From positions 1,488,001 to 1,552,000 of the forward strand of contig NC_008048.1 of assembly GCF_000013985.1 (NCBI RefSeq): DNA of 64,000 nucleotides, read 5' to 3'. Positions 1 to 64,000 of the stretch are shown piece after piece. The translations under genes and the position numbers were made by a program. The notes below the pieces were generated by a model, which was not told the DNA's origin, made no database searches, and saw nothing but the letters and a program-made list of their open reading frames with translations. The first letter of the stretch is position 1; each line of letters starts with the position of its first letter. Origin of the DNA: Sphingopyxis alaskensis RB2256. GTDB taxonomy: Bacteria; Pseudomonadota; Alphaproteobacteria; Sphingomonadales; Sphingomonadaceae.

Positions 1-260
1 GCGGGCTTTACGCCGGCTATTCGATCCCGCCCTATTACGACAGCATGATCGGCAAGCTGATCGTCTATGGCCGCAGCCGCGAAAGCTGCATGATGCGGAT
101 GCGCCGCGCGCTCGAGGAAATGGTGATCGCGGGCGTCAAGACGAACATCCCGCTCCACCAGGCGCTGCTCGCCGACCCCGACGTCATCAACGGCGATTAT
201 ACGATCAAATGGCTGGAGGAATGGCTGGCGAAGCAGGATGCGGAGGAAAGCGCGGCATAA
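1..260 (+). CDS. accC: Biotin carboxylase, C-terminal end (partial)
   Basis: This is the 3' end of the gene for the biotin carboxylase subunit of acetyl-CoA carboxylase, which carboxylates biotin on the carrier protein in the first step of fatty-acid synthesis. It reads in frame from base 3 and stops with TAA at 258-260. The visible stretch contains PPYYDSMIGKLIVYG followed by an R-x-x-ALEEMVIAGVKTNI segment, which matches the C-terminal domain of AccC closely. The end (IKWLEEWLAKQDAEESAA) falls where the family normally stops, so the gene is intact at its 3' end. The start, ATP-grasp domain and any accB partner lie outside the window. Confidence 0.93.
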   Translation, partial: GLYAGYSIPPYYDSMIGKLIVYGRSRESCMMRMRRALEEMVIAGVKTNIPLHQALLADPDVINGDYTIKWLEEWLAKQDAEESAA

Positions 261-268
261 AGGCAATG

Positions 269-345
269 CGTCACCCCGGCGAAGGCCGGGGAGTCAAGGC
301 GCCTTACAATCCGGCGCGGAGATTCCGGCCTTCGCAGGAATGACG
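269..345. repeat. Dispersed palindromic repeat (GCGAAGGCCGG type)
   Basis: Two arms, CGTCACCCCGGCGAAGGCCG near 269 and its near reverse complement ending in GGAATGACG at 345, form a large imperfect palindrome in the gap after accC. Related copies lie at 4141-4172, 25333-25358, 43309-43365 and 44449-44520. It looks like a REP-type intergenic repeat; no coding capacity is apparent. Confidence 0.6.
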
Positions 346-422
346 AAGCCGCTTTTAATCTGCGGCCAGCCGTGCCCCAGTTCACTTTCGCTGACTCCAT
401 TTATTGGCTATGGGCATTGACC

Positions 423-1781
423 ATGGCCAGAAACGCTTTCTTTTCCGCGCGTCCCGCCGCGGCTCTCCTCCTCCCGCTGGGCCTGCTCGCGGCCCCTGCC
501 CTCGCACAAACCGACGTGAAGGAGGATTCGGTCATCCTCCAGCCCGACAAGGTGACCGACGATGCGCCGGTCGTCGCGGCGCAGTTCGAAATGCCGGGCT
601 GGTCGGAAGAAAATGCGACTGCGCTTCTTGGCTTTATCGAAAAGGTCGGCGACGAGGGCCTGTTCGCGCGGGATTACAACCCCGATGCGCTCGCTGCGGC
701 GATCCTGGCGAACGATCAGGCCAAGCTCGACACGCTGGCGACCGACACCTTCCTGCTGCTCGCGACGCACCTGCGCGACGGGCGCACACCCAACGCCGCA
801 CGCAAACAATGGTTCATGACTGACAGCGATGGCGAGAACGAACCCCTGCTCGCCCTGCTGACCGCCGCGCTCGGCGCGGGCACGGTCGCCGAAACGCTGG
901 CGAGCCTGAACCCGGTCCATCCCGATTTCGCGGTGCTCAGGGCGGCGCTCAAACGCGCGAAGACGGCGGCCGACGCACAGGCGATCCGCGTCAACATGGA
1001 ACGCTGGCGCTGGATGCCGCGCGACCTTGGCGAACGCTATGTCGTCAGCAATGTTCCCGAATATCTGACGCGTGTCGTCCATGGCGGCACCGTCATCGCA
1101 ACGCACAAGGCGGTGGTCGGCAAGAAATCGACTCCGACGCCGCAGCTCAATCCGATGGCAACCGGGATCATCGTCAACCCGAACTGGACGCTGCCGCGCA
1201 GCATCATCAACGAAGGCATCGGCGCGACGATCGCGCGTAATCCGGCCGCTGCGCGCGCGCAGGGCTATACCTGGACGGGCAGTGGCAAGACCTTGTCGGT
1301 GGTACAGAAGCCCGGCCCGAACAATGCGCTGGGCGTCATGAAGATGGAGATGCTGAACGAACACGCCATCTATCTGCACGATACGCCGTCGAAGAATGCG
1401 TTCAACGCCGCGGCGCGCGCCTTCAGCCACGGCTGCATCCGCACCGAACGCGCGCTGCACTTCTCGGGTCTGATGGCGGTGATGTTCGCCGGGCGTAGCC
1501 CCGAGGAGTTCGGCGAAGCGATCGCCAGCGGCAAGACGACGCGATTCGGCTTCGATCAGCCCTTCCCCGTCTATGTCGCCTACTGGACCGTCGTGCCCGA
1601 CGGCAAGGGTGGCGTGAAAAAGCTCGCCGACCTTTACGAGCGCGATGCGCCCGTCGTCGCAAGTTTTGCCAGGCCTGGTCGCCCGGCCGCAACAATCATC
1701 GCGCCGGTGCCGCCGCCGGTCGTCCCGACGGTCGATACGGCGGCGCGCGTCACGACGCCGGGGACCAGCGGGATTTATTGA
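423..1781 (+). CDS. Exported L,D-transpeptidase (YcbB-like)
   Basis: Likely a periplasmic L,D-transpeptidase that makes 3-3 peptidoglycan cross-links. I chose the ATG at 423 (452 aa) because it is followed at once by a signal peptide with an ALAQ cleavage site; an in-frame ATG at 372 would add 17 unconvincing residues. The middle carries the NMERWRWMPRDLGERYVVSN segment typical of the YcbB group just before the YkuD catalytic domain. The catalytic motif SHGCIRTERA is present, with Cys338 as nucleophile. The N-terminal part fits the scaffold domain of large L,D-transpeptidases. The C-terminus is Pro-rich and probably disordered. The gene stands alone and converges on rplA across a terminator. 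Confidence 0.88.
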   Translation: MARNAFFSARPAAALLLPLGLLAAPALAQTDVKEDSVILQPDKVTDDAPVVAAQFEMPGWSEENATALLGFIEKVGDEGLFARDYNPDALAAAILANDQAKLDTLATDTFLLLATHLRDGRTPNAARKQWFMTDSDGENEPLLALLTAALGAGTVAETLASLNPVHPDFAVLRAALKRAKTAADAQAIRVNMERWRWMPRDLGERYVVSNVPEYLTRVVHGGTVIATHKAVVGKKSTPTPQLNPMATGIIVNPNWTLPRSIINEGIGATIARNPAAARAQGYTWTGSGKTLSVVQKPGPNNALGVMKMEMLNEHAIYLHDTPSKNAFNAAARAFSHGCIRTERALHFSGLMAVMFAGRSPEEFGEAIASGKTTRFGFDQPFPVYVAYWTVVPDGKGGVKKLADLYERDAPVVASFARPGRPAATIIAPVPPPVVPTVDTAARVTTPGTSGIY

Positions 1782-1814
1782 ACGTCGGCAGGTTTCGGCT
1801 GAAAGCGGAAACAG

Positions 1815-1842
1815 AAAGGGCCGGAGTTTCCCCCGGCCCTTC
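1815..1842. terminator. Bidirectional intrinsic terminator
   Basis: AAGGGCCGG (1816-1824) pairs with CCGGCCCTT (1833-1841) around an 8-base loop, with A-rich sequence on the left and T-containing sequence on the right. It lies between the convergent L,D-transpeptidase gene and rplA and could stop transcription from either side. Confidence 0.7.
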
Positions 1843-1862
1843 CTGAAACGTTGCGGTGCCGA

Positions 1863-2561
1863 TCAGGCGCCGGTGAGTTCGGCCGTATCGACCTTCACGC
1901 CGGGGCCCATCGACGACGACAGCGCGACCTTGCGGACATACTTGCCCTTGGCGCCGGCCGGCTTCGCCTTGACGATCGCGTCGACGAAGGCGTCGAAGTT
2001 CTGGCGCAGCTTTTCTTCGCCGAACGACAGCTTGCCAAGGCCGGCGTGGATGATGCCGACCTTTTCGACACGGAACTCGATCTGACCGCCCTTGGCGGCC
2101 TTCACGGCTTCGGCGACGTTCGGGGTGACGGTGCCGAGCTTCGGGTTCGGCATCAGGCCCTTCGGACCCAGCGTCTTGCCGAGGCGGCCGACGATGCCCA
2201 TCATGTCGGGCGTCGCGATGACGCGGCCATAGTCGAGGTTGCCCGCAAGCATGTCTTCCATCAGGTCTTCGGCGCCCACCTTGTCGGCGCCTGCGGCCAG
2301 TGCTTTCTCGGCATTGTCGCCGCGCGCGAACACGGCGACCTTGACGTCCTTGCCGGTCCCCGCGGGCAGCGTGACGACGCCGCGGACCATCTGGTCGGCG
2401 TGGCGCGGATCGACGCCCAGGTTCATCGCGATTTCGAGCGTTTCGTCGAACTTGGCGGTCGCCAGCTCGCGCACCAGCTTGATCGCTTCGTCGACGCCGT
2501 GCAGCTTCTGCGCGTCGACCTTGCCCTCAAGGGCCTTCTGCTTCTTGGTCAGCTTGGCCAT
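1863..2561 (-). CDS. rplA: 50S ribosomal protein L1
   Basis: Ribosomal protein L1 (232 aa) forms the L1 stalk of the large subunit near the E site and, in other bacteria, represses its own mRNA. The sequence starts [14 protein letters not shown] and contains the family signature region around [20 protein letters not shown]. The start is the ATG at 2561, two bases after the rplK stop codon, so the two genes are surely co-transcribed and probably coupled. In the usual bacterial order rplJ and rplL would follow; here a terminator and an oppositely oriented gene follow instead. Length and sequence look normal. Confidence 0.98.
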
Positions 2562-2563
2562 GT

Positions 2564-2995
2564 TCAGCCCTCCGTCACTTCGAGGCCCATCGAGCGGGCG
2601 CTGCCTTCGATGATCTTCGTCGCCTGTTCGATGTCGTTGGCGTTGAGATCCTTCATCTTGATCTCGGCGATTTCGGCGAGCTTCGAGCGCGCGATCTTGC
2701 CGCCGCTGATCTTGCCGGGCTCCTTCGAACCCGACTTCAGGTTCGCGGCCTTTTTGATCAGATAGGTCGCCGGGGGCGTCTTGGTGACGAAGGAAAAGCT
2801 CTTGTCGGCATAGACGGTGATGATCGTCGGGGTCGGCGTGCCCTTTTCGAGCCCGTCGGTCGCGGCGTTGAACGCCTTGCAGAACTCCATGATGTTGACG
2901 CCGCGCTGACCCAGCGCCGGCCCGAGCGGCGGCGAGGGATTGGCGGTGCCGGCGGGCACCTGCAGCTTGATATAGCCGCTGATTTTCTTGGCCAT
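2564..2995 (-). CDS. rplK: 50S ribosomal protein L11
   Basis: L11 (143 aa) binds 23S rRNA at the GTPase-associated centre and is needed for the stringent response. The sequence [16 protein letters not shown], then [22 protein letters not shown], is typical of the family. I chose the ATG at 2995 because a strong ribosome-binding site (GAAAGGAGG) sits just upstream; a longer reading from 3043 has no such support. It is the first gene of a two-gene rplK-rplA unit. The 184-bp gap upstream, after tesB, contains a degenerate repeat arm (CTTGATCCGGGG near 3030) and may hold a promoter, though I see no clear -35/-10 pair. Confidence 0.97.
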
Positions 2996-3179
2996 GACGG
3001 CCTCCTTTCTTTCTGTCGCCCCCGACCTTGATCCGGGGCTCAAAATAAGCGGTCAAGCAGAGGGCATCACCCCTCCTCCCGCGCGGAATCACAACCGTAT
3101 CTGTTGCGAAGCGGCGCCGTTAGACCGAAAGGCTGAGAAAGGCAAGCGCCAGTGGCCGATGCGATGACGAGATCCGGGC

Positions 3180-4124
3180 CTATCCGCCCGCAGCGCCTTC
3201 GGAGGGCGTGATGCGCAGCAATCCTTCCTGCATCGCCGAAGCGATCAGCGTGCCGTCCTGGCGATAGATCAGGCCGCGATTGATGCCGCGGCTGCCGCCG
3301 GTCCAATCGCTGTCCATCACATAGACGAACCAGTCGTCGACACGGATGTCGTCGTGGAACCACATCGCATGATCGAGGCTGGTCGAGAAAAGCCCCGGCG
3401 TCGACCAGGTGAACCCGTGCGGCCGGAGCGACGAGGACAAAAGCCCCATATCCGAGGCATAGGCCAGAAACGCGCGATGGAGCAGCGGATCGTCGCCGAT
3501 CGGCGCCGCAAGCCGGTACCATTGATAATGCGCCGTCGCCGCTTCGGTCGAGGGCGGGCGGGAACTGCGCATCTCGAACGGCCGCAGCCACGCCATCTGG
3601 TCAAGTTGCGCGTCGCTGACATTGGGGTCGGCGGCGATGTTCTCGACGAACTCGGCGCAGTCTTCGGGTGGCCGCAGGTCGGGCATCGGCGTCTGGTGCG
3701 CGACGCCCGGCTCGGGCGCGTGAAAGGATGCGGTGAGGTTGAAGATCACCTTGCCATCCTGCCGCACGACGACGCGGCGATTGGCGAAGCTGCGCCCGTC
3801 GAAATCGCGGTGGACGCGGAAATGCAGCGGCTTGGCCTCGTCGCCGCCGCGCAGGAAATAGGCGTGCAGCGAATGCGCCGCCTTGCCCGGATCGACGGTG
3901 CGCGCCGCCGCGACGAGCGCCTGCGCGATCACCTGCCCGCCGAAAATGCGCTGGCGCGTCGGCTTGGCAAAGGCGGGAAAGGTGAACTCGTCCTCCAGCC
4001 CCGCGACGGGTTCGAGGTCGAACAGGCGCGTCACCGCGGCGACGACCTTTTCGGGCGGAACGGCGGCCTGGATTTTGCGCGCGCGTTCGATGCGAGCCTG
4101 AATCGCGGCGGGAGTCAGGCTCAT
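3180..4124 (-). CDS. tesB: Acyl-CoA thioesterase II
   Basis: A TesB-type double-hotdog thioesterase (314 aa), expected to hydrolyse medium- and long-chain acyl-CoA to free fatty acid and CoA in the cytoplasm. Recognisable blocks are FGGQVIAQALVAAARTV and HSLHAYFLRGGD in the first hotdog and RQDGTLIASAMQEGLLR at the end of the second; length is as in E. coli TesB. The start ATG at 4124 (MSLTPAAIQARIER) is chosen over an upstream in-frame codon because a dispersed repeat occupies 4141-4172. The odd feature is its place: it sits between nusG and rplK in the same orientation, interrupting one of the best conserved gene strings in bacteria. Confidence 0.92.
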   Translation of the reverse strand: MSLTPAAIQARIERARKIQAAVPPEKVVAAVTRLFDLEPVAGLEDEFTFPAFAKPTRQRIFGGQVIAQALVAAARTVDPGKAAHSLHAYFLRGGDEAKPLHFRVHRDFDGRSFANRRVVVRQDGKVIFNLTASFHAPEPGVAHQTPMPDLRPPEDCAEFVENIAADPNVSDAQLDQMAWLRPFEMRSSRPPSTEAATAHYQWYRLAAPIGDDPLLHRAFLAYASDMGLLSSSLRPHGFTWSTPGLFSTSLDHAMWFHDDIRVDDWFVYVMDSDWTGGSRGINRGLIYRQDGTLIASAMQEGLLRITPSEGAAGG

Positions 4125-4140
4125 GCGATCGTCCAATCTT

Positions 4141-4172
4141 TCGCTGGATCCCCGTCTTCGCCGGGATGACAA
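4141..4172. repeat. Dispersed palindromic repeat, single arm
   Basis: TCGCTGGATCCCCGTCTTCG followed by CCGGGATGAC is one arm of the intergenic repeat family seen elsewhere in the window. It fills most of the gap between tesB and nusG. Confidence 0.45.
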
Positions 4173-4185
4173 CCTGTCGGGGTCG

Positions 4186-4722
4186 TCACTTCATGCGCTC
4201 AACCTGCTCGAAATCGAGCTCGACCGGCGTGGCGCGGCCAAAGATCGACACGCTGACCTTGACGCGCGCCTTGTCGAAGTCGAGTTCCTCGACCACGCCA
4301 TTGAAGCTCGCGAACGGTCCTTCGAGCACCTTGACCTGATCGCCGATTTCATAATCGACGCGAATTTCGGTCTTCGGACGCGCCGCAGCCTCTTCCTTGC
4401 TGTTGAGGATGCGCGCCGCCTCCGCCTCGCTGATCGCCTGCGGCTTGCCCGACGAGCCGAGAAAGCCCGTGACCTTCGGCGTGTTCTTGACGAGGTGATA
4501 GACATCGTCGGTCATCGTCAGCTTGGCGAGAACATAGCCGGGGAAGAATTTGCGTTCGGCCTGAACCTTCTTGCCGCGTTTCACTTCGGTGACGGTTTCG
4601 ACCGGCACCTCGACCGCTTCGACGAAGTCGGTGAGGCCCATGCGTTCGGCTTCGGCGAGCACCGAATCGCGAACCTTGTTCTCGAAACCCGAATAGGCGT
4701 GAATGATGTACCAGCGCGCCAT
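4186..4722 (-). CDS. nusG: Transcription termination/antitermination factor NusG
   Basis: NusG (178 aa) binds RNA polymerase, suppresses pausing, and links it to Rho or to the ribosome. The protein begins MARWYIIHAYSGFENKVRDS, the conserved start of the NGN domain, and contains the KFFPGYVLAKL segment. The C-terminal KOW domain is visible as DQVKVLEGPFASFNGVVEEL. Length is normal. secE lies 35 bp upstream in the same direction, the usual arrangement; downstream, tesB intervenes before rplK. No unusual residues noticed. Confidence 0.98.
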   Translation of the reverse strand: MARWYIIHAYSGFENKVRDSVLAEAERMGLTDFVEAVEVPVETVTEVKRGKKVQAERKFFPGYVLAKLTMTDDVYHLVKNTPKVTGFLGSSGKPQAISEAEAARILNSKEEAAARPKTEIRVDYEIGDQVKVLEGPFASFNGVVEELDFDKARVKVSVSIFGRATPVELDFEQVERMK

Positions 4723-4757
4723 ATATGTTCGTATCCTGTCCCTGAAAGCCGCGGGCG

Positions 4758-4955
4758 TTAGCGCGCGAGCGACGTCAGCCAGCTGACGATGTAGCTGAAA
4801 ACCGTATCGACGCCGAGGAAGAAGAACGACAGAATCGTGGCCATGATCAACACCAGGATCGTCGTCTGCACCGTTTCGCGACCGGTGGGCCAGACGATCT
4901 TGCCGGCTTCGGTCTTCACCTGATTGACGAATTCGCCGATTTTGACCTTCGCCAT
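4758..4955 (-). CDS. secE: Preprotein translocase subunit SecE
   Basis: SecE (65 aa) is the short single-span form found in most bacteria and clamps SecY in the inner membrane. MAKVKIGEFVNQVKTEAGKIVWPTGRET shows the amphipathic helix with the conserved K-I-x-WPT block, followed by one transmembrane helix (ILVLIMATILSFFFLGVDTV). The start at 4955 is supported by the GAGGACGG ribosome-binding region upstream; a longer reading to 5138 would only add non-homologous residues. No tRNA-Trp or tuf gene precedes it; the next gene upstream is an MFS transporter on the same strand. Confidence 0.95.
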   Translation of the reverse strand: MAKVKIGEFVNQVKTEAGKIVWPTGRETVQTTILVLIMATILSFFFLGVDTVFSYIVSWLTSLAR

Positions 4956-5112
4956 GTCCGTTCCGTCCTCATAAGCGTCAAAGTTACCGGCCAGATGGGT
5001 TATCGCCCCCCGCGCGTCAAGCGCGCTTCGGGCAATAGTCCGTCCACCCTCCCCGAGCTTGTCGGCGAAAGGCGGAAGGAAAACGGCGCATCTGTCCGAA
5101 TGAATGCGGCCT

Positions 5113-6459
5113 TTACTTGCGCGCTGCGGCGATTGCAAGCGGATGGTCGCGGGCGAAGTCGCGGCGCATCAGCAGGAGCAGGACCACCATCGCCGCCCAG
5201 CTGGCGGTCGGCTGGAGCGCGAAGAGGAGATGCAGCGCGCGCGCCGCCACAGCGCCGTCCCGCGGATCGAAACCGACAAGGTCGAGCATCGCATAGCTGA
5301 CGGCGATCGCCGCCGCGACGCCGAACTTCTGCATCAGGTTCAGGAGCGCGAACAGAAAGGCCGCGCGCGACCGGCCGCAGCGCTCGGCGTCGCGCGGGAT
5401 CAGGTCGGCCAGCATCGAGTGGATGAACAACAGCCCGACGAAGCCCGTCCCGAGCGTCAACGAAAAAAGTGTCGCCTGCGCAAGCCCACGCGGCGTCTGC
5501 CCCAGCGTGGCGACGAGCAGCGTCGAGATCAGCAACGCCATGCCGATCATCATGGGTGGCTTGCCGAAGCGCCGCGCGAGAAAAGTCCAGACCGGCGACG
5601 CGAGCGCGCCGCCGACAAAGCTGGCAAACAGGAGCACCGCGCTCTGCGCGTCGAGTCCCAGCACGGCATCGGCAAAAAAGACGAAAAGCGAGGTGAGCGA
5701 TCCGAACGCAAAACTGTTGAGGAACTGCACGCCAAAGAGCAGCATCAGCGGCGGAAAGCCGAACGAGGCGCGGATTTCCCGGCGCCAGCCGATCCCCGCC
5801 TCGGCGACGACGCGGCGCCGCGGGACACGCGCGATCGCATAAATCGCGACGGGCGCCAGAAGCAGGAAGAGGCTTGCATAGGCGATGATCCGTCCCTGCA
5901 GGCTGATCGACGGCATCAGCAATTGTGCCGCTGCGGGCGCGGCAAAGGCCAGGATCAGCGCGATCTTCGCGAACCAGTCGCGCATTCCGTAGAGCAGTGC
6001 GCTGTCGGCGGGAGTGCGCACGAGCGCCGACCCCCACGACAGCTGGGCAACCTCGTACAGGCTGAAGCTGGAGTAGAAGAGCACCATCATCAGGAACAGC
6101 GCCGCGAACGACAGGCGGTCGCCTACCATGACCAGCGCGAGCAGCAGCAAGCCGAGCGGCGCCAGCGCGATCAGCATCCAGCGGCGGTGCGCGCCAAGCC
6201 CGGTGCGAACGCGGTCCACCATCGTTCCGATCAGCGGGTCGACCACCCCGTCCCAGATCGTCGTGAGCGAAAAGAGCAGCCCGACCAGCGCCACCGGAAT
6301 CACCCCGCCTTCGGCGATATAGGGCGGCAGATAGACGCTGAAAGGCAGCGCGAGCATCGCCGTCGGCCCCGCGGTCGCGGCATAGGCCGCCACGACCCGC
6401 GGCCGCAGCGCCAACAGGCGAGGCGCGGATATAGCCGATGGCAGGGCGGAACTGGCCAC
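5113..6459 (-). CDS. MFS transporter, GPH (MelB-like) sugar:cation symporter family
   Basis: An inner-membrane transporter of about 12 predicted helices (448 aa). The segment TIWDGVVDPLIGTMVDRVRTGLGAHRRWML resembles the DP-x-x-G-x-x-x-D-R and GRRRPW region of the glycoside-pentoside-hexuronide:cation symporter family (MFS_2). The start codon is a GTG at 6459 with GGGGAG about 10 bases upstream. The substrate cannot be told from sequence; sphingomonad members often lie in glycan-use loci, but no glycan enzymes are nearby. The TetR gene upstream (6518-7162) is on the same strand and might co-regulate it, although that regulator also sits divergent to an efflux operon. Confidence 0.8.
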   Translation of the reverse strand: MASSALPSAISAPRLLALRPRVVAAYAATAGPTAMLALPFSVYLPPYIAEGGVIPVALVGLLFSLTTIWDGVVDPLIGTMVDRVRTGLGAHRRWMLIALAPLGLLLLALVMVGDRLSFAALFLMMVLFYSSFSLYEVAQLSWGSALVRTPADSALLYGMRDWFAKIALILAFAAPAAAQLLMPSISLQGRIIAYASLFLLLAPVAIYAIARVPRRRVVAEAGIGWRREIRASFGFPPLMLLFGVQFLNSFAFGSLTSLFVFFADAVLGLDAQSAVLLFASFVGGALASPVWTFLARRFGKPPMMIGMALLISTLLVATLGQTPRGLAQATLFSLTLGTGFVGLLFIHSMLADLIPRDAERCGRSRAAFLFALLNLMQKFGVAAAIAVSYAMLDLVGFDPRDGAVAARALHLLFALQPTASWAAMVVLLLLMRRDFARDHPLAIAAARK

Positions 6460-6517
6460 GTCGCGTCGCTCCCCAGGAAGGCACGAAGCGCGATGCTTTC
6501 AGCTATTGACAATTATG

Positions 6518-7162
6518 TCAATGAATCTGGCCGATCCTGAAATGCGATATGAACGGTCGAAGGCGCCAGTCGATCTCTTCCCTTCCCAGCGATTCCTCCT
6601 CGATCCCCGCCAGCGCGTTGAGCATCGAATCGCCGAAGACGATGTTGAGGAATAATTTCGCCGCGGCTTGGGGATCGTCGATGTCGGCCTCGCCCGCCGC
6701 CGCCCAGCGGGTGAAGAGTTCGGTCAACTCGGCGATCGCGGGCAAGTGGATATCGCGATAGATGCCGGCCGCAAAATCACGGTCGCGCACACTTTCGGAC
6801 ACCAGCATCCGCATCAGCGCGATCGCGCGCGGCGACTGCATCGCGTCGCTTTGGCGGAAGGCATAGCTTTTGAGGGTGTCGACGTGCGACATGGTCGCGG
6901 TCACGGCCGGATCGAGCGGGCAGAAGGCCGTTTCGTCCGACCATCGCGTCGCTATTGCGCGTAGCAGGCCCTGCTTGTTCCCGAAAAGGTCATAAAGCGT
7001 CGCCAGCGAACCACCCGAACGCCGGACGATGTCGGCGAGGCTGGTGCGTTCATAGCCATGTTCGAGAAACAAGGCTTCGGCCGCGTCGAGAATCGCATTA
7101 TAGCGCCGCTCGCGCGGCGACTCTGTATCTCTTTGAGAAAAAGTCGTTTCCGACCCGGTCAA
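6518..7162 (-). CDS. TetR/AcrR-family regulator, probably of the adjacent RND operon
   Basis: A 214-aa TetR-type repressor. The N-terminal helix-turn-helix is clear: ILDAAEALFLEHGYERTSLA, then DIVRRSGGSLATLYDLFGNKQGL. The C-terminal ligand-binding part resembles AcrR-like regulators (TetR_C_7 type). The start is probably the TTG at 7162, with GAGGAA eight bases upstream; no good ATG is available. It is transcribed away from the RND pump genes, and a 16-bp palindrome (7192-7207) lies between them. That is the classical layout of a local efflux repressor, so control of the pump is likely but inferred. Confidence 0.85.
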   Translation of the reverse strand: MTGSETTFSQRDTESPRERRYNAILDAAEALFLEHGYERTSLADIVRRSGGSLATLYDLFGNKQGLLRAIATRWSDETAFCPLDPAVTATMSHVDTLKSYAFRQSDAMQSPRAIALMRMLVSESVRDRDFAAGIYRDIHLPAIAELTELFTRWAAAGEADIDDPQAAAKLFLNIVFGDSMLNALAGIEEESLGREEIDWRLRPFISHFRIGQIH

Positions 7163-7191
7163 TTTTTCATTCCTCGTCCCTTGTCGACGTT

Positions 7192-7207
7192 TGTAACTTA
7201 AATTACA
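7192..7207. promoter_or_regulatory. Candidate TetR operator (16-bp inverted repeat)
   Basis: TGTAACTTAAATTACA reads almost the same on both strands (one mismatched pair). It lies between the divergent tetR and efflux operon, upstream of an AT-rich TATAAAAA around 7232 that could be the -10 region of the pump operon. Position and symmetry suggest an operator. Confidence 0.6.
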
Positions 7208-7275
7208 GAGAACTGTCGGCGCACGCTTTCGCCTATAAAAACATCCCGCACAACTGCGATTTTTCAGGGGTCAAC

Positions 7276-8406
7276 ATGAGTCGCGTTTCTCCTCCCCGCT
7301 GCGCCCTCGGCGCCGCACTGGCCCTGCTGCTGGTCGGCTGTTCGTCCGAAGCGCCGCCTGCGCCACCGCCTCCCGAAGTGAATATCGTCACCGTGCGCGC
7401 CCGGCCGGTGCCCAACGTCATCGAACTGCCCGGCCGCGTCCAGGCGTATCGGACATCGGAGGTCCGGGCGCGTGTCGATGGCATCGTCGAACGCCGCCTG
7501 TTCGACGAGGGCAGTTTTGTGCGCGCGGGCACCGCTTTGTTCCGCATCGACCCGCGACAATTGATCGCGAACGTCAACGCCGCGCGCGCGCAGCTGGCCC
7601 GTGCCCAGGCGACCGCGGCGAATGCGCGGCAGGTGGTGGCGCGATACCAGCCGCTGCTCGCCGACCAGGCGATCGGCAGACAGGAATATGACGCCGCGGT
7701 CGCCGCGCAGCGCACCGCCGAAGCCGACGTGCAGGCGGCGCAGGCCAATCTGGATTCGGCACGGTTGAACCTCGGCTATGCGACGGTGACTGCGCCGATT
7801 TCGGGGCGCGCACGCCGCGCCGAAGTAACCGAGGGCGCGCTGGTCAGCGCAGCACAGGGCACGCTGCTCACCACGATCGAACAGATCGACCGCGTTTACG
7901 TCAATTTCGGCCAGTCGAGTTCGGACCTGCTGGCGACGCGCCGCGACATGGGATCGGGACGGATCAGCGCGCCGCAGCTCGAAAGGGTCGAGGTGCAGTT
8001 GATCCTCGAGGATGGCAGCGCCTATCCGGTCGTCGGCCATCTCGACTTCCTCGACCTGTCGATCGACGAGGCGACCGGCACCGCCGCGCTGCGCGCGGAG
8101 TTTCCGAACCCCAACGCCGCCTTGCTTCCCGGCCAGTTCGTACGCGCACGCATCTTTGCCGGCAATCGCGCCGACGGGATGCTGATCCCGCAGCGCGCGG
8201 TCAAGCTGACCGCCGACGCCGCGAGCGTGATGGTGCTCGATACGAAAAATGTCGCAACGCCGCGGCCGATCAAGCTCGGTGCGATGGTCGCGGGTCAGTG
8301 GGCGGTGCTCGATGGGCTGAGACCCGGCGACCGGGTGATCGTCGACGGGCTGCAAAAGGTTCAGCCGGGCCAGCCGGTGCGCATCGCGCCGCCTGCGAAA
8401 CGCTGA
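7276..8406 (+). CDS. RND efflux periplasmic adaptor (membrane fusion protein), lipoprotein
   Basis: An AcrA/MexA-type adaptor (376 aa) that links the inner-membrane RND pump to the outer-membrane channel. It begins with a lipoprotein signal (LLLVGC lipobox), so it should be anchored by lipid in the inner membrane. The lipoyl/hairpin parts follow: VRARVDGIVERRLFDEGSFV, the alpha-hairpin with repeated QA/AQ residues, then the beta-barrel region. I chose the ATG at 7276, preceded by AGGGG, because it starts the signal peptide; a longer upstream reading runs through the regulatory gap. It is the first gene of the operon, six bases from the pump gene. Confidence 0.93.
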   Translation: MSRVSPPRCALGAALALLLVGCSSEAPPAPPPPEVNIVTVRARPVPNVIELPGRVQAYRTSEVRARVDGIVERRLFDEGSFVRAGTALFRIDPRQLIANVNAARAQLARAQATAANARQVVARYQPLLADQAIGRQEYDAAVAAQRTAEADVQAAQANLDSARLNLGYATVTAPISGRARRAEVTEGALVSAAQGTLLTTIEQIDRVYVNFGQSSSDLLATRRDMGSGRISAPQLERVEVQLILEDGSAYPVVGHLDFLDLSIDEATGTAALRAEFPNPNAALLPGQFVRARIFAGNRADGMLIPQRAVKLTADAASVMVLDTKNVATPRPIKLGAMVAGQWAVLDGLRPGDRVIVDGLQKVQPGQPVRIAPPAKR

Positions 8407-8412
8407 TCCGGC

Positions 8413-11400
8413 ATGACTCCCCGCTTTTTCATCGACCGGCCCATTTTTTCCTGGGTCATCGCCATCGGCATCCTGCTCGCCGGGATCATCGCGCTGCGTG
8501 GGCTGCCCGTCGAGCAATATCCGTCGGTGGCGCCGCCGTCACTGACCATCGGCGTCACCTATCCGGGCGCAGATGCGAGGACGCTGGAGCAGAATGTCAC
8601 GCAGGTTATCGAGCAGGAACTGAACGGGGTCGAGGGCTTCCTCTACATGGCCTCGACCAGCGAATCCAACGGCACCGCATCGATCACGCTGACCTTTGAG
8701 GCGGGGACCGACATCGACAATGCGCAGATGGAGGTACAGAACCGTCTGCGCCGCGTCGAACAGCGGCTGCCCGAAGATGTGCGGCGCCAGGGCATTTCGG
8801 TGACCGAGGCCAATTCGGGCTTCCTCCTGATCGTCGCGATCACGTCGAAGAGCGGCAACACGGACCCGATGGAGGTCAACAATTTCGCCAACACGCGCGT
8901 GCTCGACGAACTGCGCCGCGTGAATGGCGTCGGCAATGTCCAGGCCTTTGCCCCCGAATATGCGATGCGCGTCTGGCTCGATCCGCAGAAGCTTGCCTCC
9001 TATGGCCTCTCGGCTGCCGAAGCGCTCGCGGCGGTGCAGGAGCAGAATAGCCAGACGCCGGGCGGCCAATTGGGCGACCAGCCGATCGCGAAGGGGGCGC
9101 AGATCAACGCCGTCATCACGACGCAGGGCCGCTTCACCAAGCCCGAACAGTTCGAAAGCATCATCCTGCGCGCCAACCCCGACGGGTCGGCGGTGACGCT
9201 GGCCGACGTCGGCCGCGTCGAGCTTGGCGCGGCAAGCTATCTGTTCTCGTCCGAACTCAATGGCAAGCCAATGGCGGGCCTCGCGGTCCAGCTGACCCCC
9301 GGCGCCAATGCGCTGTCGACCGCCGAGGGCGTGCGCGCGCAGATGGCGGAGCTGGAAAAAGGCTTTCCGCCCGACATCAGCTGGTCGATCCCCTATGACA
9401 CGACGCCCTTCGTCGAGCTGTCGATCGAGGAAGTGGTCAAGACGCTGGTCGAGGCGATGATCCTCGTCTTCCTCGTCATGTTCCTGTTCCTGCAGAACTG
9501 GCGCGCGACGGTGATCCCGACGATCGTCGTGCCGATCGCACTCGCAGGGGCGTGCCTTGGCCTGTGGATGTTCGGATTCTCGATCAACGTGTTGACGCTT
9601 TTCGGCATGGTGCTGGCGATCGGCATTCTCGTCGACGATGCGATCGTCGTGATCGAAAATGTCGAGCGCATCATGAATGAAGAGCATCTGCCGCCCTATG
9701 AAGCGACGGTGAAGGCGATGGGGCAGATCACCAGCGCGATCATCGGCATCACGCTGGTGCTGATCGCGGTGTTCATCCCGATGGCGTTCTTCCCCGGCTC
9801 GACGGGCGGCATCTATCGCCAATTCTCGATGACGCTCGCGATCTCGATCGCCTTCTCGGCGCTGCTCGCTCTCACGCTCACGCCGGCGCTCTGCGCGACC
9901 TTGCTGAAGCCGCACGACCAGACCAGGCGCACCGGGCCGGTCGGCGTCTTCTTCGATCGCTTCTTCGACCGCTTCAACGGCTGGTTCGGGCGCACGACCG
10001 ATCGCTATCAGGGCGGCGTGGGCAAGATGCTCGCCGCGCCGCTGCGCTGGCTGGGCGTATTTGTGGCGATGGTCGCGATAACCGCGCTGCTCTTTACCCG
10101 CCTCCCCGGATCCTTCCTGCCGCAGGAGGATCAGGGCTATCTGATCACGGTCATTCAGGCCCCGCCGGGCGCGACGACGCAGCGCACCAACGAAGCGACG
10201 AAGCAGGTCAAGGCCTTCTTCGCCGAACAGCCGCAGGTCGCGAACATCGTGCTCGTCAACGGCTTCAGCTTTTTCGGCCAGGGTCAGGCGAACGCGATCA
10301 TGTTCACGCCGCTGAAACCCTGGGACGAACGCACCGGCGAAGGCGACAGCGCCGACGCGATCGCCGGCAGGGCGATGGGCACGCTGATGGGCATCAAGGA
10401 AGCCTTTGCCTTTTCGCTGAGCCCGCCGTCGATCCCCGAACTCGGCACGTCGAGCGGCTTTACGTTCAAATTGCAGGATCGCGGCGCAAACGGGCGCGAG
10501 GCGCTGGTCGCGGCACGCAACCAGATGCTCGGCGGCGCGATGCAGAGCAAGCTGCTCGCCAATGTCCGCCCCGAAGGGCAGGAAGACGCGCCGGTGCTCA
10601 AGCTCGACATCGACCGCATCCAGGCGCGCGCGCTCGGCCTGTCGATCGGCGAGGTCAATGCAACGCTCGCGATCAGTTTCGGTAGCGCCTATGCCAATGA
10701 CTTCACGCGCGAGGGCCGCGTGCTGCGCGTGCTGCTCCAGGCCGACGCGGCGAACCGCATGACGCCGCAGGATGTGCTCGACCTGCGCGTGCGCAGCGCG
10801 ACGGGCGACATGGTGCCCTTTGGATCGTTCAGCAAGGCCGAATGGTCGGCCGAACCGCCGCAGCTTCAACGCTATAACGGCTATCCGGCAATGACGATTT
10901 CGGGGGAGCCCGCGCCCGGCCAGTCGACCGGCGAGGCGATGGCGGAAATGGAGCGGCTGGCGGAGCAATTGCCGCCGGGATTCGCCTATGAATGGACCGG
11001 CATTTCCTATGAAGAGAAGCAGTCGGCCGGTCAGATCGGCATGTTGCTGGGTCTGTCACTCGTCGTCGTCTTCCTGCTGCTCGCCGCGCTCTATGAAAGC
11101 TGGTCGGTGCCGGTGGCGGTGCTGCTCGTCGTTCCGCTCGGCGTGCTCGGCGCGGTGCTCTTTTCGATGTTCCGCGGGCTGTCGGCCGACATTTATTTCA
11201 ACGTCGGCCTGATCACGATCATCGGGCTTGCCGCCAAGAATGCGATCCTGATCGTCGAGTTCGCGATCGAGCAGGAGGCCGAGGGCAAATCGACGCTCGA
11301 CGCGGTGATGGAAGCGGTGAAGCTGCGCCTGCGGCCGATCATCATGACCAGTCTGGCGTTCATCCTTGGCATGGTGCCGCTCGTTATCGCAACGGGCGCG

Positions 11401-11577
11401 GGCGCCGCCAGCCGCATCGCGGTTGGATCGGGCGTGATGGGCGGGATGATCGCCGCGACCTTGCTCGGCATCTTCTTCATCCCGCTGTTCTACCTGTCGG
11501 TGCGCAAATGGCTGAGCCGCAAACGCCCCCCCGCCCCCACCGAGAAAGGCCACCATGAGGAGCCCGGTCATGCGTAA
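8413..11577 (+). CDS. RND multidrug efflux transporter (HAE1 family, AcrB-like)
   Basis: A 1054-aa proton-driven drug exporter of the AcrB/MexB family. The start, MTPRFFIDRPIFSWVIAIGI, and GLPVEQYPSVAPPSLTIGVTYPGA are signature sequences of HAE1 pumps. The transmembrane proton-relay region LTLFGMVLAIGILVDDAIVV with the DD pair is present, as is the matching second half (NVGLITIIGLAAKNAILIVEFA). Length is standard. It lies in a tight operon: adaptor six bases upstream, outer-membrane factor overlapping by eight bases downstream. Substrates cannot be deduced; typical ones are lipophilic drugs, detergents and plant compounds. Confidence 0.96.
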   Translation: MTPRFFIDRPIFSWVIAIGILLAGIIALRGLPVEQYPSVAPPSLTIGVTYPGADARTLEQNVTQVIEQELNGVEGFLYMASTSESNGTASITLTFEAGTDIDNAQMEVQNRLRRVEQRLPEDVRRQGISVTEANSGFLLIVAITSKSGNTDPMEVNNFANTRVLDELRRVNGVGNVQAFAPEYAMRVWLDPQKLASYGLSAAEALAAVQEQNSQTPGGQLGDQPIAKGAQINAVITTQGRFTKPEQFESIILRANPDGSAVTLADVGRVELGAASYLFSSELNGKPMAGLAVQLTPGANALSTAEGVRAQMAELEKGFPPDISWSIPYDTTPFVELSIEEVVKTLVEAMILVFLVMFLFLQNWRATVIPTIVVPIALAGACLGLWMFGFSINVLTLFGMVLAIGILVDDAIVVIENVERIMNEEHLPPYEATVKAMGQITSAIIGITLVLIAVFIPMAFFPGSTGGIYRQFSMTLAISIAFSALLALTLTPALCATLLKPHDQTRRTGPVGVFFDRFFDRFNGWFGRTTDRYQGGVGKMLAAPLRWLGVFVAMVAITALLFTRLPGSFLPQEDQGYLITVIQAPPGATTQRTNEATKQVKAFFAEQPQVANIVLVNGFSFFGQGQANAIMFTPLKPWDERTGEGDSADAIAGRAMGTLMGIKEAFAFSLSPPSIPELGTSSGFTFKLQDRGANGREALVAARNQMLGGAMQSKLLANVRPEGQEDAPVLKLDIDRIQARALGLSIGEVNATLAISFGSAYANDFTREGRVLRVLLQADAANRMTPQDVLDLRVRSATGDMVPFGSFSKAEWSAEPPQLQRYNGYPAMTISGEPAPGQSTGEAMAEMERLAEQLPPGFAYEWTGISYEEKQSAGQIGMLLGLSLVVVFLLLAALYESWSVPVAVLLVVPLGVLGAVLFSMFRGLSADIYFNVGLITIIGLAAKNAILIVEFAIEQEAEGKSTLDAVMEAVKLRLRPIIMTSLAFILGMVPLVIATGAGAASRIAVGSGVMGGMIAATLLGIFFIPLFYLSVRKWLSRKRPPAPTEKGHHEEPGHA

Positions 11578-12985
11578 GGCGATCCTGCTTCTCATCGCAA
11601 CGACGCTCGCCGGATGCGTCGACATGGCGCCTCCGCACGAGCGGCCACCGCTGGCGACCGCCGCCGACTATCCCGCCGAGTTCGCGGGCGGCGCGACGCC
11701 GGGGCAGCGCGCGACCGACATCGCGTGGCGCGACTTCTTCGCCGACCCGCGGCTCGAAATGCTGATCGCGCAGGCGATCGCGCATAATCGCGACCTTGCC
11801 GTCGCCGTGGCGCAGATCGAGGAGGCGCGCGGCCTCTATCGCATCCAGGCGGCCGACCGCCTGCCGACGGTCGGCGCCAGCGCCGATGCAGCGCGGACGC
11901 GCGGCCCGTCGGTGACGGGCGTAGGCACCGACACGACGAGCCGCTATTCGGTCGGCGTTGGCGTCACCTCGTTCGAGCTCGATTTCTGGGGGCGGGTCAG
12001 GAATCTCTCCGAAGCGGCGCGCAGCCAATATCTTGCGACCGAGGCGGCCGAGCGCACTTTTCGCCTCGCGCTTGTGCGCGATGTCGCCTCGACCTATTTC
12101 GCTTCGCGCGGCGCCGAGGAGCAGATCCAGCTTGCCGAAGCGACGGTGGCGAGCCGCAAGGAGGGACTGCGCATCGCCCGGCGCCGCCTCGATGCCGGGG
12201 TCACATCGGCCCTCGACTATCGCCAGTCGGAAACGCTGCTGACGCAAGCCGAAACGCAGCTCGCGAGCCTGAAGCTCGGCAAGGCGCAGGCCGACAATTT
12301 CCTCGCCGTGCTCACTGGCGGCCCGGTTAGCGAGCCTCTGCTCGCGCCGCTTCCGCTCGTCGCGCAGGCGGGGGCACCCGCGCTGACCGCGGGGCTGCCG
12401 TCCGACCTGCTCGTCGCGCGCCCCGACATTGTCGCGACCGAGGAACGGCTGCGCGCCGCGCGCGCCAATGTCGGCGCGGCGCGTGCCGCCTTTTTCCCGT
12501 CGATCTCGCTCACCGGCAGTTTCGGTTTCGCCTCAGGCGCGCTCGACGACCTGTTCGGCGACGATGGCATGACATGGACTTTCGGCCCGTCGATCAGCCT
12601 GCCGATCTTCGACTTCGGTCGGCGGCAAGGCAATCTGACGGTCGCCGAGGCGCGCGAGGACATCGCCGTCGCGGCCTATGAACGCACCGTGCAGGGCGCG
12701 TTCCGCGAGGTCGCCGACGCGCTCGCCGGGCGGCGTTATCTGGCCGAACAGGTCGAAGCGCAGGAGCGCGGCACGCTGGCGACGCGGCAGATCGCCGACC
12801 TGGCGCGCAAGCGCTATCGCGAGGGGGTGTCGACCTATCTCGAAGTGCTCGACGCCGAACGCAACCTGTTTGCCGCCGAACAGACGCTGATCGAACTGCG
12901 CCGTGCGCAGGTCGACAATCTGGTGACGCTTTATGTCGCGCTGGGTGGCGGGCTGGTCGAACGTGCGGGAAGCGCGGCGCGATGA
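11570..12985 (+). CDS. Outer-membrane factor of RND efflux (NodT/OprM family lipoprotein)
   Basis: A TolC/OprM-type channel lipoprotein (471 aa). The signal MRKAILLLIATTLAGC ends in a lipobox. The paired repeats typical of the family are visible: DPRLEMLIAQAIAHNRDLAVAVAQIEEARG in the first half and RQIADLARKRYREGVSTYLE in the second. I prefer ATG 11570 over ATG 11555 because GAGGAG lies seven bases before it and the n-region becomes properly basic. The gene overlaps the end of the pump gene by eight bases and overlaps the following DNA-repair gene by four (ATGA), so the four genes form one transcription unit. Confidence 0.92.
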   Translation: MRKAILLLIATTLAGCVDMAPPHERPPLATAADYPAEFAGGATPGQRATDIAWRDFFADPRLEMLIAQAIAHNRDLAVAVAQIEEARGLYRIQAADRLPTVGASADAARTRGPSVTGVGTDTTSRYSVGVGVTSFELDFWGRVRNLSEAARSQYLATEAAERTFRLALVRDVASTYFASRGAEEQIQLAEATVASRKEGLRIARRRLDAGVTSALDYRQSETLLTQAETQLASLKLGKAQADNFLAVLTGGPVSEPLLAPLPLVAQAGAPALTAGLPSDLLVARPDIVATEERLRAARANVGAARAAFFPSISLTGSFGFASGALDDLFGDDGMTWTFGPSISLPIFDFGRRQGNLTVAEAREDIAVAAYERTVQGAFREVADALAGRRYLAEQVEAQERGTLATRQIADLARKRYREGVSTYLEVLDAERNLFAAEQTLIELRRAQVDNLVTLYVALGGGLVERAGSAAR

Positions 12986-14088
12986 GCGGCGAAACGCTGC
13001 TGCTAAAAAATCTGCTGGGGCCGCAGGCCGTTGCGACGATCGCCGACGCCGGGACTGCCGCGACGCCGCATTTCGACCGCCCGACGTTCGTGCGCGCCGC
13101 GTCGGAGGGCCTCGATGCGCTGTCGATCATGGAACGCGTGCGCCATATCGCCGATGCGCTGCACGGCGCGCTGCCAGGCGATTATGGCGCGACGCTCGAT
13201 GCGCTGCGCGCAATGGCACCGCGACTGACGCACGGCTTTCAGGCGATCGCGATCACCGAAGTGGTGGCACGCCACGGCCTCGACGATTTCGATCGCTCAA
13301 TGGCTGCGCTTGCCGATCTGACGCGCTTTGGTTCGGCCGAGTTTGCGATCCGTCCGTTCCTGACCGCCGATCCCGACCGCGCGCTGGCTACGATGGGGCG
13401 CTGGACGACGAGCGACGACGAGCATGTGCGCCGCCTTGCGAGCGAGGGCGCGCGGCCGCGGCTGCCGTGGGCGGCGCGTGTCCCCGCGCTGAAGGTCGAT
13501 CCGACGCGCGCCGCGCCGATCCTCGAGGCGCTGAAGGCCGACCCTGCCCCCTATGTCCGCAAATCGGTCGCGAACCATCTCAACGATATTGCCAAGGACC
13601 GGCCGGGCTGGCTGGTCGAGCGCCTCGCGCACTGGTCGCAGGACGACGAACGCACCGCATGGATCGTCCGCCACGCGCTGCGCACATTGATCAAGAAGGG
13701 CGACCCCGCCGCGCTCGCGCTGATCGGCGTCGGCCATGGCGCCGCAGTGACACTGCGCCGCTTTGCTGTCGAACCGGCCAGCGTCCGCCTTGGCGACCGG
13801 ATCGCCATCACCGTTGCGTTGGCGTCGGAGTCACCCGACGATCAGCCGTTGGTGGTCGACTACCGCATCCATTATGCCCGCCCCGGCGGCAAGAGTGCGC
13901 CGAAGGTGTTCAAGCTCAAGAGCTTCACGCTCGCGGGGCACGATACCGCCGCGCTGTCGATTTCACAGACGATCCGCGATTTCACGACCCGCCGCCATCA
14001 TCCAGGGCGGCACCGGGTCGAACTGATGGTCAATGGCCAGGCGATGGCGGAGGCCGCCTTCGACATCGTTGCCGACGATGGCGCCTAG
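12982..14088 (+). CDS. AlkC-type DNA alkylation repair glycosylase with C-terminal Ig-like domain
   Basis: A HEAT-like repeat DNA glycosylase of the AlkC/AlkD superfamily (368 aa), expected to remove positively charged alkylated bases such as 3-methyladenine. Helical repeats run over about residues 1-250, including SDDEHVRRLASEGARPRLPW and DPAPYVRKSVANHLNDIAKD, both typical of the AlkC group. The last ~110 residues (from RRFAVEPASVRLGDRIAITV) look like an immunoglobulin-like beta domain, known in some AlkC proteins. The start overlaps the outer-membrane factor stop by four bases, so it is translationally coupled to an efflux operon. Its TAG stop codon lies inside the CTAG end of the mobile element that follows. 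Confidence 0.85.
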   Translation: MSGETLLLKNLLGPQAVATIADAGTAATPHFDRPTFVRAASEGLDALSIMERVRHIADALHGALPGDYGATLDALRAMAPRLTHGFQAIAITEVVARHGLDDFDRSMAALADLTRFGSAEFAIRPFLTADPDRALATMGRWTTSDDEHVRRLASEGARPRLPWAARVPALKVDPTRAAPILEALKADPAPYVRKSVANHLNDIAKDRPGWLVERLAHWSQDDERTAWIVRHALRTLIKKGDPAALALIGVGHGAAVTLRRFAVEPASVRLGDRIAITVALASESPDDQPLVVDYRIHYARPGGKSAPKVFKLKSFTLAGHDTAALSISQTIRDFTTRRHHPGRHRVELMVNGQAMAEAAFDIVADDGA

Positions 14089-14357
14089 AGCGCGATGACC
14101 TGATATTGACCCACCGTGACGGAGGCGATTTTGGCCGAGTGCGAGGCGCGAGGAGCGGCGCGATGCGGGACATCGCGCCCGACGAGCAACGTGGCAATCG
14201 GCAAAAATCGACCCGCCCCGGAGGGGTTGCCCCCTGAAGCCCGCCGGACAGCGGCGCGTCTCTGGTCCGGGCAACCAGCCCGTCCTGCGAGACGCTTCTT
14301 GCCGACGAACTTCAGGGGGCAATCACGGTGGGTCAATATCAGGTCATCGCGCTCTAG
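14085..14357. mobile_element. MITE-like element with perfect 35-bp terminal inverted repeats
   Basis: Positions 14085-14119 and 14323-14357 are exact reverse complements (35 of 35). The ends read CTAGAGCGCGATGACC inward, and both outer ends are CTAG, compatible with a 4-bp target duplication (or a TA duplication within it). A second exact inverted repeat, TTGCCCCCTGAAG (14227-14239) and its complement (14310-14322), abuts the right end, and smaller hairpins fill the interior. No transposase is encoded; an 83-codon open frame on the minus strand (14336 to 14085) spans the element but is built largely from the repeats. The element sits exactly on the stop codons of the convergent AlkC-like and penicillin-binding-protein genes. 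The transposase family that moves it is unknown. Confidence 0.85.
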
Positions 14358-16420
14358 GGCGGCGGCGCGCCTGCATCGGGCCGGGTCGGTTCGGGCGGGC
14401 GCTGCTCGATCGGCAGGCGAAGGTCGATCCGGCTGCCATTGATTTCGGTCGAGATTACCGCGTCGCCACCTTCAATGCCCACGCGTGTCCGGTCGCCGAC
14501 GGGGATGTCGCCGATATCGGGAATGGTCGGTGTATCCTGCGGCTCGACGGGGCCGGTCGGATCGACGGGGCGCGGTCGCGGCGCAGCCTTTTGCCCCGAT
14601 GCCTGCCTCATGAAGTCGCGCCACATGCGCGCGGGCAGGCCGCCGCCCGAAATGCCCCGAAGCGGGCTGTTGTCGTCATTGCCGATCCACACGCCGACGA
14701 CGAGACCATTGGCATAGCCGACGAACAGCGCGTCGCGATTATCCTGGCTGGTGCCCGTCTTGCCGAAATTGGGCTGCGGCAGCCGCGCGGCGCGCCCGGT
14801 ACCGCGATTGACGGCGGCGCGCAGCATCTTTTCCATATCGCGATGCACGCGCGAGCTGAACCGCGACGGGCCCCATACGAGATTTTCGAGCCAGCCCTTT
14901 TCCTCCTCGCTGAACGCATGGGGCTTCACCGGATAGCGGTTCGCCGCGACCGCGGCATAGGCCGCCGTCAGTTCAAGGAGGGTCATGCTGGACGTGCCGA
15001 GCGCCAGGCTGGGATCCCCCTCCGCGAGCGGCGCGGTAACGCCCAGGTCGCGCGCCATGTCGATCACCTTGTCGCCGCCGACTTCGGCGAACAGGCGCAC
15101 CGCCGCGACATTGCTCGACGACGCAAAGGCGTCCTCCAGGCTGATCCGCGGCGAATAGGCGCCGCCCGCGTTCCTGGGGCGATAGGCGCCGGTTTCGATC
15201 GGGCCGTTGTCGATCTTGTCATCGGGCTCCCACCCGGCGCGCAGCGCGGCGAGATAGACGAACAGCTTGAAGGTCGATCCCGGCTGACGCCGCGCCTGCG
15301 TCGCGCGGTTGAAGGGCGAGGCGGCATAATCCTTGCCGCCGATCATCGCGACGACCTCGCCATTCGGGCGCATCGCGACGAGCGCGACCTGCGCCTTGCC
15401 AAGCCCCGCGCGGCTGGTGACGCGCCGCGCGATCGACTGGAGCCGCGCGTCGAGCGTCGTCGCGATCGTCTGGCGCGAATAGCCGACGTCGCTCAATTTG
15501 CGCGCCTCGGGCAGCGCCCAGTCGGCGAAATAGGTGCCCGTGGGCAAGGTGTTGCGCGTGCGCACATCGATGCGCGGGGTGCGGATCGCGCGCGCCTGTC
15601 GCTCGGTCAGTCGGCCTGTCGCGACCATCGCCTTCAACACCAGCTTCATCCGCTTTTCGGCGAGGTCGGGATTGCGCGTCGGCGCAAGACGCGACGGCGC
15701 CTGTACCAGCCCCGCGAGCATCGCCGCCTGCGCCGGGGTCAGGTTTTCGGGCTGGCGATAGAAATAATGCAGCGACGCAGCGCGCAGCCCATAGGTATTG
15801 TCGCCGAAATAGGCGTTCGACAGATAGCGTTCGAGTATCTCGTCCTTCGTCAGCCATGCCTCCAGCCAGAAAGCGATCAGCGCCTCGCGCGCCTTGCGCC
15901 CCAGCGTGCGCTTCGGCGTCAGAAAGGTGAACTTCGCAAGCTGCTGGGTGATCGTGCTGCCGCCCTGCGTCGGGCCGCCCGTGATGTTGCTCCACACCGC
16001 GCGCGCGATGCTGCGCGGGTCGATACCCCAGTGCGAATAGAAACGCCGGTCCTCGATCGCCAGAAAGGCGCCCGTGACATGAGCCGGCAGGTCGCGCGTC
16101 TTGACCGGCCGGTCGACGATCGCCCCCGACCGCGCGATCGGCGTTCCGTCGGATGCGAGCAGGGTAATCTGCGGCGGCGCGATCGGTTCGAGCGATTTCG
16201 ACAGCGGCGCGGTGAGCGCGAGCCAGCCGACGAGCAGGATGAAAATCACGCACAGAACCGCAAAGCCGCGCGCGACGCGGCGCACCCATTTGCGCCGCCG
16301 CGATTCAGGAAGCGGCGACGACGGCGGCAGCGACCGGGACGGCGGAACGTCGGCGAACGGCCCGCCCGGCGTCATCGCAAGGGTGGGATCGGAGCCTTCG
16401 GGTTTGCGGAACCAGGTCAT
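14354..16420 (-). CDS. Class A penicillin-binding protein (bifunctional transglycosylase/transpeptidase)
   Basis: A membrane-anchored peptidoglycan synthase of the PBP1A group (688 aa). An N-terminal membrane helix follows a basic cytoplasmic stretch. The glycosyltransferase 51 domain shows EDRRFYSHWGID, GGSTITQQLAKF and RYLSNAYFG. The transpeptidase domain shows the serine motif GSTFKLF, the SSN motif and KTGTSQ. The Pro-rich tail is probably unstructured. The start is uncertain: ATG 16420 (MTWFRKPEG) is used, but no strong ribosome-binding site precedes it. The stop codon TAG lies within the right-hand CTAG of the mobile element. It is shorter than E. coli PBP1A and may be closest to the minimal alphaproteobacterial forms. 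Confidence 0.92.
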   Translation of the reverse strand: MTWFRKPEGSDPTLAMTPGGPFADVPPSRSLPPSSPLPESRRRKWVRRVARGFAVLCVIFILLVGWLALTAPLSKSLEPIAPPQITLLASDGTPIARSGAIVDRPVKTRDLPAHVTGAFLAIEDRRFYSHWGIDPRSIARAVWSNITGGPTQGGSTITQQLAKFTFLTPKRTLGRKAREALIAFWLEAWLTKDEILERYLSNAYFGDNTYGLRAASLHYFYRQPENLTPAQAAMLAGLVQAPSRLAPTRNPDLAEKRMKLVLKAMVATGRLTERQARAIRTPRIDVRTRNTLPTGTYFADWALPEARKLSDVGYSRQTIATTLDARLQSIARRVTSRAGLGKAQVALVAMRPNGEVVAMIGGKDYAASPFNRATQARRQPGSTFKLFVYLAALRAGWEPDDKIDNGPIETGAYRPRNAGGAYSPRISLEDAFASSSNVAAVRLFAEVGGDKVIDMARDLGVTAPLAEGDPSLALGTSSMTLLELTAAYAAVAANRYPVKPHAFSEEEKGWLENLVWGPSRFSSRVHRDMEKMLRAAVNRGTGRAARLPQPNFGKTGTSQDNRDALFVGYANGLVVGVWIGNDDNSPLRGISGGGLPARMWRDFMRQASGQKAAPRPRPVDPTGPVEPQDTPTIPDIGDIPVGDRTRVGIEGGDAVISTEINGSRIDLRLPIEQRPPEPTRPDAGAPPP

Positions 16421-16477
16421 GCTTGAGGCCGTATTACAACCCCAACACAGCATAGGCAAATGGCTTGTCGGCGCGCG

Positions 16478-17446
16478 TCAGCTGCCCGCGCTTCGCAGCG
16501 TATCGCGCGCGACACGCTGTAACGCCGTGGCCTGAGCGTTGGAAAGGCCCAGTTCGTCCGCACCCTTCTCATCCGGTCCCAGCGCCGTCGGATCGACGCC
16601 GGTAACCGCGCCGAAGGTCACCAGCGCCGAAAGATAATAGCCCGCGACGCTGGCGTGATAATGGTCATAGGCCCACAGATCGAGCTGGCCATAGCCGATG
16701 CCGTCATAGGGATTGGCATCGGCGATCCCCTCTGTCATCGCGCGGTTCCACGCCTGCCCCACCGGCAGGATGCCGGTGACCGCGGGATTGGCGGCGCGCA
16801 CCTTGTCGGCCGCGGCGCGCAGATCCTCCGCCATCGCGGTCACTGGCCGACCATACCAATGCCCCGTGGGCTTGTAGGTCTGGTCGGCGCGCGTCCAGCT
16901 CGCCATCAGGCGGATGTCGACCGCGGGATTACGCGCCTTGAACAGCCTGGCAAGCCGGTCGACGTCGCGCATGTAGTTGCCGGGATCACCGGGCCGGTCG
17001 CGGTCGAGCGTGCTGAACTCCTGCAGCACGACAACGTCCCACGCGCGGTCGAACCGCTGGCGCCGCTCGTCATAATGAAAGCCCAGCGACTTGCCGCCCT
17101 GCGTTTCGAGGCTGACATGATAGTCCAGCCCCGCCTGCTCGGTGAACAGCTTGAACAGCGCCGGTACGCCGCCATAGCCGGCGTTATTGAGGTCGGTGAC
17201 TGATCCCGCACGCCAGTTGCGCGCCGCCGAATGCGCGCCCTGCGTAAAGCTGTTGCCGATGAACAGGATCGTTCGCGGCGCAGCCCTGGGGTCGGTCTGC
17301 CCCGCGGCGGCGTCACCATGCGGGACGGTGCTGGCGACCGCGTGGCCGGGCGCGCACCCTGCCAGCGCGAGCAGCACCGCGCCCCACATGGCCTTCAGGG
17401 GCCCAGTGGATCGAAGCCCCGAAGCCGTATGTACCTTATATCGCAT
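16478..17446 (-). CDS. Exported SGNH/GDSL-like hydrolase (DUF4886-like)
   Basis: A predicted exported esterase-like protein (322 aa). The N-terminus has a hydrophobic signal ending in LALAGC, so it may be a lipoprotein. SGNH-type motifs are visible: the GNSFTQG block with the candidate nucleophile Ser, VVLQEFS, and a late YDHYHAS block that could provide Asp and His. The ATG at 17446 overlaps the TGA of the upstream TonB receptor by one base (TGATG), so translation is probably coupled. The substrate is unknown. Its place behind a TonB receptor and a dicarboxylate symporter suggests it releases a small acid from an ester in the periplasm (inference). Confidence 0.72.
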   Translation of the reverse strand: MRYKVHTASGLRSTGPLKAMWGAVLLALAGCAPGHAVASTVPHGDAAAGQTDPRAAPRTILFIGNSFTQGAHSAARNWRAGSVTDLNNAGYGGVPALFKLFTEQAGLDYHVSLETQGGKSLGFHYDERRQRFDRAWDVVVLQEFSTLDRDRPGDPGNYMRDVDRLARLFKARNPAVDIRLMASWTRADQTYKPTGHWYGRPVTAMAEDLRAAADKVRAANPAVTGILPVGQAWNRAMTEGIADANPYDGIGYGQLDLWAYDHYHASVAGYYLSALVTFGAVTGVDPTALGPDEKGADELGLSNAQATALQRVARDTLRSAGS

Positions 17447-20400
17447 CAAAAGCTGCCCCGAAGCTGGACATAGAACTCCCGCGGCTTAACCGAATGATAT
17501 TCGGGGTAATAGCCCAGGCTTTCATCGACAAGCGGCGGCGCGCTGTCGAAGACGTTGTTGACGCCGAGGCGCAGCCGCACGTCGCGGCGGCCGCCGAGGC
17601 GGAAGCGATATTCGCCATGAAGATTGACGCGCCAATCCTCCTTGACCTTCCAATAGACGGTTTCGCCATCGACGGTGATGTCGGCGCTGGTGTCGATCAT
17701 GTCGGACACATAGCGCACCGATCCGCCCATGCTGAAATCGTCGAGCCGCCAGCCGAAGGTCGCGGTGCCGCGCCAGCGCGGGTTGCCGTCGAGCTTGACG
17801 CGATCGACCTGCAACTCGGCAAAGTCGCCCGCAAAGGCAGGGTTCTGGGCGAGCGCCGCGAGCAGGTCGTTGCGCACGACATCGAGCTTGTTGAGATAGG
17901 TCGCCTCCACCCCGAAGCGGAAGGTTCCAGCGGATCCCGCGTCGATGCTGGTCGACAGGCCGAAATCGAAGCCGTCGGCCACCTGGCTGTCGAGATTGAT
18001 ATAGGGATCGACGATGAACTGCACCTGCCCCGCCGCCTGCCGCGGCGCGTCGGGATTGGCGGCATTATAGGCGTCGAAGGCGGCCTGGTCGGCGGCGGTC
18101 ACCGGCGCGCGGACGACGTTGGGATTGCTCGACCCCTGCTGGCGCAGCAGGAAATCGAGCGCGAGCGCTTCCTGATCGCCAAAGGCGCCGATCACGCCCG
18201 TCTGCTCGAAACGCCAATAATCGACGTTGATCGCAAAGCGCCGGAAAATGTTGCTTTCAAACGCCTTGGTCAGGTCGAGCGTCGCCCCCACGACAAAGGT
18301 TTCGGTATCTTCGTTCTTCAGATCGGGGTTCGACTGGCGGACCGAGGCCAGATAGGCGTCGCCGGTCGATACCGGGTCCCCCGTCACGTCGCGGCGGTAA
18401 TAATCCTCGGTCCCCAGATTGAGCCGCGAGATGTCGCCGCGGTTGAGCTGGACGAGGTTGGGGACGCGAAAGCCCTGCGAATAGGCAGCGCGCAGATTGA
18501 ACGCCTCGACCGGGAACCACGACAGCGCGACCTTGGGCTTTACCGCCCCGTCCTTGATGTCGTTGAAATACTCGCCGCGCACCGCAAGTTGCAGCGTCAG
18601 GTCGTTGATGAAGGTGCCCTCACCGCGGTGCAGCGGAATCAATGCCTCGCCAAAGGCCGAAAAGACGTCGCGCCCCGCGCTCGAATCGCGCGTCGGGCTG
18701 ACCCCGACGACGTCGGACACGCCGGAAACGTTCGATTCATCGAAAATGATCGTCCCGTCGAGCCGCGGGTCGCGATCCTCTTCATAATAGTCGTGTCGCC
18801 ACTCGACCCCGAAGGCGAGCCCGACGGGACCGTCGATCAGGTCGAAGGCGTCGCTGTTCGATACGCGAAAATCGGCGGTCATCAATTCGGTCGTGCCGAC
18901 ATTGGTGTTGGAAATCCGCACCCGGTCCCATTGCTCCTGCGTGTTGGCGTTGGGGCCGCCGAAAGGGTTGATCGCGTCGGGCGTCGATTTCGCCAGTTCC
19001 GCCACGAGCAGGGTTTTCGACAGGCGGTTGCTCTCGGTGTCTTCGGTGCGGTTGCCGCTCATCGCCACCGCGCCTTCCCAGTCCCAACTCCCGAACTGGC
19101 CGCGCAGCCCGGCGAGCAGGCGATAGGTTTCGGTCTGCGTGTCGATAAAGCGCGGGCCAAGATCGGTCGGTCGCCAGTTGACGAGCAGGATGTCACGGCC
19201 TTCGGCGGGAACGTCGCTGGTGTTGAGGCCGGGCAGACGGTTCGGGCTGCCCACCGCGCCAAAAGGGTTCCAATAATTGCTGGCCGGGACGATCAGGAAG
19301 GCGAGCCCGCTGTCGACGGGTTGCGCGGCGCGGTTCGAGCTGGTCGTCGCACGGTAATAGAGCGCCTCGGCGAACAGCTCGACGCCGCCCTCGAACTCAT
19401 GCTCCATATTGGCATAGGCGTTGTAACGCCTCGCCGACGAAATCAACTGGCGTCCCTTTGCCGTCACCGGGTCGTTGGCGATGTTGACGCCTTCATTCAG
19501 CGAATTGTTCGGCTGGTTCGCCCCGAAATCATAGCGCAACGCCGTGTCGAGCGAGCCGTCGTCGAGCCCCATGCAGCCCTCGCTGCCCGTGCCAAGTTCG
19601 GCGCGGGTGCCCGGAAAATCGCACGGCTGGATATGGAACACGCCGCTCGAGCTGGTGAGCGCCGTTGTGCCCTGACGCACGCGGCGACCGACGAACACGC
19701 CGTCCGCATTGACCGATCCGACCTGAAACTGCCCGAAAGGCGACGAGGTCGAGGTATTGCGAAAGTCGGTGGTTTCGGTCGCAAAGGGCGAATCGCCCAG
19801 GAAGGCGCGCTTGTCGACCGAATTGAATTGCGGGCCAAGCTCGCTGGAAAACAATCCGTTGCGGTCATAATAGCTGCCCGACAGCATCAGGCGCGTGCGC
19901 CCCTTGTTGAACTCGACGCCAAAGCCGCCGTCGATGCTGATCTCGTCCGACCCGGTCCCTTCGAGTTTGCTATATTCGAAGCTCAGAATGTTGCGGCTGA
20001 AATCGGCATCGAGGATCGTGTTGACCACCCCCGCCGTCGCATCCGACCCGTAAAGCGCCGAAGCGCCGTCGCGCAGTACCTCGACACGGTCGATGCCCGT
20101 CGCTGGAAAGGCGTTGACGTTGACGATCTGGCGCGGCGTCGATCCGATGTCCTGATTTGCGGCATGCGCCGCGATGCGGCGGCCGTTGAGCAGGATCAGC
20201 GTGTTGCCGGTGCCGAGACCGCGCAGGTTGACCGTCGCGACGTCGCCGCGCGCATCGTTCGGCCCGTCGGCGGCGCCGTTGATCTCCGCCGAGCCGGCCT
20301 GCGCGATATATTCCATGATCTCGCCGGTCGAGCTGGCGCCGAAGCTCTCAATCTCTTCCTTGCCCAGCGTCGTGACCGCGATCGCGCCGCTGTCCGATGC

Positions 20401-20568
20401 GCCCTTGATGTTCGATCCGGTGACGACAATTTCCTCGGCGGCCTGCGCATTGTCGTCCTGTGGCGCGGCGTCCTGCGCCCGTGCCATCGTGGCCGCCATT
20501 CCGGCCGCGACGATCAGCGCGATCCGGCTGCTCTGGCGCACCCAGCGGCTCTGTGTCGTCTTGATCAT
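17446..20568 (-). CDS. TonB-dependent outer-membrane receptor (large)
   Basis: A TonB-dependent receptor of 1040 aa. The signal peptide ends AMARAQ, then comes a TonB-box-like EEIVVTGSNI, a plug domain (VNLRGLGTGNTLILLNGRRI) and a long beta-barrel ending in the family's C-terminal aromatic pattern (REFYVQLRGSF). The ATG at 20568 is chosen because the alternative at 20580 would add acidic residues to the signal peptide; GGGGGA lies just upstream. The gene follows dctA by 31 bp and overlaps the SGNH hydrolase gene, forming a three-gene operon. Receptors of this size in sphingomonads import varied organic substrates; a siderophore role is not indicated. The pairing with a C4-dicarboxylate symporter is unusual. 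Confidence 0.92.
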   Translation of the reverse strand: MIKTTQSRWVRQSSRIALIVAAGMAATMARAQDAAPQDDNAQAAEEIVVTGSNIKGASDSGAIAVTTLGKEEIESFGASSTGEIMEYIAQAGSAEINGAADGPNDARGDVATVNLRGLGTGNTLILLNGRRIAAHAANQDIGSTPRQIVNVNAFPATGIDRVEVLRDGASALYGSDATAGVVNTILDADFSRNILSFEYSKLEGTGSDEISIDGGFGVEFNKGRTRLMLSGSYYDRNGLFSSELGPQFNSVDKRAFLGDSPFATETTDFRNTSTSSPFGQFQVGSVNADGVFVGRRVRQGTTALTSSSGVFHIQPCDFPGTRAELGTGSEGCMGLDDGSLDTALRYDFGANQPNNSLNEGVNIANDPVTAKGRQLISSARRYNAYANMEHEFEGGVELFAEALYYRATTSSNRAAQPVDSGLAFLIVPASNYWNPFGAVGSPNRLPGLNTSDVPAEGRDILLVNWRPTDLGPRFIDTQTETYRLLAGLRGQFGSWDWEGAVAMSGNRTEDTESNRLSKTLLVAELAKSTPDAINPFGGPNANTQEQWDRVRISNTNVGTTELMTADFRVSNSDAFDLIDGPVGLAFGVEWRHDYYEEDRDPRLDGTIIFDESNVSGVSDVVGVSPTRDSSAGRDVFSAFGEALIPLHRGEGTFINDLTLQLAVRGEYFNDIKDGAVKPKVALSWFPVEAFNLRAAYSQGFRVPNLVQLNRGDISRLNLGTEDYYRRDVTGDPVSTGDAYLASVRQSNPDLKNEDTETFVVGATLDLTKAFESNIFRRFAINVDYWRFEQTGVIGAFGDQEALALDFLLRQQGSSNPNVVRAPVTAADQAAFDAYNAANPDAPRQAAGQVQFIVDPYINLDSQVADGFDFGLSTSIDAGSAGTFRFGVEATYLNKLDVVRNDLLAALAQNPAFAGDFAELQVDRVKLDGNPRWRGTATFGWRLDDFSMGGSVRYVSDMIDTSADITVDGETVYWKVKEDWRVNLHGEYRFRLGGRRDVRLRLGVNNVFDSAPPLVDESLGYYPEYHSVKPREFYVQLRGSF

Positions 20569-20599
20569 ATCGTCCCCCATCTCTCTTCCATTTGTCCGG

Positions 20600-21940
20600 T
20601 CAGTCGGTGTCGGTTTCGATCGGCGCCGCGGCGAGCGGCGCGGGCTCGCCGGCGAGCGCGCGGGCAAGCGCCTCGCGGTCGAGGCCTTTTTCCCAGCCCG
20701 CGACGACGATCGCGGCGAGCGCGTTGCCGATGAAATTGGTGAGCGCGCGGCACTCGCTCATGAAACGGTCGATGCCGAGGATCAGCGCGAGCCCCGCGAC
20801 GGGGACCGAGGGCACGATCGACAGCGTCGCGGCCAGCGTGATGAACCCCGCGCCGGTGACTCCCGCCGCGCCCTTCGAGCTTACCATCGCGACGAGCAGC
20901 AGCGCGATCTGATCGCCGAGGCTGAGGTCGACGCCGACCGCCTGCGCAATGAACAGCGCCGCGAGCGTCATATAGATGTTGGTGCCGTCGAGGTTGAAGC
21001 TGTAGCCCGTCGGCACGACGAGACCGACGATTGGCTTGGCGCAGCCCGCCTTTTCGAGCTTTTCGATGAGGCTGGGCAAGGCGGCTTCGGACGAGGAGGT
21101 GCCGAGCACGAGCAGCAGTTCGGCCTTGAGATAGGCGATCAGCCGAAAGATCGAAAAGCCTGAGAAATGCGCGACGGCGCCCAGGATGACGATCACGAAA
21201 AAGAGCGAGGTGAGATAGAAGGTCGCGATCAGCAGGCCGAGATTGGCGAGCGATTCGACCCCATATTTGCCGATGGTAAAGGCCATCGCGCCGAACGCCC
21301 CGATCGGCGCGAACTTCATCAGCATCCCGACAAGGCCGAAGAACACCGTCGAGACCTTTTCGAGCAGGCCCAGCACCTGCCGCCCCGGTTCGCCCGCGTG
21401 CGACAGCGCGAGGCCAAAGAGGATCGCGACGAACAGCGCCTGCAATATCGACCCCTCGGTCAGCGCCGAAACGAAGGTGACGGGAATGATGTCGAGCAGG
21501 AAGGCGGTGAGCGTCGCCTCGTGTGCCTTCGCCTGATATTGCGCGACCGCGCCCGCGTCGAGCGTCGCGGGGTCGATGTTCATTCCCGCACCGGGCTGAA
21601 CGACGTTGGCGACCACCAGCCCGACGATCAGCGCCAGCGTCGAGAAAAAGAGAAAATAGGCAAAGGCCTTGCCGACCACGCGGCCGAGCGCTTTCGTCTC
21701 GCCACCGATCGAGGCGATGCCGGTCGCAACGGTCAGGAAGATGACCGGCGCGATGATCATCTTCACCAGTTTGATGAAGCCGTCGCCGAGCGGTTTGAGT
21801 TCGGTGCCGATGGCGGGCCAGAAATGGCCGAGCAGCACACCCGCAACGATCGCTGCGAGTACCTGTACATACAGATGCGACCACCAGGCGCGGGGCCGGG
21901 CAGGAGTCGGCGCTGCCATAACATTGACGTTGGCTGCCAC
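20600..21940 (-). CDS. dctA: C4-dicarboxylate:cation symporter DctA
   Basis: An inner-membrane symporter of the DAACS family (446 aa) that imports succinate, fumarate, malate or similar acids. The transport core is well conserved and of the DctA subtype: [20 protein letters not shown], the [13 protein letters not shown] hairpin and [15 protein letters not shown]. About eight membrane helices plus two re-entrant loops are expected. The start is probably the GTG at 21940, with GGGGAG six to nine bases upstream; an ATG at 21919 is the alternative. It heads the dctA-receptor-hydrolase operon and is divergent from dctBD, the usual regulatory neighbours of dctA in alphaproteobacteria. Confidence 0.93.
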
Positions 21941-22110
21941 CAGCCTCTCCCCTTGTTGTGCGCCGATGCGGCGCGACTTTCGGCCGTTCGGCAGCCTTTT
22001 GGCGAGTTTAGGGAGTTGGCGGATCGGGGGTCAAACGGGCGATGGAATCTATCTACGATTTTGTATTTCTTACTTTAATTATTTTGCCGCGTCGACGCGG
22101 AGAGACAAAT

Positions 22111-22128
22111 TGTGCGAAACACCGCATA
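22111..22128. promoter_or_regulatory. Candidate DctD-type binding site 1
   Basis: TGTGCGAAACACCGCATA is an imperfect palindrome built as TGTGC-N7-CGCA. A second copy with the same spacing lies 32 bp (about three helical turns) to the right. It lies in the dctA/dctBD intergenic region, where tandem DctD activator sites occur in rhizobia. Confidence 0.45.
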
Positions 22129-22142
22129 CCAAATCATCAAAG

Positions 22143-22160
22143 TGTGCAACAATCCGCACA
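22143..22160. promoter_or_regulatory. Candidate DctD-type binding site 2
   Basis: TGTGCAACAATCCGCACA has exact 5-bp inverted ends (TGTGC/GCACA). It matches site 1 in 12 of 18 positions, and its last base is the A of the dctB start codon. Binding here could both activate dctA at a distance and limit dctB expression. Confidence 0.5.
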
Positions 22161-23968
22161 TGATCGATTCGCGCGATTCGTCCGTCATCGCTCCCGTGAC
22201 CGGTCGCCGCCGGTTGCTGATCGCGGTCGCGGCGGGGCTGGCGATCCTGTTGCTCGCCGGATTTGGTCTTGCCCATTGGGCCGCCGGGCGCGCCGGGGCG
22301 CAAACGGCCGTCGAGGCGCAACAGAATGCCCGCGCGCACGCGAGCCTGCTCGAAAGCGAGTTGCAGAAGTTCCGCCTCCTGCCCCGCGTGCTTACCGAAT
22401 TTCCCGATGTGCGCGCGGCGCTCGCGGACAAGAGCGATGCGGCATCGCGTCGCCTTGACCGCGAGCTCGAACAGCTTGCGACGCGCACCGATGCCGCGGT
22501 GATTTACGTTCTCGATGCCGATGGCACGACCATCGCGGCGAGCAACTGGCAGTCGCCGACCAGCTTCGTCGGCGAGAATTATCGTTTCCGTCCCTATTTT
22601 CGGGACGCGATGCAGCGCGGCGACGCCGAACTGTTCGCGCTGGGGACGGTGAGCGGACGCCCCGGCCTTTACCTCGCACGGCGCGTCAACGCGGGCGGCG
22701 ACGCGGACGGGCGGGCGCTCGGCGTGATCGTGCTCAAGGTCGAGTTCGACAAGCTCGAAACGCGCTGGGCCGACTCCGCCGCGACCACGCTCGTCACCGA
22801 CGCGGCGGGCATCGTCGTGATGAGCAGCGCGCCGCGCTGGCGCTTCCGGTCTTTCGGTGCCTTGTCGGCGCGTGATCGTCAGCGGCTGCGCGCGACGCGC
22901 AGCTATGGCGACGCGCCGCTGGATCCGTTGCCGCTGCGCCGCACGGGAGACGTTCTCCGCATCGGCGACCAGTCCTATTTTCAGGTGGCGGAGCGGGTGT
23001 CGCTGCCCGGCAGCACGCTTCGCCTGCTCCAGCCCGCCGAACCCGCACGCGCGAGCGCCAATGCGACCGCGCGCGTGATATTCCTCATCCTCCTCATCCT
23101 GGTCGGCGCGGCGATCGTCAGCTTGCTCCGCCTCGTCGAGCGGCAGGCGCTGCGACAGGCGGCGCATGAGGCGCTCGAACGCGAGGTTGCCGCGCGCACG
23201 CGCGATCTGCGCGCCGCGAACGACGAATTGCGGCAGGCATCCGAGCGGCAGGCCGAAACCGACCGTCGCTATCGCGCCGCGCGCGAGGAGCTGGCGCAGG
23301 CCAGCCGCCTCGGCTCGATCGGGCAGATCACCGCCGGGGTCGCGCACGAGATCAACCAGCCGGTCGCAGCGATCCGCAGCTTTGCCGAAAATGCCCTCGC
23401 CTATCTGGGTCGGTCAGAGGGCGACAAGGCGCGCGCCAATCTGGACCATATCGTCGCGCTGACCGCGCGCGTCGGCGCGATCACCGGCGAGTTGCGCAAT
23501 TTTGCGCGCCGCGCGACCGCGCCGCTGGGGCCGGTGGCGTTGCAGTCAGCGATCGACGGCACGCTGCTGCTGATCGGCGACCGGCTGCGCGCGCAGGGCA
23601 TCGCGCTCGATGTCGAGTTGGCGAACCCGGCCGCGACCGTCCACGCCGACCGCGTCCGGCTGGAGCAAATCCTGGTCAACCTCCTGCAAAATGCCGCCGA
23701 TGCAGTGCGCGGCCTCGAAGGCGCCCGCATCAGCCTGACCGCGCACGGCGGCGATCCGGTGGCGATCGATATTTGCGACAATGGGCCGGGCGTGCCCGCC
23801 GACCTGAAGCCACAATTGTTCACGCCCTTCGTCACCGGGCGCCCCGATGGGCTGGGGCTGGGACTCGCGATCGCGAGCGACATCGCCAAAGCGTTCGGCG
23901 GTACGCTCTCGATCATCCCCTCACCGCTCGGTGGTGCGGGGTTCCGCGTGACGCTGAGGCCGGCATGA
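22160..23968 (+). CDS. dctB: Sensor histidine kinase DctB
   Basis: A membrane sensor kinase (602 aa) for C4-dicarboxylates. Two membrane helices, near residues 17-37 and 293-313, flank a periplasmic sensor of about 250 residues, as in DctB with its double PAS/Cache domain. A cytoplasmic coiled coil (EREVAARTRDLRAANDELRQ) leads to the kinase core. The H-box GVAHEINQPVAAIRSF carries the phospho-acceptor His396. The ATPase N, G1 and G2 boxes are present (NLLQNAADAV, DNGPGVP, GLGLGLAIASDIAK). ATG 22160 is the only sensible start, but it has no clear ribosome-binding site and abuts a candidate operator. It overlaps dctD by four bases. Confidence 0.92.
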   Translation: MIDSRDSSVIAPVTGRRRLLIAVAAGLAILLLAGFGLAHWAAGRAGAQTAVEAQQNARAHASLLESELQKFRLLPRVLTEFPDVRAALADKSDAASRRLDRELEQLATRTDAAVIYVLDADGTTIAASNWQSPTSFVGENYRFRPYFRDAMQRGDAELFALGTVSGRPGLYLARRVNAGGDADGRALGVIVLKVEFDKLETRWADSAATTLVTDAAGIVVMSSAPRWRFRSFGALSARDRQRLRATRSYGDAPLDPLPLRRTGDVLRIGDQSYFQVAERVSLPGSTLRLLQPAEPARASANATARVIFLILLILVGAAIVSLLRLVERQALRQAAHEALEREVAARTRDLRAANDELRQASERQAETDRRYRAAREELAQASRLGSIGQITAGVAHEINQPVAAIRSFAENALAYLGRSEGDKARANLDHIVALTARVGAITGELRNFARRATAPLGPVALQSAIDGTLLLIGDRLRAQGIALDVELANPAATVHADRVRLEQILVNLLQNAADAVRGLEGARISLTAHGGDPVAIDICDNGPGVPADLKPQLFTPFVTGRPDGLGLGLAIASDIAKAFGGTLSIIPSPLGGAGFRVTLRPA

Positions 23969-25302
23969 GTTTCTTCACCGCCGAGCAGACGATCCTTTTC
24001 GTCGACGACGATGCCGCACTGCGCGAAGCGAATGCGCAGACGCTCGACCTTGCGGGCCTTGCGGTCGAAACCTTCGCCGATGCGCAGAGCGTGCTGCCGC
24101 GCATCGCCGCTGATTTCGCCGGGATCGTCATCACCGACATAAGGATGCCCGGCATGGACGGGCTGGAACTGCGCGCCGCGATCCATGCAATCGACCCCGA
24201 CATCCCCGTCGTGCTGATCACCGGGCACGCCGATGTGACGATGGCGGTGCGGGCGCTCCACGACGGGGCGTTCGACTTTCTCGCCAAACCTTTTGCGGCG
24301 GACCATCTGGTCGGCGTCGCGCGCCGCGCGCTCGCGCATCGCGCGCTGATCCTCGACAACCGGCGCCTCACCGCGGCGGCGGCGGCGATCGACAGTCCAC
24401 TGATCGGCGAAAGCCCGGCGATGGTCCGTCTGCGCGAAACGATCGCGCAGCTGGCGCAGGCCGACATCGACGTGCTGATCGAGGGCGAGACGGGGACGGG
24501 CAAGGAACTGGTCGCGCATATGCTCCACCGCCAGAGTCGGCGGAGCGCGGCGTCGCTCGTCGCGGTCAATTGCGCCGCTTTGCCGCACGACCTGGCCGAA
24601 GCCGAACTGTTCGGCAGCAACCTTGTCGACCGCGCGACGGGCAAGCTGGGCCAGGCTGGGCGGATCCGCGGCGCGCATCGCGGGACCTTGTTCCTCGACG
24701 AGATCGACACGATGCACGCGGCGGTGCAGGCGAAGCTGCTGCGCGTGATCGAGGAGCGCGAGGTGCAGCCATTGGGGGCGAGTGCGCCCGAACCCGTCGA
24801 CCTGCGCGTTGTCGCAGCGACCAAGACCGACCTGATGGACGCGGTGCGTGCGGGGGATTTTCGCGAAGACCTTTATTACCGGCTGCACGTCGTCAAGCTG
24901 CGCCTTCCGCCCTTGCGCGAGCGTCGCTCCGACATCCCGCAGACCTTTGCCTTCTTCCTCGACGAGGCGGCGTCGAAAATGGGGCTGACGGGGTTCCAGA
25001 TCGACGACGCCACGCGTCGGCACCTGGTCGAACATGACTGGCCGGGCAACGTCCGCGAGCTCAAGAACTTCGCCTATAGCGTCGTGCTCGACCTGCCCTC
25101 CGACCCCGCGCGTTCGGCGATGCCGGCAGCCGCGCCGCTTGCCGAGCGGCTGCGCCGGTTCGAGGCGACGATCATCGAGGATACGCTCGCCCAGACGCGC
25201 GGCAATATCGGCGAGACGATGGCGCAGCTCGGCGTGCCGCGAAAGACGCTTTACGACAAGATGGCCAAGCTGGGGATCGATCCGAAGCGGTTTCGAGGCT
25301 GA
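23965..25302 (+). CDS. dctD: DctD-like response regulator without a GAFTGA motif
   Basis: A three-domain response regulator (445 aa): receiver with phospho-acceptor Asp58 in VITDIRMPGMDG, AAA+ domain with Walker A GETGTGKE and Walker B GGTLFLDEID-like sequence (HRGTLFLDEID), and a C-terminal Fis-type helix-turn-helix (GNIGETMAQLGVPRKTLYDK). The start overlaps the dctB stop (ATGA). The notable defect is in the AAA+ domain: where DctD/NtrC proteins carry GAFTGA, needed to contact sigma-54, this protein reads ELFGSNLVDRATGKLGQAG. Family knowledge says such proteins often act without sigma-54. It should control the divergent dctA operon; the mechanism is probably not classical. Confidence 0.9.
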   Translation: MSFFTAEQTILFVDDDAALREANAQTLDLAGLAVETFADAQSVLPRIAADFAGIVITDIRMPGMDGLELRAAIHAIDPDIPVVLITGHADVTMAVRALHDGAFDFLAKPFAADHLVGVARRALAHRALILDNRRLTAAAAAIDSPLIGESPAMVRLRETIAQLAQADIDVLIEGETGTGKELVAHMLHRQSRRSAASLVAVNCAALPHDLAEAELFGSNLVDRATGKLGQAGRIRGAHRGTLFLDEIDTMHAAVQAKLLRVIEEREVQPLGASAPEPVDLRVVAATKTDLMDAVRAGDFREDLYYRLHVVKLRLPPLRERRSDIPQTFAFFLDEAASKMGLTGFQIDDATRRHLVEHDWPGNVRELKNFAYSVVLDLPSDPARSAMPAAAPLAERLRRFEATIIEDTLAQTRGNIGETMAQLGVPRKTLYDKMAKLGIDPKRFRG

Positions 25303-25332
25303 TCGCAACGGAAGGAGCGACCTGTCAGTGTC

Positions 25333-25358
25333 GTCATCCCAGCGAAGGCCGGGATGAC
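25333..25358. repeat. Dispersed palindromic repeat
   Basis: GTCATCCC (25333-25340) and GGGATGAC (25351-25358) are exact inverted arms around AGCGAAGGCC. It is another copy of the intergenic repeat family, here between the convergent dctD and the M19 dipeptidase gene, where it could form a hairpin in either transcript. Confidence 0.6.
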
Positions 25359-25391
25359 GATGATATGGGGCGGGCGTCAATCCGGCTCGCG

Positions 25392-26570
25392 CTATTTCCC
25401 CTGCGCCGCCAAGATGCGCAGCACGTTGCCGCTCCACATTTTTTCGATGTCGGCGTCCGAATAGCCCGCTTCCTTCAGCCGCGCGGTGACCTTGGGCAGT
25501 GCGGTGATGTCCTCTATGCCCTTCAGGCCGCCGCCGCCGTCCCAGTCGGCGCCGAAGCAGATATGATCGGCGCCCGCGACCGCGATCGCGCGCAGCACCA
25601 TCTTCATATAATCCTCGAAATCGGCGGCCCATAATGGCTCGCTTTGGTCGAGCTCGCGCCATTTGCGGTTGAGGTCGGCCTGCTCGGCCGGGGTCATCGC
25701 GCCGATCCGCTCATATTGGCCGAACAGCCCGGCGCGTGCCGGGGTCATGTTCATGTCCGACAGGAAGATCGTTGAAATGCACATCGCCCCGCCCTTGGCC
25801 GCGAGCGCCTTCAGCCGCGCTTCATCGAGGTTGCGCGGATGATCATGGGCCGAGCGCAGGCTGGAGTGCGAGAGGATGATCGGATATTTCGACAGTTCGA
25901 GCATCTGGTCGAACGCCGCATCCGACGAATGGCTGGCGTCGATGACGATACCCAGCCGGTTCATTTCGGCGACCCAACGCTTGCCGAGCGGGCTCAGTCC
26001 CTTCCAGCGCGCCTCGCCGGTCGCGCTGTCGGCGAACTGGTTGGTCCGCGAATGGACCGGCCCCGCCATGCGCAGGCCCCTGGCGTAAAACTCCGCGAGC
26101 AGCGTCAGATCCTCGCCGAGCGGATAGCTGTTTTCCATCGACTTGAAGGCGATCAGCTTGCCTTCCCTGTTCAGCCTCCTGGCGTCGGCCGCCGTGCGCG
26201 CGGGGGCGATCGCGTCGGGATATTTGGCGAGCGTGCTGTCGATCAGGTCCGAACGCCCCCGCGCAAAGGCGAGGGCGTCGGCATAACCCTTGGCGGTCAG
26301 TGGACCCTGTTCGGTGTAAATGACAAAGAAGCCGCCATCGAGATGGCCGTCCTTCATTCGTGGAATGTCGAGCTGGACCATATCGTCGGCGAGGGTGTGG
26401 CGGTCGGCAAAGCTCCACCCCGCGCGCTCGAAATGGAGCGGCGTGTCAAGATGGGTGTCGAGCACGAGCATCCGGCTGTGCAGCGGGGCTTCGGCTGCCT
26501 TGGGCTTGTCGCCGCCGGTCGAACAGGCGGCGAGCGCGGTCGCGGTCAACAGGATTGCGAGTTGCTTCAC
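25392..26570 (-). CDS. Membrane dipeptidase (peptidase family M19), lipoprotein
   Basis: A zinc dipeptidase of the renal-dipeptidase family (392 aa), which characteristically cleaves dipeptides with a D-residue at the C-terminal side and, in some members, D-acyl amino acids. The lipoprotein signal is MKQLAILLTATALAAC. The first metal motif, DTHLDTPL (H-x-D), and the late GADHICFGADWDG block are present, as is the C-terminal SDADIEKMWSGNVLRILAA. It is the last gene of a minus-strand operon and its start overlaps the preceding serine hydrolase gene by four bases. In this neighbourhood its likely task is to split L-D or D-containing dipeptides in the periplasm. Confidence 0.92.
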   Translation of the reverse strand: MKQLAILLTATALAACSTGGDKPKAAEAPLHSRMLVLDTHLDTPLHFERAGWSFADRHTLADDMVQLDIPRMKDGHLDGGFFVIYTEQGPLTAKGYADALAFARGRSDLIDSTLAKYPDAIAPARTAADARRLNREGKLIAFKSMENSYPLGEDLTLLAEFYARGLRMAGPVHSRTNQFADSATGEARWKGLSPLGKRWVAEMNRLGIVIDASHSSDAAFDQMLELSKYPIILSHSSLRSAHDHPRNLDEARLKALAAKGGAMCISTIFLSDMNMTPARAGLFGQYERIGAMTPAEQADLNRKWRELDQSEPLWAADFEDYMKMVLRAIAVAGADHICFGADWDGGGGLKGIEDITALPKVTARLKEAGYSDADIEKMWSGNVLRILAAQGK

Positions 26571-28138
26571 TTCTTGTCCTCCACGGGCTTCAGGTCGAGA
26601 TCGTGATAATCCCAGCTGAAGTCGGCAATCTTGCTCACCGCTTTCATCGTCACGCCGGTTATCTCGCCATCGGCGTCGAGCGCGAAAGTGACATAGGCGG
26701 GTTCGATCGCCGGGTCGTCGAACCTGGTGACGAAGCTGTCATATTGCCAGTGATCGAGCCGCCCCGCCATCCGCGGCGTCGAAGCAAAATCGATCGTCAA
26801 CCCCTTCCTGTCCGAACCGATCACGACATCGCCATACCAGGGATCGCGGTAGCGCCCGGCATAGCGCGCCAACGCAAGCGAGGGACCGCTCTGCGCTGGC
26901 GAGGCCTTCGACTGTTTCAGAAACTCGACTCCCCCCGCGAGCCCCGACTGATACCAGTCCTCCCATTTCTGGATCCAGCCATAGTCGGGTTGATCGAGAT
27001 AATGGTCGAGCAAATCATAGGTGAGGCCGAGGAGCATCCCGCTATCCTCGCTGTTCATCATGATCGCGAAACCGACTTGTCTGTCGGGGATCAGCACGAC
27101 GCGGGTGATCGACCCGAATACGCCGCCACCATGCTGGATGATGCGATGACCGCGATAATCCTGCACCTGCCAGCCGAGCGCATAGGCCTGCTGCGTCGGC
27201 TGCGCGGGCTTGAGCGCATCGGGCAGCGGGGTGATCGGCATCGGCGTCACCGGCGCCCACATCTCCATCGCCTGCTTTTCACTGAACAGCCGCTTCCCGT
27301 CGGGTAATGCACCATGCGCGAGCTGGATGCGGAGCCACGCCGCCATATCGTCGGCGCTGAGCGCGAGCCCGCCCGCGGGCGCACCGTTGCGGCCCAGCTC
27401 GTCGCGCTCGTCGAGCGTCTGCTGCGGGCCGATGCCGCGCAATGGGCCGGACAGGCGCGCGTGCGGCCAGCTGCGGTTCGGCGTCGCGAAGCGTTCCTCG
27501 CTGTCGCTCGTGGCATTTTTCATGCCGCCCGGACGCAGCACGCGCGCGCGGATGAAATCCTCCCACGTCTGTCCGGTGACTTCCTCGATCAGCTGGCCCG
27601 CGACGGCGTAGAGGATATTGTCATAGGCATAGGCCGAACGGAAACTGGTCTTGGGCTTCAAATAGGCGACGCGCTCGACCGTCTGTTTGCGCGTCAGATG
27701 CGTGCGCGGCACGAACATCAAATCGCCCTGCCCCAGCCCCAGCCCGCTCCTGTGGACGAGCAGGTCGCGGATCGTGATCTCGCGCGTGACCCACGGGTCG
27801 TACATGCGGAACCAGGGCATATGCTGGATGACCGGATCGTCCCAGCCGATCTTGCCTTCATCGACGAGCACGGCGAGCGCCGCCGCGGTCATCGCCTTGC
27901 CGGTCGATCCGGTCTGGAAAATCGTCTCGGCATCGACCGGCGCCGCTTCGCCCAGCTTGCGCACGCCCCAGCCGCGCGCCAGCGTCGTCTTGCCGTCCTC
28001 TACGATCGCGATCGACACGCCCGGCGCGCCGATTTTCTGCCGCAGCGCCTCGACGCTTTCGGCGATGTCGGCGGGCGGTTCGGCCCACGCGGGCATCGCG
28101 AGCGATACGAAGAGCGTGAGGACGAGCAGGCGTTTCAT
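26567..28138 (-). CDS. Exported serine hydrolase, beta-lactamase/DD-peptidase fold
   Basis: A periplasmic serine hydrolase of the class C beta-lactamase/AmpH/D-aminopeptidase fold (523 aa). The signal peptide ends AMPAWAE. The catalytic serine motif is TGSTGK and a Y-x-N equivalent is seen in AYDNILYAV; a late IIQHGGGVFG supplies the H-x-G motif. A C-terminal domain of about 150 residues resembles the lipocalin-like extension found in many such proteins. The ATG at 28138 is used; it overlaps the end of the upstream membrane-protein gene (ATGA). True beta-lactamase activity is unlikely; a D-aminopeptidase or D,D-peptidase role fits the operon (inference). Confidence 0.88.
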   Translation of the reverse strand: MKRLLVLTLFVSLAMPAWAEPPADIAESVEALRQKIGAPGVSIAIVEDGKTTLARGWGVRKLGEAAPVDAETIFQTGSTGKAMTAAALAVLVDEGKIGWDDPVIQHMPWFRMYDPWVTREITIRDLLVHRSGLGLGQGDLMFVPRTHLTRKQTVERVAYLKPKTSFRSAYAYDNILYAVAGQLIEEVTGQTWEDFIRARVLRPGGMKNATSDSEERFATPNRSWPHARLSGPLRGIGPQQTLDERDELGRNGAPAGGLALSADDMAAWLRIQLAHGALPDGKRLFSEKQAMEMWAPVTPMPITPLPDALKPAQPTQQAYALGWQVQDYRGHRIIQHGGGVFGSITRVVLIPDRQVGFAIMMNSEDSGMLLGLTYDLLDHYLDQPDYGWIQKWEDWYQSGLAGGVEFLKQSKASPAQSGPSLALARYAGRYRDPWYGDVVIGSDRKGLTIDFASTPRMAGRLDHWQYDSFVTRFDDPAIEPAYVTFALDADGEITGVTMKAVSKIADFSWDYHDLDLKPVEDKK

Positions 28139-29271
28139 GGCAGGGCCTCCATGGGGGGAGCGGCGGGGCGCAGCAGCCGCCAGGTGCCGATGGTGATGAG
28201 CGGCAGCACGAAAACGGCGAGGAAAAGCCAGGCGAGGAAGCGATAGCCGCTGGCGATGAGGTCGACGAGGCCGACGCGCGCCGCGACGAACATGCAGCCG
28301 ACAAGGATGAGCGAGCCGATCGCCGCGCGCGCGCCGGTGTCGAGCCGCGGGCGCCCACGCGCCTCGACGACGCCCGACACGCGCTCGTTGATCGCATGGA
28401 TCGCGCCGACGCCGCTTTCGAGCAGCGCGGCGAAAATCATCAGCTGGAACAGGATATGAAAGCCCGGCACCGCCATCTGGCGCAGCAGGAAATCGGACGG
28501 CAGCGTCTCGTCGCCGATCGCCGGATAAAAAGCCATCATCGCGGCGAAGAAGAGGATCGCGGGGAGCATCGTGAGCGGCCCGGCGATCAGCCCCGCGACC
28601 ACCGCGTCGCGCTGGCTCGTCAGATGGCGCAGCACGGGCAGGATGATCACCGCGCCGACGATATTGTAACTCGCATAAGTGATGCCGCCCGCCACCCAAT
28701 TGCCCGACGGCGGCGGCGCGTTCGCAAAGCCATTGCCGATCATCTCGCCAAAGCTCGCCAGCGCAAAGACGATGAACAGCGCATAGACCGTATAGATCAG
28801 CATCGAGGCATATTGGAACAATGTCTCGACGATCGCGGTGCCGAAGGCGGTAAAGGCGACGATGCCGAGCGCGAGCAGCACCGACCCTGCAAGCTCGGGC
28901 CAGCCGAAGGTCGCGGCGCCGATCGCCCCCGCCGCCGCGCCAAAGACGGCGAGGATCAGCACGACGAAGATCAGATAGGCGATTTTGAACGCGATCCAGC
29001 CGGGTCCGAGCAGCCCCTCGAAAAAGCGGCGATAATCATAAGCGCGCATCCGCCGCGCGAGCGCGAAGGTGAGTGCGGCGACGCCGCTCCAGATCAGGGT
29101 TGCGAGCAGCATCGCGGCGAGTCCGCCCCATGGCCCCGATGGCACGAAATACTCCGCCAGTTCGCGGCCCGTGGCATAGCCGCCGCCAATGATGACCGCC
29201 TTCAATGCGAAACCGGGCAGCAGGAAGCGCTGGAACCAGCTCGACCTGCCGCCCGTCTCGCCCACGCTCAT
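28135..29271 (-). CDS. YkvI-like polytopic membrane protein, probable transporter
   Basis: An inner-membrane protein of 378 aa with about ten hydrophobic helices. The start LLPGFALKAVIIGGGYATGRELAEYF and the TYASYNIVGAVIILPVLRHL segment are typical of the YkvI family, uncharacterised proteins with the look of the LeuT/APC fold, including a glycine-rich break in the first helix. The ATG at 29271 overlaps the upstream gene's stop (ATGA), and its own end overlaps the next gene, so it is embedded in a tightly coupled operon. A role as importer of an amino acid or dipeptide made available by the periplasmic hydrolases is the natural guess, but no member is known well enough to name a substrate. 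Confidence 0.75.
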   Translation of the reverse strand: MSVGETGGRSSWFQRFLLPGFALKAVIIGGGYATGRELAEYFVPSGPWGGLAAMLLATLIWSGVAALTFALARRMRAYDYRRFFEGLLGPGWIAFKIAYLIFVVLILAVFGAAAGAIGAATFGWPELAGSVLLALGIVAFTAFGTAIVETLFQYASMLIYTVYALFIVFALASFGEMIGNGFANAPPPSGNWVAGGITYASYNIVGAVIILPVLRHLTSQRDAVVAGLIAGPLTMLPAILFFAAMMAFYPAIGDETLPSDFLLRQMAVPGFHILFQLMIFAALLESGVGAIHAINERVSGVVEARGRPRLDTGARAAIGSLILVGCMFVAARVGLVDLIASGYRFLAWLFLAVFVLPLITIGTWRLLRPAAPPMEALP

Positions 29272-30308
29272 GCGAGACAATTTTCGACGAGCGCGTCGAA
29301 GGCGGCGCCGCCGCGGATCGGGTCGGCGACGGGCAGCCCGAGGCGGCGCCTTTCGGCGCCGATCAGCGCCTCGGCCTCGCCCACCCCCATGCTCGACGTA
29401 TTGAGGCTGACCCCGCCGCAGCGGATCGCCGGATTGGTCCGGCTGCCGAGCCGGATCGTCAGGTCGATCACTTCCTCAATGCTGGGAAGCGCAAAGCTTT
29501 CCATGCCGAGGATGACCCTGCGGCTGGGATCGTGGCAAACGACGAAGACGTCGGGCTGGCTGCCGTGGAGCAGGCCGAGCGACACCGCGGCATAGGCGGG
29601 GTTGAAGATCGACCCCTGCCCTTCGATCAGATCCCAATGATCGTCGGGCGCATCGGGGCTCAAAATCTCCGCCGCGCCCGCCTCGAAGTCCGACACGACC
29701 GCGTCCATGGGAATACCGCCGCCCGCGATCATGATCCCCGTCTGCCCCGTCGCGCGGAAATCGGCGTCGATCCCGCGCGCGACAAAGGCGCGGTGCAACG
29801 CAAGCGCGGTATATTTCTTGCCGAGCGCGCAATCGGTGCCGACGGTGAGCAGTCTCTTGCCGCTGCGCTTGCGGCCGTTGCCGATCGGGATCGAGGGCGG
29901 CGGGGTGCGGACGTCGATAAGCCGCTGGCCGGTGTGCCGCGACGCCTCCACCAGCGCGGGAACGCTGGTCAGCCGCGTGTGCAGCCCGCTGATGATGTCG
30001 AGCCCTGCCTCCATCGCCTCGACCAGCGCCGCAACCCAGCTCTCGCTAATCACGCCGCCCTGGTTGGCAACGCCGATCACCAGCGAGCGGGCGCCCGCCG
30101 CGCGCGCTTCGGCGGGCGACAGCCGCGGCAGACCCGCGCTGACGGTGCAGCCCGCGACCCCGAGTTCGCCGACGCAGCGATCGGCCGCCCAGTCGGCGAG
30201 GCCAAAGGCAGTCTTGGCATAGCCCGCCTCGGTCGTATCGCCGAGGAAGAGCAGATAGGGTTGCGGCAGGGTCAGGCTGTCGGCCAGCCTGCCGATGGGC
30301 GCGTTCAT
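29268..30308 (-). CDS. DUF1611 protein, DgcN-like (D-glutamate N-acetyltransferase candidate)
   Basis: A cytoplasmic 346-aa protein of the DUF1611 family. The N-terminal domain begins LPQPYLLFLGDTTEAGYAKT; the C-terminal half has a P-loop-like GTDCALGKKYTALALHRAF and a GQTGIMIAGGGIPMDAVVSD segment characteristic of the family. Members from marine bacteria (DgcN) acetylate D-glutamate using acetyl-CoA, giving N-acetyl-D-glutamate for a partner racemase (DgcA). The start is probably ATG 30308, with GGAG nine bases upstream. It lies 20 bp behind the TonB receptor and overlaps the YkvI-like gene. A DgcA-type partner lies 2.7 kb upstream in a second operon. The assignment is by family and context. 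Confidence 0.8.
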   Translation of the reverse strand: MNAPIGRLADSLTLPQPYLLFLGDTTEAGYAKTAFGLADWAADRCVGELGVAGCTVSAGLPRLSPAEARAAGARSLVIGVANQGGVISESWVAALVEAMEAGLDIISGLHTRLTSVPALVEASRHTGQRLIDVRTPPPSIPIGNGRKRSGKRLLTVGTDCALGKKYTALALHRAFVARGIDADFRATGQTGIMIAGGGIPMDAVVSDFEAGAAEILSPDAPDDHWDLIEGQGSIFNPAYAAVSLGLLHGSQPDVFVVCHDPSRRVILGMESFALPSIEEVIDLTIRLGSRTNPAIRCGGVSLNTSSMGVGEAEALIGAERRRLGLPVADPIRGGAAFDALVENCLA

Positions 30309-30328
30309 GCTGTTCAACTCCAATCCGC

Positions 30329-32530
30329 TCAAAAGCCGGCGGTCAGGGTAGCACCGATCGTCCGTGGCCGGATAACTCCGGTTCCGGCAGCGCCGAACGG
30401 GATGTTTGCCGGCGCCTCCAGCGACGTCTTGCCTTCGCTGTCAGTCAGATTCTTTGCATAAAGCTCGATCGAATATCGTCCGAAATCAACCCCCGCACGC
30501 AGATCGACCACTTCATAGGCCGGCAGATAGCGTTGGCGCCCATTGGCGATACGAAAGGCAAGGTCATAGCCCGCCGGTTGTTTCGACAGGCTGCGCACCG
30601 ATGCGCCGACATAAGCCGTGGTATCGCCGCCGAGTTCCCATTCATAATCGGCGTTCGCGCCGATACTGAATTCAGGGGTATATGGCAGGCGATCACCCGA
30701 CAAGCCGCCGACCAGCGGCGGCGTATCGTCCTTCAGCTTCGCGTTGGTCCACGCGCCGTTGAGCGAGAAGCTAAGCCCCTGTGCGGGACGCAGCGTCGTC
30801 GTGAACTCCACGCCATCGCTCTTGGCCTTGCCGCCATTGAAGTTGACACCGAAATCGTTGACCTGTCCGAACACCTGAATGTCCTTCCAGTCGATGTGGA
30901 AGGCCGCGATATCGATGGAGAAGGTTCGATCGACCGTTTCCGCCTTGAGGCCAAGCTCGTAACTGATCAGCGAGTCCGAGCCATAGGTGGCGATTTCCGG
31001 CGGCGCCCCCGGCGCCAGCACGTTCGGCCCACCGGGACGGAAACCCTTCGCAACGCGCGCATAGATGGTCACGTTGTCACTAACCTCGAACTGCGGGGCG
31101 ACCGAGAAAGTGAAGACGTCTTCGGACGAGCGCGCCTTGGGCAAAGCATTGGGTCCGCCCGCGAGGACGCCGTCGGACACCTGGACGGCGGATTGCTTGT
31201 TGCCACTGTAACGCCCCCCGAAACTGAGGTTGAAACGGTCGCCGAAATGGATCGTGGCGTTGGCGAAGCCTGCGAGTTCGCGATAGCGCGAGTTGATCGT
31301 CGCGACGCCCAGCAGCGGCAACCCGGCGATCGGGGTGAGCGTGCCCGGCTCGACGGCGTTGAAATCCTGGTCAATTAGGCCCCGTTCGCGGGTATAATAG
31401 ACTCCAATGAGCCATTCGAAACGGTCGCTTTCAGGCGATTGCAGGCGCACTTCCTGCGTAAAGCGCTTCACCCGCGTCAGCTGCCCCTGGAAAAAGTCGT
31501 TGGGCGTTCCAAACACCGCTTCGATCAATGCGCCGAACTGCGTCGTAAGATCGCCGCGAAACGATTGCGACAAGGTGCTGTAGCTGGTCGCCGACACGAG
31601 GTTCGCAAAGCCGAGATCGGCATCGACCACCCCGCTGTAGACGCGATAGCGCACATCGGTGAACTCGGGCACGAATTGCGATTGCGACAGGCGCCCGTAT
31701 AGCGTGCGACCCGTCGATGGATCGCTGTCCACGCTGTTCGAGGCATCGGTCTCCAGGTTCTGAAGATAGGCGGCAAGTTGAATCGAGAATGTCTCGCTCG
31801 GCTTGAACAGCACCGAGGCGCGGCCGCCATAGCTTTTCGAACTGTTGATGTCGGACTCGATATCCGCGCCGCCGGTTCCGATAGAGTCGATGAAACCGCC
31901 GAAATCACGATAAAAGCCCGACGCGCGGAGCGCGAGGGTTTCGCCAAGAGGCAGATTGACAACCGCACTGCCAAGATATGATTCATCGCCCCCGGTCGTC
32001 GTTTCAACGCTGCCGCGTGCGCGAACCTCAAAGGCCGAGGTGTCGGGCTTGTTTGTCACATATTTGAGAACACCGCCCATCGAGCTTGAGCCATAGATCG
32101 TGCCCTGCGGTCCTCGCAGCACCTCGATCCGTTCAATGTCGAACGTGTCGAAGTCACCCGCCAGGATCGCGCCGTTGACCAGACCGCTGCTCGACCCAAA
32201 GGTCGTTTCGTCCTGATAGACGGCAACCGTCGAGGCGACGCCGCCGGTGTTGACACCGCGCAATACGAGGCGACCGAAACCCGGCGTCGCCTGATTGAGT
32301 TGCAGGCCGGGGACGAGTTTCAGATAATCCGAGAAATTGGTTGCCTGAATGTTTTCCAGCGCTTCGCCGGATACGACACTGACCGATTGCGGCACGTCGA
32401 TCAATCGCTCTTCGCGCTTTTGCGCCGTCACGACGATGTCACGTTCGTCGCTGCTCGCTTCTTCGGCATAAGCCGGCATCGCAACGGCCATCGCGGCCAG
32501 GCTTGCTGCGCCAAAAAATCCCTTGTTCAT
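30329..32530 (-). CDS. TonB-dependent outer-membrane receptor
   Basis: A receptor of 733 aa. The signal peptide ends AMPAYAEE; a TonB-box-like DERDIVVTAQKREERL follows, then the plug (LKLVPGLQLNQATPGFGRLV and IEVLRGPQGTIYGSSSMGG) and the barrel with a C-terminal phenylalanine (GATLTAGF). The DIVVTAQKREE start is typical of the large sphingomonad receptor group for organic substrates. ATG 32530 is used; it lies only a few bases after the ruined end of a dipeptidase gene. It opens an operon with DgcN-like, YkvI-like, serine hydrolase and dipeptidase genes. Import of peptides or peptidoglycan fragments with D-residues is the most economical reading, but is inferred from neighbours. Confidence 0.92.
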   Translation of the reverse strand: MNKGFFGAASLAAMAVAMPAYAEEASSDERDIVVTAQKREERLIDVPQSVSVVSGEALENIQATNFSDYLKLVPGLQLNQATPGFGRLVLRGVNTGGVASTVAVYQDETTFGSSSGLVNGAILAGDFDTFDIERIEVLRGPQGTIYGSSSMGGVLKYVTNKPDTSAFEVRARGSVETTTGGDESYLGSAVVNLPLGETLALRASGFYRDFGGFIDSIGTGGADIESDINSSKSYGGRASVLFKPSETFSIQLAAYLQNLETDASNSVDSDPSTGRTLYGRLSQSQFVPEFTDVRYRVYSGVVDADLGFANLVSATSYSTLSQSFRGDLTTQFGALIEAVFGTPNDFFQGQLTRVKRFTQEVRLQSPESDRFEWLIGVYYTRERGLIDQDFNAVEPGTLTPIAGLPLLGVATINSRYRELAGFANATIHFGDRFNLSFGGRYSGNKQSAVQVSDGVLAGGPNALPKARSSEDVFTFSVAPQFEVSDNVTIYARVAKGFRPGGPNVLAPGAPPEIATYGSDSLISYELGLKAETVDRTFSIDIAAFHIDWKDIQVFGQVNDFGVNFNGGKAKSDGVEFTTTLRPAQGLSFSLNGAWTNAKLKDDTPPLVGGLSGDRLPYTPEFSIGANADYEWELGGDTTAYVGASVRSLSKQPAGYDLAFRIANGRQRYLPAYEVVDLRAGVDFGRYSIELYAKNLTDSEGKTSLEAPANIPFGAAGTGVIRPRTIGATLTAGF

Positions 32531-32534
32531 GGTC

Positions 32535-32888
32535 TTACCCCCAGAGTTGGGCGAGCAGGCAGCGGACATTGCCACCGAGCACGGCCCGGATATTGTCGTT
32601 CGGTAGTTGCGGCGAATGAGTTCCTCGACGGGGTCGAAGGACTTCAAAGGATAGTCGAAACCGTCGATGGCGATCTTGTCGCGAAAGGCGTAGCTGTCCC
32701 TGTACGCGCGGTACGCGCGTTTCAGCACGGCATGTTCGGGCCGCGGGATCGACCGCGCGGCGCAAACAGGCCTTCGTCGGCGCCGCCGCAAAGGCATGGG
32801 CGCGGTGGCTGATCACCGGCGCGGACAAAGCGACCCCGGCCGCGTCCGCGATCACCGTGCGGCGCGTCATCGGGAATGACGCGGTCAT
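32535..32888 (-). pseudogene. Remnant of a Tat-exported M19-type dipeptidase
   Basis: The minus strand starts with a twin-arginine signal (MTRRTVIADAAGVALSAPV) and ends, just before the receptor start codon, with NDNIRAVLGGNVRCLLAQLW and TAA, a good match to the C-terminus of membrane dipeptidases (D-I-R-x-V-x-GGN-x-x-R-x-L). Between them only about 80 codons remain instead of more than 300, and the reading must change frame: FDYPLKSFDPVEELIRRNY is in another frame and continues into the NDNIRAVLGG frame only after a shift. So a large internal deletion and at least one frameshift have destroyed the gene. It is the first member of the receptor operon and now acts as part of its leader. Confidence 0.55.
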
Positions 32889-32930
32889 TCCAGCCTCCCT
32901 CTCACGAAAATCTCAATTTCGTCACTATTG

Positions 32931-32953
32931 TCCTAATCAGAAAATTGTCAACC
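32931..32953. promoter_or_regulatory. Putative operator/promoter of the receptor operon
   Basis: This 23-bp stretch, containing AGAAAATTGTCAA, matches 36104-36126 at 20 or more of 23 positions. Read on the minus strand it supplies a perfect TTGACA -35 box (32951 to 32946). A weak -10 (AATAGT or ATAGTG) follows. The core CTAATCAG is nearly self-complementary. GTCCTAA (32930-32936) and TTAGGAC (32957-32963) add a flanking inverted repeat. It should drive the dipeptidase remnant-receptor-dgcN operon. Confidence 0.65.
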
Positions 32954-33020
32954 CATTTAGGACATCAAATTGACTTATTTGGCTCGTCACGCCGGGGGGA
33001 CCATTGGGACGGTAGAACGG

Positions 33021-34028
33021 CTAGCCGCCCCAAACCTCAGCCGGACAATGAATCATCCCGTCGCGATACTGCACCCCCGGCACCCGGTCGCGCGCGAGGA
33101 AGGTCGGCCCGTCGAGGTCGACGATGTCGCACAGCTGCCCGACCAGACAGGATGGCGCCATCGACAGGCTGGTCCCCATCATGTTGCCGACCATCACGTC
33201 GAGGCCGAGCGTCTTTGCCTGCCGCGCAATCGCAAGCCCCTCGGTCAACCCGCCGCATTTATCGAGCTTGATGTTCACCATATCGAAGCGCCCGACGAGC
33301 GAGGCGGTGTCGGCGAGCGACAGTGCGCTTTCGTCGGCGACGAAGGGCAAGGGACGCTTCAGCCCGTCGAGATCGGCCTCGCACCCGCGCCCCAGCGGCT
33401 GTTCGAGCTGCGCGACCCCGGCCGCGAGCAGCACGGGCAGCAGGTCGCGCAGCGTTCCGACATCATAGCCCTGATTGGCGTCGACGCCGATCCAGGCGTC
33501 GGGGCGCGCGGCGCGGATCGCCTCGATGCGCGCGACGTCGTCGGCCAGGTCGCCGGTGAGCTTGACCTTGACCGGCGCTTGCACGTCGATCGCCTGCGCC
33601 GCCGCGGCCATTCGCTCGGGCGTATCGGCGCCCAGCGTCAGCGTCGAACGCAGCGCCCTGGGCGCGTCGAGCCCGGCAAGCCGCCACACCGGCTGCCCCG
33701 TCTGCCGGGCTTCGAGCTCCCAGAAGGCGCAGTCGAGCGCGTTGCGTGCGCCGCCCGGCGGCAGGAGATGCTGCAAATCCTCGCGCGTCGCGCCGCGCTC
33801 GATCGCACCCCGCACGCTGGTCGCCTGGCCAAGCATATGCTCGATGTCGTCGCCGAGATAATAGACGCCCGCCCCCTCGCCGCGCCCGACATGTTCGCCG
33901 TCGGAGAGTTCGGCGACGAGCAGCGCGGTTTCGGTGAAGACATGGCCGGAAATGCGGAAGGGCTGGTGGTAGGGAAAGCGCTCGACCCGGAGGTCGAGCG
34001 ACAATTCGCTGCTGCGCCGGATCGCCAT
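33021..34028 (-). CDS. Enolase-superfamily dipeptide epimerase / DgcA-like racemase
   Basis: A 335-aa muconate-lactonising/dipeptide epimerase subgroup enzyme. The catalytic lysine pair is visible as VKVKL (K-x-K) and NIKLDKCGG. Metal ligands lie in GVDANQGYD, QLEQPL and ADES. Near the end DIVDLDGPTF contains a D-x-D motif of the kind used by L-Ala-D/L-Glu epimerases to hold the dipeptide amino group. It could epimerise L-Ala-D-Glu type dipeptides from peptidoglycan, or, as DgcA with DgcN, racemise N-acetyl-D-glutamate. The start ATG 34028 overlaps the upstream serine-hydrolase stop by one base (TGATG), so the two are coupled. No signal peptide; cytoplasmic. Confidence 0.88.
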   Translation of the reverse strand: MAIRRSSELSLDLRVERFPYHQPFRISGHVFTETALLVAELSDGEHVGRGEGAGVYYLGDDIEHMLGQATSVRGAIERGATREDLQHLLPPGGARNALDCAFWELEARQTGQPVWRLAGLDAPRALRSTLTLGADTPERMAAAAQAIDVQAPVKVKLTGDLADDVARIEAIRAARPDAWIGVDANQGYDVGTLRDLLPVLLAAGVAQLEQPLGRGCEADLDGLKRPLPFVADESALSLADTASLVGRFDMVNIKLDKCGGLTEGLAIARQAKTLGLDVMVGNMMGTSLSMAPSCLVGQLCDIVDLDGPTFLARDRVPGVQYRDGMIHCPAEVWGG

Positions 34029-36001
34029 CAATAGACCATCCCGAAGCCATAGAGATGAAAGGCGAGTGTCACCCAGACAAGCACCGCGGCGGCGAGGATC
34101 AGCAGCACCGCGCCGAGCTTCATTGTCCAGCGCCGCTTGTCCTTGATCGAAAACCACAGGTGCCAGCCGCCCGTCGCCAGCAAGCCGAAGGCGGCCAGAG
34201 GGGTCAGGACGCGTAGCAGATGGATGAGCCAGTCGAGCGGGCCGCCGATGCTGCCGATGTCGGCCGTAAAGGCGGCGATCAGCGCAATCCACCCCGCCGC
34301 CGCCGCGAGCACGAGCCAAGCGAAGGCGCGCGACAGGCGATAGGCGCGGAGCGATTTGCCGGTGAGCGCGAAATCCGCCTTGAAGCGGCGCCGCACCAGC
34401 GCGCGCACCGGCCAGGCGAGCGCCGTCAGCAGGATGATCCCGAAGGCGAAGATCAGCGCGGGGTTGAGCCACGCAGCGTTGACGCCGAAAGGTGCGGGTT
34501 CAAAGACCATGAAGGGCGATCCGGGGTCGACGCTCCAGCGCACGACGCGACCGTCGCTGACCTCGGCGGCAAGCCGTTCACCCGTGCCGCTGTCGCGCCA
34601 AACGAAGGGTTCGACCTCCACCCAGTCGCGGGCGCCGGCACCCAGGCCATCGAGCGCCGGAACGCTGATCTTGCCGTCCTCGGTCAGCGAGATCGTTGCC
34701 AGACCCAGCAGACCGAAGAGGCTGAAGAAATTGGTGAAGGAGCCGCGGCTGCTGACATAATTGCCGACCATCATCCTTGCATGGTCGCGGGCGGTCGCGG
34801 CATCGACCTGCGACGGTTTTTCGGGCGGCCCCGGCAGATAGCGGTCGGCGAACTTGTGAAACAGCGCGCTGCGCACCGCGCCCGTTGCCCCATCCCTGCC
34901 CTGCGCATTCATCGACAGGAAAATGCCGATGTCGGATTCGGGGAACAGCCAGAGATAGGAGTGGAACCAGACGGTATCGCCACCGTGCGCGATCGCGCGG
35001 CGTCCATTGACCCATTGTTCGTAGAAACCGAGCGCCATGCTGTTGAGCGGGCCGACGCCGGCGGCCTTGAAATCGTGCATCTGCCGGGCGGTTTCGGGTT
35101 TCAGTATCCCGCCGCCACCGTTCAGGTGCGCGATCATGAACTTCGCCATGTCGGCGCCGCTCGCCGACATGGCACCCGCCGGAGCGGGGATGACCATTTC
35201 AAAGGGCTGCGGCTTGCCGGTAACGTCGGCATAGCCCTTTGCCATATGCGGCGCGAGGCGCGCGGGCAGCGGCTGGCGAAAGGTCGAATGCGTCATGCCG
35301 AGCGGCTTGAAGATCCGGTTCTCGACATAATCGTCAAACCCCTGCCCGCTCACGCGCTCGACGATATACCCCGCGAGCGCCGTCGCATAATTGGAATAGG
35401 CGGGCGTCGTACCGGGCGCGAACACCCGTTCGGGCAGCGCGAGCGGCATCAGCTCTTTCAGTGTCTTCACCGCCTCGGGATCGCTGCTGATCAGGTGGCG
35501 CACCGATTCCTCGAAGCCTGCCGTGTGCGTCATGATGTGGCGCATCGTGATCGGCTTGCCCTCAAAGGGCGGAATCCTGAAATCGAGATAGGCGTTGACG
35601 TCCCTGTCGAGATCGATCTTGCCCGCCTCGACCTGCTGCATCACCGCCGTCCAGGTGATCAGCTTGGACACCGATCCGGGTCGGAAAAGCGTCGTTTCGG
35701 GGAGCACCGGCGCGCGTTTCGCGACGTCCGCAAAACCATAGCCCTTCTGGAGCAGAACCTCGTCGCCACGAACGACGACCACGACCGCGCCAGCAATGCG
35801 TCCGCGTTCGAGCGCATAGGGCAGAAAGCCGTCCATCCACGCCTCGAGATCCTTTGCGTCGAGCGCGGCGGGCGCCGACGCCGCCTTCGGCGCCATGGCT
35901 TCGGCCTTCTTCACGGCCGGTGCGGGCACAGGGCCTTGCGCCGCCAAAGGCAGCGCGGCCAATGCCGTGAGTCCGATCATCATCTTGCGGATGAAACGCA
36001 T
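34028..36001 (-). CDS. Serine hydrolase (beta-lactamase fold) with C-terminal membrane domain
   Basis: A 657-aa protein: signal peptide (MRFIRKMMIGLTALAALPLAA), an alanine/proline linker, a beta-lactamase-fold domain at about residues 55-400, a beta-rich middle part, and four or five hydrophobic helices at the C-terminus (from ALIFAFGIILLTALAWPV). Active-site motifs are GSVSKLI, AYSNYA (Y-x-N) and IAHGGD. ATG 36001 is preceded by AAAAGGGGAAAGCG, a good ribosome-binding region. This architecture puts the hydrolase on the periplasmic face of the inner membrane. Together with the epimerase it forms a two-gene operon whose promoter carries the shared 23-bp motif. A D-aminopeptidase or carboxypeptidase role is inferred. 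Confidence 0.85.
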   Translation of the reverse strand: MRFIRKMMIGLTALAALPLAAQGPVPAPAVKKAEAMAPKAASAPAALDAKDLEAWMDGFLPYALERGRIAGAVVVVVRGDEVLLQKGYGFADVAKRAPVLPETTLFRPGSVSKLITWTAVMQQVEAGKIDLDRDVNAYLDFRIPPFEGKPITMRHIMTHTAGFEESVRHLISSDPEAVKTLKELMPLALPERVFAPGTTPAYSNYATALAGYIVERVSGQGFDDYVENRIFKPLGMTHSTFRQPLPARLAPHMAKGYADVTGKPQPFEMVIPAPAGAMSASGADMAKFMIAHLNGGGGILKPETARQMHDFKAAGVGPLNSMALGFYEQWVNGRRAIAHGGDTVWFHSYLWLFPESDIGIFLSMNAQGRDGATGAVRSALFHKFADRYLPGPPEKPSQVDAATARDHARMMVGNYVSSRGSFTNFFSLFGLLGLATISLTEDGKISVPALDGLGAGARDWVEVEPFVWRDSGTGERLAAEVSDGRVVRWSVDPGSPFMVFEPAPFGVNAAWLNPALIFAFGIILLTALAWPVRALVRRRFKADFALTGKSLRAYRLSRAFAWLVLAAAAGWIALIAAFTADIGSIGGPLDWLIHLLRVLTPLAAFGLLATGGWHLWFSIKDKRRWTMKLGAVLLILAAAVLVWVTLAFHLYGFGMVY

Positions 36002-36103
36002 CGCTTTCCCCTTTTGTCCGGCGCGCCCTGTCACACCTTGCGGCAAGCCGCGCGACCCCTTACCAAGGACTCAGTATAAGTTAACCCAATGGGGACATAA
36101 TGA

Positions 36104-36126
36104 TCCTGATTAGAAAATTGTCAAAC
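36104..36126. promoter_or_regulatory. Putative operator/promoter shared by the divergent hydrolase and XRE genes
   Basis: It is a near-identical copy of 32931-32953. On the minus strand it gives TTGACA (36124 to 36119) followed at 16 bp by CATTAT, a plausible promoter for the serine hydrolase-epimerase operon. It ends five bases before the start of the XRE-cupin regulator gene, so the regulator could control itself and both operons from these sites. Confidence 0.65.
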
Positions 36127-36131
36127 GGGGA

Positions 36132-36764
36132 ATGGAAAAACTGATGGCGGAGCGTGCAACGCCGCCGACGCTCGGCGCGGTGATGAAGGGGATAAGGGCA
36201 CGAAACGGCTGGACGCTCAAGGAGATGAGCGCGAAGTCGGGCATTCCCGTGTCGACATTGTCAAAGGTCGAACATGACCGGCTCACCCTGAGCTATGACA
36301 AGCTCCAGCAGCTCAGCCAGCGGCTCAAGATCCGCATGTCGGACCTGTTTGCCGAGGATGAAGAGGACGCGCCGCGTGTCACGGGACGGCGCAGCATCGC
36401 CGCGATCGAGCGCGCCGCGCGCGTCACCACCGACAATTACGACTATCACTATCTCTGCACCGACCTCCGGCAAAAGCGCATGATCCCGATCCTGACGCGC
36501 ATCCGCGCGCACAGCGCGCGCGAGTTCGGCGAGCTGGTGCGTCACCAGGGCGAGGAGTTCATCTATGTCCTCGAAGGGCGTATCGAGGTGCACAGCGAGT
36601 TTTACGACCCCGTCACGCTCGACGCCGGGCAGGGCATCTATATCGATTCCTCGATGGGCCACGCCTATGTCGTCGCCGACGGCTACGACGAAGCCCTGGT
36701 GCTTGGTGTCTGTTCGAGCGCTGACGAGGGACTGATGGATTCACTAATGAACCTGCACGGCTAA
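36132..36764 (+). CDS. XRE-family regulator with C-terminal cupin domain
   Basis: A 210-aa regulator with an N-terminal lambda-Cro type helix-turn-helix (TLKEMSAKSGIPVSTLSKVE, then HDRLTLSYDKLQQLS) and a C-terminal cupin sensor (VRHQGEEFIYVLEGRIEVHS, then LDAGQGIYIDSSMGHAYV). This domain pair is common in regulators of amino-acid and small-molecule catabolism, the cupin binding the effector. The start is either ATG 36132, which has GGGGA too close, or ATG 36144, with GGAA at a better distance; the longer form is given. It stands between the hydrolase-epimerase operon and the D-aminoacylase-like gene, 22 bp upstream of the latter, and is probably co-transcribed with it. Confidence 0.9.
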   Translation: MEKLMAERATPPTLGAVMKGIRARNGWTLKEMSAKSGIPVSTLSKVEHDRLTLSYDKLQQLSQRLKIRMSDLFAEDEEDAPRVTGRRSIAAIERAARVTTDNYDYHYLCTDLRQKRMIPILTRIRAHSAREFGELVRHQGEEFIYVLEGRIEVHSEFYDPVTLDAGQGIYIDSSMGHAYVVADGYDEALVLGVCSSADEGLMDSLMNLHG

Positions 36765-36786
36765 ACAACCGAAAAGGAAAAAGATA

Positions 36787-38484
36787 ATGGCATCGCCCCG
36801 GCGCTTCGTACCCTCGCTTTGGCTGCTGTACAGCTCGATGCTGCTCGCAGCGCCGGTTGCGGCGCAAACGCCCGCCTATGACGTGATCATTCGCGGCGGG
36901 ACAATCTACGACGGGTCGGGCAAGGCGCCCATCGTGGGCGACGTCGCGATCAAGGGCGACCGGATCGTCGCCGTCGGAACGGTCGGAGGCGATGCGAAAA
37001 GCGAAGTGTCGGCCAGGGGCATGGCGGTCGCGCCGGGTTTCATCAACATGCTGAGCTGGGCAACCGAATCGCTGATCGCCGACCCGAAAAGCCAGAGCGA
37101 CATCCGCCAGGGCGTGACGCTGGAAGTGATGGGCGAAGGCTGGTCGATGGGGCCGATGAACGCGGCGATGAAGGCGCAGGAGACAGCGCGACAGGGCGAC
37201 ATCAAATATGCGATCGAGTGGACGAACCTGGGCGACTATTTGGGCTGGCTCGAAAAGCGCGGCATTTCGACCAATGTGGCGAGCTTCGTCGGCGCCGCGA
37301 CGGTGCGCGTTCATGAACTGGGCGAAGGCGACGTCGACCCGACGCCCGATCAGCTGGACCGGATGCGCGCGCTGGTGCGGCAGGCCATGAACGAAGGCGC
37401 GATGGGCGTCGGCAGTTCGCTCATCTATGCCCCCGGCTCCTACGCCGAAACCGACGAATTGGTCGCATTGACCAGCGAGGCGGCGAAATGCGGCGGCATG
37501 TATATCAGCCATATGCGTTCCGAAGGCGACCGGATCGAGGAGGCGGTCGATGAGCTGATCGAGATTTCGCGCCGGTCGGGCGCGCCCGCGGAAATCTATC
37601 ACCTCAAAATGGCGGGGCGCAGCAATTGGGACAAGCTCGACACCATCGTGAAGAAAATCGAGGATGCGCGCGGCGAAGGGCTGCGCATCACGACCGACAT
37701 GTACACTTACACCGCGGGCGCCACCGGGCTCGACGCCGCGATGCCGACCTGGGTGCAGGCGGGCGGGCTGGAGCAATGGATCGAGCGGCTGAAAGACCCC
37801 GCAATCCGCGCGCGCGTTGCCGAGGAAATGAAAAAGCCGGGCAGGGACTGGGAAAACCTCTATTACGGCGCGGGCGCCGACAAGATGATCCTGTCGGGAT
37901 TCAAGAATGACGCGCTGAAGCCGCTCACCGGCAAGACGCTCGCCGAAGTCGCTGCGATGCGCGGCAAGTCGCCCGAAGAGACGGCGATGGACCTGGTCAT
38001 CGAGGACGGCTCGCGCGTCGGCACCGTCTATTTCCTGATGTCCGAGGATAATGTCCGCAGGCAGATCCAGCTCCCGTGGATGAGCTTCGGCTCCGACGCG
38101 GCATCGCAGGCGACCGAGGGCATTTTCCTGAAATCGGGCGCCCACCCGCGCACCTATGGCAATTTCGCGCGTCTGCTCGGTCGCTATGTCCGCGATGAAG
38201 AGCTGATCCCGCTCGAACAGGCGGTGTACCGGCTCACAACCCTGCCCGCGACCAATCTGGGCCTTCCCGATCGCGGTGCCCTGAAACCCGGCTATTATGC
38301 CGATGTCGTCGTGTTCGATCCCGCGACGGTCGCCGACCGTTCGACCTTCGAGCAACCGCATCGATATTCGGTCGGCGTGCGCGATGTGTTCGTGAACGGC
38401 ACACAGGTGCTGAAAGATGGCGAGCATAGCGGGGCGACGCCGGGACGCGCGGTGCGCGGGCGTGGCTGGAACCGCTGCCCCTAG
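36787..38484 (+). CDS. Exported D-aminoacylase-like amidohydrolase with altered metal motifs
   Basis: A 565-aa amidohydrolase of the N-acyl-D-amino-acid deacylase group with a signal peptide ending APVAAQ. Family landmarks are VIIRGGTIYDGSGKAPIVGD, GVGSSLIYAPGSYA, YISHMRSEGDRIEEAVDELI and AEIYHLK; the two histidines in the last two correspond to metal ligands. However, the usual GFID-x-H-x-H-x-D is replaced by GFINMLSWATESL, and the GNCG segment that provides a cysteine ligand reads GEGWSMGP. The metal site must therefore differ from the classical enzymes. GGAAAAAGATA precedes the ATG. It probably hydrolyses N-acyl- or peptidyl-D-amino acids in the periplasm; the exact substrate is unknown. 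Confidence 0.85.
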   Translation: MASPRRFVPSLWLLYSSMLLAAPVAAQTPAYDVIIRGGTIYDGSGKAPIVGDVAIKGDRIVAVGTVGGDAKSEVSARGMAVAPGFINMLSWATESLIADPKSQSDIRQGVTLEVMGEGWSMGPMNAAMKAQETARQGDIKYAIEWTNLGDYLGWLEKRGISTNVASFVGAATVRVHELGEGDVDPTPDQLDRMRALVRQAMNEGAMGVGSSLIYAPGSYAETDELVALTSEAAKCGGMYISHMRSEGDRIEEAVDELIEISRRSGAPAEIYHLKMAGRSNWDKLDTIVKKIEDARGEGLRITTDMYTYTAGATGLDAAMPTWVQAGGLEQWIERLKDPAIRARVAEEMKKPGRDWENLYYGAGADKMILSGFKNDALKPLTGKTLAEVAAMRGKSPEETAMDLVIEDGSRVGTVYFLMSEDNVRRQIQLPWMSFGSDAASQATEGIFLKSGAHPRTYGNFARLLGRYVRDEELIPLEQAVYRLTTLPATNLGLPDRGALKPGYYADVVVFDPATVADRSTFEQPHRYSVGVRDVFVNGTQVLKDGEHSGATPGRAVRGRGWNRCP

Positions 38485-38590
38485 GGCCAGCATATACTTG
38501 GCAATAAAACCATTGCATGGGACGCCATGCACAAACGGGGCGAATCAGCGCGGTCGCGCCGCAAGGGGCGGCGGGTTGAAACCGATCTAG

Positions 38591-38791
38591 CTTTCCGCTT
38601 CGCTGCTCGGTGGGCTGTTTCAGGCGTGGCGCACCGCGCTGCAACAGCGGCTGCGCGCCGAGATGAGCGTCCGCGGGGCGGAGTTGGTGCGCTATCTTTA
38701 TGGCGCGCCCTTTGCGGCGGCGCGGCAATATGGTCATTATGGCCATCGGCGCGTGACGGCGGTGCTGCGCAATGCGGCGTGCCGTTCGTGA
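38591..38791 (+). pseudogene. Unrecognised coding remnant in a 450-bp gap
   Basis: The gap 38485-38938 contains a 66-codon open stretch without a good start codon. It reads LLGGLFQAWRTALQQRLRAE, then MSVRGAELVRYLYGAPFAAA, and stops with TGA at 38791. Its codon choice (GC-rich third positions) looks like a real protein fragment, but I do not recognise the family. The rest of the gap shows no further gene; a weak hairpin lies at its right end. Confidence 0.25.
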
Positions 38792-38915
38792 CGCGCGGGC
38801 CGCCCGCGCACATCAGGTCCGACAATGCCCGGAGTTTATCGTCACGGCGGTGCAGCCGTGCCCGCCCAATAAGGTTTCGATCCACTGGATTTCCGCTTGC
38901 GGAACTCCTCCCGGG

Positions 38916-38940
38916 CCCGGCCATTGACCGGGTTCCTTTT
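38916..38940 (+). terminator. Weak intrinsic terminator
   Basis: CCCGG (38916-38920) and CCGGG (38928-38932) form a short stem followed by TTCCTTTT on the plus strand. It could end transcripts from the XRE-amidohydrolase unit; the stem is short, so confidence is low. Confidence 0.35.
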
Positions 38941-39823
38941 ATCCGAGCACCCAGCTGCGCCGCGGATAGCCCTGCGCCCAGAGCAGCGCGGTCAGATCGT
39001 GATGGCGGATCACCGCCGCCGACGCCGCGGCGGCGGCGGGATGCGGATGATAGCCTATGCCGAGCCCCGCCGTGGTAATCATCGGAATATCGTTGGCGCC
39101 GTCGCCGACGGCCAGGGTCTCGGCGAGCGGCAGGCGGTGCGCCGCCGCTTCGGTCTTCAGCGTCTCGAGCTTCGCTCTGCTGTCGACGATCGGTTCGAGC
39201 ACCCTGCCGGTGAGCTTGCCGCCCGCGACCTCCAGCTCGTTCGCGACCACCTTGTCGAAACCGACGGCTTCGCCGACCGGCCCGGCAAAGGGCATGAAGC
39301 CGCCCGACACCAGCACCGAATGAGCGCCATGCGCCTTCATCGTCTGCACCAGCGTCCGCGCGCCGCGCGTCAGTTTCACGCGCTCCATCCGGCATTCGAC
39401 CAGCACCGCCTCGTCCATGCCCGCGAGCAGGCCGACGCGCTCCTCCAGCGCGGCGCGAAAATCGAGCTCGCCGTTCATCGCGCGCGCGGTGATCGCCGCA
39501 ATCTGCGGTTTCAGCCCCGCATAATCGGCAAGCTCGTCGATGCACTCGACCGTGATCATCGTCGAATCCATGTCGGCGACGATCAGTTTCTTGGTGCGAT
39601 CGCCGAGCGGCTGAACGACGATGTCGAGCGCGCCATGGTCCATCAGCATCAGTTCACTGCGCGCACTGACCAAACTGCCGTGAAAGACGATGTCGGCCGC
39701 ATCGCCGACATCCAGCCAGTGCGGCGCGCCGACGTCGTGCCCCGTTGCGTCGAGCCGGTCGATCGCTTCGCGAACCACCTCGTCGGTCAGCTTTCCGGCT
39801 GCTATCAGCGTCGCGACGAACAT
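38939..39823 (-). CDS. serB: Phosphoserine phosphatase
   Basis: SerB (294 aa) dephosphorylates phosphoserine in the last step of serine synthesis. The HAD motif I is [17 protein letters not shown]; motif II lies in [14 protein letters not shown], and motif III/IV in [13 protein letters not shown] with a downstream [10 protein letters not shown]. The N-terminal ~75 residues form the regulatory ACT-like part seen in SerB. ATG 39823 is supported by AAGGAGA seven bases upstream; this start codon overlaps the start codon of miaA on the other strand (CATG). Sequence and length are normal. Confidence 0.95.
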
Positions 39824-40784
39824 GGCATCTCCTTCTTTCTCGACCGCCAACGCGCGGCTGCCCGTGGCACTTATCGCCGGACCCACCGCCAGCGGCAAGA
39901 GCGCTTTGGCGGTTGCGCTCGCAAAAGCGCTGGGGAACGGCACGGTCGTCAACGCCGATGCGAGTCAGGTTTACGCCGACCTCGCCATCCTGTCGGCGCG
40001 TCCCACGGACGACGAGATGCAGGGCGTGCCGCACCGGCTCTTCGGTCATGTCGATGGATCGCAAGCGCACAATGCCGCGCGCTGGGCGGACGAAGCTCAA
40101 GGCGTCATCGCACAGGCGCACGCGGCGGGCCGGGTGCCGATCCTCGTCGGCGGCACCGGCCTTTATCTGCGCACCTTGCTCTATGGCATCGCCCCAGTCC
40201 CCGAAATCGACCCGCACATCCGCGAAGCGGTCCGCGCACTCCCGGTCGCCCAGGCTCATGCCGCGCTTGCCGAAGCCGACCCCGCCGCCGCCGCGCGCCT
40301 TGGCCCCGCCGACACCACGCGCGTCGCGCGCGCGCTTGAGGTTGTGCGTTCGACCGGCCGCACGCTGGCCAGTTGGCAGCAGGCGCGCGAAGGCGGCATC
40401 GCCGACCGTGTCGCGCTCGCCCCGCTGGTCCTGTTGCCGCCGCGCGACTGGCTGCGGGACCGCTGCGATGTGCGGCTGGTCGAGATGTTCGATGGCGGCG
40501 CCATCGACGAAGTCGAAGCGCTGCTCGCCCGCGGCCTCGACCCCGACCTTCCCGTCATGCGCGCAATCGGTGTCCCGCAGATCGCGGCTTTCCTCGATGG
40601 CACGGCGAGCCGCGACGAGGCGCTGGCGGCCGCGCAGGCGGCGACGCGCCAATATGCCAAACGCCAGTTCACCTGGTTCCGCCATCAGCCCCCGGCGAGC
40701 TGGCCGCGCCACATTGAGTCATTAAGCATCGATATTATCGACAATTTAGCAATAAAGTTACGTGAGACAGTGTTGACAAGATAG
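39822..40784 (+). CDS. miaA: tRNA dimethylallyltransferase
   Basis: MiaA (320 aa) transfers a dimethylallyl group to A37 of tRNAs that read UNN codons. The P-loop [16 protein letters not shown] and the DSRQVY-like [11 protein letters not shown] are present, as is the substrate-binding [15 protein letters not shown] and the C-terminal [13 protein letters not shown]. The only ATG that gives the usual short N-terminus is at 39822, where it interlocks with the serB start on the opposite strand; there is no ribosome-binding site in front, so translation may be leaderless or start at the GTG of PVALIAG. The promoter must lie inside serB. It is followed by the ilvB leader region. Confidence 0.93.
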
Positions 40785-40814
40785 AATCATGCAACTATTG
40801 CCCGCAACCCTGTT

Positions 40815-40840
40815 GCAGCGCACAAGCGCTGCGTTTTTGT
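40815..40840 (+). terminator. Terminator-like hairpin in the ilvB leader (candidate attenuator)
   Basis: GCAGCGC (40815-40821), loop ACAA, GCGCTGC (40826-40832), then GTTTTTGTGT. It is a clean intrinsic-terminator shape 31 bp after miaA and only 26 bp before the ilvB start, so it lies in the ilvB leader. A short frame from ATG 40789 reads MQLLPATLLQ, with four leucine codons directly in front of the stem. It may be a plain miaA terminator or an attenuator. Confidence 0.6.
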
Positions 40841-40858
40841 GTGCAAAGGAGTTTCGTC

Positions 40859-42613
40859 GTGACGGAAATGAGCGGTGCCGACATGGTGGTTCAGGCGCTG
40901 GTCGACCTTGGCGTCGATACAGTGTTCGGCTATCCGGGCGGCGCGGTCCTTCCCATCTATGACGCGCTCTACAAGCACCCGACGATCAAGCATATTCTCG
41001 TCCGTCATGAACAGGCGGCGACGCATGCGGCGGAGGGTTATGCGCGCTCGACCGGCAAGCCGGGCGTCGTACTGGTCACCTCGGGCCCCGGCGCGACGAA
41101 CGCCGTCACTGGCATCACCGACGCCTTGCTCGATTCGATTCCGATGGTCGTGCTCACCGGCCAGGTTCCGACGACGCTGATCGGCACCGACGCCTTTCAG
41201 GAATGCGACACGGTCGGCATCACGCGCCATTGCACCAAGCATAATTATCTGGTGATGGATCCCGACCGCCTCGGCCCCGTCATGCACGAGGCGTTCCATA
41301 TCGCGACGCACGGCCGCCCCGGCCCGGTGGTGATCGACATTCCGAAAAATGTTCAGGTCGCGACCGGCACCTATTCGGTGCCCGAGTTCATCCAGCACAA
41401 CAGCTATCGCCCGCAAGTCGAACCCGACGCCGACGCGATCGGTCAGGCGATCGACATGATCGCTGCGGCCGAACGTCCGGTCTTCTACACCGGCGGCGGC
41501 GTGATCAACGCCGGCCCCGATGCGAGCGCTGCCTTGCGCCAGCTCGTCGGCCTGACCGGCGCGCCGATCACCTCGACCTTGATGGGGCTCGGCGCCTTCC
41601 CCGCTGACGATCCCAAATGGCTCGGCATGCTCGGTATGCACGGCACCTATGAAGCCAATATGGCGATGAACCGCGCCGACCTGATCGTCGCGGTCGGCGC
41701 GCGCTTCGACGACCGCGTGACCGGCCGCCTCGACGCCTTTTCGCCCGATTCCAAAAAGATCCATATCGACATTGATCGCAGCTCGATCAACAAGATCGTC
41801 CCCGTCGACCTCGCGATCGTCGGCGATGCCGGGCGCGCGCTCGCCGCGCTGATCGCCGCGTGGCAGGACAGGGGCCACAAGGCGCGCGACCTCGGCGAAT
41901 GGTGGCGCCGCGTCGACGGCTGGCGCGCCACGCGCTGCCTCGACTTCCCCGAAAAAAAGGAGCCCGACGCCGACATCATGCCGCAGCGCGCGGTGAAGGC
42001 GCTGTTCGACGCGACGCGCGGGCGCGATCCGATCATCACCACCGAAGTCGGGCAGCACCAGATGTGGGCGGCGCAGCATTTCGGCTTCTCCGCCCCGAAC
42101 CGCTGGCTGACCAGCGGCGGGCTCGGCACGATGGGTTATGGCTTCCCCGCCGCGGTCGGCGCGCAGATCGCGCACCCGAACCGCCTCGTCATCTGCATCG
42201 CGGGCGAAGCCAGCCTTCAGATGAACATTCAGGAAATGGGCACGGTCAGCCAGTACCGCCTGCCGGTGAAGATATTCATCCTCAACAATGAATGGATGGG
42301 CATGGTCCGCCAGTGGCAGGAACTGACCTATGAAAGCCGCTATTCGAACAGCTATTCGGACAGCCTGCCCGATTTTGTGAAGCTCGCCGAAGCCTATGGC
42401 TGGACCGGATTACGGATCGACACGCTCGGCGAACTCGAAGGCGGCATCGCCCGGATGATCGAGACTCCGGGCCCGGTGATCGTCGACTGCCGCGTCGCCC
42501 AGCTCGCCAACTGCTTCCCGATGATCCCGAGCGGAGCGGCGCACACCGACATGATCCTCCAGCCGAACGACATCACCGGCACGATGGACGACGAAGCGAA
42601 AGCGCTGGTGTGA
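40859..42613 (+). CDS. ilvB: Acetolactate synthase large (catalytic) subunit
   Basis: A thiamine-diphosphate enzyme (584 aa) that condenses two pyruvates, or pyruvate and 2-oxobutyrate, in valine, leucine and isoleucine synthesis. Landmarks are FGYPGGAVLPIYDAL, the catalytic Glu in LVRHEQAATHAAEGYAR, and the ThDP/FAD regions (TSGGLGTMGYGFPAAVGAQI, then a GEASLQMNIQEMGT block where many homologues have GDGSFQMN). I chose the GTG at 40859, which has AAAGGAG at the right distance. The upstream leader carries a terminator-like hairpin. ilvN follows after a 148-bp gap filled by a repeat, then ilvC: a normal ilvBNC order. Confidence 0.96.
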   Translation: MTEMSGADMVVQALVDLGVDTVFGYPGGAVLPIYDALYKHPTIKHILVRHEQAATHAAEGYARSTGKPGVVLVTSGPGATNAVTGITDALLDSIPMVVLTGQVPTTLIGTDAFQECDTVGITRHCTKHNYLVMDPDRLGPVMHEAFHIATHGRPGPVVIDIPKNVQVATGTYSVPEFIQHNSYRPQVEPDADAIGQAIDMIAAAERPVFYTGGGVINAGPDASAALRQLVGLTGAPITSTLMGLGAFPADDPKWLGMLGMHGTYEANMAMNRADLIVAVGARFDDRVTGRLDAFSPDSKKIHIDIDRSSINKIVPVDLAIVGDAGRALAALIAAWQDRGHKARDLGEWWRRVDGWRATRCLDFPEKKEPDADIMPQRAVKALFDATRGRDPIITTEVGQHQMWAAQHFGFSAPNRWLTSGGLGTMGYGFPAAVGAQIAHPNRLVICIAGEASLQMNIQEMGTVSQYRLPVKIFILNNEWMGMVRQWQELTYESRYSNSYSDSLPDFVKLAEAYGWTGLRIDTLGELEGGIARMIETPGPVIVDCRVAQLANCFPMIPSGAAHTDMILQPNDITGTMDDEAKALV

Positions 42614-42631
42614 TGGCGGCGAGCAACGCGA

Positions 42632-42757
42632 TCCTCCCCCATCGGGGGAGGGGGATCATGCGAAGCATGGTGGAGGGGCACGCGGTGTCAAGCGCGGCGG
42701 ATGCGGGCCCGTACCCCTCCACCAGCTTCGCCGGTCCCCCTCCCCGTGCCGGGGAGG
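42632..42757. repeat. Large intergenic palindromic repeat (CCCCTCCACCA type)
   Basis: The gap between ilvB and ilvN consists of two arms of about 50 bases, GGGGGATCATGCGAAGCATG with GTGGAGGGG on the left and CCCCTCCACCAGCTTCGCCG with GTCCCCCTCCCC on the right, forming a long imperfect palindrome. It differs from the GCGAAGGCCGG family. It could fold into a stable hairpin within the ilvBN transcript and supplies the GGGGAGG ribosome-binding site of ilvN. Confidence 0.65.
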
Positions 42758-42761
42758 AACA

Positions 42762-43280
42762 ATGAAAATCAAGACCGAAGCCGGCGAGCGCCATGTGCTC
42801 GCCATCACCGTCGACAACGAAGCCGGCGTGCTCGCCAAGATCACCGGGCTGTTCACCGCGCGCGGTTATAATATCGAAAGCCTCACCGTGGCCGACATCA
42901 GTTCGGATCATGCGCTGTCGCGCATCACGATCGTCACCAACGGCCCGCCGCCGATCATCGACCAGATCATCGCGCAGCTCGACCGGCTGGTCCCGGTCCA
43001 CAAGGTTGTCGACCTCACCGATGCGGGCGAAACGCATGTCGAGCGCGAAATCGCGCTCGTCAAAGTCGCGGGCACCGGCGACAAAAGGATCGAGGCGCTG
43101 CGCATGGCCGATGTCTTTCGCGCCAAGGTTGTCGATACGACGCTGACCAGCTTCATCTTTGAAATCACCGGGACGAGCGACAAGGTCGACCGCTTCATCG
43201 CGCTGATGCGCGAATGCGGGCTGGTCGAGGTCGGTCGCACCGGCGTCGTTGCCATCGCACGCGGCCCGGAGGCGCTCTGA
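42762..43280 (+). CDS. ilvN: Acetolactate synthase small (regulatory) subunit
   Basis: The regulatory subunit (172 aa) binds valine and gives feedback control to IlvB. The ACT domain is clear: ERHVLAITVDNEAGVLAKIT, then GLFTARGYNIESLTVADIS. The C-terminal domain has LALVKVAG-like IALVKVAGTGDKRIEALRMA. A strong ribosome-binding site (GGGGAGGAAC), provided by the end of the palindromic repeat, precedes ATG 42762. Length is normal for the bacterial short form. Confidence 0.96.
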   Translation: MKIKTEAGERHVLAITVDNEAGVLAKITGLFTARGYNIESLTVADISSDHALSRITIVTNGPPPIIDQIIAQLDRLVPVHKVVDLTDAGETHVEREIALVKVAGTGDKRIEALRMADVFRAKVVDTTLTSFIFEITGTSDKVDRFIALMRECGLVEVGRTGVVAIARGPEAL

Positions 43281-43308
43281 GTTTTAACAGGAATGACGGT
43301 TCAACCTT

Positions 43309-43365
43309 CGTCACCCCGGACTTGATCCGGGGTCCATGGATGCCGGATCACGTCCGGCATGACGA
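43309..43365. repeat. Dispersed palindromic repeat (CTTGATCCGGGG type)
   Basis: CGTCACCCCGGACTTGATCC followed by GGGGTCC on the left, and GATGCCGGATCACGTCCGGC with ATGACG on the right, form imperfect nested palindromes. It occupies most of the ilvN-ilvC gap and is related to the arm seen near 3030. Confidence 0.5.
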
Positions 43366-43369
43366 ATGA

Positions 43370-44428
<1,059 letters not shown>

Positions 44429-44448
44429 TGGCCGAATCTTGACTTTCG

Positions 44449-44520
44449 CCATCCCGGCGAAGGCCGGAATCGTGCCGTGGCGCTTTACGCGATGGTGAGA
44501 TCCCGGCCTTCGCCCGATGA
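44449..44520. repeat. Dispersed palindromic repeat pair
   Basis: CCATCCCGGCGAAGGCCGGA on the left and AGATCCCGGCCTTCGCCCGA on the right are inverted arms of the intergenic repeat family, 16 bp before the bioF ribosome-binding region. They fill the ilvC-bioF gap. Confidence 0.6.
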
Positions 44521-44536
44521 CGCGTTTGAGGATAGA

Positions 44537-45676
44537 ATGCCGCCGAACTCTCCCTTCAACACCCACCGCAAGGATCTCGCCGCCCTGGCGACGCAGAGCC
44601 GTCGCCGCGCTCTCGCCCCGCGCGCCGGGCGCGATTTCGCGTCGAACGATTATCTCGGCCTTGCCGATTCCGATGTCCTGCGCGCCGCGCTGACCGCGGG
44701 CATCGAACGCGGCCTCCCCGCGGGCTCGGGCGGCTCGCGGCTGCTGCGCGGCAACCACGCCGAACATGAAGCGCTCGAGGTCCACGCCGCACGCCATTAT
44801 GGCAGCGAGGCCGCACTGTTTTTCTCGACCGGGTTCGCCGCCAACGCCGCGCTGTTCGCGACGCTGCCGCAGCGCGGGGATCTGGTCGTCCATGACGAAC
44901 TCATCCACGCGAGCGCGCATGACGGAATGAGGCTCGGCCGCGCGGGACATGTCGCCGCCGCGCACAACGACGCGCAGGCGTTCGAAGACATCATTGTCCG
45001 CTGGCGCGCCGGCGGCGGCGCGGGAACGCCATGGATCGCGGTCGAAAGCCTTTACTCGATGGACGGCGATCGCGCCCCGCTCGCCCAGCTTGCCGAAGTC
45101 GCCGACCGCCACGACGCCATATTCATCGTCGATGAAGCCCATGCGACCGGGGTGTTCGGTCCCGGCGGTGCGGGCCTCTCGCACGGTCTGACGCGCCGCG
45201 ACAATCTCGTCACCCTGCACACCTGCGGCAAGGCATTGGGCGCCGAAGGGGCGCTGCTCTGCGCGCCCGCGATCGTTCGCGACTTCCTTGTCAACCGCGC
45301 GCGCCCCTTCATCTTTTCGACGGCGCCATCGCCGCTGATGGCGTGGCTCGTCCGGCAGGCGATCGAAATCGTCGCTAACGAGCCGGAACGCCAGGCGCGC
45401 CTCCACGCGCTCGTCCGTCACGCCGCCGAACGTCTCGTTCCGCTCGGCATCCCGGCGAGCGGAACGCAGATCCTTCCCGTGATCATCGGCGACAATGACC
45501 GTGCGATGCGCATCGCGCGGCGCTTGCAGGCGGCGGGTTTCGACATTCGCGGTATCCGCCCGCCGACGGTGGCCGAGGGAACGGCGCGCCTTCGCATCGC
45601 GATCACGCTCAATATCGACGAGAGCGACATCGACGATATGGCCGACGCGCTCGCCGACGCGATGGCCGCGGCATGA
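44537..45676 (+). CDS. bioF: 8-amino-7-oxononanoate synthase
   Basis: A PLP enzyme of the alpha-oxoamine synthase family (379 aa); BioF condenses pimeloyl-ACP/CoA with alanine in biotin synthesis. Landmarks are [61 protein letters not shown], and the PLP lysine in [12 protein letters not shown]. The ATG at 44537 is preceded by GAGGATAGA; a longer start would read through the repeat. BioF is favoured over its homologues (Kbl, HemA) because bioD and bioA follow with a 4-bp overlap and a short gap. Confidence 0.93.
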
Positions 45677-46281
45677 CGCGCTTCGTCGTCACCGGGACAG
45701 ACACCGGCATCGGAAAAACCATTTTCTCCGCGAGCCTGGCGCGGGCGACGGGCACACCCTACTGGAAACCCGTCCAGTCGGGGCTCGAAGAGGAAACCGA
45801 CAGCGAAATTGTCGCGCGGCTCGCCGGGGTTCCCGTCCGTCCCGAAGCCTATCGCCTCGTCACCCCGGCCTCACCGCACATCGCCGCCGAAATCGACGGC
45901 GTCGCCATTGACATCGAAAGGCTGACGCCACCACCGGGCGAATTGATCGTCGAAGGTGCGGGTGGCGCGCTTGTCCCCGTCACCCGCCGGACGCTTTACG
46001 CCGAGCTTTTCGCGCGCTGGCAAGTGCCCGTGATCGTCTGCGCGCGTACCAGCCTCGGCACGATCAACCACAGCCTGCTGACGATCGAGGCGCTGAAACG
46101 CCGGGACGTACCGATCCACGGCGTCGTATTCATCGGCGATGCGGTCGAGGACAGCGAGGCGATCATCGCGGACGTCTCGGGCGTTCGCCGGTTGGGCCGC
46201 TTGCCTGTCGTCGCCCCGCTGACGAGCGAAAATCTCGCCGCGGCGTTCGGCGCCAACTTCGACATCGCCGATTTCCGCTGA
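45673..46281 (+). CDS. bioD: Dethiobiotin synthetase
   Basis: BioD (202 aa) forms the ureido ring of dethiobiotin with ATP and CO2. The P-loop is [20 protein letters not shown]; the conserved [16 protein letters not shown] and [12 protein letters not shown] are present. The ATG overlaps the bioF stop codon by four bases. A somewhat short member of the family, but with all key motifs. Confidence 0.94.
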
Positions 46282-46335
46282 ATTGGCCATTTCCGCTTTC
46301 GCTGGAATGACGAAGGGATGTAAGGCGCGCCCGAC

Positions 46336-47592
46336 ATGGCCAAAAACCCTTCCCCCGTCTGGCACCCCTTTACCCAGCACGGTCTCGGCGAACCGATCCC
46401 GCTGATCAGCCACGCGAGCGGCGCCAGGCTCCACGATGCCGCGGGCAACAGCTGGATCGACGCCATCTCGAGCTGGTGGATCACCACCCACGGCCACGCG
46501 CACCCGCGCATCATGGCTGCGATCCGCGCCCAGACCGAAAAGCTTGACCAGATCATCTTCGCCGGCTGGACGCACGAACCCGCCGAAACGCTCGCCGCCG
46601 CGCTGGTGCGCATCACCCCCGATCCGCTCACCCGCGTCTTCTTCTCGGACTCGGGCTCGACCAGCGTGGAGGTCGCGCTGAAGATGGCGCTCGGATACTG
46701 GTTCAACATCGGCGAGGCGCGCAGCCGCATCCTTGTCCTCGAACACAGCTATCACGGCGACACGATCGGCACGATGTCGGTCGGCGAGCGCGGCGTCTAT
46801 AACCGCGCCTGGCAGCCTTTGCTCTTCGATGTCGACACCATCCCCTTCCCGCACGAAGGGGGGGAGCAGGCGACGCTCGACGCGCTCGATGCCGCGTGCA
46901 CGGAAAAACCCGCCGCTTTCATCGTCGAACCGCTCATCCTCGGCGCCGGCGGGATGCTCGTCTATCCCGCGTGGGTACTCGCCGAGATGCGAAGCATCTG
47001 CGCGCGCCACGGCGTCCTCTTTATCGCCGACGAGGTGATGACCGGGTGGGGCCGCACGGGCACACGCTTCGCTTGCGACCAGGCGGGAATCATCCCCGAC
47101 ATCATGTGCCTTTCGAAAGGGCTGACGGGCGGCGCGATCCCGCTTGCGGTGACGCTGTGTATCGAGCCGGTCTTCGACGCGCATTATTCGCACGACCGCA
47201 GCAAGACCTTTTATCATTCATCGAGCTACACGGCGAACCCGATCGCGTGCGCCGCGGCGAATGCGAACCTGGAAATCTGGCGCGACGAGCCGGTACAGCA
47301 GCGGATCGACGCGCTCGCAGGGGCACAGGCCGCGCATCTGGCGCTCCTCTCGCGCCATCCGCGCGTCGCCAATCCTCGCCGGATCGGCACGATCGCCGCG
47401 CTCGACGTGACCACCCCCGATTCGGGCTATCTGTCGAACCTCGCGCCCCGGCTCGCCGCCTTCTACCGCGAGCGCGGCGTCCTTCTCCGCCCGCTCGGCA
47501 ACAGTGTCTATGTGATGCCGCCCTATTGCACCGATGCCACCGAACTGGCCCAGGTGTGGGAGGCGATTGCGGACTCGCTCGACACGATCTGA
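46336..47592 (+). CDS. bioA: Adenosylmethionine-8-amino-7-oxononanoate aminotransferase
   Basis: BioA (418 aa) is a class III PLP aminotransferase that converts 8-amino-7-oxononanoate to 7,8-diaminononanoate with S-adenosylmethionine as amino donor. It starts with the BioA-typical WHPFTQHG and carries DAISSWWITTHGHAHPRI, FSDSGSTSVEVALKMAL, DEVMTGWGRTG and the lysine in LSKGLTGGAIPL. A 54-bp gap with a degenerate repeat separates it from bioD. bioB is not in the window. Confidence 0.95.
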   Translation: MAKNPSPVWHPFTQHGLGEPIPLISHASGARLHDAAGNSWIDAISSWWITTHGHAHPRIMAAIRAQTEKLDQIIFAGWTHEPAETLAAALVRITPDPLTRVFFSDSGSTSVEVALKMALGYWFNIGEARSRILVLEHSYHGDTIGTMSVGERGVYNRAWQPLLFDVDTIPFPHEGGEQATLDALDAACTEKPAAFIVEPLILGAGGMLVYPAWVLAEMRSICARHGVLFIADEVMTGWGRTGTRFACDQAGIIPDIMCLSKGLTGGAIPLAVTLCIEPVFDAHYSHDRSKTFYHSSSYTANPIACAAANANLEIWRDEPVQQRIDALAGAQAAHLALLSRHPRVANPRRIGTIAALDVTTPDSGYLSNLAPRLAAFYRERGVLLRPLGNSVYVMPPYCTDATELAQVWEAIADSLDTI

Positions 47593-47729
47593 CATTCTGG
47601 CTCGCTCAGCCTGCGTTCAGCGTCGCGGCGCTATTGGCGGGCAACAAATGGCTCCAACGGCGGATTGCGCTGGACCATCGGGCGTGTCCGCTGATACGGA
47701 GCGTCCGGACTTTCTCGAATAGGGTAAAG

Positions 47730-49070
47730 ATGACCAGATTTTCGACCATGACCGGCCTGATCGCGCTGGCGGCCGCCGGTGTAACCCCGGTGCTCGCACA
47801 GACCGTTGCCGATGCCGAAGTGCCCACGACCAGCCTGAACATCCCGGGCAATGTCCAGCTTTATGGTGACAATAAACCCAATGTCTATCGCCCCTCGGCG
47901 ACGGTGAATGGCGAGATCATCACTGCGACCGACATCGAACAGCGCATGGCGCTGATCCGGATCGCCAACAACAATGTCGAGTTGCCGCCCGAAGAGGAGC
48001 AGCGCCTGCGCAATCAGGTATTCAGCAACCTGATCGACGAAAAGCTGCAGATTCAGGAAGCGCGCGCCGCCGACATCACCATCGACGAAAATGTCGTGAA
48101 CGAGCAGTTCGCGCGTCTCGCCGCCCGCTTCAAGCAGACGCCCGAACAATTCGCCGCCTATCTGGCGTCAAAGGGGTCCTCGGCGGCGGCGGTGAAACAG
48201 CAGATCCGCGGCGAGTTTGCCTGGGACCGTCTGCTGTCGCGCAACATCCAGTCGACGACCAATGTGTCGACCGAAGAAGTCGATCTTATCGTCAAACAGA
48301 TGGAAGCCGCCAAGGGGCAGGACGAGTTTCACCTCGGCGAAATCTATCTGTCGGCGACGCCCGACAATATCGCCGCAGTTACCGAAAATGCGCGCAAGAT
48401 CATTCAGGCGCTGCAGGCGGGGGGCAGCTTTGCCGCCTATGCGCGCCAGTTTTCGGAAGCATCCACGGCGGTCGTCGGGGGCGATCTTGGCTGGGTGAAG
48501 GGCGCGCAGCTTCCGGCTTCGATGGCCGAAGCCGCGATGCAGATGCAGCCCGGCCAACTGGTCGGGCCGATCGAGGTGCCCGGCGGCATTTCGATCATGC
48601 TGCTGATCGACCGACGACAGGTGCTGACCGCCGACCCGCGCGACGCCATACTCAGCCTGAAGCAGATTTCGCTCGACTTCCCGGCCGGGACGACGGAGGC
48701 GCAGGCGTCTCAACTTGCGAGCCGCTTTGCGCAGGCGACGCGCACGATCGCCGGTTGTGGTGCGGCCGACGCCGTCGCCGAACAATTGGGGGCCAGTGTC
48801 GTGTCGCGCGACAATATCGCGATGCGCGCGTTGCCGGCACCGTTGCAGGCCACGCTCGTCGATCTGCAGGTCGGGCAGACGACGCAGCCGTTCGGCGCCG
48901 CGAACGAAGGCATCAGCGTGCTGGTGCTGTGCGGCCGCGACATGCCCGAGACGGCAACCGCACCCAATCTCGAACAGATTGAGCAGAAGCTGCTGGAAGA
49001 AAAGGTCAACAAGCGCGCCCAGCGTTATCTGCGCGACCTGCGCCGCGACGCGGTGATCGAATATAGCTGA
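47730..49070 (+). CDS. surA: SurA-type periplasmic peptidyl-prolyl isomerase/chaperone
   Basis: An outer-membrane-protein chaperone (446 aa). The signal peptide ends TPVLAQ. The SurA N-terminal helical domain (VNGEIITATDIEQRMALIRI, then LIDEKLQIQEARA) is followed by one clear parvulin domain (DEFHLGEIYLSATPDNI and FAAYARQFSEAS, then GGDLGWV) and a more degenerate second part. ATG 47730 opens the signal peptide. It is coupled to pdxA by a one-base TGATG overlap, then rsmA: the conserved surA-pdxA-rsmA string, but without lptD in front; bioA takes that place. Confidence 0.88.
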   Translation: MTRFSTMTGLIALAAAGVTPVLAQTVADAEVPTTSLNIPGNVQLYGDNKPNVYRPSATVNGEIITATDIEQRMALIRIANNNVELPPEEEQRLRNQVFSNLIDEKLQIQEARAADITIDENVVNEQFARLAARFKQTPEQFAAYLASKGSSAAAVKQQIRGEFAWDRLLSRNIQSTTNVSTEEVDLIVKQMEAAKGQDEFHLGEIYLSATPDNIAAVTENARKIIQALQAGGSFAAYARQFSEASTAVVGGDLGWVKGAQLPASMAEAAMQMQPGQLVGPIEVPGGISIMLLIDRRQVLTADPRDAILSLKQISLDFPAGTTEAQASQLASRFAQATRTIAGCGAADAVAEQLGASVVSRDNIAMRALPAPLQATLVDLQVGQTTQPFGAANEGISVLVLCGRDMPETATAPNLEQIEQKLLEEKVNKRAQRYLRDLRRDAVIEYS

Positions 49071-50089
49071 TGCAAGCCGACGACCATCGGCGTCCGATCG
49101 CGGTCACCATGGGCGACCCGGCGGGCGTTGGCCCCGAAGTTACCGCCCGCGCCTGGGCCGCACGCCACGAGCATGATCTGCCGCCCTTCGTCGCCATCGG
49201 CGACATCGCCGCGGTCGAGGCCGTCTGGGACGGGCCGATCGCGCGAGTCGGCGACATGGCCGAAGTCGGGCGCGCCTTTGCCGCCGCACTGCCCGTCTGG
49301 CACCTCGAGGACAGCGGCCCGCTGACCCCCGGATCGCCGACTCCCGCCGGCGCGACCTGCGCGCTCCACGCGCTCGAAACGGGCATCGGATTGACGCGCA
49401 ACCAGGCGAGCGCCGCGCTCGTCACCGGATCGGTGTCGAAACATGCGCTGCACGGCATCGGCTATACGCACCCCGGCCAGACCGAGTTCATCGCCGAACG
49501 CTGCGGCGTCACCGCGACCAATGCGGTGATGATGCTCGCGGGACCGTCGCTGCGCGTCGTGCCGCTTACCGTGCATATCCCGCTTTCCGAAGTGCCCGAA
49601 CGGCTGACGAGCGAGTTGATCGTCGCCAAGGCGCGGATCGTCGCGCGCGGGTTGCGCCGCGACTTCGGCATCGCAACGCCGCGGATCGCGCTCGCCGGCC
49701 TCAACCCCCATGCCGGGGAGAGTGGCCAATTGGGCGACGAGGAACTCCGCGTCATGCAACCCGCCGTCGCGCAGCTCAGAGAGCAGGGCCTCACGGTCGA
49801 CGGTCCGGTCGCCGCCGACGCGCTTTTCGCGCCGGGAATCCGCGACCGCTATGACGCGCTGCTCTGCGCCTATCACGATCAGGCGCTCGCGCCGTTCAAG
49901 GCGCTGCATTTCCACGACGGCGTCAATCTGACGTTGGGGCTGCCAATCGTCCGTACTTCGCCCGACCATGGCACGGCGTTCAATATCGCGGGCACCGGCC
50001 GCGCCGATCCCGGTCCGACGATTGCCGCGATCGCGATGGCCGCGCGCATGGCCGCGGCGCGCGAACGCAGCTGCGCGCCGGCAAAGTGA
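49070..50089 (+). CDS. pdxA: 4-hydroxythreonine-4-phosphate dehydrogenase
   Basis: PdxA (339 aa) oxidises 4-phosphohydroxythreonine in the DXP-dependent pyridoxal phosphate pathway. Landmarks are the start RRPIAVTMGDPAGVGPEVTA and the metal/substrate segments GYTHPGQTEFIAERC, AGLNPHAGESGQLGDEE, CAYHDQALAPFKAL and the terminal TSPDHGTAFNIAG. It overlaps surA by one base and rsmA by four. No anomalies seen. Confidence 0.96.
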   Translation: MQADDHRRPIAVTMGDPAGVGPEVTARAWAARHEHDLPPFVAIGDIAAVEAVWDGPIARVGDMAEVGRAFAAALPVWHLEDSGPLTPGSPTPAGATCALHALETGIGLTRNQASAALVTGSVSKHALHGIGYTHPGQTEFIAERCGVTATNAVMMLAGPSLRVVPLTVHIPLSEVPERLTSELIVAKARIVARGLRRDFGIATPRIALAGLNPHAGESGQLGDEELRVMQPAVAQLREQGLTVDGPVAADALFAPGIRDRYDALLCAYHDQALAPFKALHFHDGVNLTLGLPIVRTSPDHGTAFNIAGTGRADPGPTIAAIAMAARMAAARERSCAPAK

Positions 50090-50925
50090 CGATCCAGCCC
50101 AGGACGCCGTTGCCGCCACTGCGCGAGACGGTGCGCGTCCACGGTCTGTCGGCGAGCAAGGCGCTGGGACAGAACTTTCTCTTCGACGAACAGTTGCTCG
50201 ATCGCATCGCCGCGATTCCCGGTGACCTTGATGGCGCAACGGTGTTCGAGGTCGGCCCCGGTCCGGGCGGGCTGACGCGCGCGCTTCTGCGCACGGGGGC
50301 CAGGGTGATCGCTGTCGAGCGCGACGAGCGCTGCCTGCCGCTGCTGGCCGACCTCGCCGAGGCGTTTCCGGGGCAGCTGACGGTGATCGCCGACGATGCG
50401 ATGGCGGTCGATGTCGATGCGCTGACCGGCGGCGATCCTTATCATATCGTCGCCAACCTGCCCTATAATGTCGGGACGGCGCTGTTCACGCGCTGGCTCG
50501 AACCCGCGGCGTGGCCGCCGCGCTGGCTGTCGCTGACGCTGATGTTCCAGCTCGAGGTCGCCGAACGCATCGTCGCGCCGGTCGGCACGAGTGCCTATGG
50601 CCGCCTCGCGGTGCTCGCGCAGTGGCGCGCCAGGGCGAGGATCGCGATGAAAGTGCATCGCTCGGCCTTCACCCCGCCGCCCAAGGTCATGTCGGCCATC
50701 GTCCAGCTGACGCCCGCCGACCAACCCCCAGGCGTCGATCCGCGCATCCTGTCTCGGCTGACCGAAAAAGGCTTTGGCCAGCGCCGCAAGATGTTGCGGC
50801 AGAGCCTGAAGGGGATCGACGGCGCGGTCGCCGCCGCCGAAGCGCTGGGAATCGACCCGACGCGGCGCGCCGAAACGGTCAGCGTCGCCGAATGGGTCGC
50901 GCTGGCGCGCGCACTGGGCCGCTGA
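50086..50925 (+). CDS. rsmA: 16S rRNA (adenine1518-N6/adenine1519-N6)-dimethyltransferase
   Basis: RsmA/KsgA (279 aa) dimethylates two adjacent adenines near the 3' end of 16S rRNA late in 30S assembly. The N-terminal SASKALGQNFLFDEQLLDRI, the SAM motif VFEVGPGPGGLTRALL, the catalytic VANLPYNVGTALF and the C-terminal FGQRRKMLRQSLK are all present. The start is GTG 50086, overlapping the pdxA stop. It is the last gene of the surA-pdxA-rsmA unit. Confidence 0.96.
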   Translation: MTIQPRTPLPPLRETVRVHGLSASKALGQNFLFDEQLLDRIAAIPGDLDGATVFEVGPGPGGLTRALLRTGARVIAVERDERCLPLLADLAEAFPGQLTVIADDAMAVDVDALTGGDPYHIVANLPYNVGTALFTRWLEPAAWPPRWLSLTLMFQLEVAERIVAPVGTSAYGRLAVLAQWRARARIAMKVHRSAFTPPPKVMSAIVQLTPADQPPGVDPRILSRLTEKGFGQRRKMLRQSLKGIDGAVAAAEALGIDPTRRAETVSVAEWVALARALGR

Positions 50926-51523
50926 CAGCATCCGCCTCGGCCTTGTGGCAGCCCGAATGTCCGCCATCGGCGGCGCCCGCGTTGCAAGCATGGAGCGGCG
51001 CTCTCGACGGCAAAACCACTCCACCCTCAAAAAGGCTCTTTTCCCTGCATAACCCATATGGTTCATTCGGTAGGTTTCACCAAACCGAAAGGCCGAACCG
51101 ATGGAGGCCGCCCCCCTGCTCCCGGCAGCCATCGCTGGACGCCGCGGCTTCACCGCGACTTTCTGGCGCCCTTTGCCACCACGGGCCCGGTGATGATTTC
51201 GGCAACGCGCGTCGGCATGTCGCCGTCCGCCGTCTATCGGCTCAGGCCGCACGCGAGGCCGAGGTCGCGCAGCTGCGCCGCGCCTTCTTTGGCCTGCCAC
51301 ATCCCGCGAACGATGCCGCGGCGCTTCCAACACTCGCTCTCTGCCCCCAAAATCACCCCGACCCCGATCGATGAAAAACTGCCCAGACCGCGAAAATAAT
51401 TTGCCTTTATCACGGCATCCAACCCAAATAAAATCGCTGTGCCCGCTCCATATTCATCATCTCGCGCACATGAAAAATGCCGCATCGATTCCGCGTCATC
51501 CTGCCGCAATTTTGGGTGGCACC
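50926..51523. other. Long gap with decayed sequence upstream of csp
   Basis: No intact gene is seen between rsmA and the csp promoter, apart from the decayed helix-turn-helix remnant annotated separately at 51058-51399. The sequence turns AT-richer from about 51395, where CAAATAAAATCG could be part of a promoter. Confidence 0.4.
51058..51399 (+). pseudogene. Decayed helix-turn-helix protein remnant
   Basis: Within an open stretch, the segment HRWTPRLHRDFLAPFATTGP followed by MISATRVGMSPSAVYRLR resembles the start of a small DNA-binding protein family frequent in sphingomonads (W-T-x-x-x-Q-x-x-FL-x-x-L-A-x-TG, then A-x-x-VGMS-x-x-SAYRLR). After PHARPRSR the reading loses similarity, and AAREAEVAQLRRAFFGLPHP in another frame may be a continuation, so a frameshift is likely. 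Recognition is from memory of the pattern only. Confidence 0.3.
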
Positions 51524-51552
51524 TTGACTTTTCTGGAAGAATCCCTCATATG
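51524..51552 (+). promoter_or_regulatory. Candidate promoter of the csp-infA unit
   Basis: TTGACT (51524-51529) and CATATG (51547-51552) are separated by 17 bp. Initiation near 51559 would give a leader of about 120 bases that contains the hairpin at 51627-51657, as expected for a cold-shock mRNA with a structured leader. Confidence 0.4.
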
Positions 51553-51626
51553 GGCTTCGCTAACGTCGCCTGCGACGGAATTTGACGGCCTTTTGGGGCA
51601 GACTTTTCCCTTCACATGCTACCAGC

Positions 51627-51657
51627 TCCGCCGGTGCTTTTGCCGGAGGATTTTTTT
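51627..51657 (+). terminator. Terminator-like hairpin in the csp leader
   Basis: TCCGCCGG and CCGGAGGA pair (one G-A mismatch) around TGCTTTTG, followed by seven Ts (51651-51657). The structure ends 24 bases before the csp start codon. It could be an attenuator, a temperature-sensitive leader fold, or the terminator of an unseen small RNA. Confidence 0.5.
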
Positions 51658-51681
51658 GTTTTCGTGAAAGGAAACACTCTC

Positions 51682-51888
51682 ATGGCCATCGGCACCGTAA
51701 AATTCTTCAACAATGACAAGGGCTACGGCTTCATCGAAAATGAAGACGGCTCGGGCGACAGCTTCGTCCACATCACCGCGGTCCAGGCCGCCGGCATGGA
51801 TACGCTGAACAAGGAGCAGCGCGTCTCCTACGAACTCGAAACCGGCAAGAACGGTAAGGTTTCGGCGATCAACCTCCAGTCGGCCTGA
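51682..51888 (+). CDS. Cold-shock protein (CspA family)
   Basis: A 68-aa single cold-shock domain that binds single-stranded RNA and [23 protein letters not shown] has the RNP1 motif KGYGFI, and DSFVHITAV the RNP2 motif. ATG 51682 has GAAAGGAAA upstream. A structured leader with a T-run precedes it. Just after the stop codon lies an IF-1-like gene, so the two are likely translated from one mRNA. Confidence 0.95.
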
Positions 51889-51890
51889 TC

Positions 51891-52148
51891 TTGGCCAAAG
51901 AGGAACTGATGACCTTCGAAGGGCAGGTCGATGAAGTCCTGCCCGACGGGCGCTTCGGCGTCATGCTCGAAAATGGTCATCGGGTCGTCGTCTATACGGC
52001 CGGCCGGATGCGGCGTTTCCGCATCCGGACGGTAGTGGGCGACGCGGTCCGCGTCGAAATGACGCCTTATGACCTCAGCAAGGGTCGCCTCGTCTACCGC
52101 GAACGCGGCGGCGGGCCGGCCACTCCCGGACAGCGCCGTTCGCGCTGA
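51891..52148 (+). CDS. infA: Translation initiation factor IF-1 (csp-linked)
   Basis: An 85-aa OB-fold protein matching IF-1: [20 protein letters not shown], then [20 protein letters not shown] and the signature [17 protein letters not shown]. The start is the TTG at 51891, two bases after the csp stop; it aligns exactly with the MAKE start of IF-1, which a downstream ATG would lose. The C-terminal extension [13 protein letters not shown] is longer than in E. coli IF-1. It may be a second, cold-inducible copy, because the usual infA locus is not seen here; I cannot check for another copy. Confidence 0.88.
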
Positions 52149-52185
52149 CCGGCTCTATTCAACTAACGAAAAATCAAAGATAAAG

Positions 52186-52341
52186 ATGATGAATCTATTC
52201 CCAAGCAATCCCTCGATCATTCCCGCGCTGCCCGCGCTGTCACTCGCCGGAAAGGCCATGATGGCGAACCCGCCGCGCCGCCGCCGCCCGACGCTGTCGC
52301 GGCGCGAATTGCGGCGCCTGATCGCCGATATGGTCGACTGA
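52186..52341 (+). CDS. Small basic hypothetical protein
   Basis: A possible 51-aa protein (MMNLFPSNPSIIPALPALSL, then AGKAMMANPPRRRRPTLSRR and a final ELRRLIADMVD). It begins in the AT-rich gap after infA; AAAGATAAAG precedes ATG 52186 but is a weak ribosome-binding site. The C-terminal half is strongly basic and ends in a predicted helix. I recognise no family. Coding is supported by codon bias and by its place between two genes on the same strand. Confidence 0.5.
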   Translation: MMNLFPSNPSIIPALPALSLAGKAMMANPPRRRRPTLSRRELRRLIADMVD

Positions 52342-52386
52342 TCCGCGCCGCCTGTTTTCCGGCCCCATTTTCAGGAGCAAAGCCCC

Positions 52387-52581
52387 GTGTCGGCCACCAC
52401 CGAATTCTACCTCGCCCAGGCGCAGCGTTGCACCGCAGAGGCCGACGCGTCCGGGCTCGACCGGGTCCGCGAGCGCAATCTGCGCGCCGCTGCGGCGTGG
52501 CAGGCGATGGCCGACAAGCTGCTCCACACCGAAAAATTGCGCGCCGAAAAGGTGCGCGTTGCCGATGCCATGCCCGAATGA
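52387..52581 (+). CDS. Small conserved-type hypothetical protein
   Basis: A 64-aa protein starting with GTG: MSATTEFYLAQAQRCTAEAD, then ASGLDRVRERNLRAAAAWQA. The pattern FYLAQAxRCxxEAxxxxLxxVRERxLRAAAAWxxMA is one I associate with many small alphaproteobacterial proteins of unknown role; it predicts a helical hairpin. CAGGAGCAAAGCCCC provides a ribosome-binding site. It converges on the sigma-factor gene. Confidence 0.65.
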   Translation: MSATTEFYLAQAQRCTAEADASGLDRVRERNLRAAAAWQAMADKLLHTEKLRAEKVRVADAMPE

Positions 52582-52611
52582 TCGGGCATCCAATCGGCTA
52601 GGGTCCTGAAC

Positions 52612-53874
52612 CTAGTTGGCGCAGGCGGCCGCCCGTGCGAGCAGCCATTCGCGCTCACGCTCATTGGCCGACAGCGCCGCCGCCGCCTCGAACGCGCCTT
52701 TGGCCTCGGCTTTGCGACCGGCGCGCAGCAGGAAATCGCCGCGCGCCGCGGGTAGCGGGGCATAGTTGCGGAGCACCGCTGCGTCGGCGAGCGTATCAAC
52801 CAGCGCCAGCCCCGCTTCGGGACCGAACGCCATGCTGTGCGCGATCGCCCGGTTGAGTTCGACCACCGGCGATGGCATCACCTGTCCCAACCGATCATAA
52901 AGCGCGGCGATCCGCCGCCAGTCGGTGTCCTCGGCGCGCCGCGCCCTGGCATGACAGGCCGCGAGCGCCGCCTGCAACGCATAGGGTCCGCCCGCGCCTC
53001 CCAGCGCCTCGACCCGCGCCAGCGCGTTCAACCCGCGGCGGATGAGCAGTTGGTCCCAGCGCGCCCGGTTATGTTCGGTCAGCGGCACGAACCTGCCGTC
53101 CGGCCCGGCGCGCGCCGCCAGTCGCGACGCCTGAATCTCCATCAGCGCCAACAGGCCCAGCACTTCCGGCTCATCGGGCATCAGCGCGGCGAGGATGCGC
53201 CCCAGTCGCAGCGCCTCGGCGCAGAGCGGCGGCCGCACCAGCGCCGGTCCCGCGGTGGCGGCATAGCCTTCGTTGAAAATCAGATAGACGACTTCCAGCA
53301 CCGACGGCAGGCGCGCCGCCAGCTCGGCGCCGCGCGGCACCTCGAACGCCACGCCCGCCTTGGCGATCGCTTTCTTGGCGCGGGTGATCCGCGCCGCGAT
53401 CGTCGCCTCGTTCGACAGGAAAGCCCGCGCAATCTCCTCGACCGTCAGCCCGCCAACGAGCCGTAGCGTCAGCGCGGCGCGTCCGTCGGGCGAAATCACG
53501 GGGTGGCAGGCGGCAAAGATCAGCCCGAGCAGTTCGTCGCCCAGCGGATCGTCCAGCGCCGCTTCGACGGCCTCCGCGCTCATGTCGCGCTCCTCGTCCA
53601 GTTCGCGGGCAATCTCGGCATGTTTGCGCGTCCGCATCGCATGGTGGCGAACGCCGTCGATCGCGCGCCGCTTCGCCGCAGTCATGAGCCACGCGCCGGG
53701 ATTGTCCGGAACGCCGCCCCTCGGCCACTCGGTCAGCGCGACGAGCAGCGCATCCTGCGCCAGTTCCTCGGCGCGGTCGACGTCGCGGGTCAGGCGGGCA
53801 AGACCGGCAATCAACCTCGCCCGCTCGATGCGGAAAACCGCCTCGATTGCCCTATGGATGTCTTCCATTGCCAT
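52612..53874 (-). CDS. ECF42-type RNA polymerase sigma factor with C-terminal extension
   Basis: A sigma-70 family ECF factor (about 420 aa). Sigma region 2 is visible in RLTRDVDRAEELAQDALLVA and GAWLMTAAKRRAIDGVRHHA; region 4 in LTLRLVGGLTVEEIARAFLS. The remaining ~220 residues form a helical, TPR-like extension ending WLLARAAACAN, typical of the ECF42 group. This group is known to be linked to DGPF/YCII proteins, and one lies directly upstream. The start is uncertain: ATG 53874 is given, ATG 53913 and 53868 are alternatives. There is no anti-sigma factor nearby, in keeping with the group. Confidence 0.88.
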   Translation of the reverse strand: MAMEDIHRAIEAVFRIERARLIAGLARLTRDVDRAEELAQDALLVALTEWPRGGVPDNPGAWLMTAAKRRAIDGVRHHAMRTRKHAEIARELDEERDMSAEAVEAALDDPLGDELLGLIFAACHPVISPDGRAALTLRLVGGLTVEEIARAFLSNEATIAARITRAKKAIAKAGVAFEVPRGAELAARLPSVLEVVYLIFNEGYAATAGPALVRPPLCAEALRLGRILAALMPDEPEVLGLLALMEIQASRLAARAGPDGRFVPLTEHNRARWDQLLIRRGLNALARVEALGGAGGPYALQAALAACHARARRAEDTDWRRIAALYDRLGQVMPSPVVELNRAIAHSMAFGPEAGLALVDTLADAAVLRNYAPLPAARGDFLLRAGRKAEAKGAFEAAAALSANEREREWLLARAAACAN

Positions 53875-53931
53875 GTCCGTCTTGTCCGCGAAGTTCACCG
53901 ACGAGGCAAGCATGGCAGAGGGCTGAACGGC

Positions 53932-54363
53932 TTATTCGTTCGCCAGTTGATCGCGCAGCCGTTCTTCGCGCGCCGCGATCTCGGGGGTCACCGCGTCGCC
54001 GAAATCCTCCATTTCATAGAAGGGCCGAATTTCCAGATCGCTCGGTCCCATCATCGGGTTGGGGCAGCGTTTGGCCCAGGCGACCGCTTCGTCCATGTCC
54101 TTGACTTCCCAGATCCAGTAACCGGCGACCAGTTCGCGCGCTTCGGCGAAAGGACCGTCGGTCACCGTGCGGTTCGGACCGTCGAAATGAATGCGCTTGC
54201 CGAACGAGGAGGGCTTCAGCCCGTCGCCCGCGACCATCACCCCGGCGTTGACGAGTTCCTCGTTGAACTTGCCCATCGCCTCGAACATCGCGGTCATTTC
54301 CTCGGTTGGCGGCAGACCCTTTTCGCTGTCCTCGGTCGCCTTCACGAACACCATCACACGCAT
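53932..54363 (-). CDS. YCII/DGPF-domain protein
   Basis: A 143-aa ferredoxin-like-fold protein of the YCII-related family. MRVMVFVKATEDSEKGLPPT starts the domain, and TVTDGPFAEARELVAGYWIW contains the DGPF signature. ATG 54363 is preceded by AAGGAGATGGCAA, a strong ribosome-binding site. It is the first gene of a two-gene unit with the ECF42 sigma factor. Such proteins are thought to interact with or act under the sigma factor; the biochemical role is unknown. Confidence 0.9.
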   Translation of the reverse strand: MRVMVFVKATEDSEKGLPPTEEMTAMFEAMGKFNEELVNAGVMVAGDGLKPSSFGKRIHFDGPNRTVTDGPFAEARELVAGYWIWEVKDMDEAVAWAKRCPNPMMGPSDLEIRPFYEMEDFGDAVTPEIAAREERLRDQLANE

Positions 54364-54580
54364 TTGCCATCTCCTTGTTACCGAGGCCAACAACGGCCTC
54401 TCATGCTGACGACGAACGAACCCGGTCAGAATCGACAGTCGAATAAATCCGCGGCGCGTCGGGCGTGCTTATCACCGGTTATTGTCTCCACGGCGATTAC
54501 CTGTCGGATAGACATCGTGCGGTCGACCCGCCGTTGCGGCTCCCCCTGCCGGGTGGCGATCCCGCCATTATCGGCGGCCA

Positions 54581-54618
54581 AAAAAAGCCCCGCCGGATCG
54601 TTCCGGCGGGGCTTTTTT
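54581..54618. terminator. Strong intrinsic terminator of rpoBC
   Basis: A perfect 16-bp stem, AAAAAAGCCCCGCCGG against its complement ending in CTTTTTT, around the loop ATCGTT. It lies 22 bp downstream of the rpoC stop codon and is symmetrical, so it can act on both strands. The rest of 54364-54640 shows no gene and should hold the promoter of the YCII gene. Confidence 0.93.
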
Positions 54619-54640
54619 CATGGCCAAGAGCGCAAGCGGC

Positions 54641-58924
<4,284 letters not shown>

Positions 58925-58978
58925 TTGTCTGCTCCATCTTCCCCTCTCGCGCCGGGGCGAGAGGGGTGAGGAAAAATC

Positions 58979-61900
58979 TTATTCGGCGGCTTCGGGAAGG
59001 GCTTCGGGACCTTCGTCGGGATCTTCTTCCGCATAGGAAGACAGTTCGACGTTGAGGCCCAGCGAGCGCATTTCCTTGACGAGCACGTTGAAGCTTTCGG
59101 GAATGCCGGCCTCGAACGTATCGTCGCCCTTGACGATCGCTTCGTAAACCTTGGTGCGGCCGATCACGTCGTCGGACTTCACCGTCAGCATTTCCTGGAG
59201 CGTGTATGCCGCGCCATAGGCTTGCAGCGCCCACACTTCCATTTCACCGAAGCGCTGGCCGCCGAACTGCGCCTTACCGCCCAGCGGCTGCTGGGTGACG
59301 AGGCTGTACGGCCCGATCGAACGCGCGTGGATCTTGTCGTCGACAAGGTGATGGAGCTTCAGCATATAGATGTAGCCCACGGTCACCTTGCGGTCGAACT
59401 TGTCGCCGGTGCGGCCGTCATACAGGTCCGACTGACCCGATTCATCAAGTCCCGCCAGCGTCAGCATGTTCGACACATCGGCTTCCTTCGCGCCGTCGAA
59501 CACCGGCGTCGCGAAGGGCACGCCGACCTTCAGGTTCGACGCCAGCTCGATAATGCCTTCGGCATCGCGCGAACGGATGTCTTCGACATATTCAGCGCCA
59601 TAAACATGCTCCAGCTTTTCGCGCACCGCCTCGGGCATTTCGCCACCCGTCGCATCGGGATTGGCGTCGCGCCATTCCTCCAGCGCCCTCGTGACCTGTT
59701 GCCCCAGCCCGCGCGACGCCCAGCCAAGATGTGTTTCGAGGATCTGTCCGACATTCATGCGCGACGGCACGCCCAGCGGATTCAGCACGATATCGACCGG
59801 CGTGCCGTCCTCGAGGAACGGCATGTCCTCGACGGGCAGGATGCGGCTGATGACGCCCTTGTTGCCGTGACGACCGGCCATCTTGTCGCCCGGTTGCAGC
59901 TTGCGCTTCACCGCGACGAAGACCTTGACCATCTTGAGCACGCCGGGGGCGAGTTCGTCGCCGCGCTGCAGCTTTTCGACGCGATCTTCATATTTCGCGT
60001 TGATCCGCTTGATCGCATCGTCATACTGCGCCTTGATCGCTTCCAGCGCGGTCTGCGCCTTGTCGTCGACCACCGCGAGCTTCCACCAGTCGGCACGGTC
60101 GAGTCCGACCAGCATCTCTTCGGTGACGATGTCACCCTTTTTCAACCCCTTCGGCACGGCGCTGGTCGCCTGACCGACCAGCAGGTCCTTGAGGCTGGAG
60201 AAGGTCGCGCGGTTGAGGATCGCGCGCTCGTCGTCGGCGTCCTGCTTCAGGCGCTCGATTTCCTCGCGTTCGATCGCGATCGCGCGCTCGTCCTTGTCGA
60301 TGCCGTGACGGTTGAAGACGCGGACTTCGACGACCGTGCCCGACACGCCGGGCGGCAGGCGGAGCGAGGTGTCGCGCACGTCGCTGGCCTTTTCGCCGAA
60401 AATCGCGCGCAGCAGCTTTTCTTCCGGCGTCATCGGCGATTCACCCTTCGGGGTGATCTTGCCGGCCAGGATGTCGCCGGGGCCGACCTCGGCGCCGATA
60501 TAGACGATGCCCGCTTCGTCGAGGTTGCGCAGCGCTTCCTCGCCGACGTTCGGAATGTCGCGCGTGATGTCTTCGGGGCCAAGGCGCGTGTCGCGCGCGG
60601 TGACCTCAAACTCCTCGATGTGGATCGAGGTGAAGACGTCGTCCTTCACGATGCGTTCGGAAATGAGGATCGAGTCCTCATAATTGTAGCCGTTCCACGG
60701 CATGAAGGCGACGAGCACATTCTTGCCGAGCGCCAGTTCGCCAAGCTCGGTCGACGGGCCGTCGGCGATGATATCGCCGGCGCGGACCACGTCGCCCACC
60801 TTCACCAGCGGACGCTGGTTGATGCAGGTGTTCTGGTTCGACCGCTGGAACTTCTGCAGGCGATAGATGTCGACGCCCGACTTGCCGGGTTCGACCATGT
60901 CGGTCGCACGGATCACGATACGCGTCGCGTCGACCTGGTCGATCACGCCGCCGCGGCGCGCCGCGATCGCGGCGCCCGAGTCGCGGGCAACGGTTTCTTC
61001 CATGCCCGTGCCGACGACCGGCGCCTCGGCGCGGAGCAAAGGCACCGCCTGACGCTGCATGTTCGACCCCATCAGCGCGCGGTTGGCGTCATCGTTTTCG
61101 AGGAACGGAATCAGCGACGCGGCAACCGAAACGAGCTGCTTCGGCGACACGTCCATCAGCGTGATCTGCTCGCGCGGCGCCATCAGGAACTCGCCTGCTT
61201 CGCGCGCGGAAATCAGTTCGTCGATGAAGCTGCCGTCGGGATTCAGATCAGCGTTCGCCTGCGCAACCGTGTGCTTCGATTCCTCCATCGCCGAGAGGTA
61301 AACGACCTCGTTCGTCACCTTGCCGTCGACGACGCGGCGGTATGGCGTTTCGATGAAGCCATATTTGTTGACGCGCGCAAAGGTCGCGAGGCTGTTGATC
61401 AGACCGATGTTCGGGCCTTCGGGCGTTTCAATCGGGCAGATGCGGCCATAGTGGGTCGGATGAACGTCGCGGACTTCAAAGCCCGCACGCTCACGCGTCA
61501 GACCACCCGGCCCAAGCGCCGACACGCGGCGCTTGTGGGTGACTTCCGACAAGGGATTGGTCTGGTCCATGAACTGCGAAAGCTGCGACGAGCCGAAGAA
61601 TTCGCGCACCGCGGCGACCGCGGGCTTCGCGTTGATCAGGTCATTCGGCATCACCGTCGACACGTCGACCGAGCTCATGCGCTCCTTGACCGCGCGCTCC
61701 ATGCGCAGCAGGCCGACGCGATACTGGTTTTCGAGCAGCTCGCCGACCGAACGGACGCGGCGGTTGCCCAGATTGTCGATGTCGTCGATTTCGCCCTTGC
61801 CGTCTTTCAGGTTCACCAGCTCCTTGACCACGGCGAGAATGTCCTCGCTGCGCAGCGTGGTGACCGTGTCCTCGGCATCGAGGCCCAGGCGCATGTTGAG

Positions 61901-63157
61901 CTTGACGCGGCCGACAGCCGACAGATCGTAACGCTCGGGGTCGAAGAACAGGCCTGCGAACAGCGCTTCCGCGGTTTCGCGCGTCGGCGGTTCACCAGGG
62001 CGCATGACGCGGTAGATGTCCGACAGCGCCTGGTCGCGATCCTCGGCCTTGTCGGCCTTCAGCGTGTTGCGAATCCACGGGCCGGTGTTGTTGTGGTCGA
62101 TGTCGAGCAGAACCAGCTTGTCGATACCCGCGGCGTCGAGCTTCTCCAGATTCTCGGCCGACACTTCGTCGCCGGCCTCGATGTAAATCTCGCCGGTCGA
62201 TTCGTTGATGAGGTCGTAAGCCGAATAGCGGCCGAAGATTTCCTCGGTCGGGATCAGCAGCGTGTCGAGACCGTCCTTCGCCGCCTTGTTGGCAAGGCGC
62301 GGGCTGATCTTGTGCCCGGCGGCAAAGACGACTTCGCCGGTCTTGGCGTCCACGACGTCGAACGCGGGCTTCGAACCGCGCCAGTTTTCGACCATGAACG
62401 GTACTTTCCAGCCATTCTCGGCGCGCTCGAAGACGAGGCGGTCATAGAAATGGTTGAGAATCTCCTCGCCCGTCATGCCCAGCGCATAGAGCAGGCTGGT
62501 GACCGGCAGCTTGCGCTTGCGGTCGATACGGACATTGACAATGTCCTTGGCGTCGAACTCGAAATCGAGCCACGAACCGCGGTACGGGATCACGCGCGCG
62601 GCGAAAAGGAACTTGCCCGACGAATGGGTCTTGCCGCGGTCATGGTCGAAGAGCACACCCGGCGAACGGTGCATCTGCGACACGATGACGCGCTCGGTGC
62701 CGTTGACGAAGAAGGTGCCGTTCTCGGTCATGAGCGGCATGTCGCCCATGTAAACGTCCTGTTCCTTGATATCGAGGACGCTGCGCGTGTCGGTTTCGCT
62801 GTCGACTTCAAAGACGATCAGGCGCAGCGTTACCTTCATCGGCGCCGCATAGGTGATGCCGCGCTGACGGCATTCCTCGACGTCATATTTGGGCGCTTCA
62901 AGTTCGTAATGAACGAAGTCGAGCTCGGCGGTGCCGGCGAAATCGCGGATCGGAAAAACGCTGCGCAGCGTCTTTTCAAGACCCGAAACATAACCGATCG
63001 AGGGGTCCGAGCGCAGGAACTGCTCATAGGATTCGCGCTGCACCTCAATCAGGTTGGGCATTTCCACCGCTTCGTGGATATTGCCGAACAGCTTGCGGAT
63101 TCGCTTGGTCGCGGTTGCTTCGAGGGCCTGGCCCACCGACTTCGCCTTGGTCGCCAT
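58979..63157 (-). CDS. rpoB: DNA-directed RNA polymerase beta subunit
   Basis: The beta subunit (1392 aa). The rifampicin-binding region reads [20 protein letters not shown], then [20 protein letters not shown]: the Asp, His, Arg and Ser positions commonly mutated in resistance are the sensitive-type residues, with a Thr where E. coli has Asn. The switch and flap segments [19 protein letters not shown] and [15 protein letters not shown] are intact. It starts [20 protein letters not shown]. No rplJ-rplL pair precedes it; a 294-bp gap and a divergent enoyl-CoA hydratase gene do, so it needs a promoter of its own within that gap. Confidence 0.99.
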
Positions 63158-63404
63158 AAGTGATTGTCTCGCCTTGATAAAATAACTCGCGGACGCGATA
63201 GAGACGCAAAAAGGCCGCAGGCAACCGTTGCCGGTTTACCGCAGCTTCTTGACGCATCTCGAAATCCCCGCCGCCCTATCCGTACAGCCTGCCGCGCAAA
63301 GTCAGGCCCTATCTCGGACGATGGGGAGTGACCGGCATATAGGATTTGACACACGCCGAGTCAACGCCGCGCCCCCTTGCACTCCTCCAGCAAATGCGTC
63401 ACAA

Positions 63405-63422
63405 CTTTACGTGAACGTAAAG
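63405..63422. promoter_or_regulatory. Palindromic operator upstream of the enoyl-CoA hydratase gene
   Basis: CTTTACGTGAACGTAAAG has exact 8-bp inverted arms around GA. It lies 29 bp upstream of the ATG, in the gap divergent to rpoB. The shape resembles palindromes with a TTTACGT-N2-ACGTAAA core that MerR-type regulators of acyl-CoA and branched-chain catabolism (LiuR type) recognise; the assignment is tentative. Confidence 0.6.
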
Positions 63423-63451
63423 GTAAAGCCCCAGCGAGAGGATATTTCCCC

Positions 63452-64000
63452 ATGACCGACCTGCCCGCTTTCGACACGATCAGGCTCGACTTCGCCGATG
63501 CCGTCGCGACGATCACGCTCAACCGCCCCGACCGGCTCAATTCGATGCCGCCGGAAATGGCCGACGAGATCCGCGCCGCGCTCGATCACCTGCCCGCCCT
63601 CGGCGCGCGCGCGCTGCTCATCACGGGCGAAGGTCGCGGCTTTTGTTCGGGCGCCGACCTCGCGGGCGACCGTTCGGGCGGCGCCGTCGGCGGTGGCGCA
63701 CGCAGCCGCAATGCGCTGCGCGGCCATTACAACCCGATGTTGCTCGCGCTTGCCAACCTCGACATTCCCGTCGTCGTCGCGGTCAATGGCCCGGCGGCGG
63801 GCGTCGGGTGCAGTTTCGCGCTGTCGGGCGATTTCACCATCGCGGGCAAGAGCGCCTATTTCCTCCAGGCATTCGTGAACATCGGCCTTGTCCCCGATGG
63901 CGGTTCGTCGTGGCTGCTGCCGCGCCTGGTCGGTGTGCCGCGGGCGTTGCAGATGATGATGCTGGGCGAAAAGATCGGCGCCGATCAGGCCGCCGACTGG
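63452..64000 (+). CDS. Enoyl-CoA hydratase/isomerase family protein (5' part)
   Basis: The first 183 codons of a crotonase-family gene that runs off the window. It reads MTDLPAFDTIRLDFADAVAT, then ITLNRPDRLNSM. The oxyanion-hole segments LLITGEGRGFCSGADL and VVAVNGPAAGVGCSFALSGD are present, and the sequence VNIGLVPDGGSSWLLPRLVG has Asp where many hydratases have a catalytic Glu, as in PaaG-type isomerases/hydratases. GAGAGGATATTTCCCC precedes the ATG. It should act in beta-oxidation or phenylacetyl-CoA-like catabolism; the missing C-terminus would help decide. Confidence 0.9.
   Translation, partial: MTDLPAFDTIRLDFADAVATITLNRPDRLNSMPPEMADEIRAALDHLPALGARALLITGEGRGFCSGADLAGDRSGGAVGGGARSRNALRGHYNPMLLALANLDIPVVVAVNGPAAGVGCSFALSGDFTIAGKSAYFLQAFVNIGLVPDGGSSWLLPRLVGVPRALQMMMLGEKIGADQAADW

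Follow-up and report, generated by a model that had tools for sequence, protein, structure and literature searches.

A conserved three-unit gene set of Sphingopyxis, a probable regulon that may scavenge D-amino-acid peptides by a sibling of the DgcN-DgcA route

Nine genes at positions 25392-38484 of the window (the whole 64-kb stretch of DNA that was analysed, G000:C2:1488001-1552000, from a genome of 3.37 Mb) form three transcription units, operons A, B and C (Table 1). The balance of evidence leans towards a regulon that scavenges and catabolises D-amino-acid peptides by a sibling of the known N-acetylate-then-racemise route, with a non-acidic D-amino acid as the more likely substrate. All nine genes and the three units of the first-pass annotation were recovered where it had placed them, and their families are backed by Pfam and NCBIfam.

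Table 1. Features of the locus and their positions in the window
Feature	Position	Strand	Unit and basis
M19 dipeptidase, apparent lipoprotein	25392..26570 (GTG start)	-	operon A; Pfam PF01244, 2rag match
SH1, exported S12 serine hydrolase with DUF3471	26567..28138	-	operon A; Pfam Beta-lactamase and DUF3471, motifs, PDB relatives
YkvI-like membrane protein	28135..29271	-	operon A; predicted APC/LeuT-fold transporter
DgcN-like protein (DUF1611)	29268..30332 (TTG start) or from 30308 (ATG start)	-	operon A; Pfam DUF1611_N/_C
TonB-dependent receptor, 733 aa	30329..32530	-	operon A, first intact gene; Pfam Plug and barrel
M19', decayed second M19 gene	~32538..32888	-	tblastn with the L032 gene
21-bp element, copy 1	32931..32951	+	upstream of operon A
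DgcA-like racemase/epimerase, enolase superfamily	33021..34028	-	operon B; Pfam MR_MLE N/C, NF042940, alignment
SH2, exported S12 serine hydrolase	34028..36001	-	operon B; Pfam Beta-lactamase, motifs, PDB relatives
21-bp element, copy 2	36104..36124	+	XRE/SH2 divergent promoter
XRE-cupin regulator	36132..36764	+	operon C; Pfam HTH_3 and Cupin_2
D-aminoacylase-like amidohydrolase, altered metal site, accessory	36787..38484	+	operon C; Pfam Amidohydro_3

Operon A had been described as joined by 4-bp overlaps. Three of these joins (DgcN/YkvI, YkvI/SH1 and SH1/M19) are firm, while the overlap of the receptor and DgcN genes is present only with the TTG start of the latter. The coupling of the second serine hydrolase to the epimerase was seen again as a 1-bp overlap of the two genes in operon B, and the pairing of an XRE-cupin regulator with a D-aminoacylase-like gene was confirmed by Pfam for the plus-strand unit. 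As judged by eye, the N-termini of the receptor, SH1, SH2, the M19 protein (a lipobox) and the amidohydrolase are of export type, and those of the DgcN-like protein, the DgcA-like protein and the regulator are of cytosolic type. Rfam and tRNA scans of the 64-kb window gave no matches.

The gene set recurs together in Sphingopyxis, in other sphingomonads and in a few Lysobacterales. Clade A is defined here by a DgcN of the window type (at least 84 % identity), which is present in 46 of 60 genomes of the genus. Besides the window genome there are thus 45 in clade A, and the loci of 40 of them were compared over 16-20 kb each. The order SH2-DgcA-receptor-DgcN-YkvI-SH1-M19 is kept across these 40 loci, save in L044, where DgcA is missing, and L054, where the receptor has no tblastn similarity; the regulator is missing from L055 and L058. 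SH2, DgcN, YkvI, SH1 and M19 each occur in 40 of 40 loci, DgcA in 39, a tblastn-similar receptor in 39, the regulator in 38 and an orthologue of the amidohydrolase in 27. This synteny indicates that the grouping of the genes is not due to chance. The window type of YkvI (YkvI-A, at least 77 %) was found in 58 of 80 genus genomes, and the corresponding DgcA (DgcA-A, at least 76 %) in 56 of these 58 and in none of the 22 genomes lacking YkvI-A.

When named genomes were scanned with an alignment of YkvI, at least 391 places were confirmed and the best 80 of them taken further; these 80 include loci from Pelagerythrobacter, Altererythrobacter, Sphingomonas, Novosphingobium and Niveispirillum, and also from Rudaea, Arenimonas, Pseudoxanthomonas and Lysobacter. 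Within 10 kb of YkvI in these best 80 of at least 391, and counting matches that may be paralogues, SH2 was found at 76, DgcN at 74, the regulator at 74, DgcA at 70, SH1 at 63, M19 at 61, the receptor at 57 and the amidohydrolase at 45; at six there is no DgcN in reach. Twenty-two of the 80 repeat loci already compared, and the 58 new ones hold DgcN in 52 cases, DgcA in 49 and the receptor in 40. The first-pass annotation had made its reading depend on joint conservation of the genes, and in both samples (40 clade-A loci and 80 YkvI loci) they stay together. No paper describing this gene set was found, as judged by titles and the first part of abstracts.

A 21-bp element, TCCTRATYAGAAAATTGTCAA, is shared by the promoter regions of the units (Table 1), and its second copy ends 7 bp ahead of the XRE start. 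The first-pass annotation had overlooked it. When up to three mismatches are allowed, the element occurs at two places only in the whole window genome, and the reversed control pattern at none. Both copies contain TTGACA on the minus strand, in copy 1 as the first letters of that strand. It belongs to a sigma-70-like promoter whose spacer, 16 bp long, encloses the self-complementary core CTRATYAG. The promoter spacer is a frequent position for the binding of repressors. With up to four mismatches there are exactly two copies in 40 of 40 clade-A loci; among the 17 loci of clade B one copy is found in 10 and none in 7, and the 23 loci of clades C and D have none. At least one copy is present in 73 of the 80 named YkvI loci and at least two in 53, and the element was absent throughout a control of one block shuffle per locus. 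The presence of only two genomic copies, one ahead of operon A and one in the regulator/SH2 promoter, suggests that the three units form one probable regulon. The XRE-cupin protein, which matches the PuuR model of NCBIfam far below its cut-off, may be the protein that binds the element. Synteny, co-occurrence and the shared element all bear out the proposal of one conserved, apparently co-regulated unit.

The enzyme pair has to be compared with the canonical D-glutamate enzymes. The DgcN-like protein carries the DUF1611_N and DUF1611_C domains and the P-loop GTDCxxGK (Pfam and alignment with 7xrj, its best PDB relative). The NCBIfam equivalog model NF041892 matches it over nearly its full length with 448.9 bits, below the cut-off of 480, which is passed by the copy in L103 (518.3) and by the 7xrj segment (541.4). 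The DgcA-like protein shows the KxK motif and the acidic metal ligands of the enolase superfamily (alignment with 1jpd and 4gfi), the second Lys of the motif being present in 175 of 175 aligned sequences. Its score is 365.1 bits with the equivalog model NF042940 (cut-off 400) and 234.9 bits with the YcjG model NF011708 (cut-off 343). A sister species has a separate, adjacent dgcN-dgcA pair (L103) that passes both D-Glu cut-offs (518.3 and 425.4). By the tests made, the window pair does not belong to the D-Glu equivalogs.

Each of the two enzymes has also lost one Arg. R255 of DgcN is kept in ten canonical proteins (L103-L111 and PDB 7xrj) and is Leu in the 41 clade-A proteins. It is one of 53 positions that differ between the canonical and clade-A proteins, chosen post hoc as a lost basic residue, and may, going by its conservation, have a functional role. 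H253 was considered as a diagnostic residue and rejected; it is telling in the ten sequences, but His occurs in only 38 of 47 copies with R255. Canonical DgcA copies, and YcjG too, have the pattern RG.(R/K) in the 20s loop. The window protein has GHVF there (ISGHVF), without these basic residues, which are no official criterion of the family. The loop Arg of these epimerases presumably contacts the Glu side chain. The T. maritima epimerase has a Gly loop like that of the window protein, and the B. subtilis L-Ala-D/L-Glu enzyme keeps the Arg. The former is described as highly active on L-Ala-D/L-Phe, Tyr and His in an excerpt of PMC5808125. The residue terms gave no match in PMC3605383.

Among the 40 loci drawn by the DgcN model (L194-L233), position 255 is Arg in 37 and another residue in three; of these three copies, L233 scores above the cut-off, and L224 and L225 fall short of it. 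Of 299 genomes spread over the phylum, 41 contain a DgcN that passes the cut-off. An additional DgcN copy, of 50-55 % identity, is present in at least 42 of the 60 genomes of the genus, and nine of the twelve such copies compared (L100-L111) carry the canonical residues, the other three not. No second DUF1611 protein is encoded in the window genome; another epimerase of the DgcA kind is found elsewhere in it. A DgcA lies within 9 kb of 174 of 196 DgcN copies: both Arg are present in 45 pairs, neither in 128 (two of which have a gap at the DgcA position), and one pair (L233) is discordant. Twenty-one of the 196 copies are duplicates, 21 of the remaining 175 have no DgcA within 9 kb, and the 154 distinct pairs divide into 45 with both Arg, 108 with neither and one discordant. 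R255 needs two changes on a DgcN tree of 100 rows, so the link between the DgcN and DgcA residues is one event; repeated co-variation was considered and given up, the tree showing essentially one deep split. YkvI is nearby in none of 47 R255-type DgcN copies and in 129 of 149 others, duplicates included, in a sample biased by the 80 loci drawn by YkvI itself and by L194-L223, which cover only about 4 kb.

The scores below the cut-offs and the loss of an Arg in each enzyme make D-Glu a less likely substrate than a D-amino acid without an acidic side chain, be it neutral, amide or aromatic. The specificity of dgcN may be broader than these residues suggest, as the available portion of PMC12363236 links the gene to acidic D-amino acids and also to the corresponding amides, and D-Gln or D-Asn would for this reason be possible substrates.

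Both serine hydrolases show the SxxK, YxN and HxG motifs of the S12 family: SxxK78, YxN172 and HGG336 in SH1, which has a signal-like N-terminus, and SxxK110, YxN202 and HGG339 in SH2, which has four C-terminal hydrophobic segments. Their PDB relatives are rich in beta-lactamases and esterases, and D-peptidases are also included. The M19 protein has an LAAC lipobox, as read from sequence, matches PF01244 with 300.8 bits, above the gathering score, and 2rag with 417.6 bits; the residues HxD, Glu, His, His and Asp, which we take to be the ligands, align with those of 2rag. S12, M19 and TonB proteins form large families, many members of which are unrelated to D-residues. The D-aminoacylase-like protein has the PDB relatives 1rjp and 3gip, and it does not show the Cys/His/His and HxH pattern of the subtype V N-acyl-D-amino-acid deacylases. 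HxH is absent and the Cys column is not Cys in 28 of 28 orthologues, the window protein included, while two later His and an Asp are kept. Since Cys occupies the metal column in none of 68 related amidohydrolases, it is the absence of HxH that is the telling loss. In PpOngB the changes His68Ala and His70Ala abolish activity, according to the section of PMC12017989 consulted. For the trimming of peptides by serine hydrolases, dipeptidase and deacylase, as first proposed, the exported S12 and M19 proteins are suitable candidates, and the deacylase step is doubtful. None of the nine genes codes for an N-acetyl-L-amino-acid deacylase. Microcystin degradation was considered and set aside: MlrC_C (PF07171) had no match in the window genome, a weak result, as the control matched nowhere either.

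The YkvI-like protein has no match in Pfam or NCBIfam, and its relatives carry the family name YkvI. Its structure model has an APC/LeuT-type fold, with matches to SLC7A10, BasC and ApcT at 8-11 % identity in the alignments; NRAMP, KCC and choline transporters are among the fold matches as well. The protein is thus predicted to be a transporter of the APC/LeuT fold. The suggestion that it carries the product inward agrees with the amino-acid-transporter fold of the model, and the direction of transport would be a further supposition. Among the paper titles found for the name YkvI, none deals with its substrate.

The receptor gene has been repeatedly exchanged within the otherwise conserved operon, an observation absent from the first-pass annotation. 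The receptors of 41 loci fall into types of 22, 10 (the window among them) and 6 members and three singletons, with identities of 80-98 % within types and of 37-61 % between five types (one representative each, L054 left out). On a tree of six neighbouring proteins the types change 12 times, the minimum being 5; shuffled types gave a mean of 17.3 changes and as few as 12 in none of 200 trials, which indicates that the types are partly inherited too. The window and its two sisters have three different types. The DNA of the window and L032 is 81-95 % identical in the flanking genes, and most of the receptor cannot be aligned. A donor of the alternative receptor was sought in three genomes; besides the receptor of the same locus (41 %), the window genome contains nothing closer to the L032 receptor than 34 %.

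A remnant, also overlooked before, lies between DgcA and the receptor. This is M19', of which only the two ends are left, matching residues 1-75 and 317-380, with about 240 residues between them missing. A tblastn match at this position is found in 34 of 40 clade-A loci, and an open frame was seen in L032 only.

These data allow us to propose the following mechanism, in which we infer the order of steps. The TonB receptor would bring the ligand through the outer membrane, and SH1, SH2 and the M19 dipeptidase would cleave it and release a D-amino acid in the periplasm. The YkvI-family permease would move the freed D-amino acid inward, where the cytosolic DgcN-like enzyme may N-acetylate it. The resulting N-acetyl-D-amino acid may then be racemised by the DgcA-like enzyme, and its L form would be opened by a housekeeping deacylase. 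The XRE-cupin protein would sense substrate or product and repress from the 21-bp element overlapping both promoters. As far as sequence comparison can tell, the logic of the pathway seems to be that of the D-Glu pathway, with a different side-chain pocket.

The first-pass annotation had read the locus as harvesting D-Glu or muropeptide L-Ala-D-Glu by ordinary DgcN/DgcA chemistry. The nearly full-length match to the DgcN model, the DgcA score, the invariant second Lys of KxK and the lack of another DUF1611 protein in the window genome speak for this. However, both enzymes stay below cut-offs that the sister-species pair passes, each has lost an Arg, and most genus genomes hold a further DgcN copy; in addition, three Sphingopyxis isolates had been recovered on his, leu and lys and not on glu according to Table 2 of PMC4912152 (a weak point). 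Cytosolic DgcN- and DgcA-like enzymes are there as claimed, and we consider D-Glu specificity improbable. It is less probable still that the epimerase acts on imported L-Xaa-D-Yaa dipeptides, like the T. maritima and E. coli enzymes, and that the DgcN-like protein is a separate matter. The dipeptide epimerases of the enolase superfamily are close relatives, the 20s loop resembles that of the broad T. maritima enzyme, and M19 and S12 hydrolases imply peptides, but the DgcA model scores well above the YcjG model and DgcN accompanies DgcA in nearly all YkvI-found loci.

We regard as very unlikely a unit that detoxifies peptide antibiotics with D-residues, or D-amino acids, rather than serving nutrition. 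The relatives of the S12 proteins do include beta-lactamases and D-peptidases, and repeated receptor exchange is as compatible with selection by phage or toxic ligands as with a change of substrate. However, a dedicated receptor and permease would import the ligand, the racemisation route is catabolic in form, and there is no efflux gene among the nine. The scavenging of D-amino-acid peptides, with N-acetylation and racemisation of a non-acidic D-amino acid, is thus the reading we prefer.

D-Amino acids are a poorly degradable share of dissolved organic matter (available portions of PMC10845958 and PMC12363236). In the papers covered here, DgcN-DgcA chemistry is described only for acidic D-amino acids, D-Glu among them, and for the corresponding amides. 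We put forward tentatively, with slightly more doubt than trust, that sphingomonads and some Lysobacterales hold an undescribed DgcN-DgcA sibling for non-acidic D-amino acids, under one operator, with D-peptide hydrolases, YkvI as a D-amino-acid permease and a cassette-like TonB receptor. If true, this would widen the reach of DgcN-DgcA chemistry by a related route that has an uptake chain of its own, and give the YkvI family a function; the regulator, its 21-bp target being defined, would offer a handle for tests. The locus would also be a case of a catabolic operon that swaps only its receptor while the enzymes stay.

The DgcN-DgcA pathway for D-Glu (Yu et al. 2023, ISME J) is represented here by parts of PMC12363236, PMC10845958 and PMC11747546 and by the NCBIfam models. 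Homologues of its DUF1611 N-acetyltransferase and of its enolase-superfamily racemase are encoded in the window, and their two-step chemistry is probably the same. In contrast to that pathway, the window proteins score below the equivalog cut-offs, each minus one Arg, dgcN and dgcA lie in separate operons, and a YkvI permease, a receptor, S12/M19 hydrolases and an XRE-cupin operator are added. The DgcA-like protein shares fold family and KxK motif with the YcjG, YkfB and T. maritima epimerases, and the 20s loop with the last of these; unlike YcjG-type epimerases, it stays under their model cut-off and has a DgcN-like gene near it in 68 of the 70 DgcA loci found by YkvI (best 80 of at least 391). 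The amidohydrolase belongs to the sequence family of the N-acyl-D-amino-acid deacylases (A. faecalis 1rjp, the N-acyl-D-glutamate deacylase 3gip, subtype V) and differs from 1rjp and 3gip in its metal site. The YkvI-like protein resembles the APC-superfamily amino-acid transporters SLC7A10, BasC and ApcT in its predicted fold, at the low identity given above.

A second M19 dipeptidase gene survives in the window as a remnant. This second copy is present in 34 of the 40 loci of relatives with a window-type DgcN and is absent from the other six. Adjoining the unit are a symporter gene and two regulatory genes that we take to be dctA/dctB/dctD-like, and in the gene map of the fetched loci dctBD occupies the same position in some relatives.

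Features located in the window and elsewhere in the RB2256 genome
Feature	Sequence	Position
RND efflux operon (membrane fusion, AcrB-type, outer-membrane factor)	window	7276-12985
Transglycosylase/transpeptidase penicillin-binding protein	window	14354-16453
SDF dicarboxylate symporter, sensor kinase, sigma-54 response regulator	window	20600-25302
Second M19 dipeptidase gene, remnant	window	32538-32888
Second DgcA/YcjG-like epimerase	L112, own genome	3549-4511

The second epimerase scores 387 on the DgcA model and 290 on the YcjG model, each below its cut-off. Genome G002 also carries such a second epimerase, and no DgcN match was found for it among the matches listed in the genus genome search. 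The sole discordant DgcN/DgcA pair is that of locus L233, where DgcN scores above its cut-off, yet has Asp at position 255, and the adjacent DgcA has an unusual loop.

Parallel units are found at other sites of Sphingopyxis genomes (L072-L088). One make-up consists of a regulator, the serine hydrolase SH2, DgcN (69-74%), YkvI, the amidohydrolase and DgcA, and the other of DgcN with M19 and S12 peptidases, plus S15 in L083. Among the matches listed, the DgcN family reaches up to six per genome (G082), with up to five in G033.
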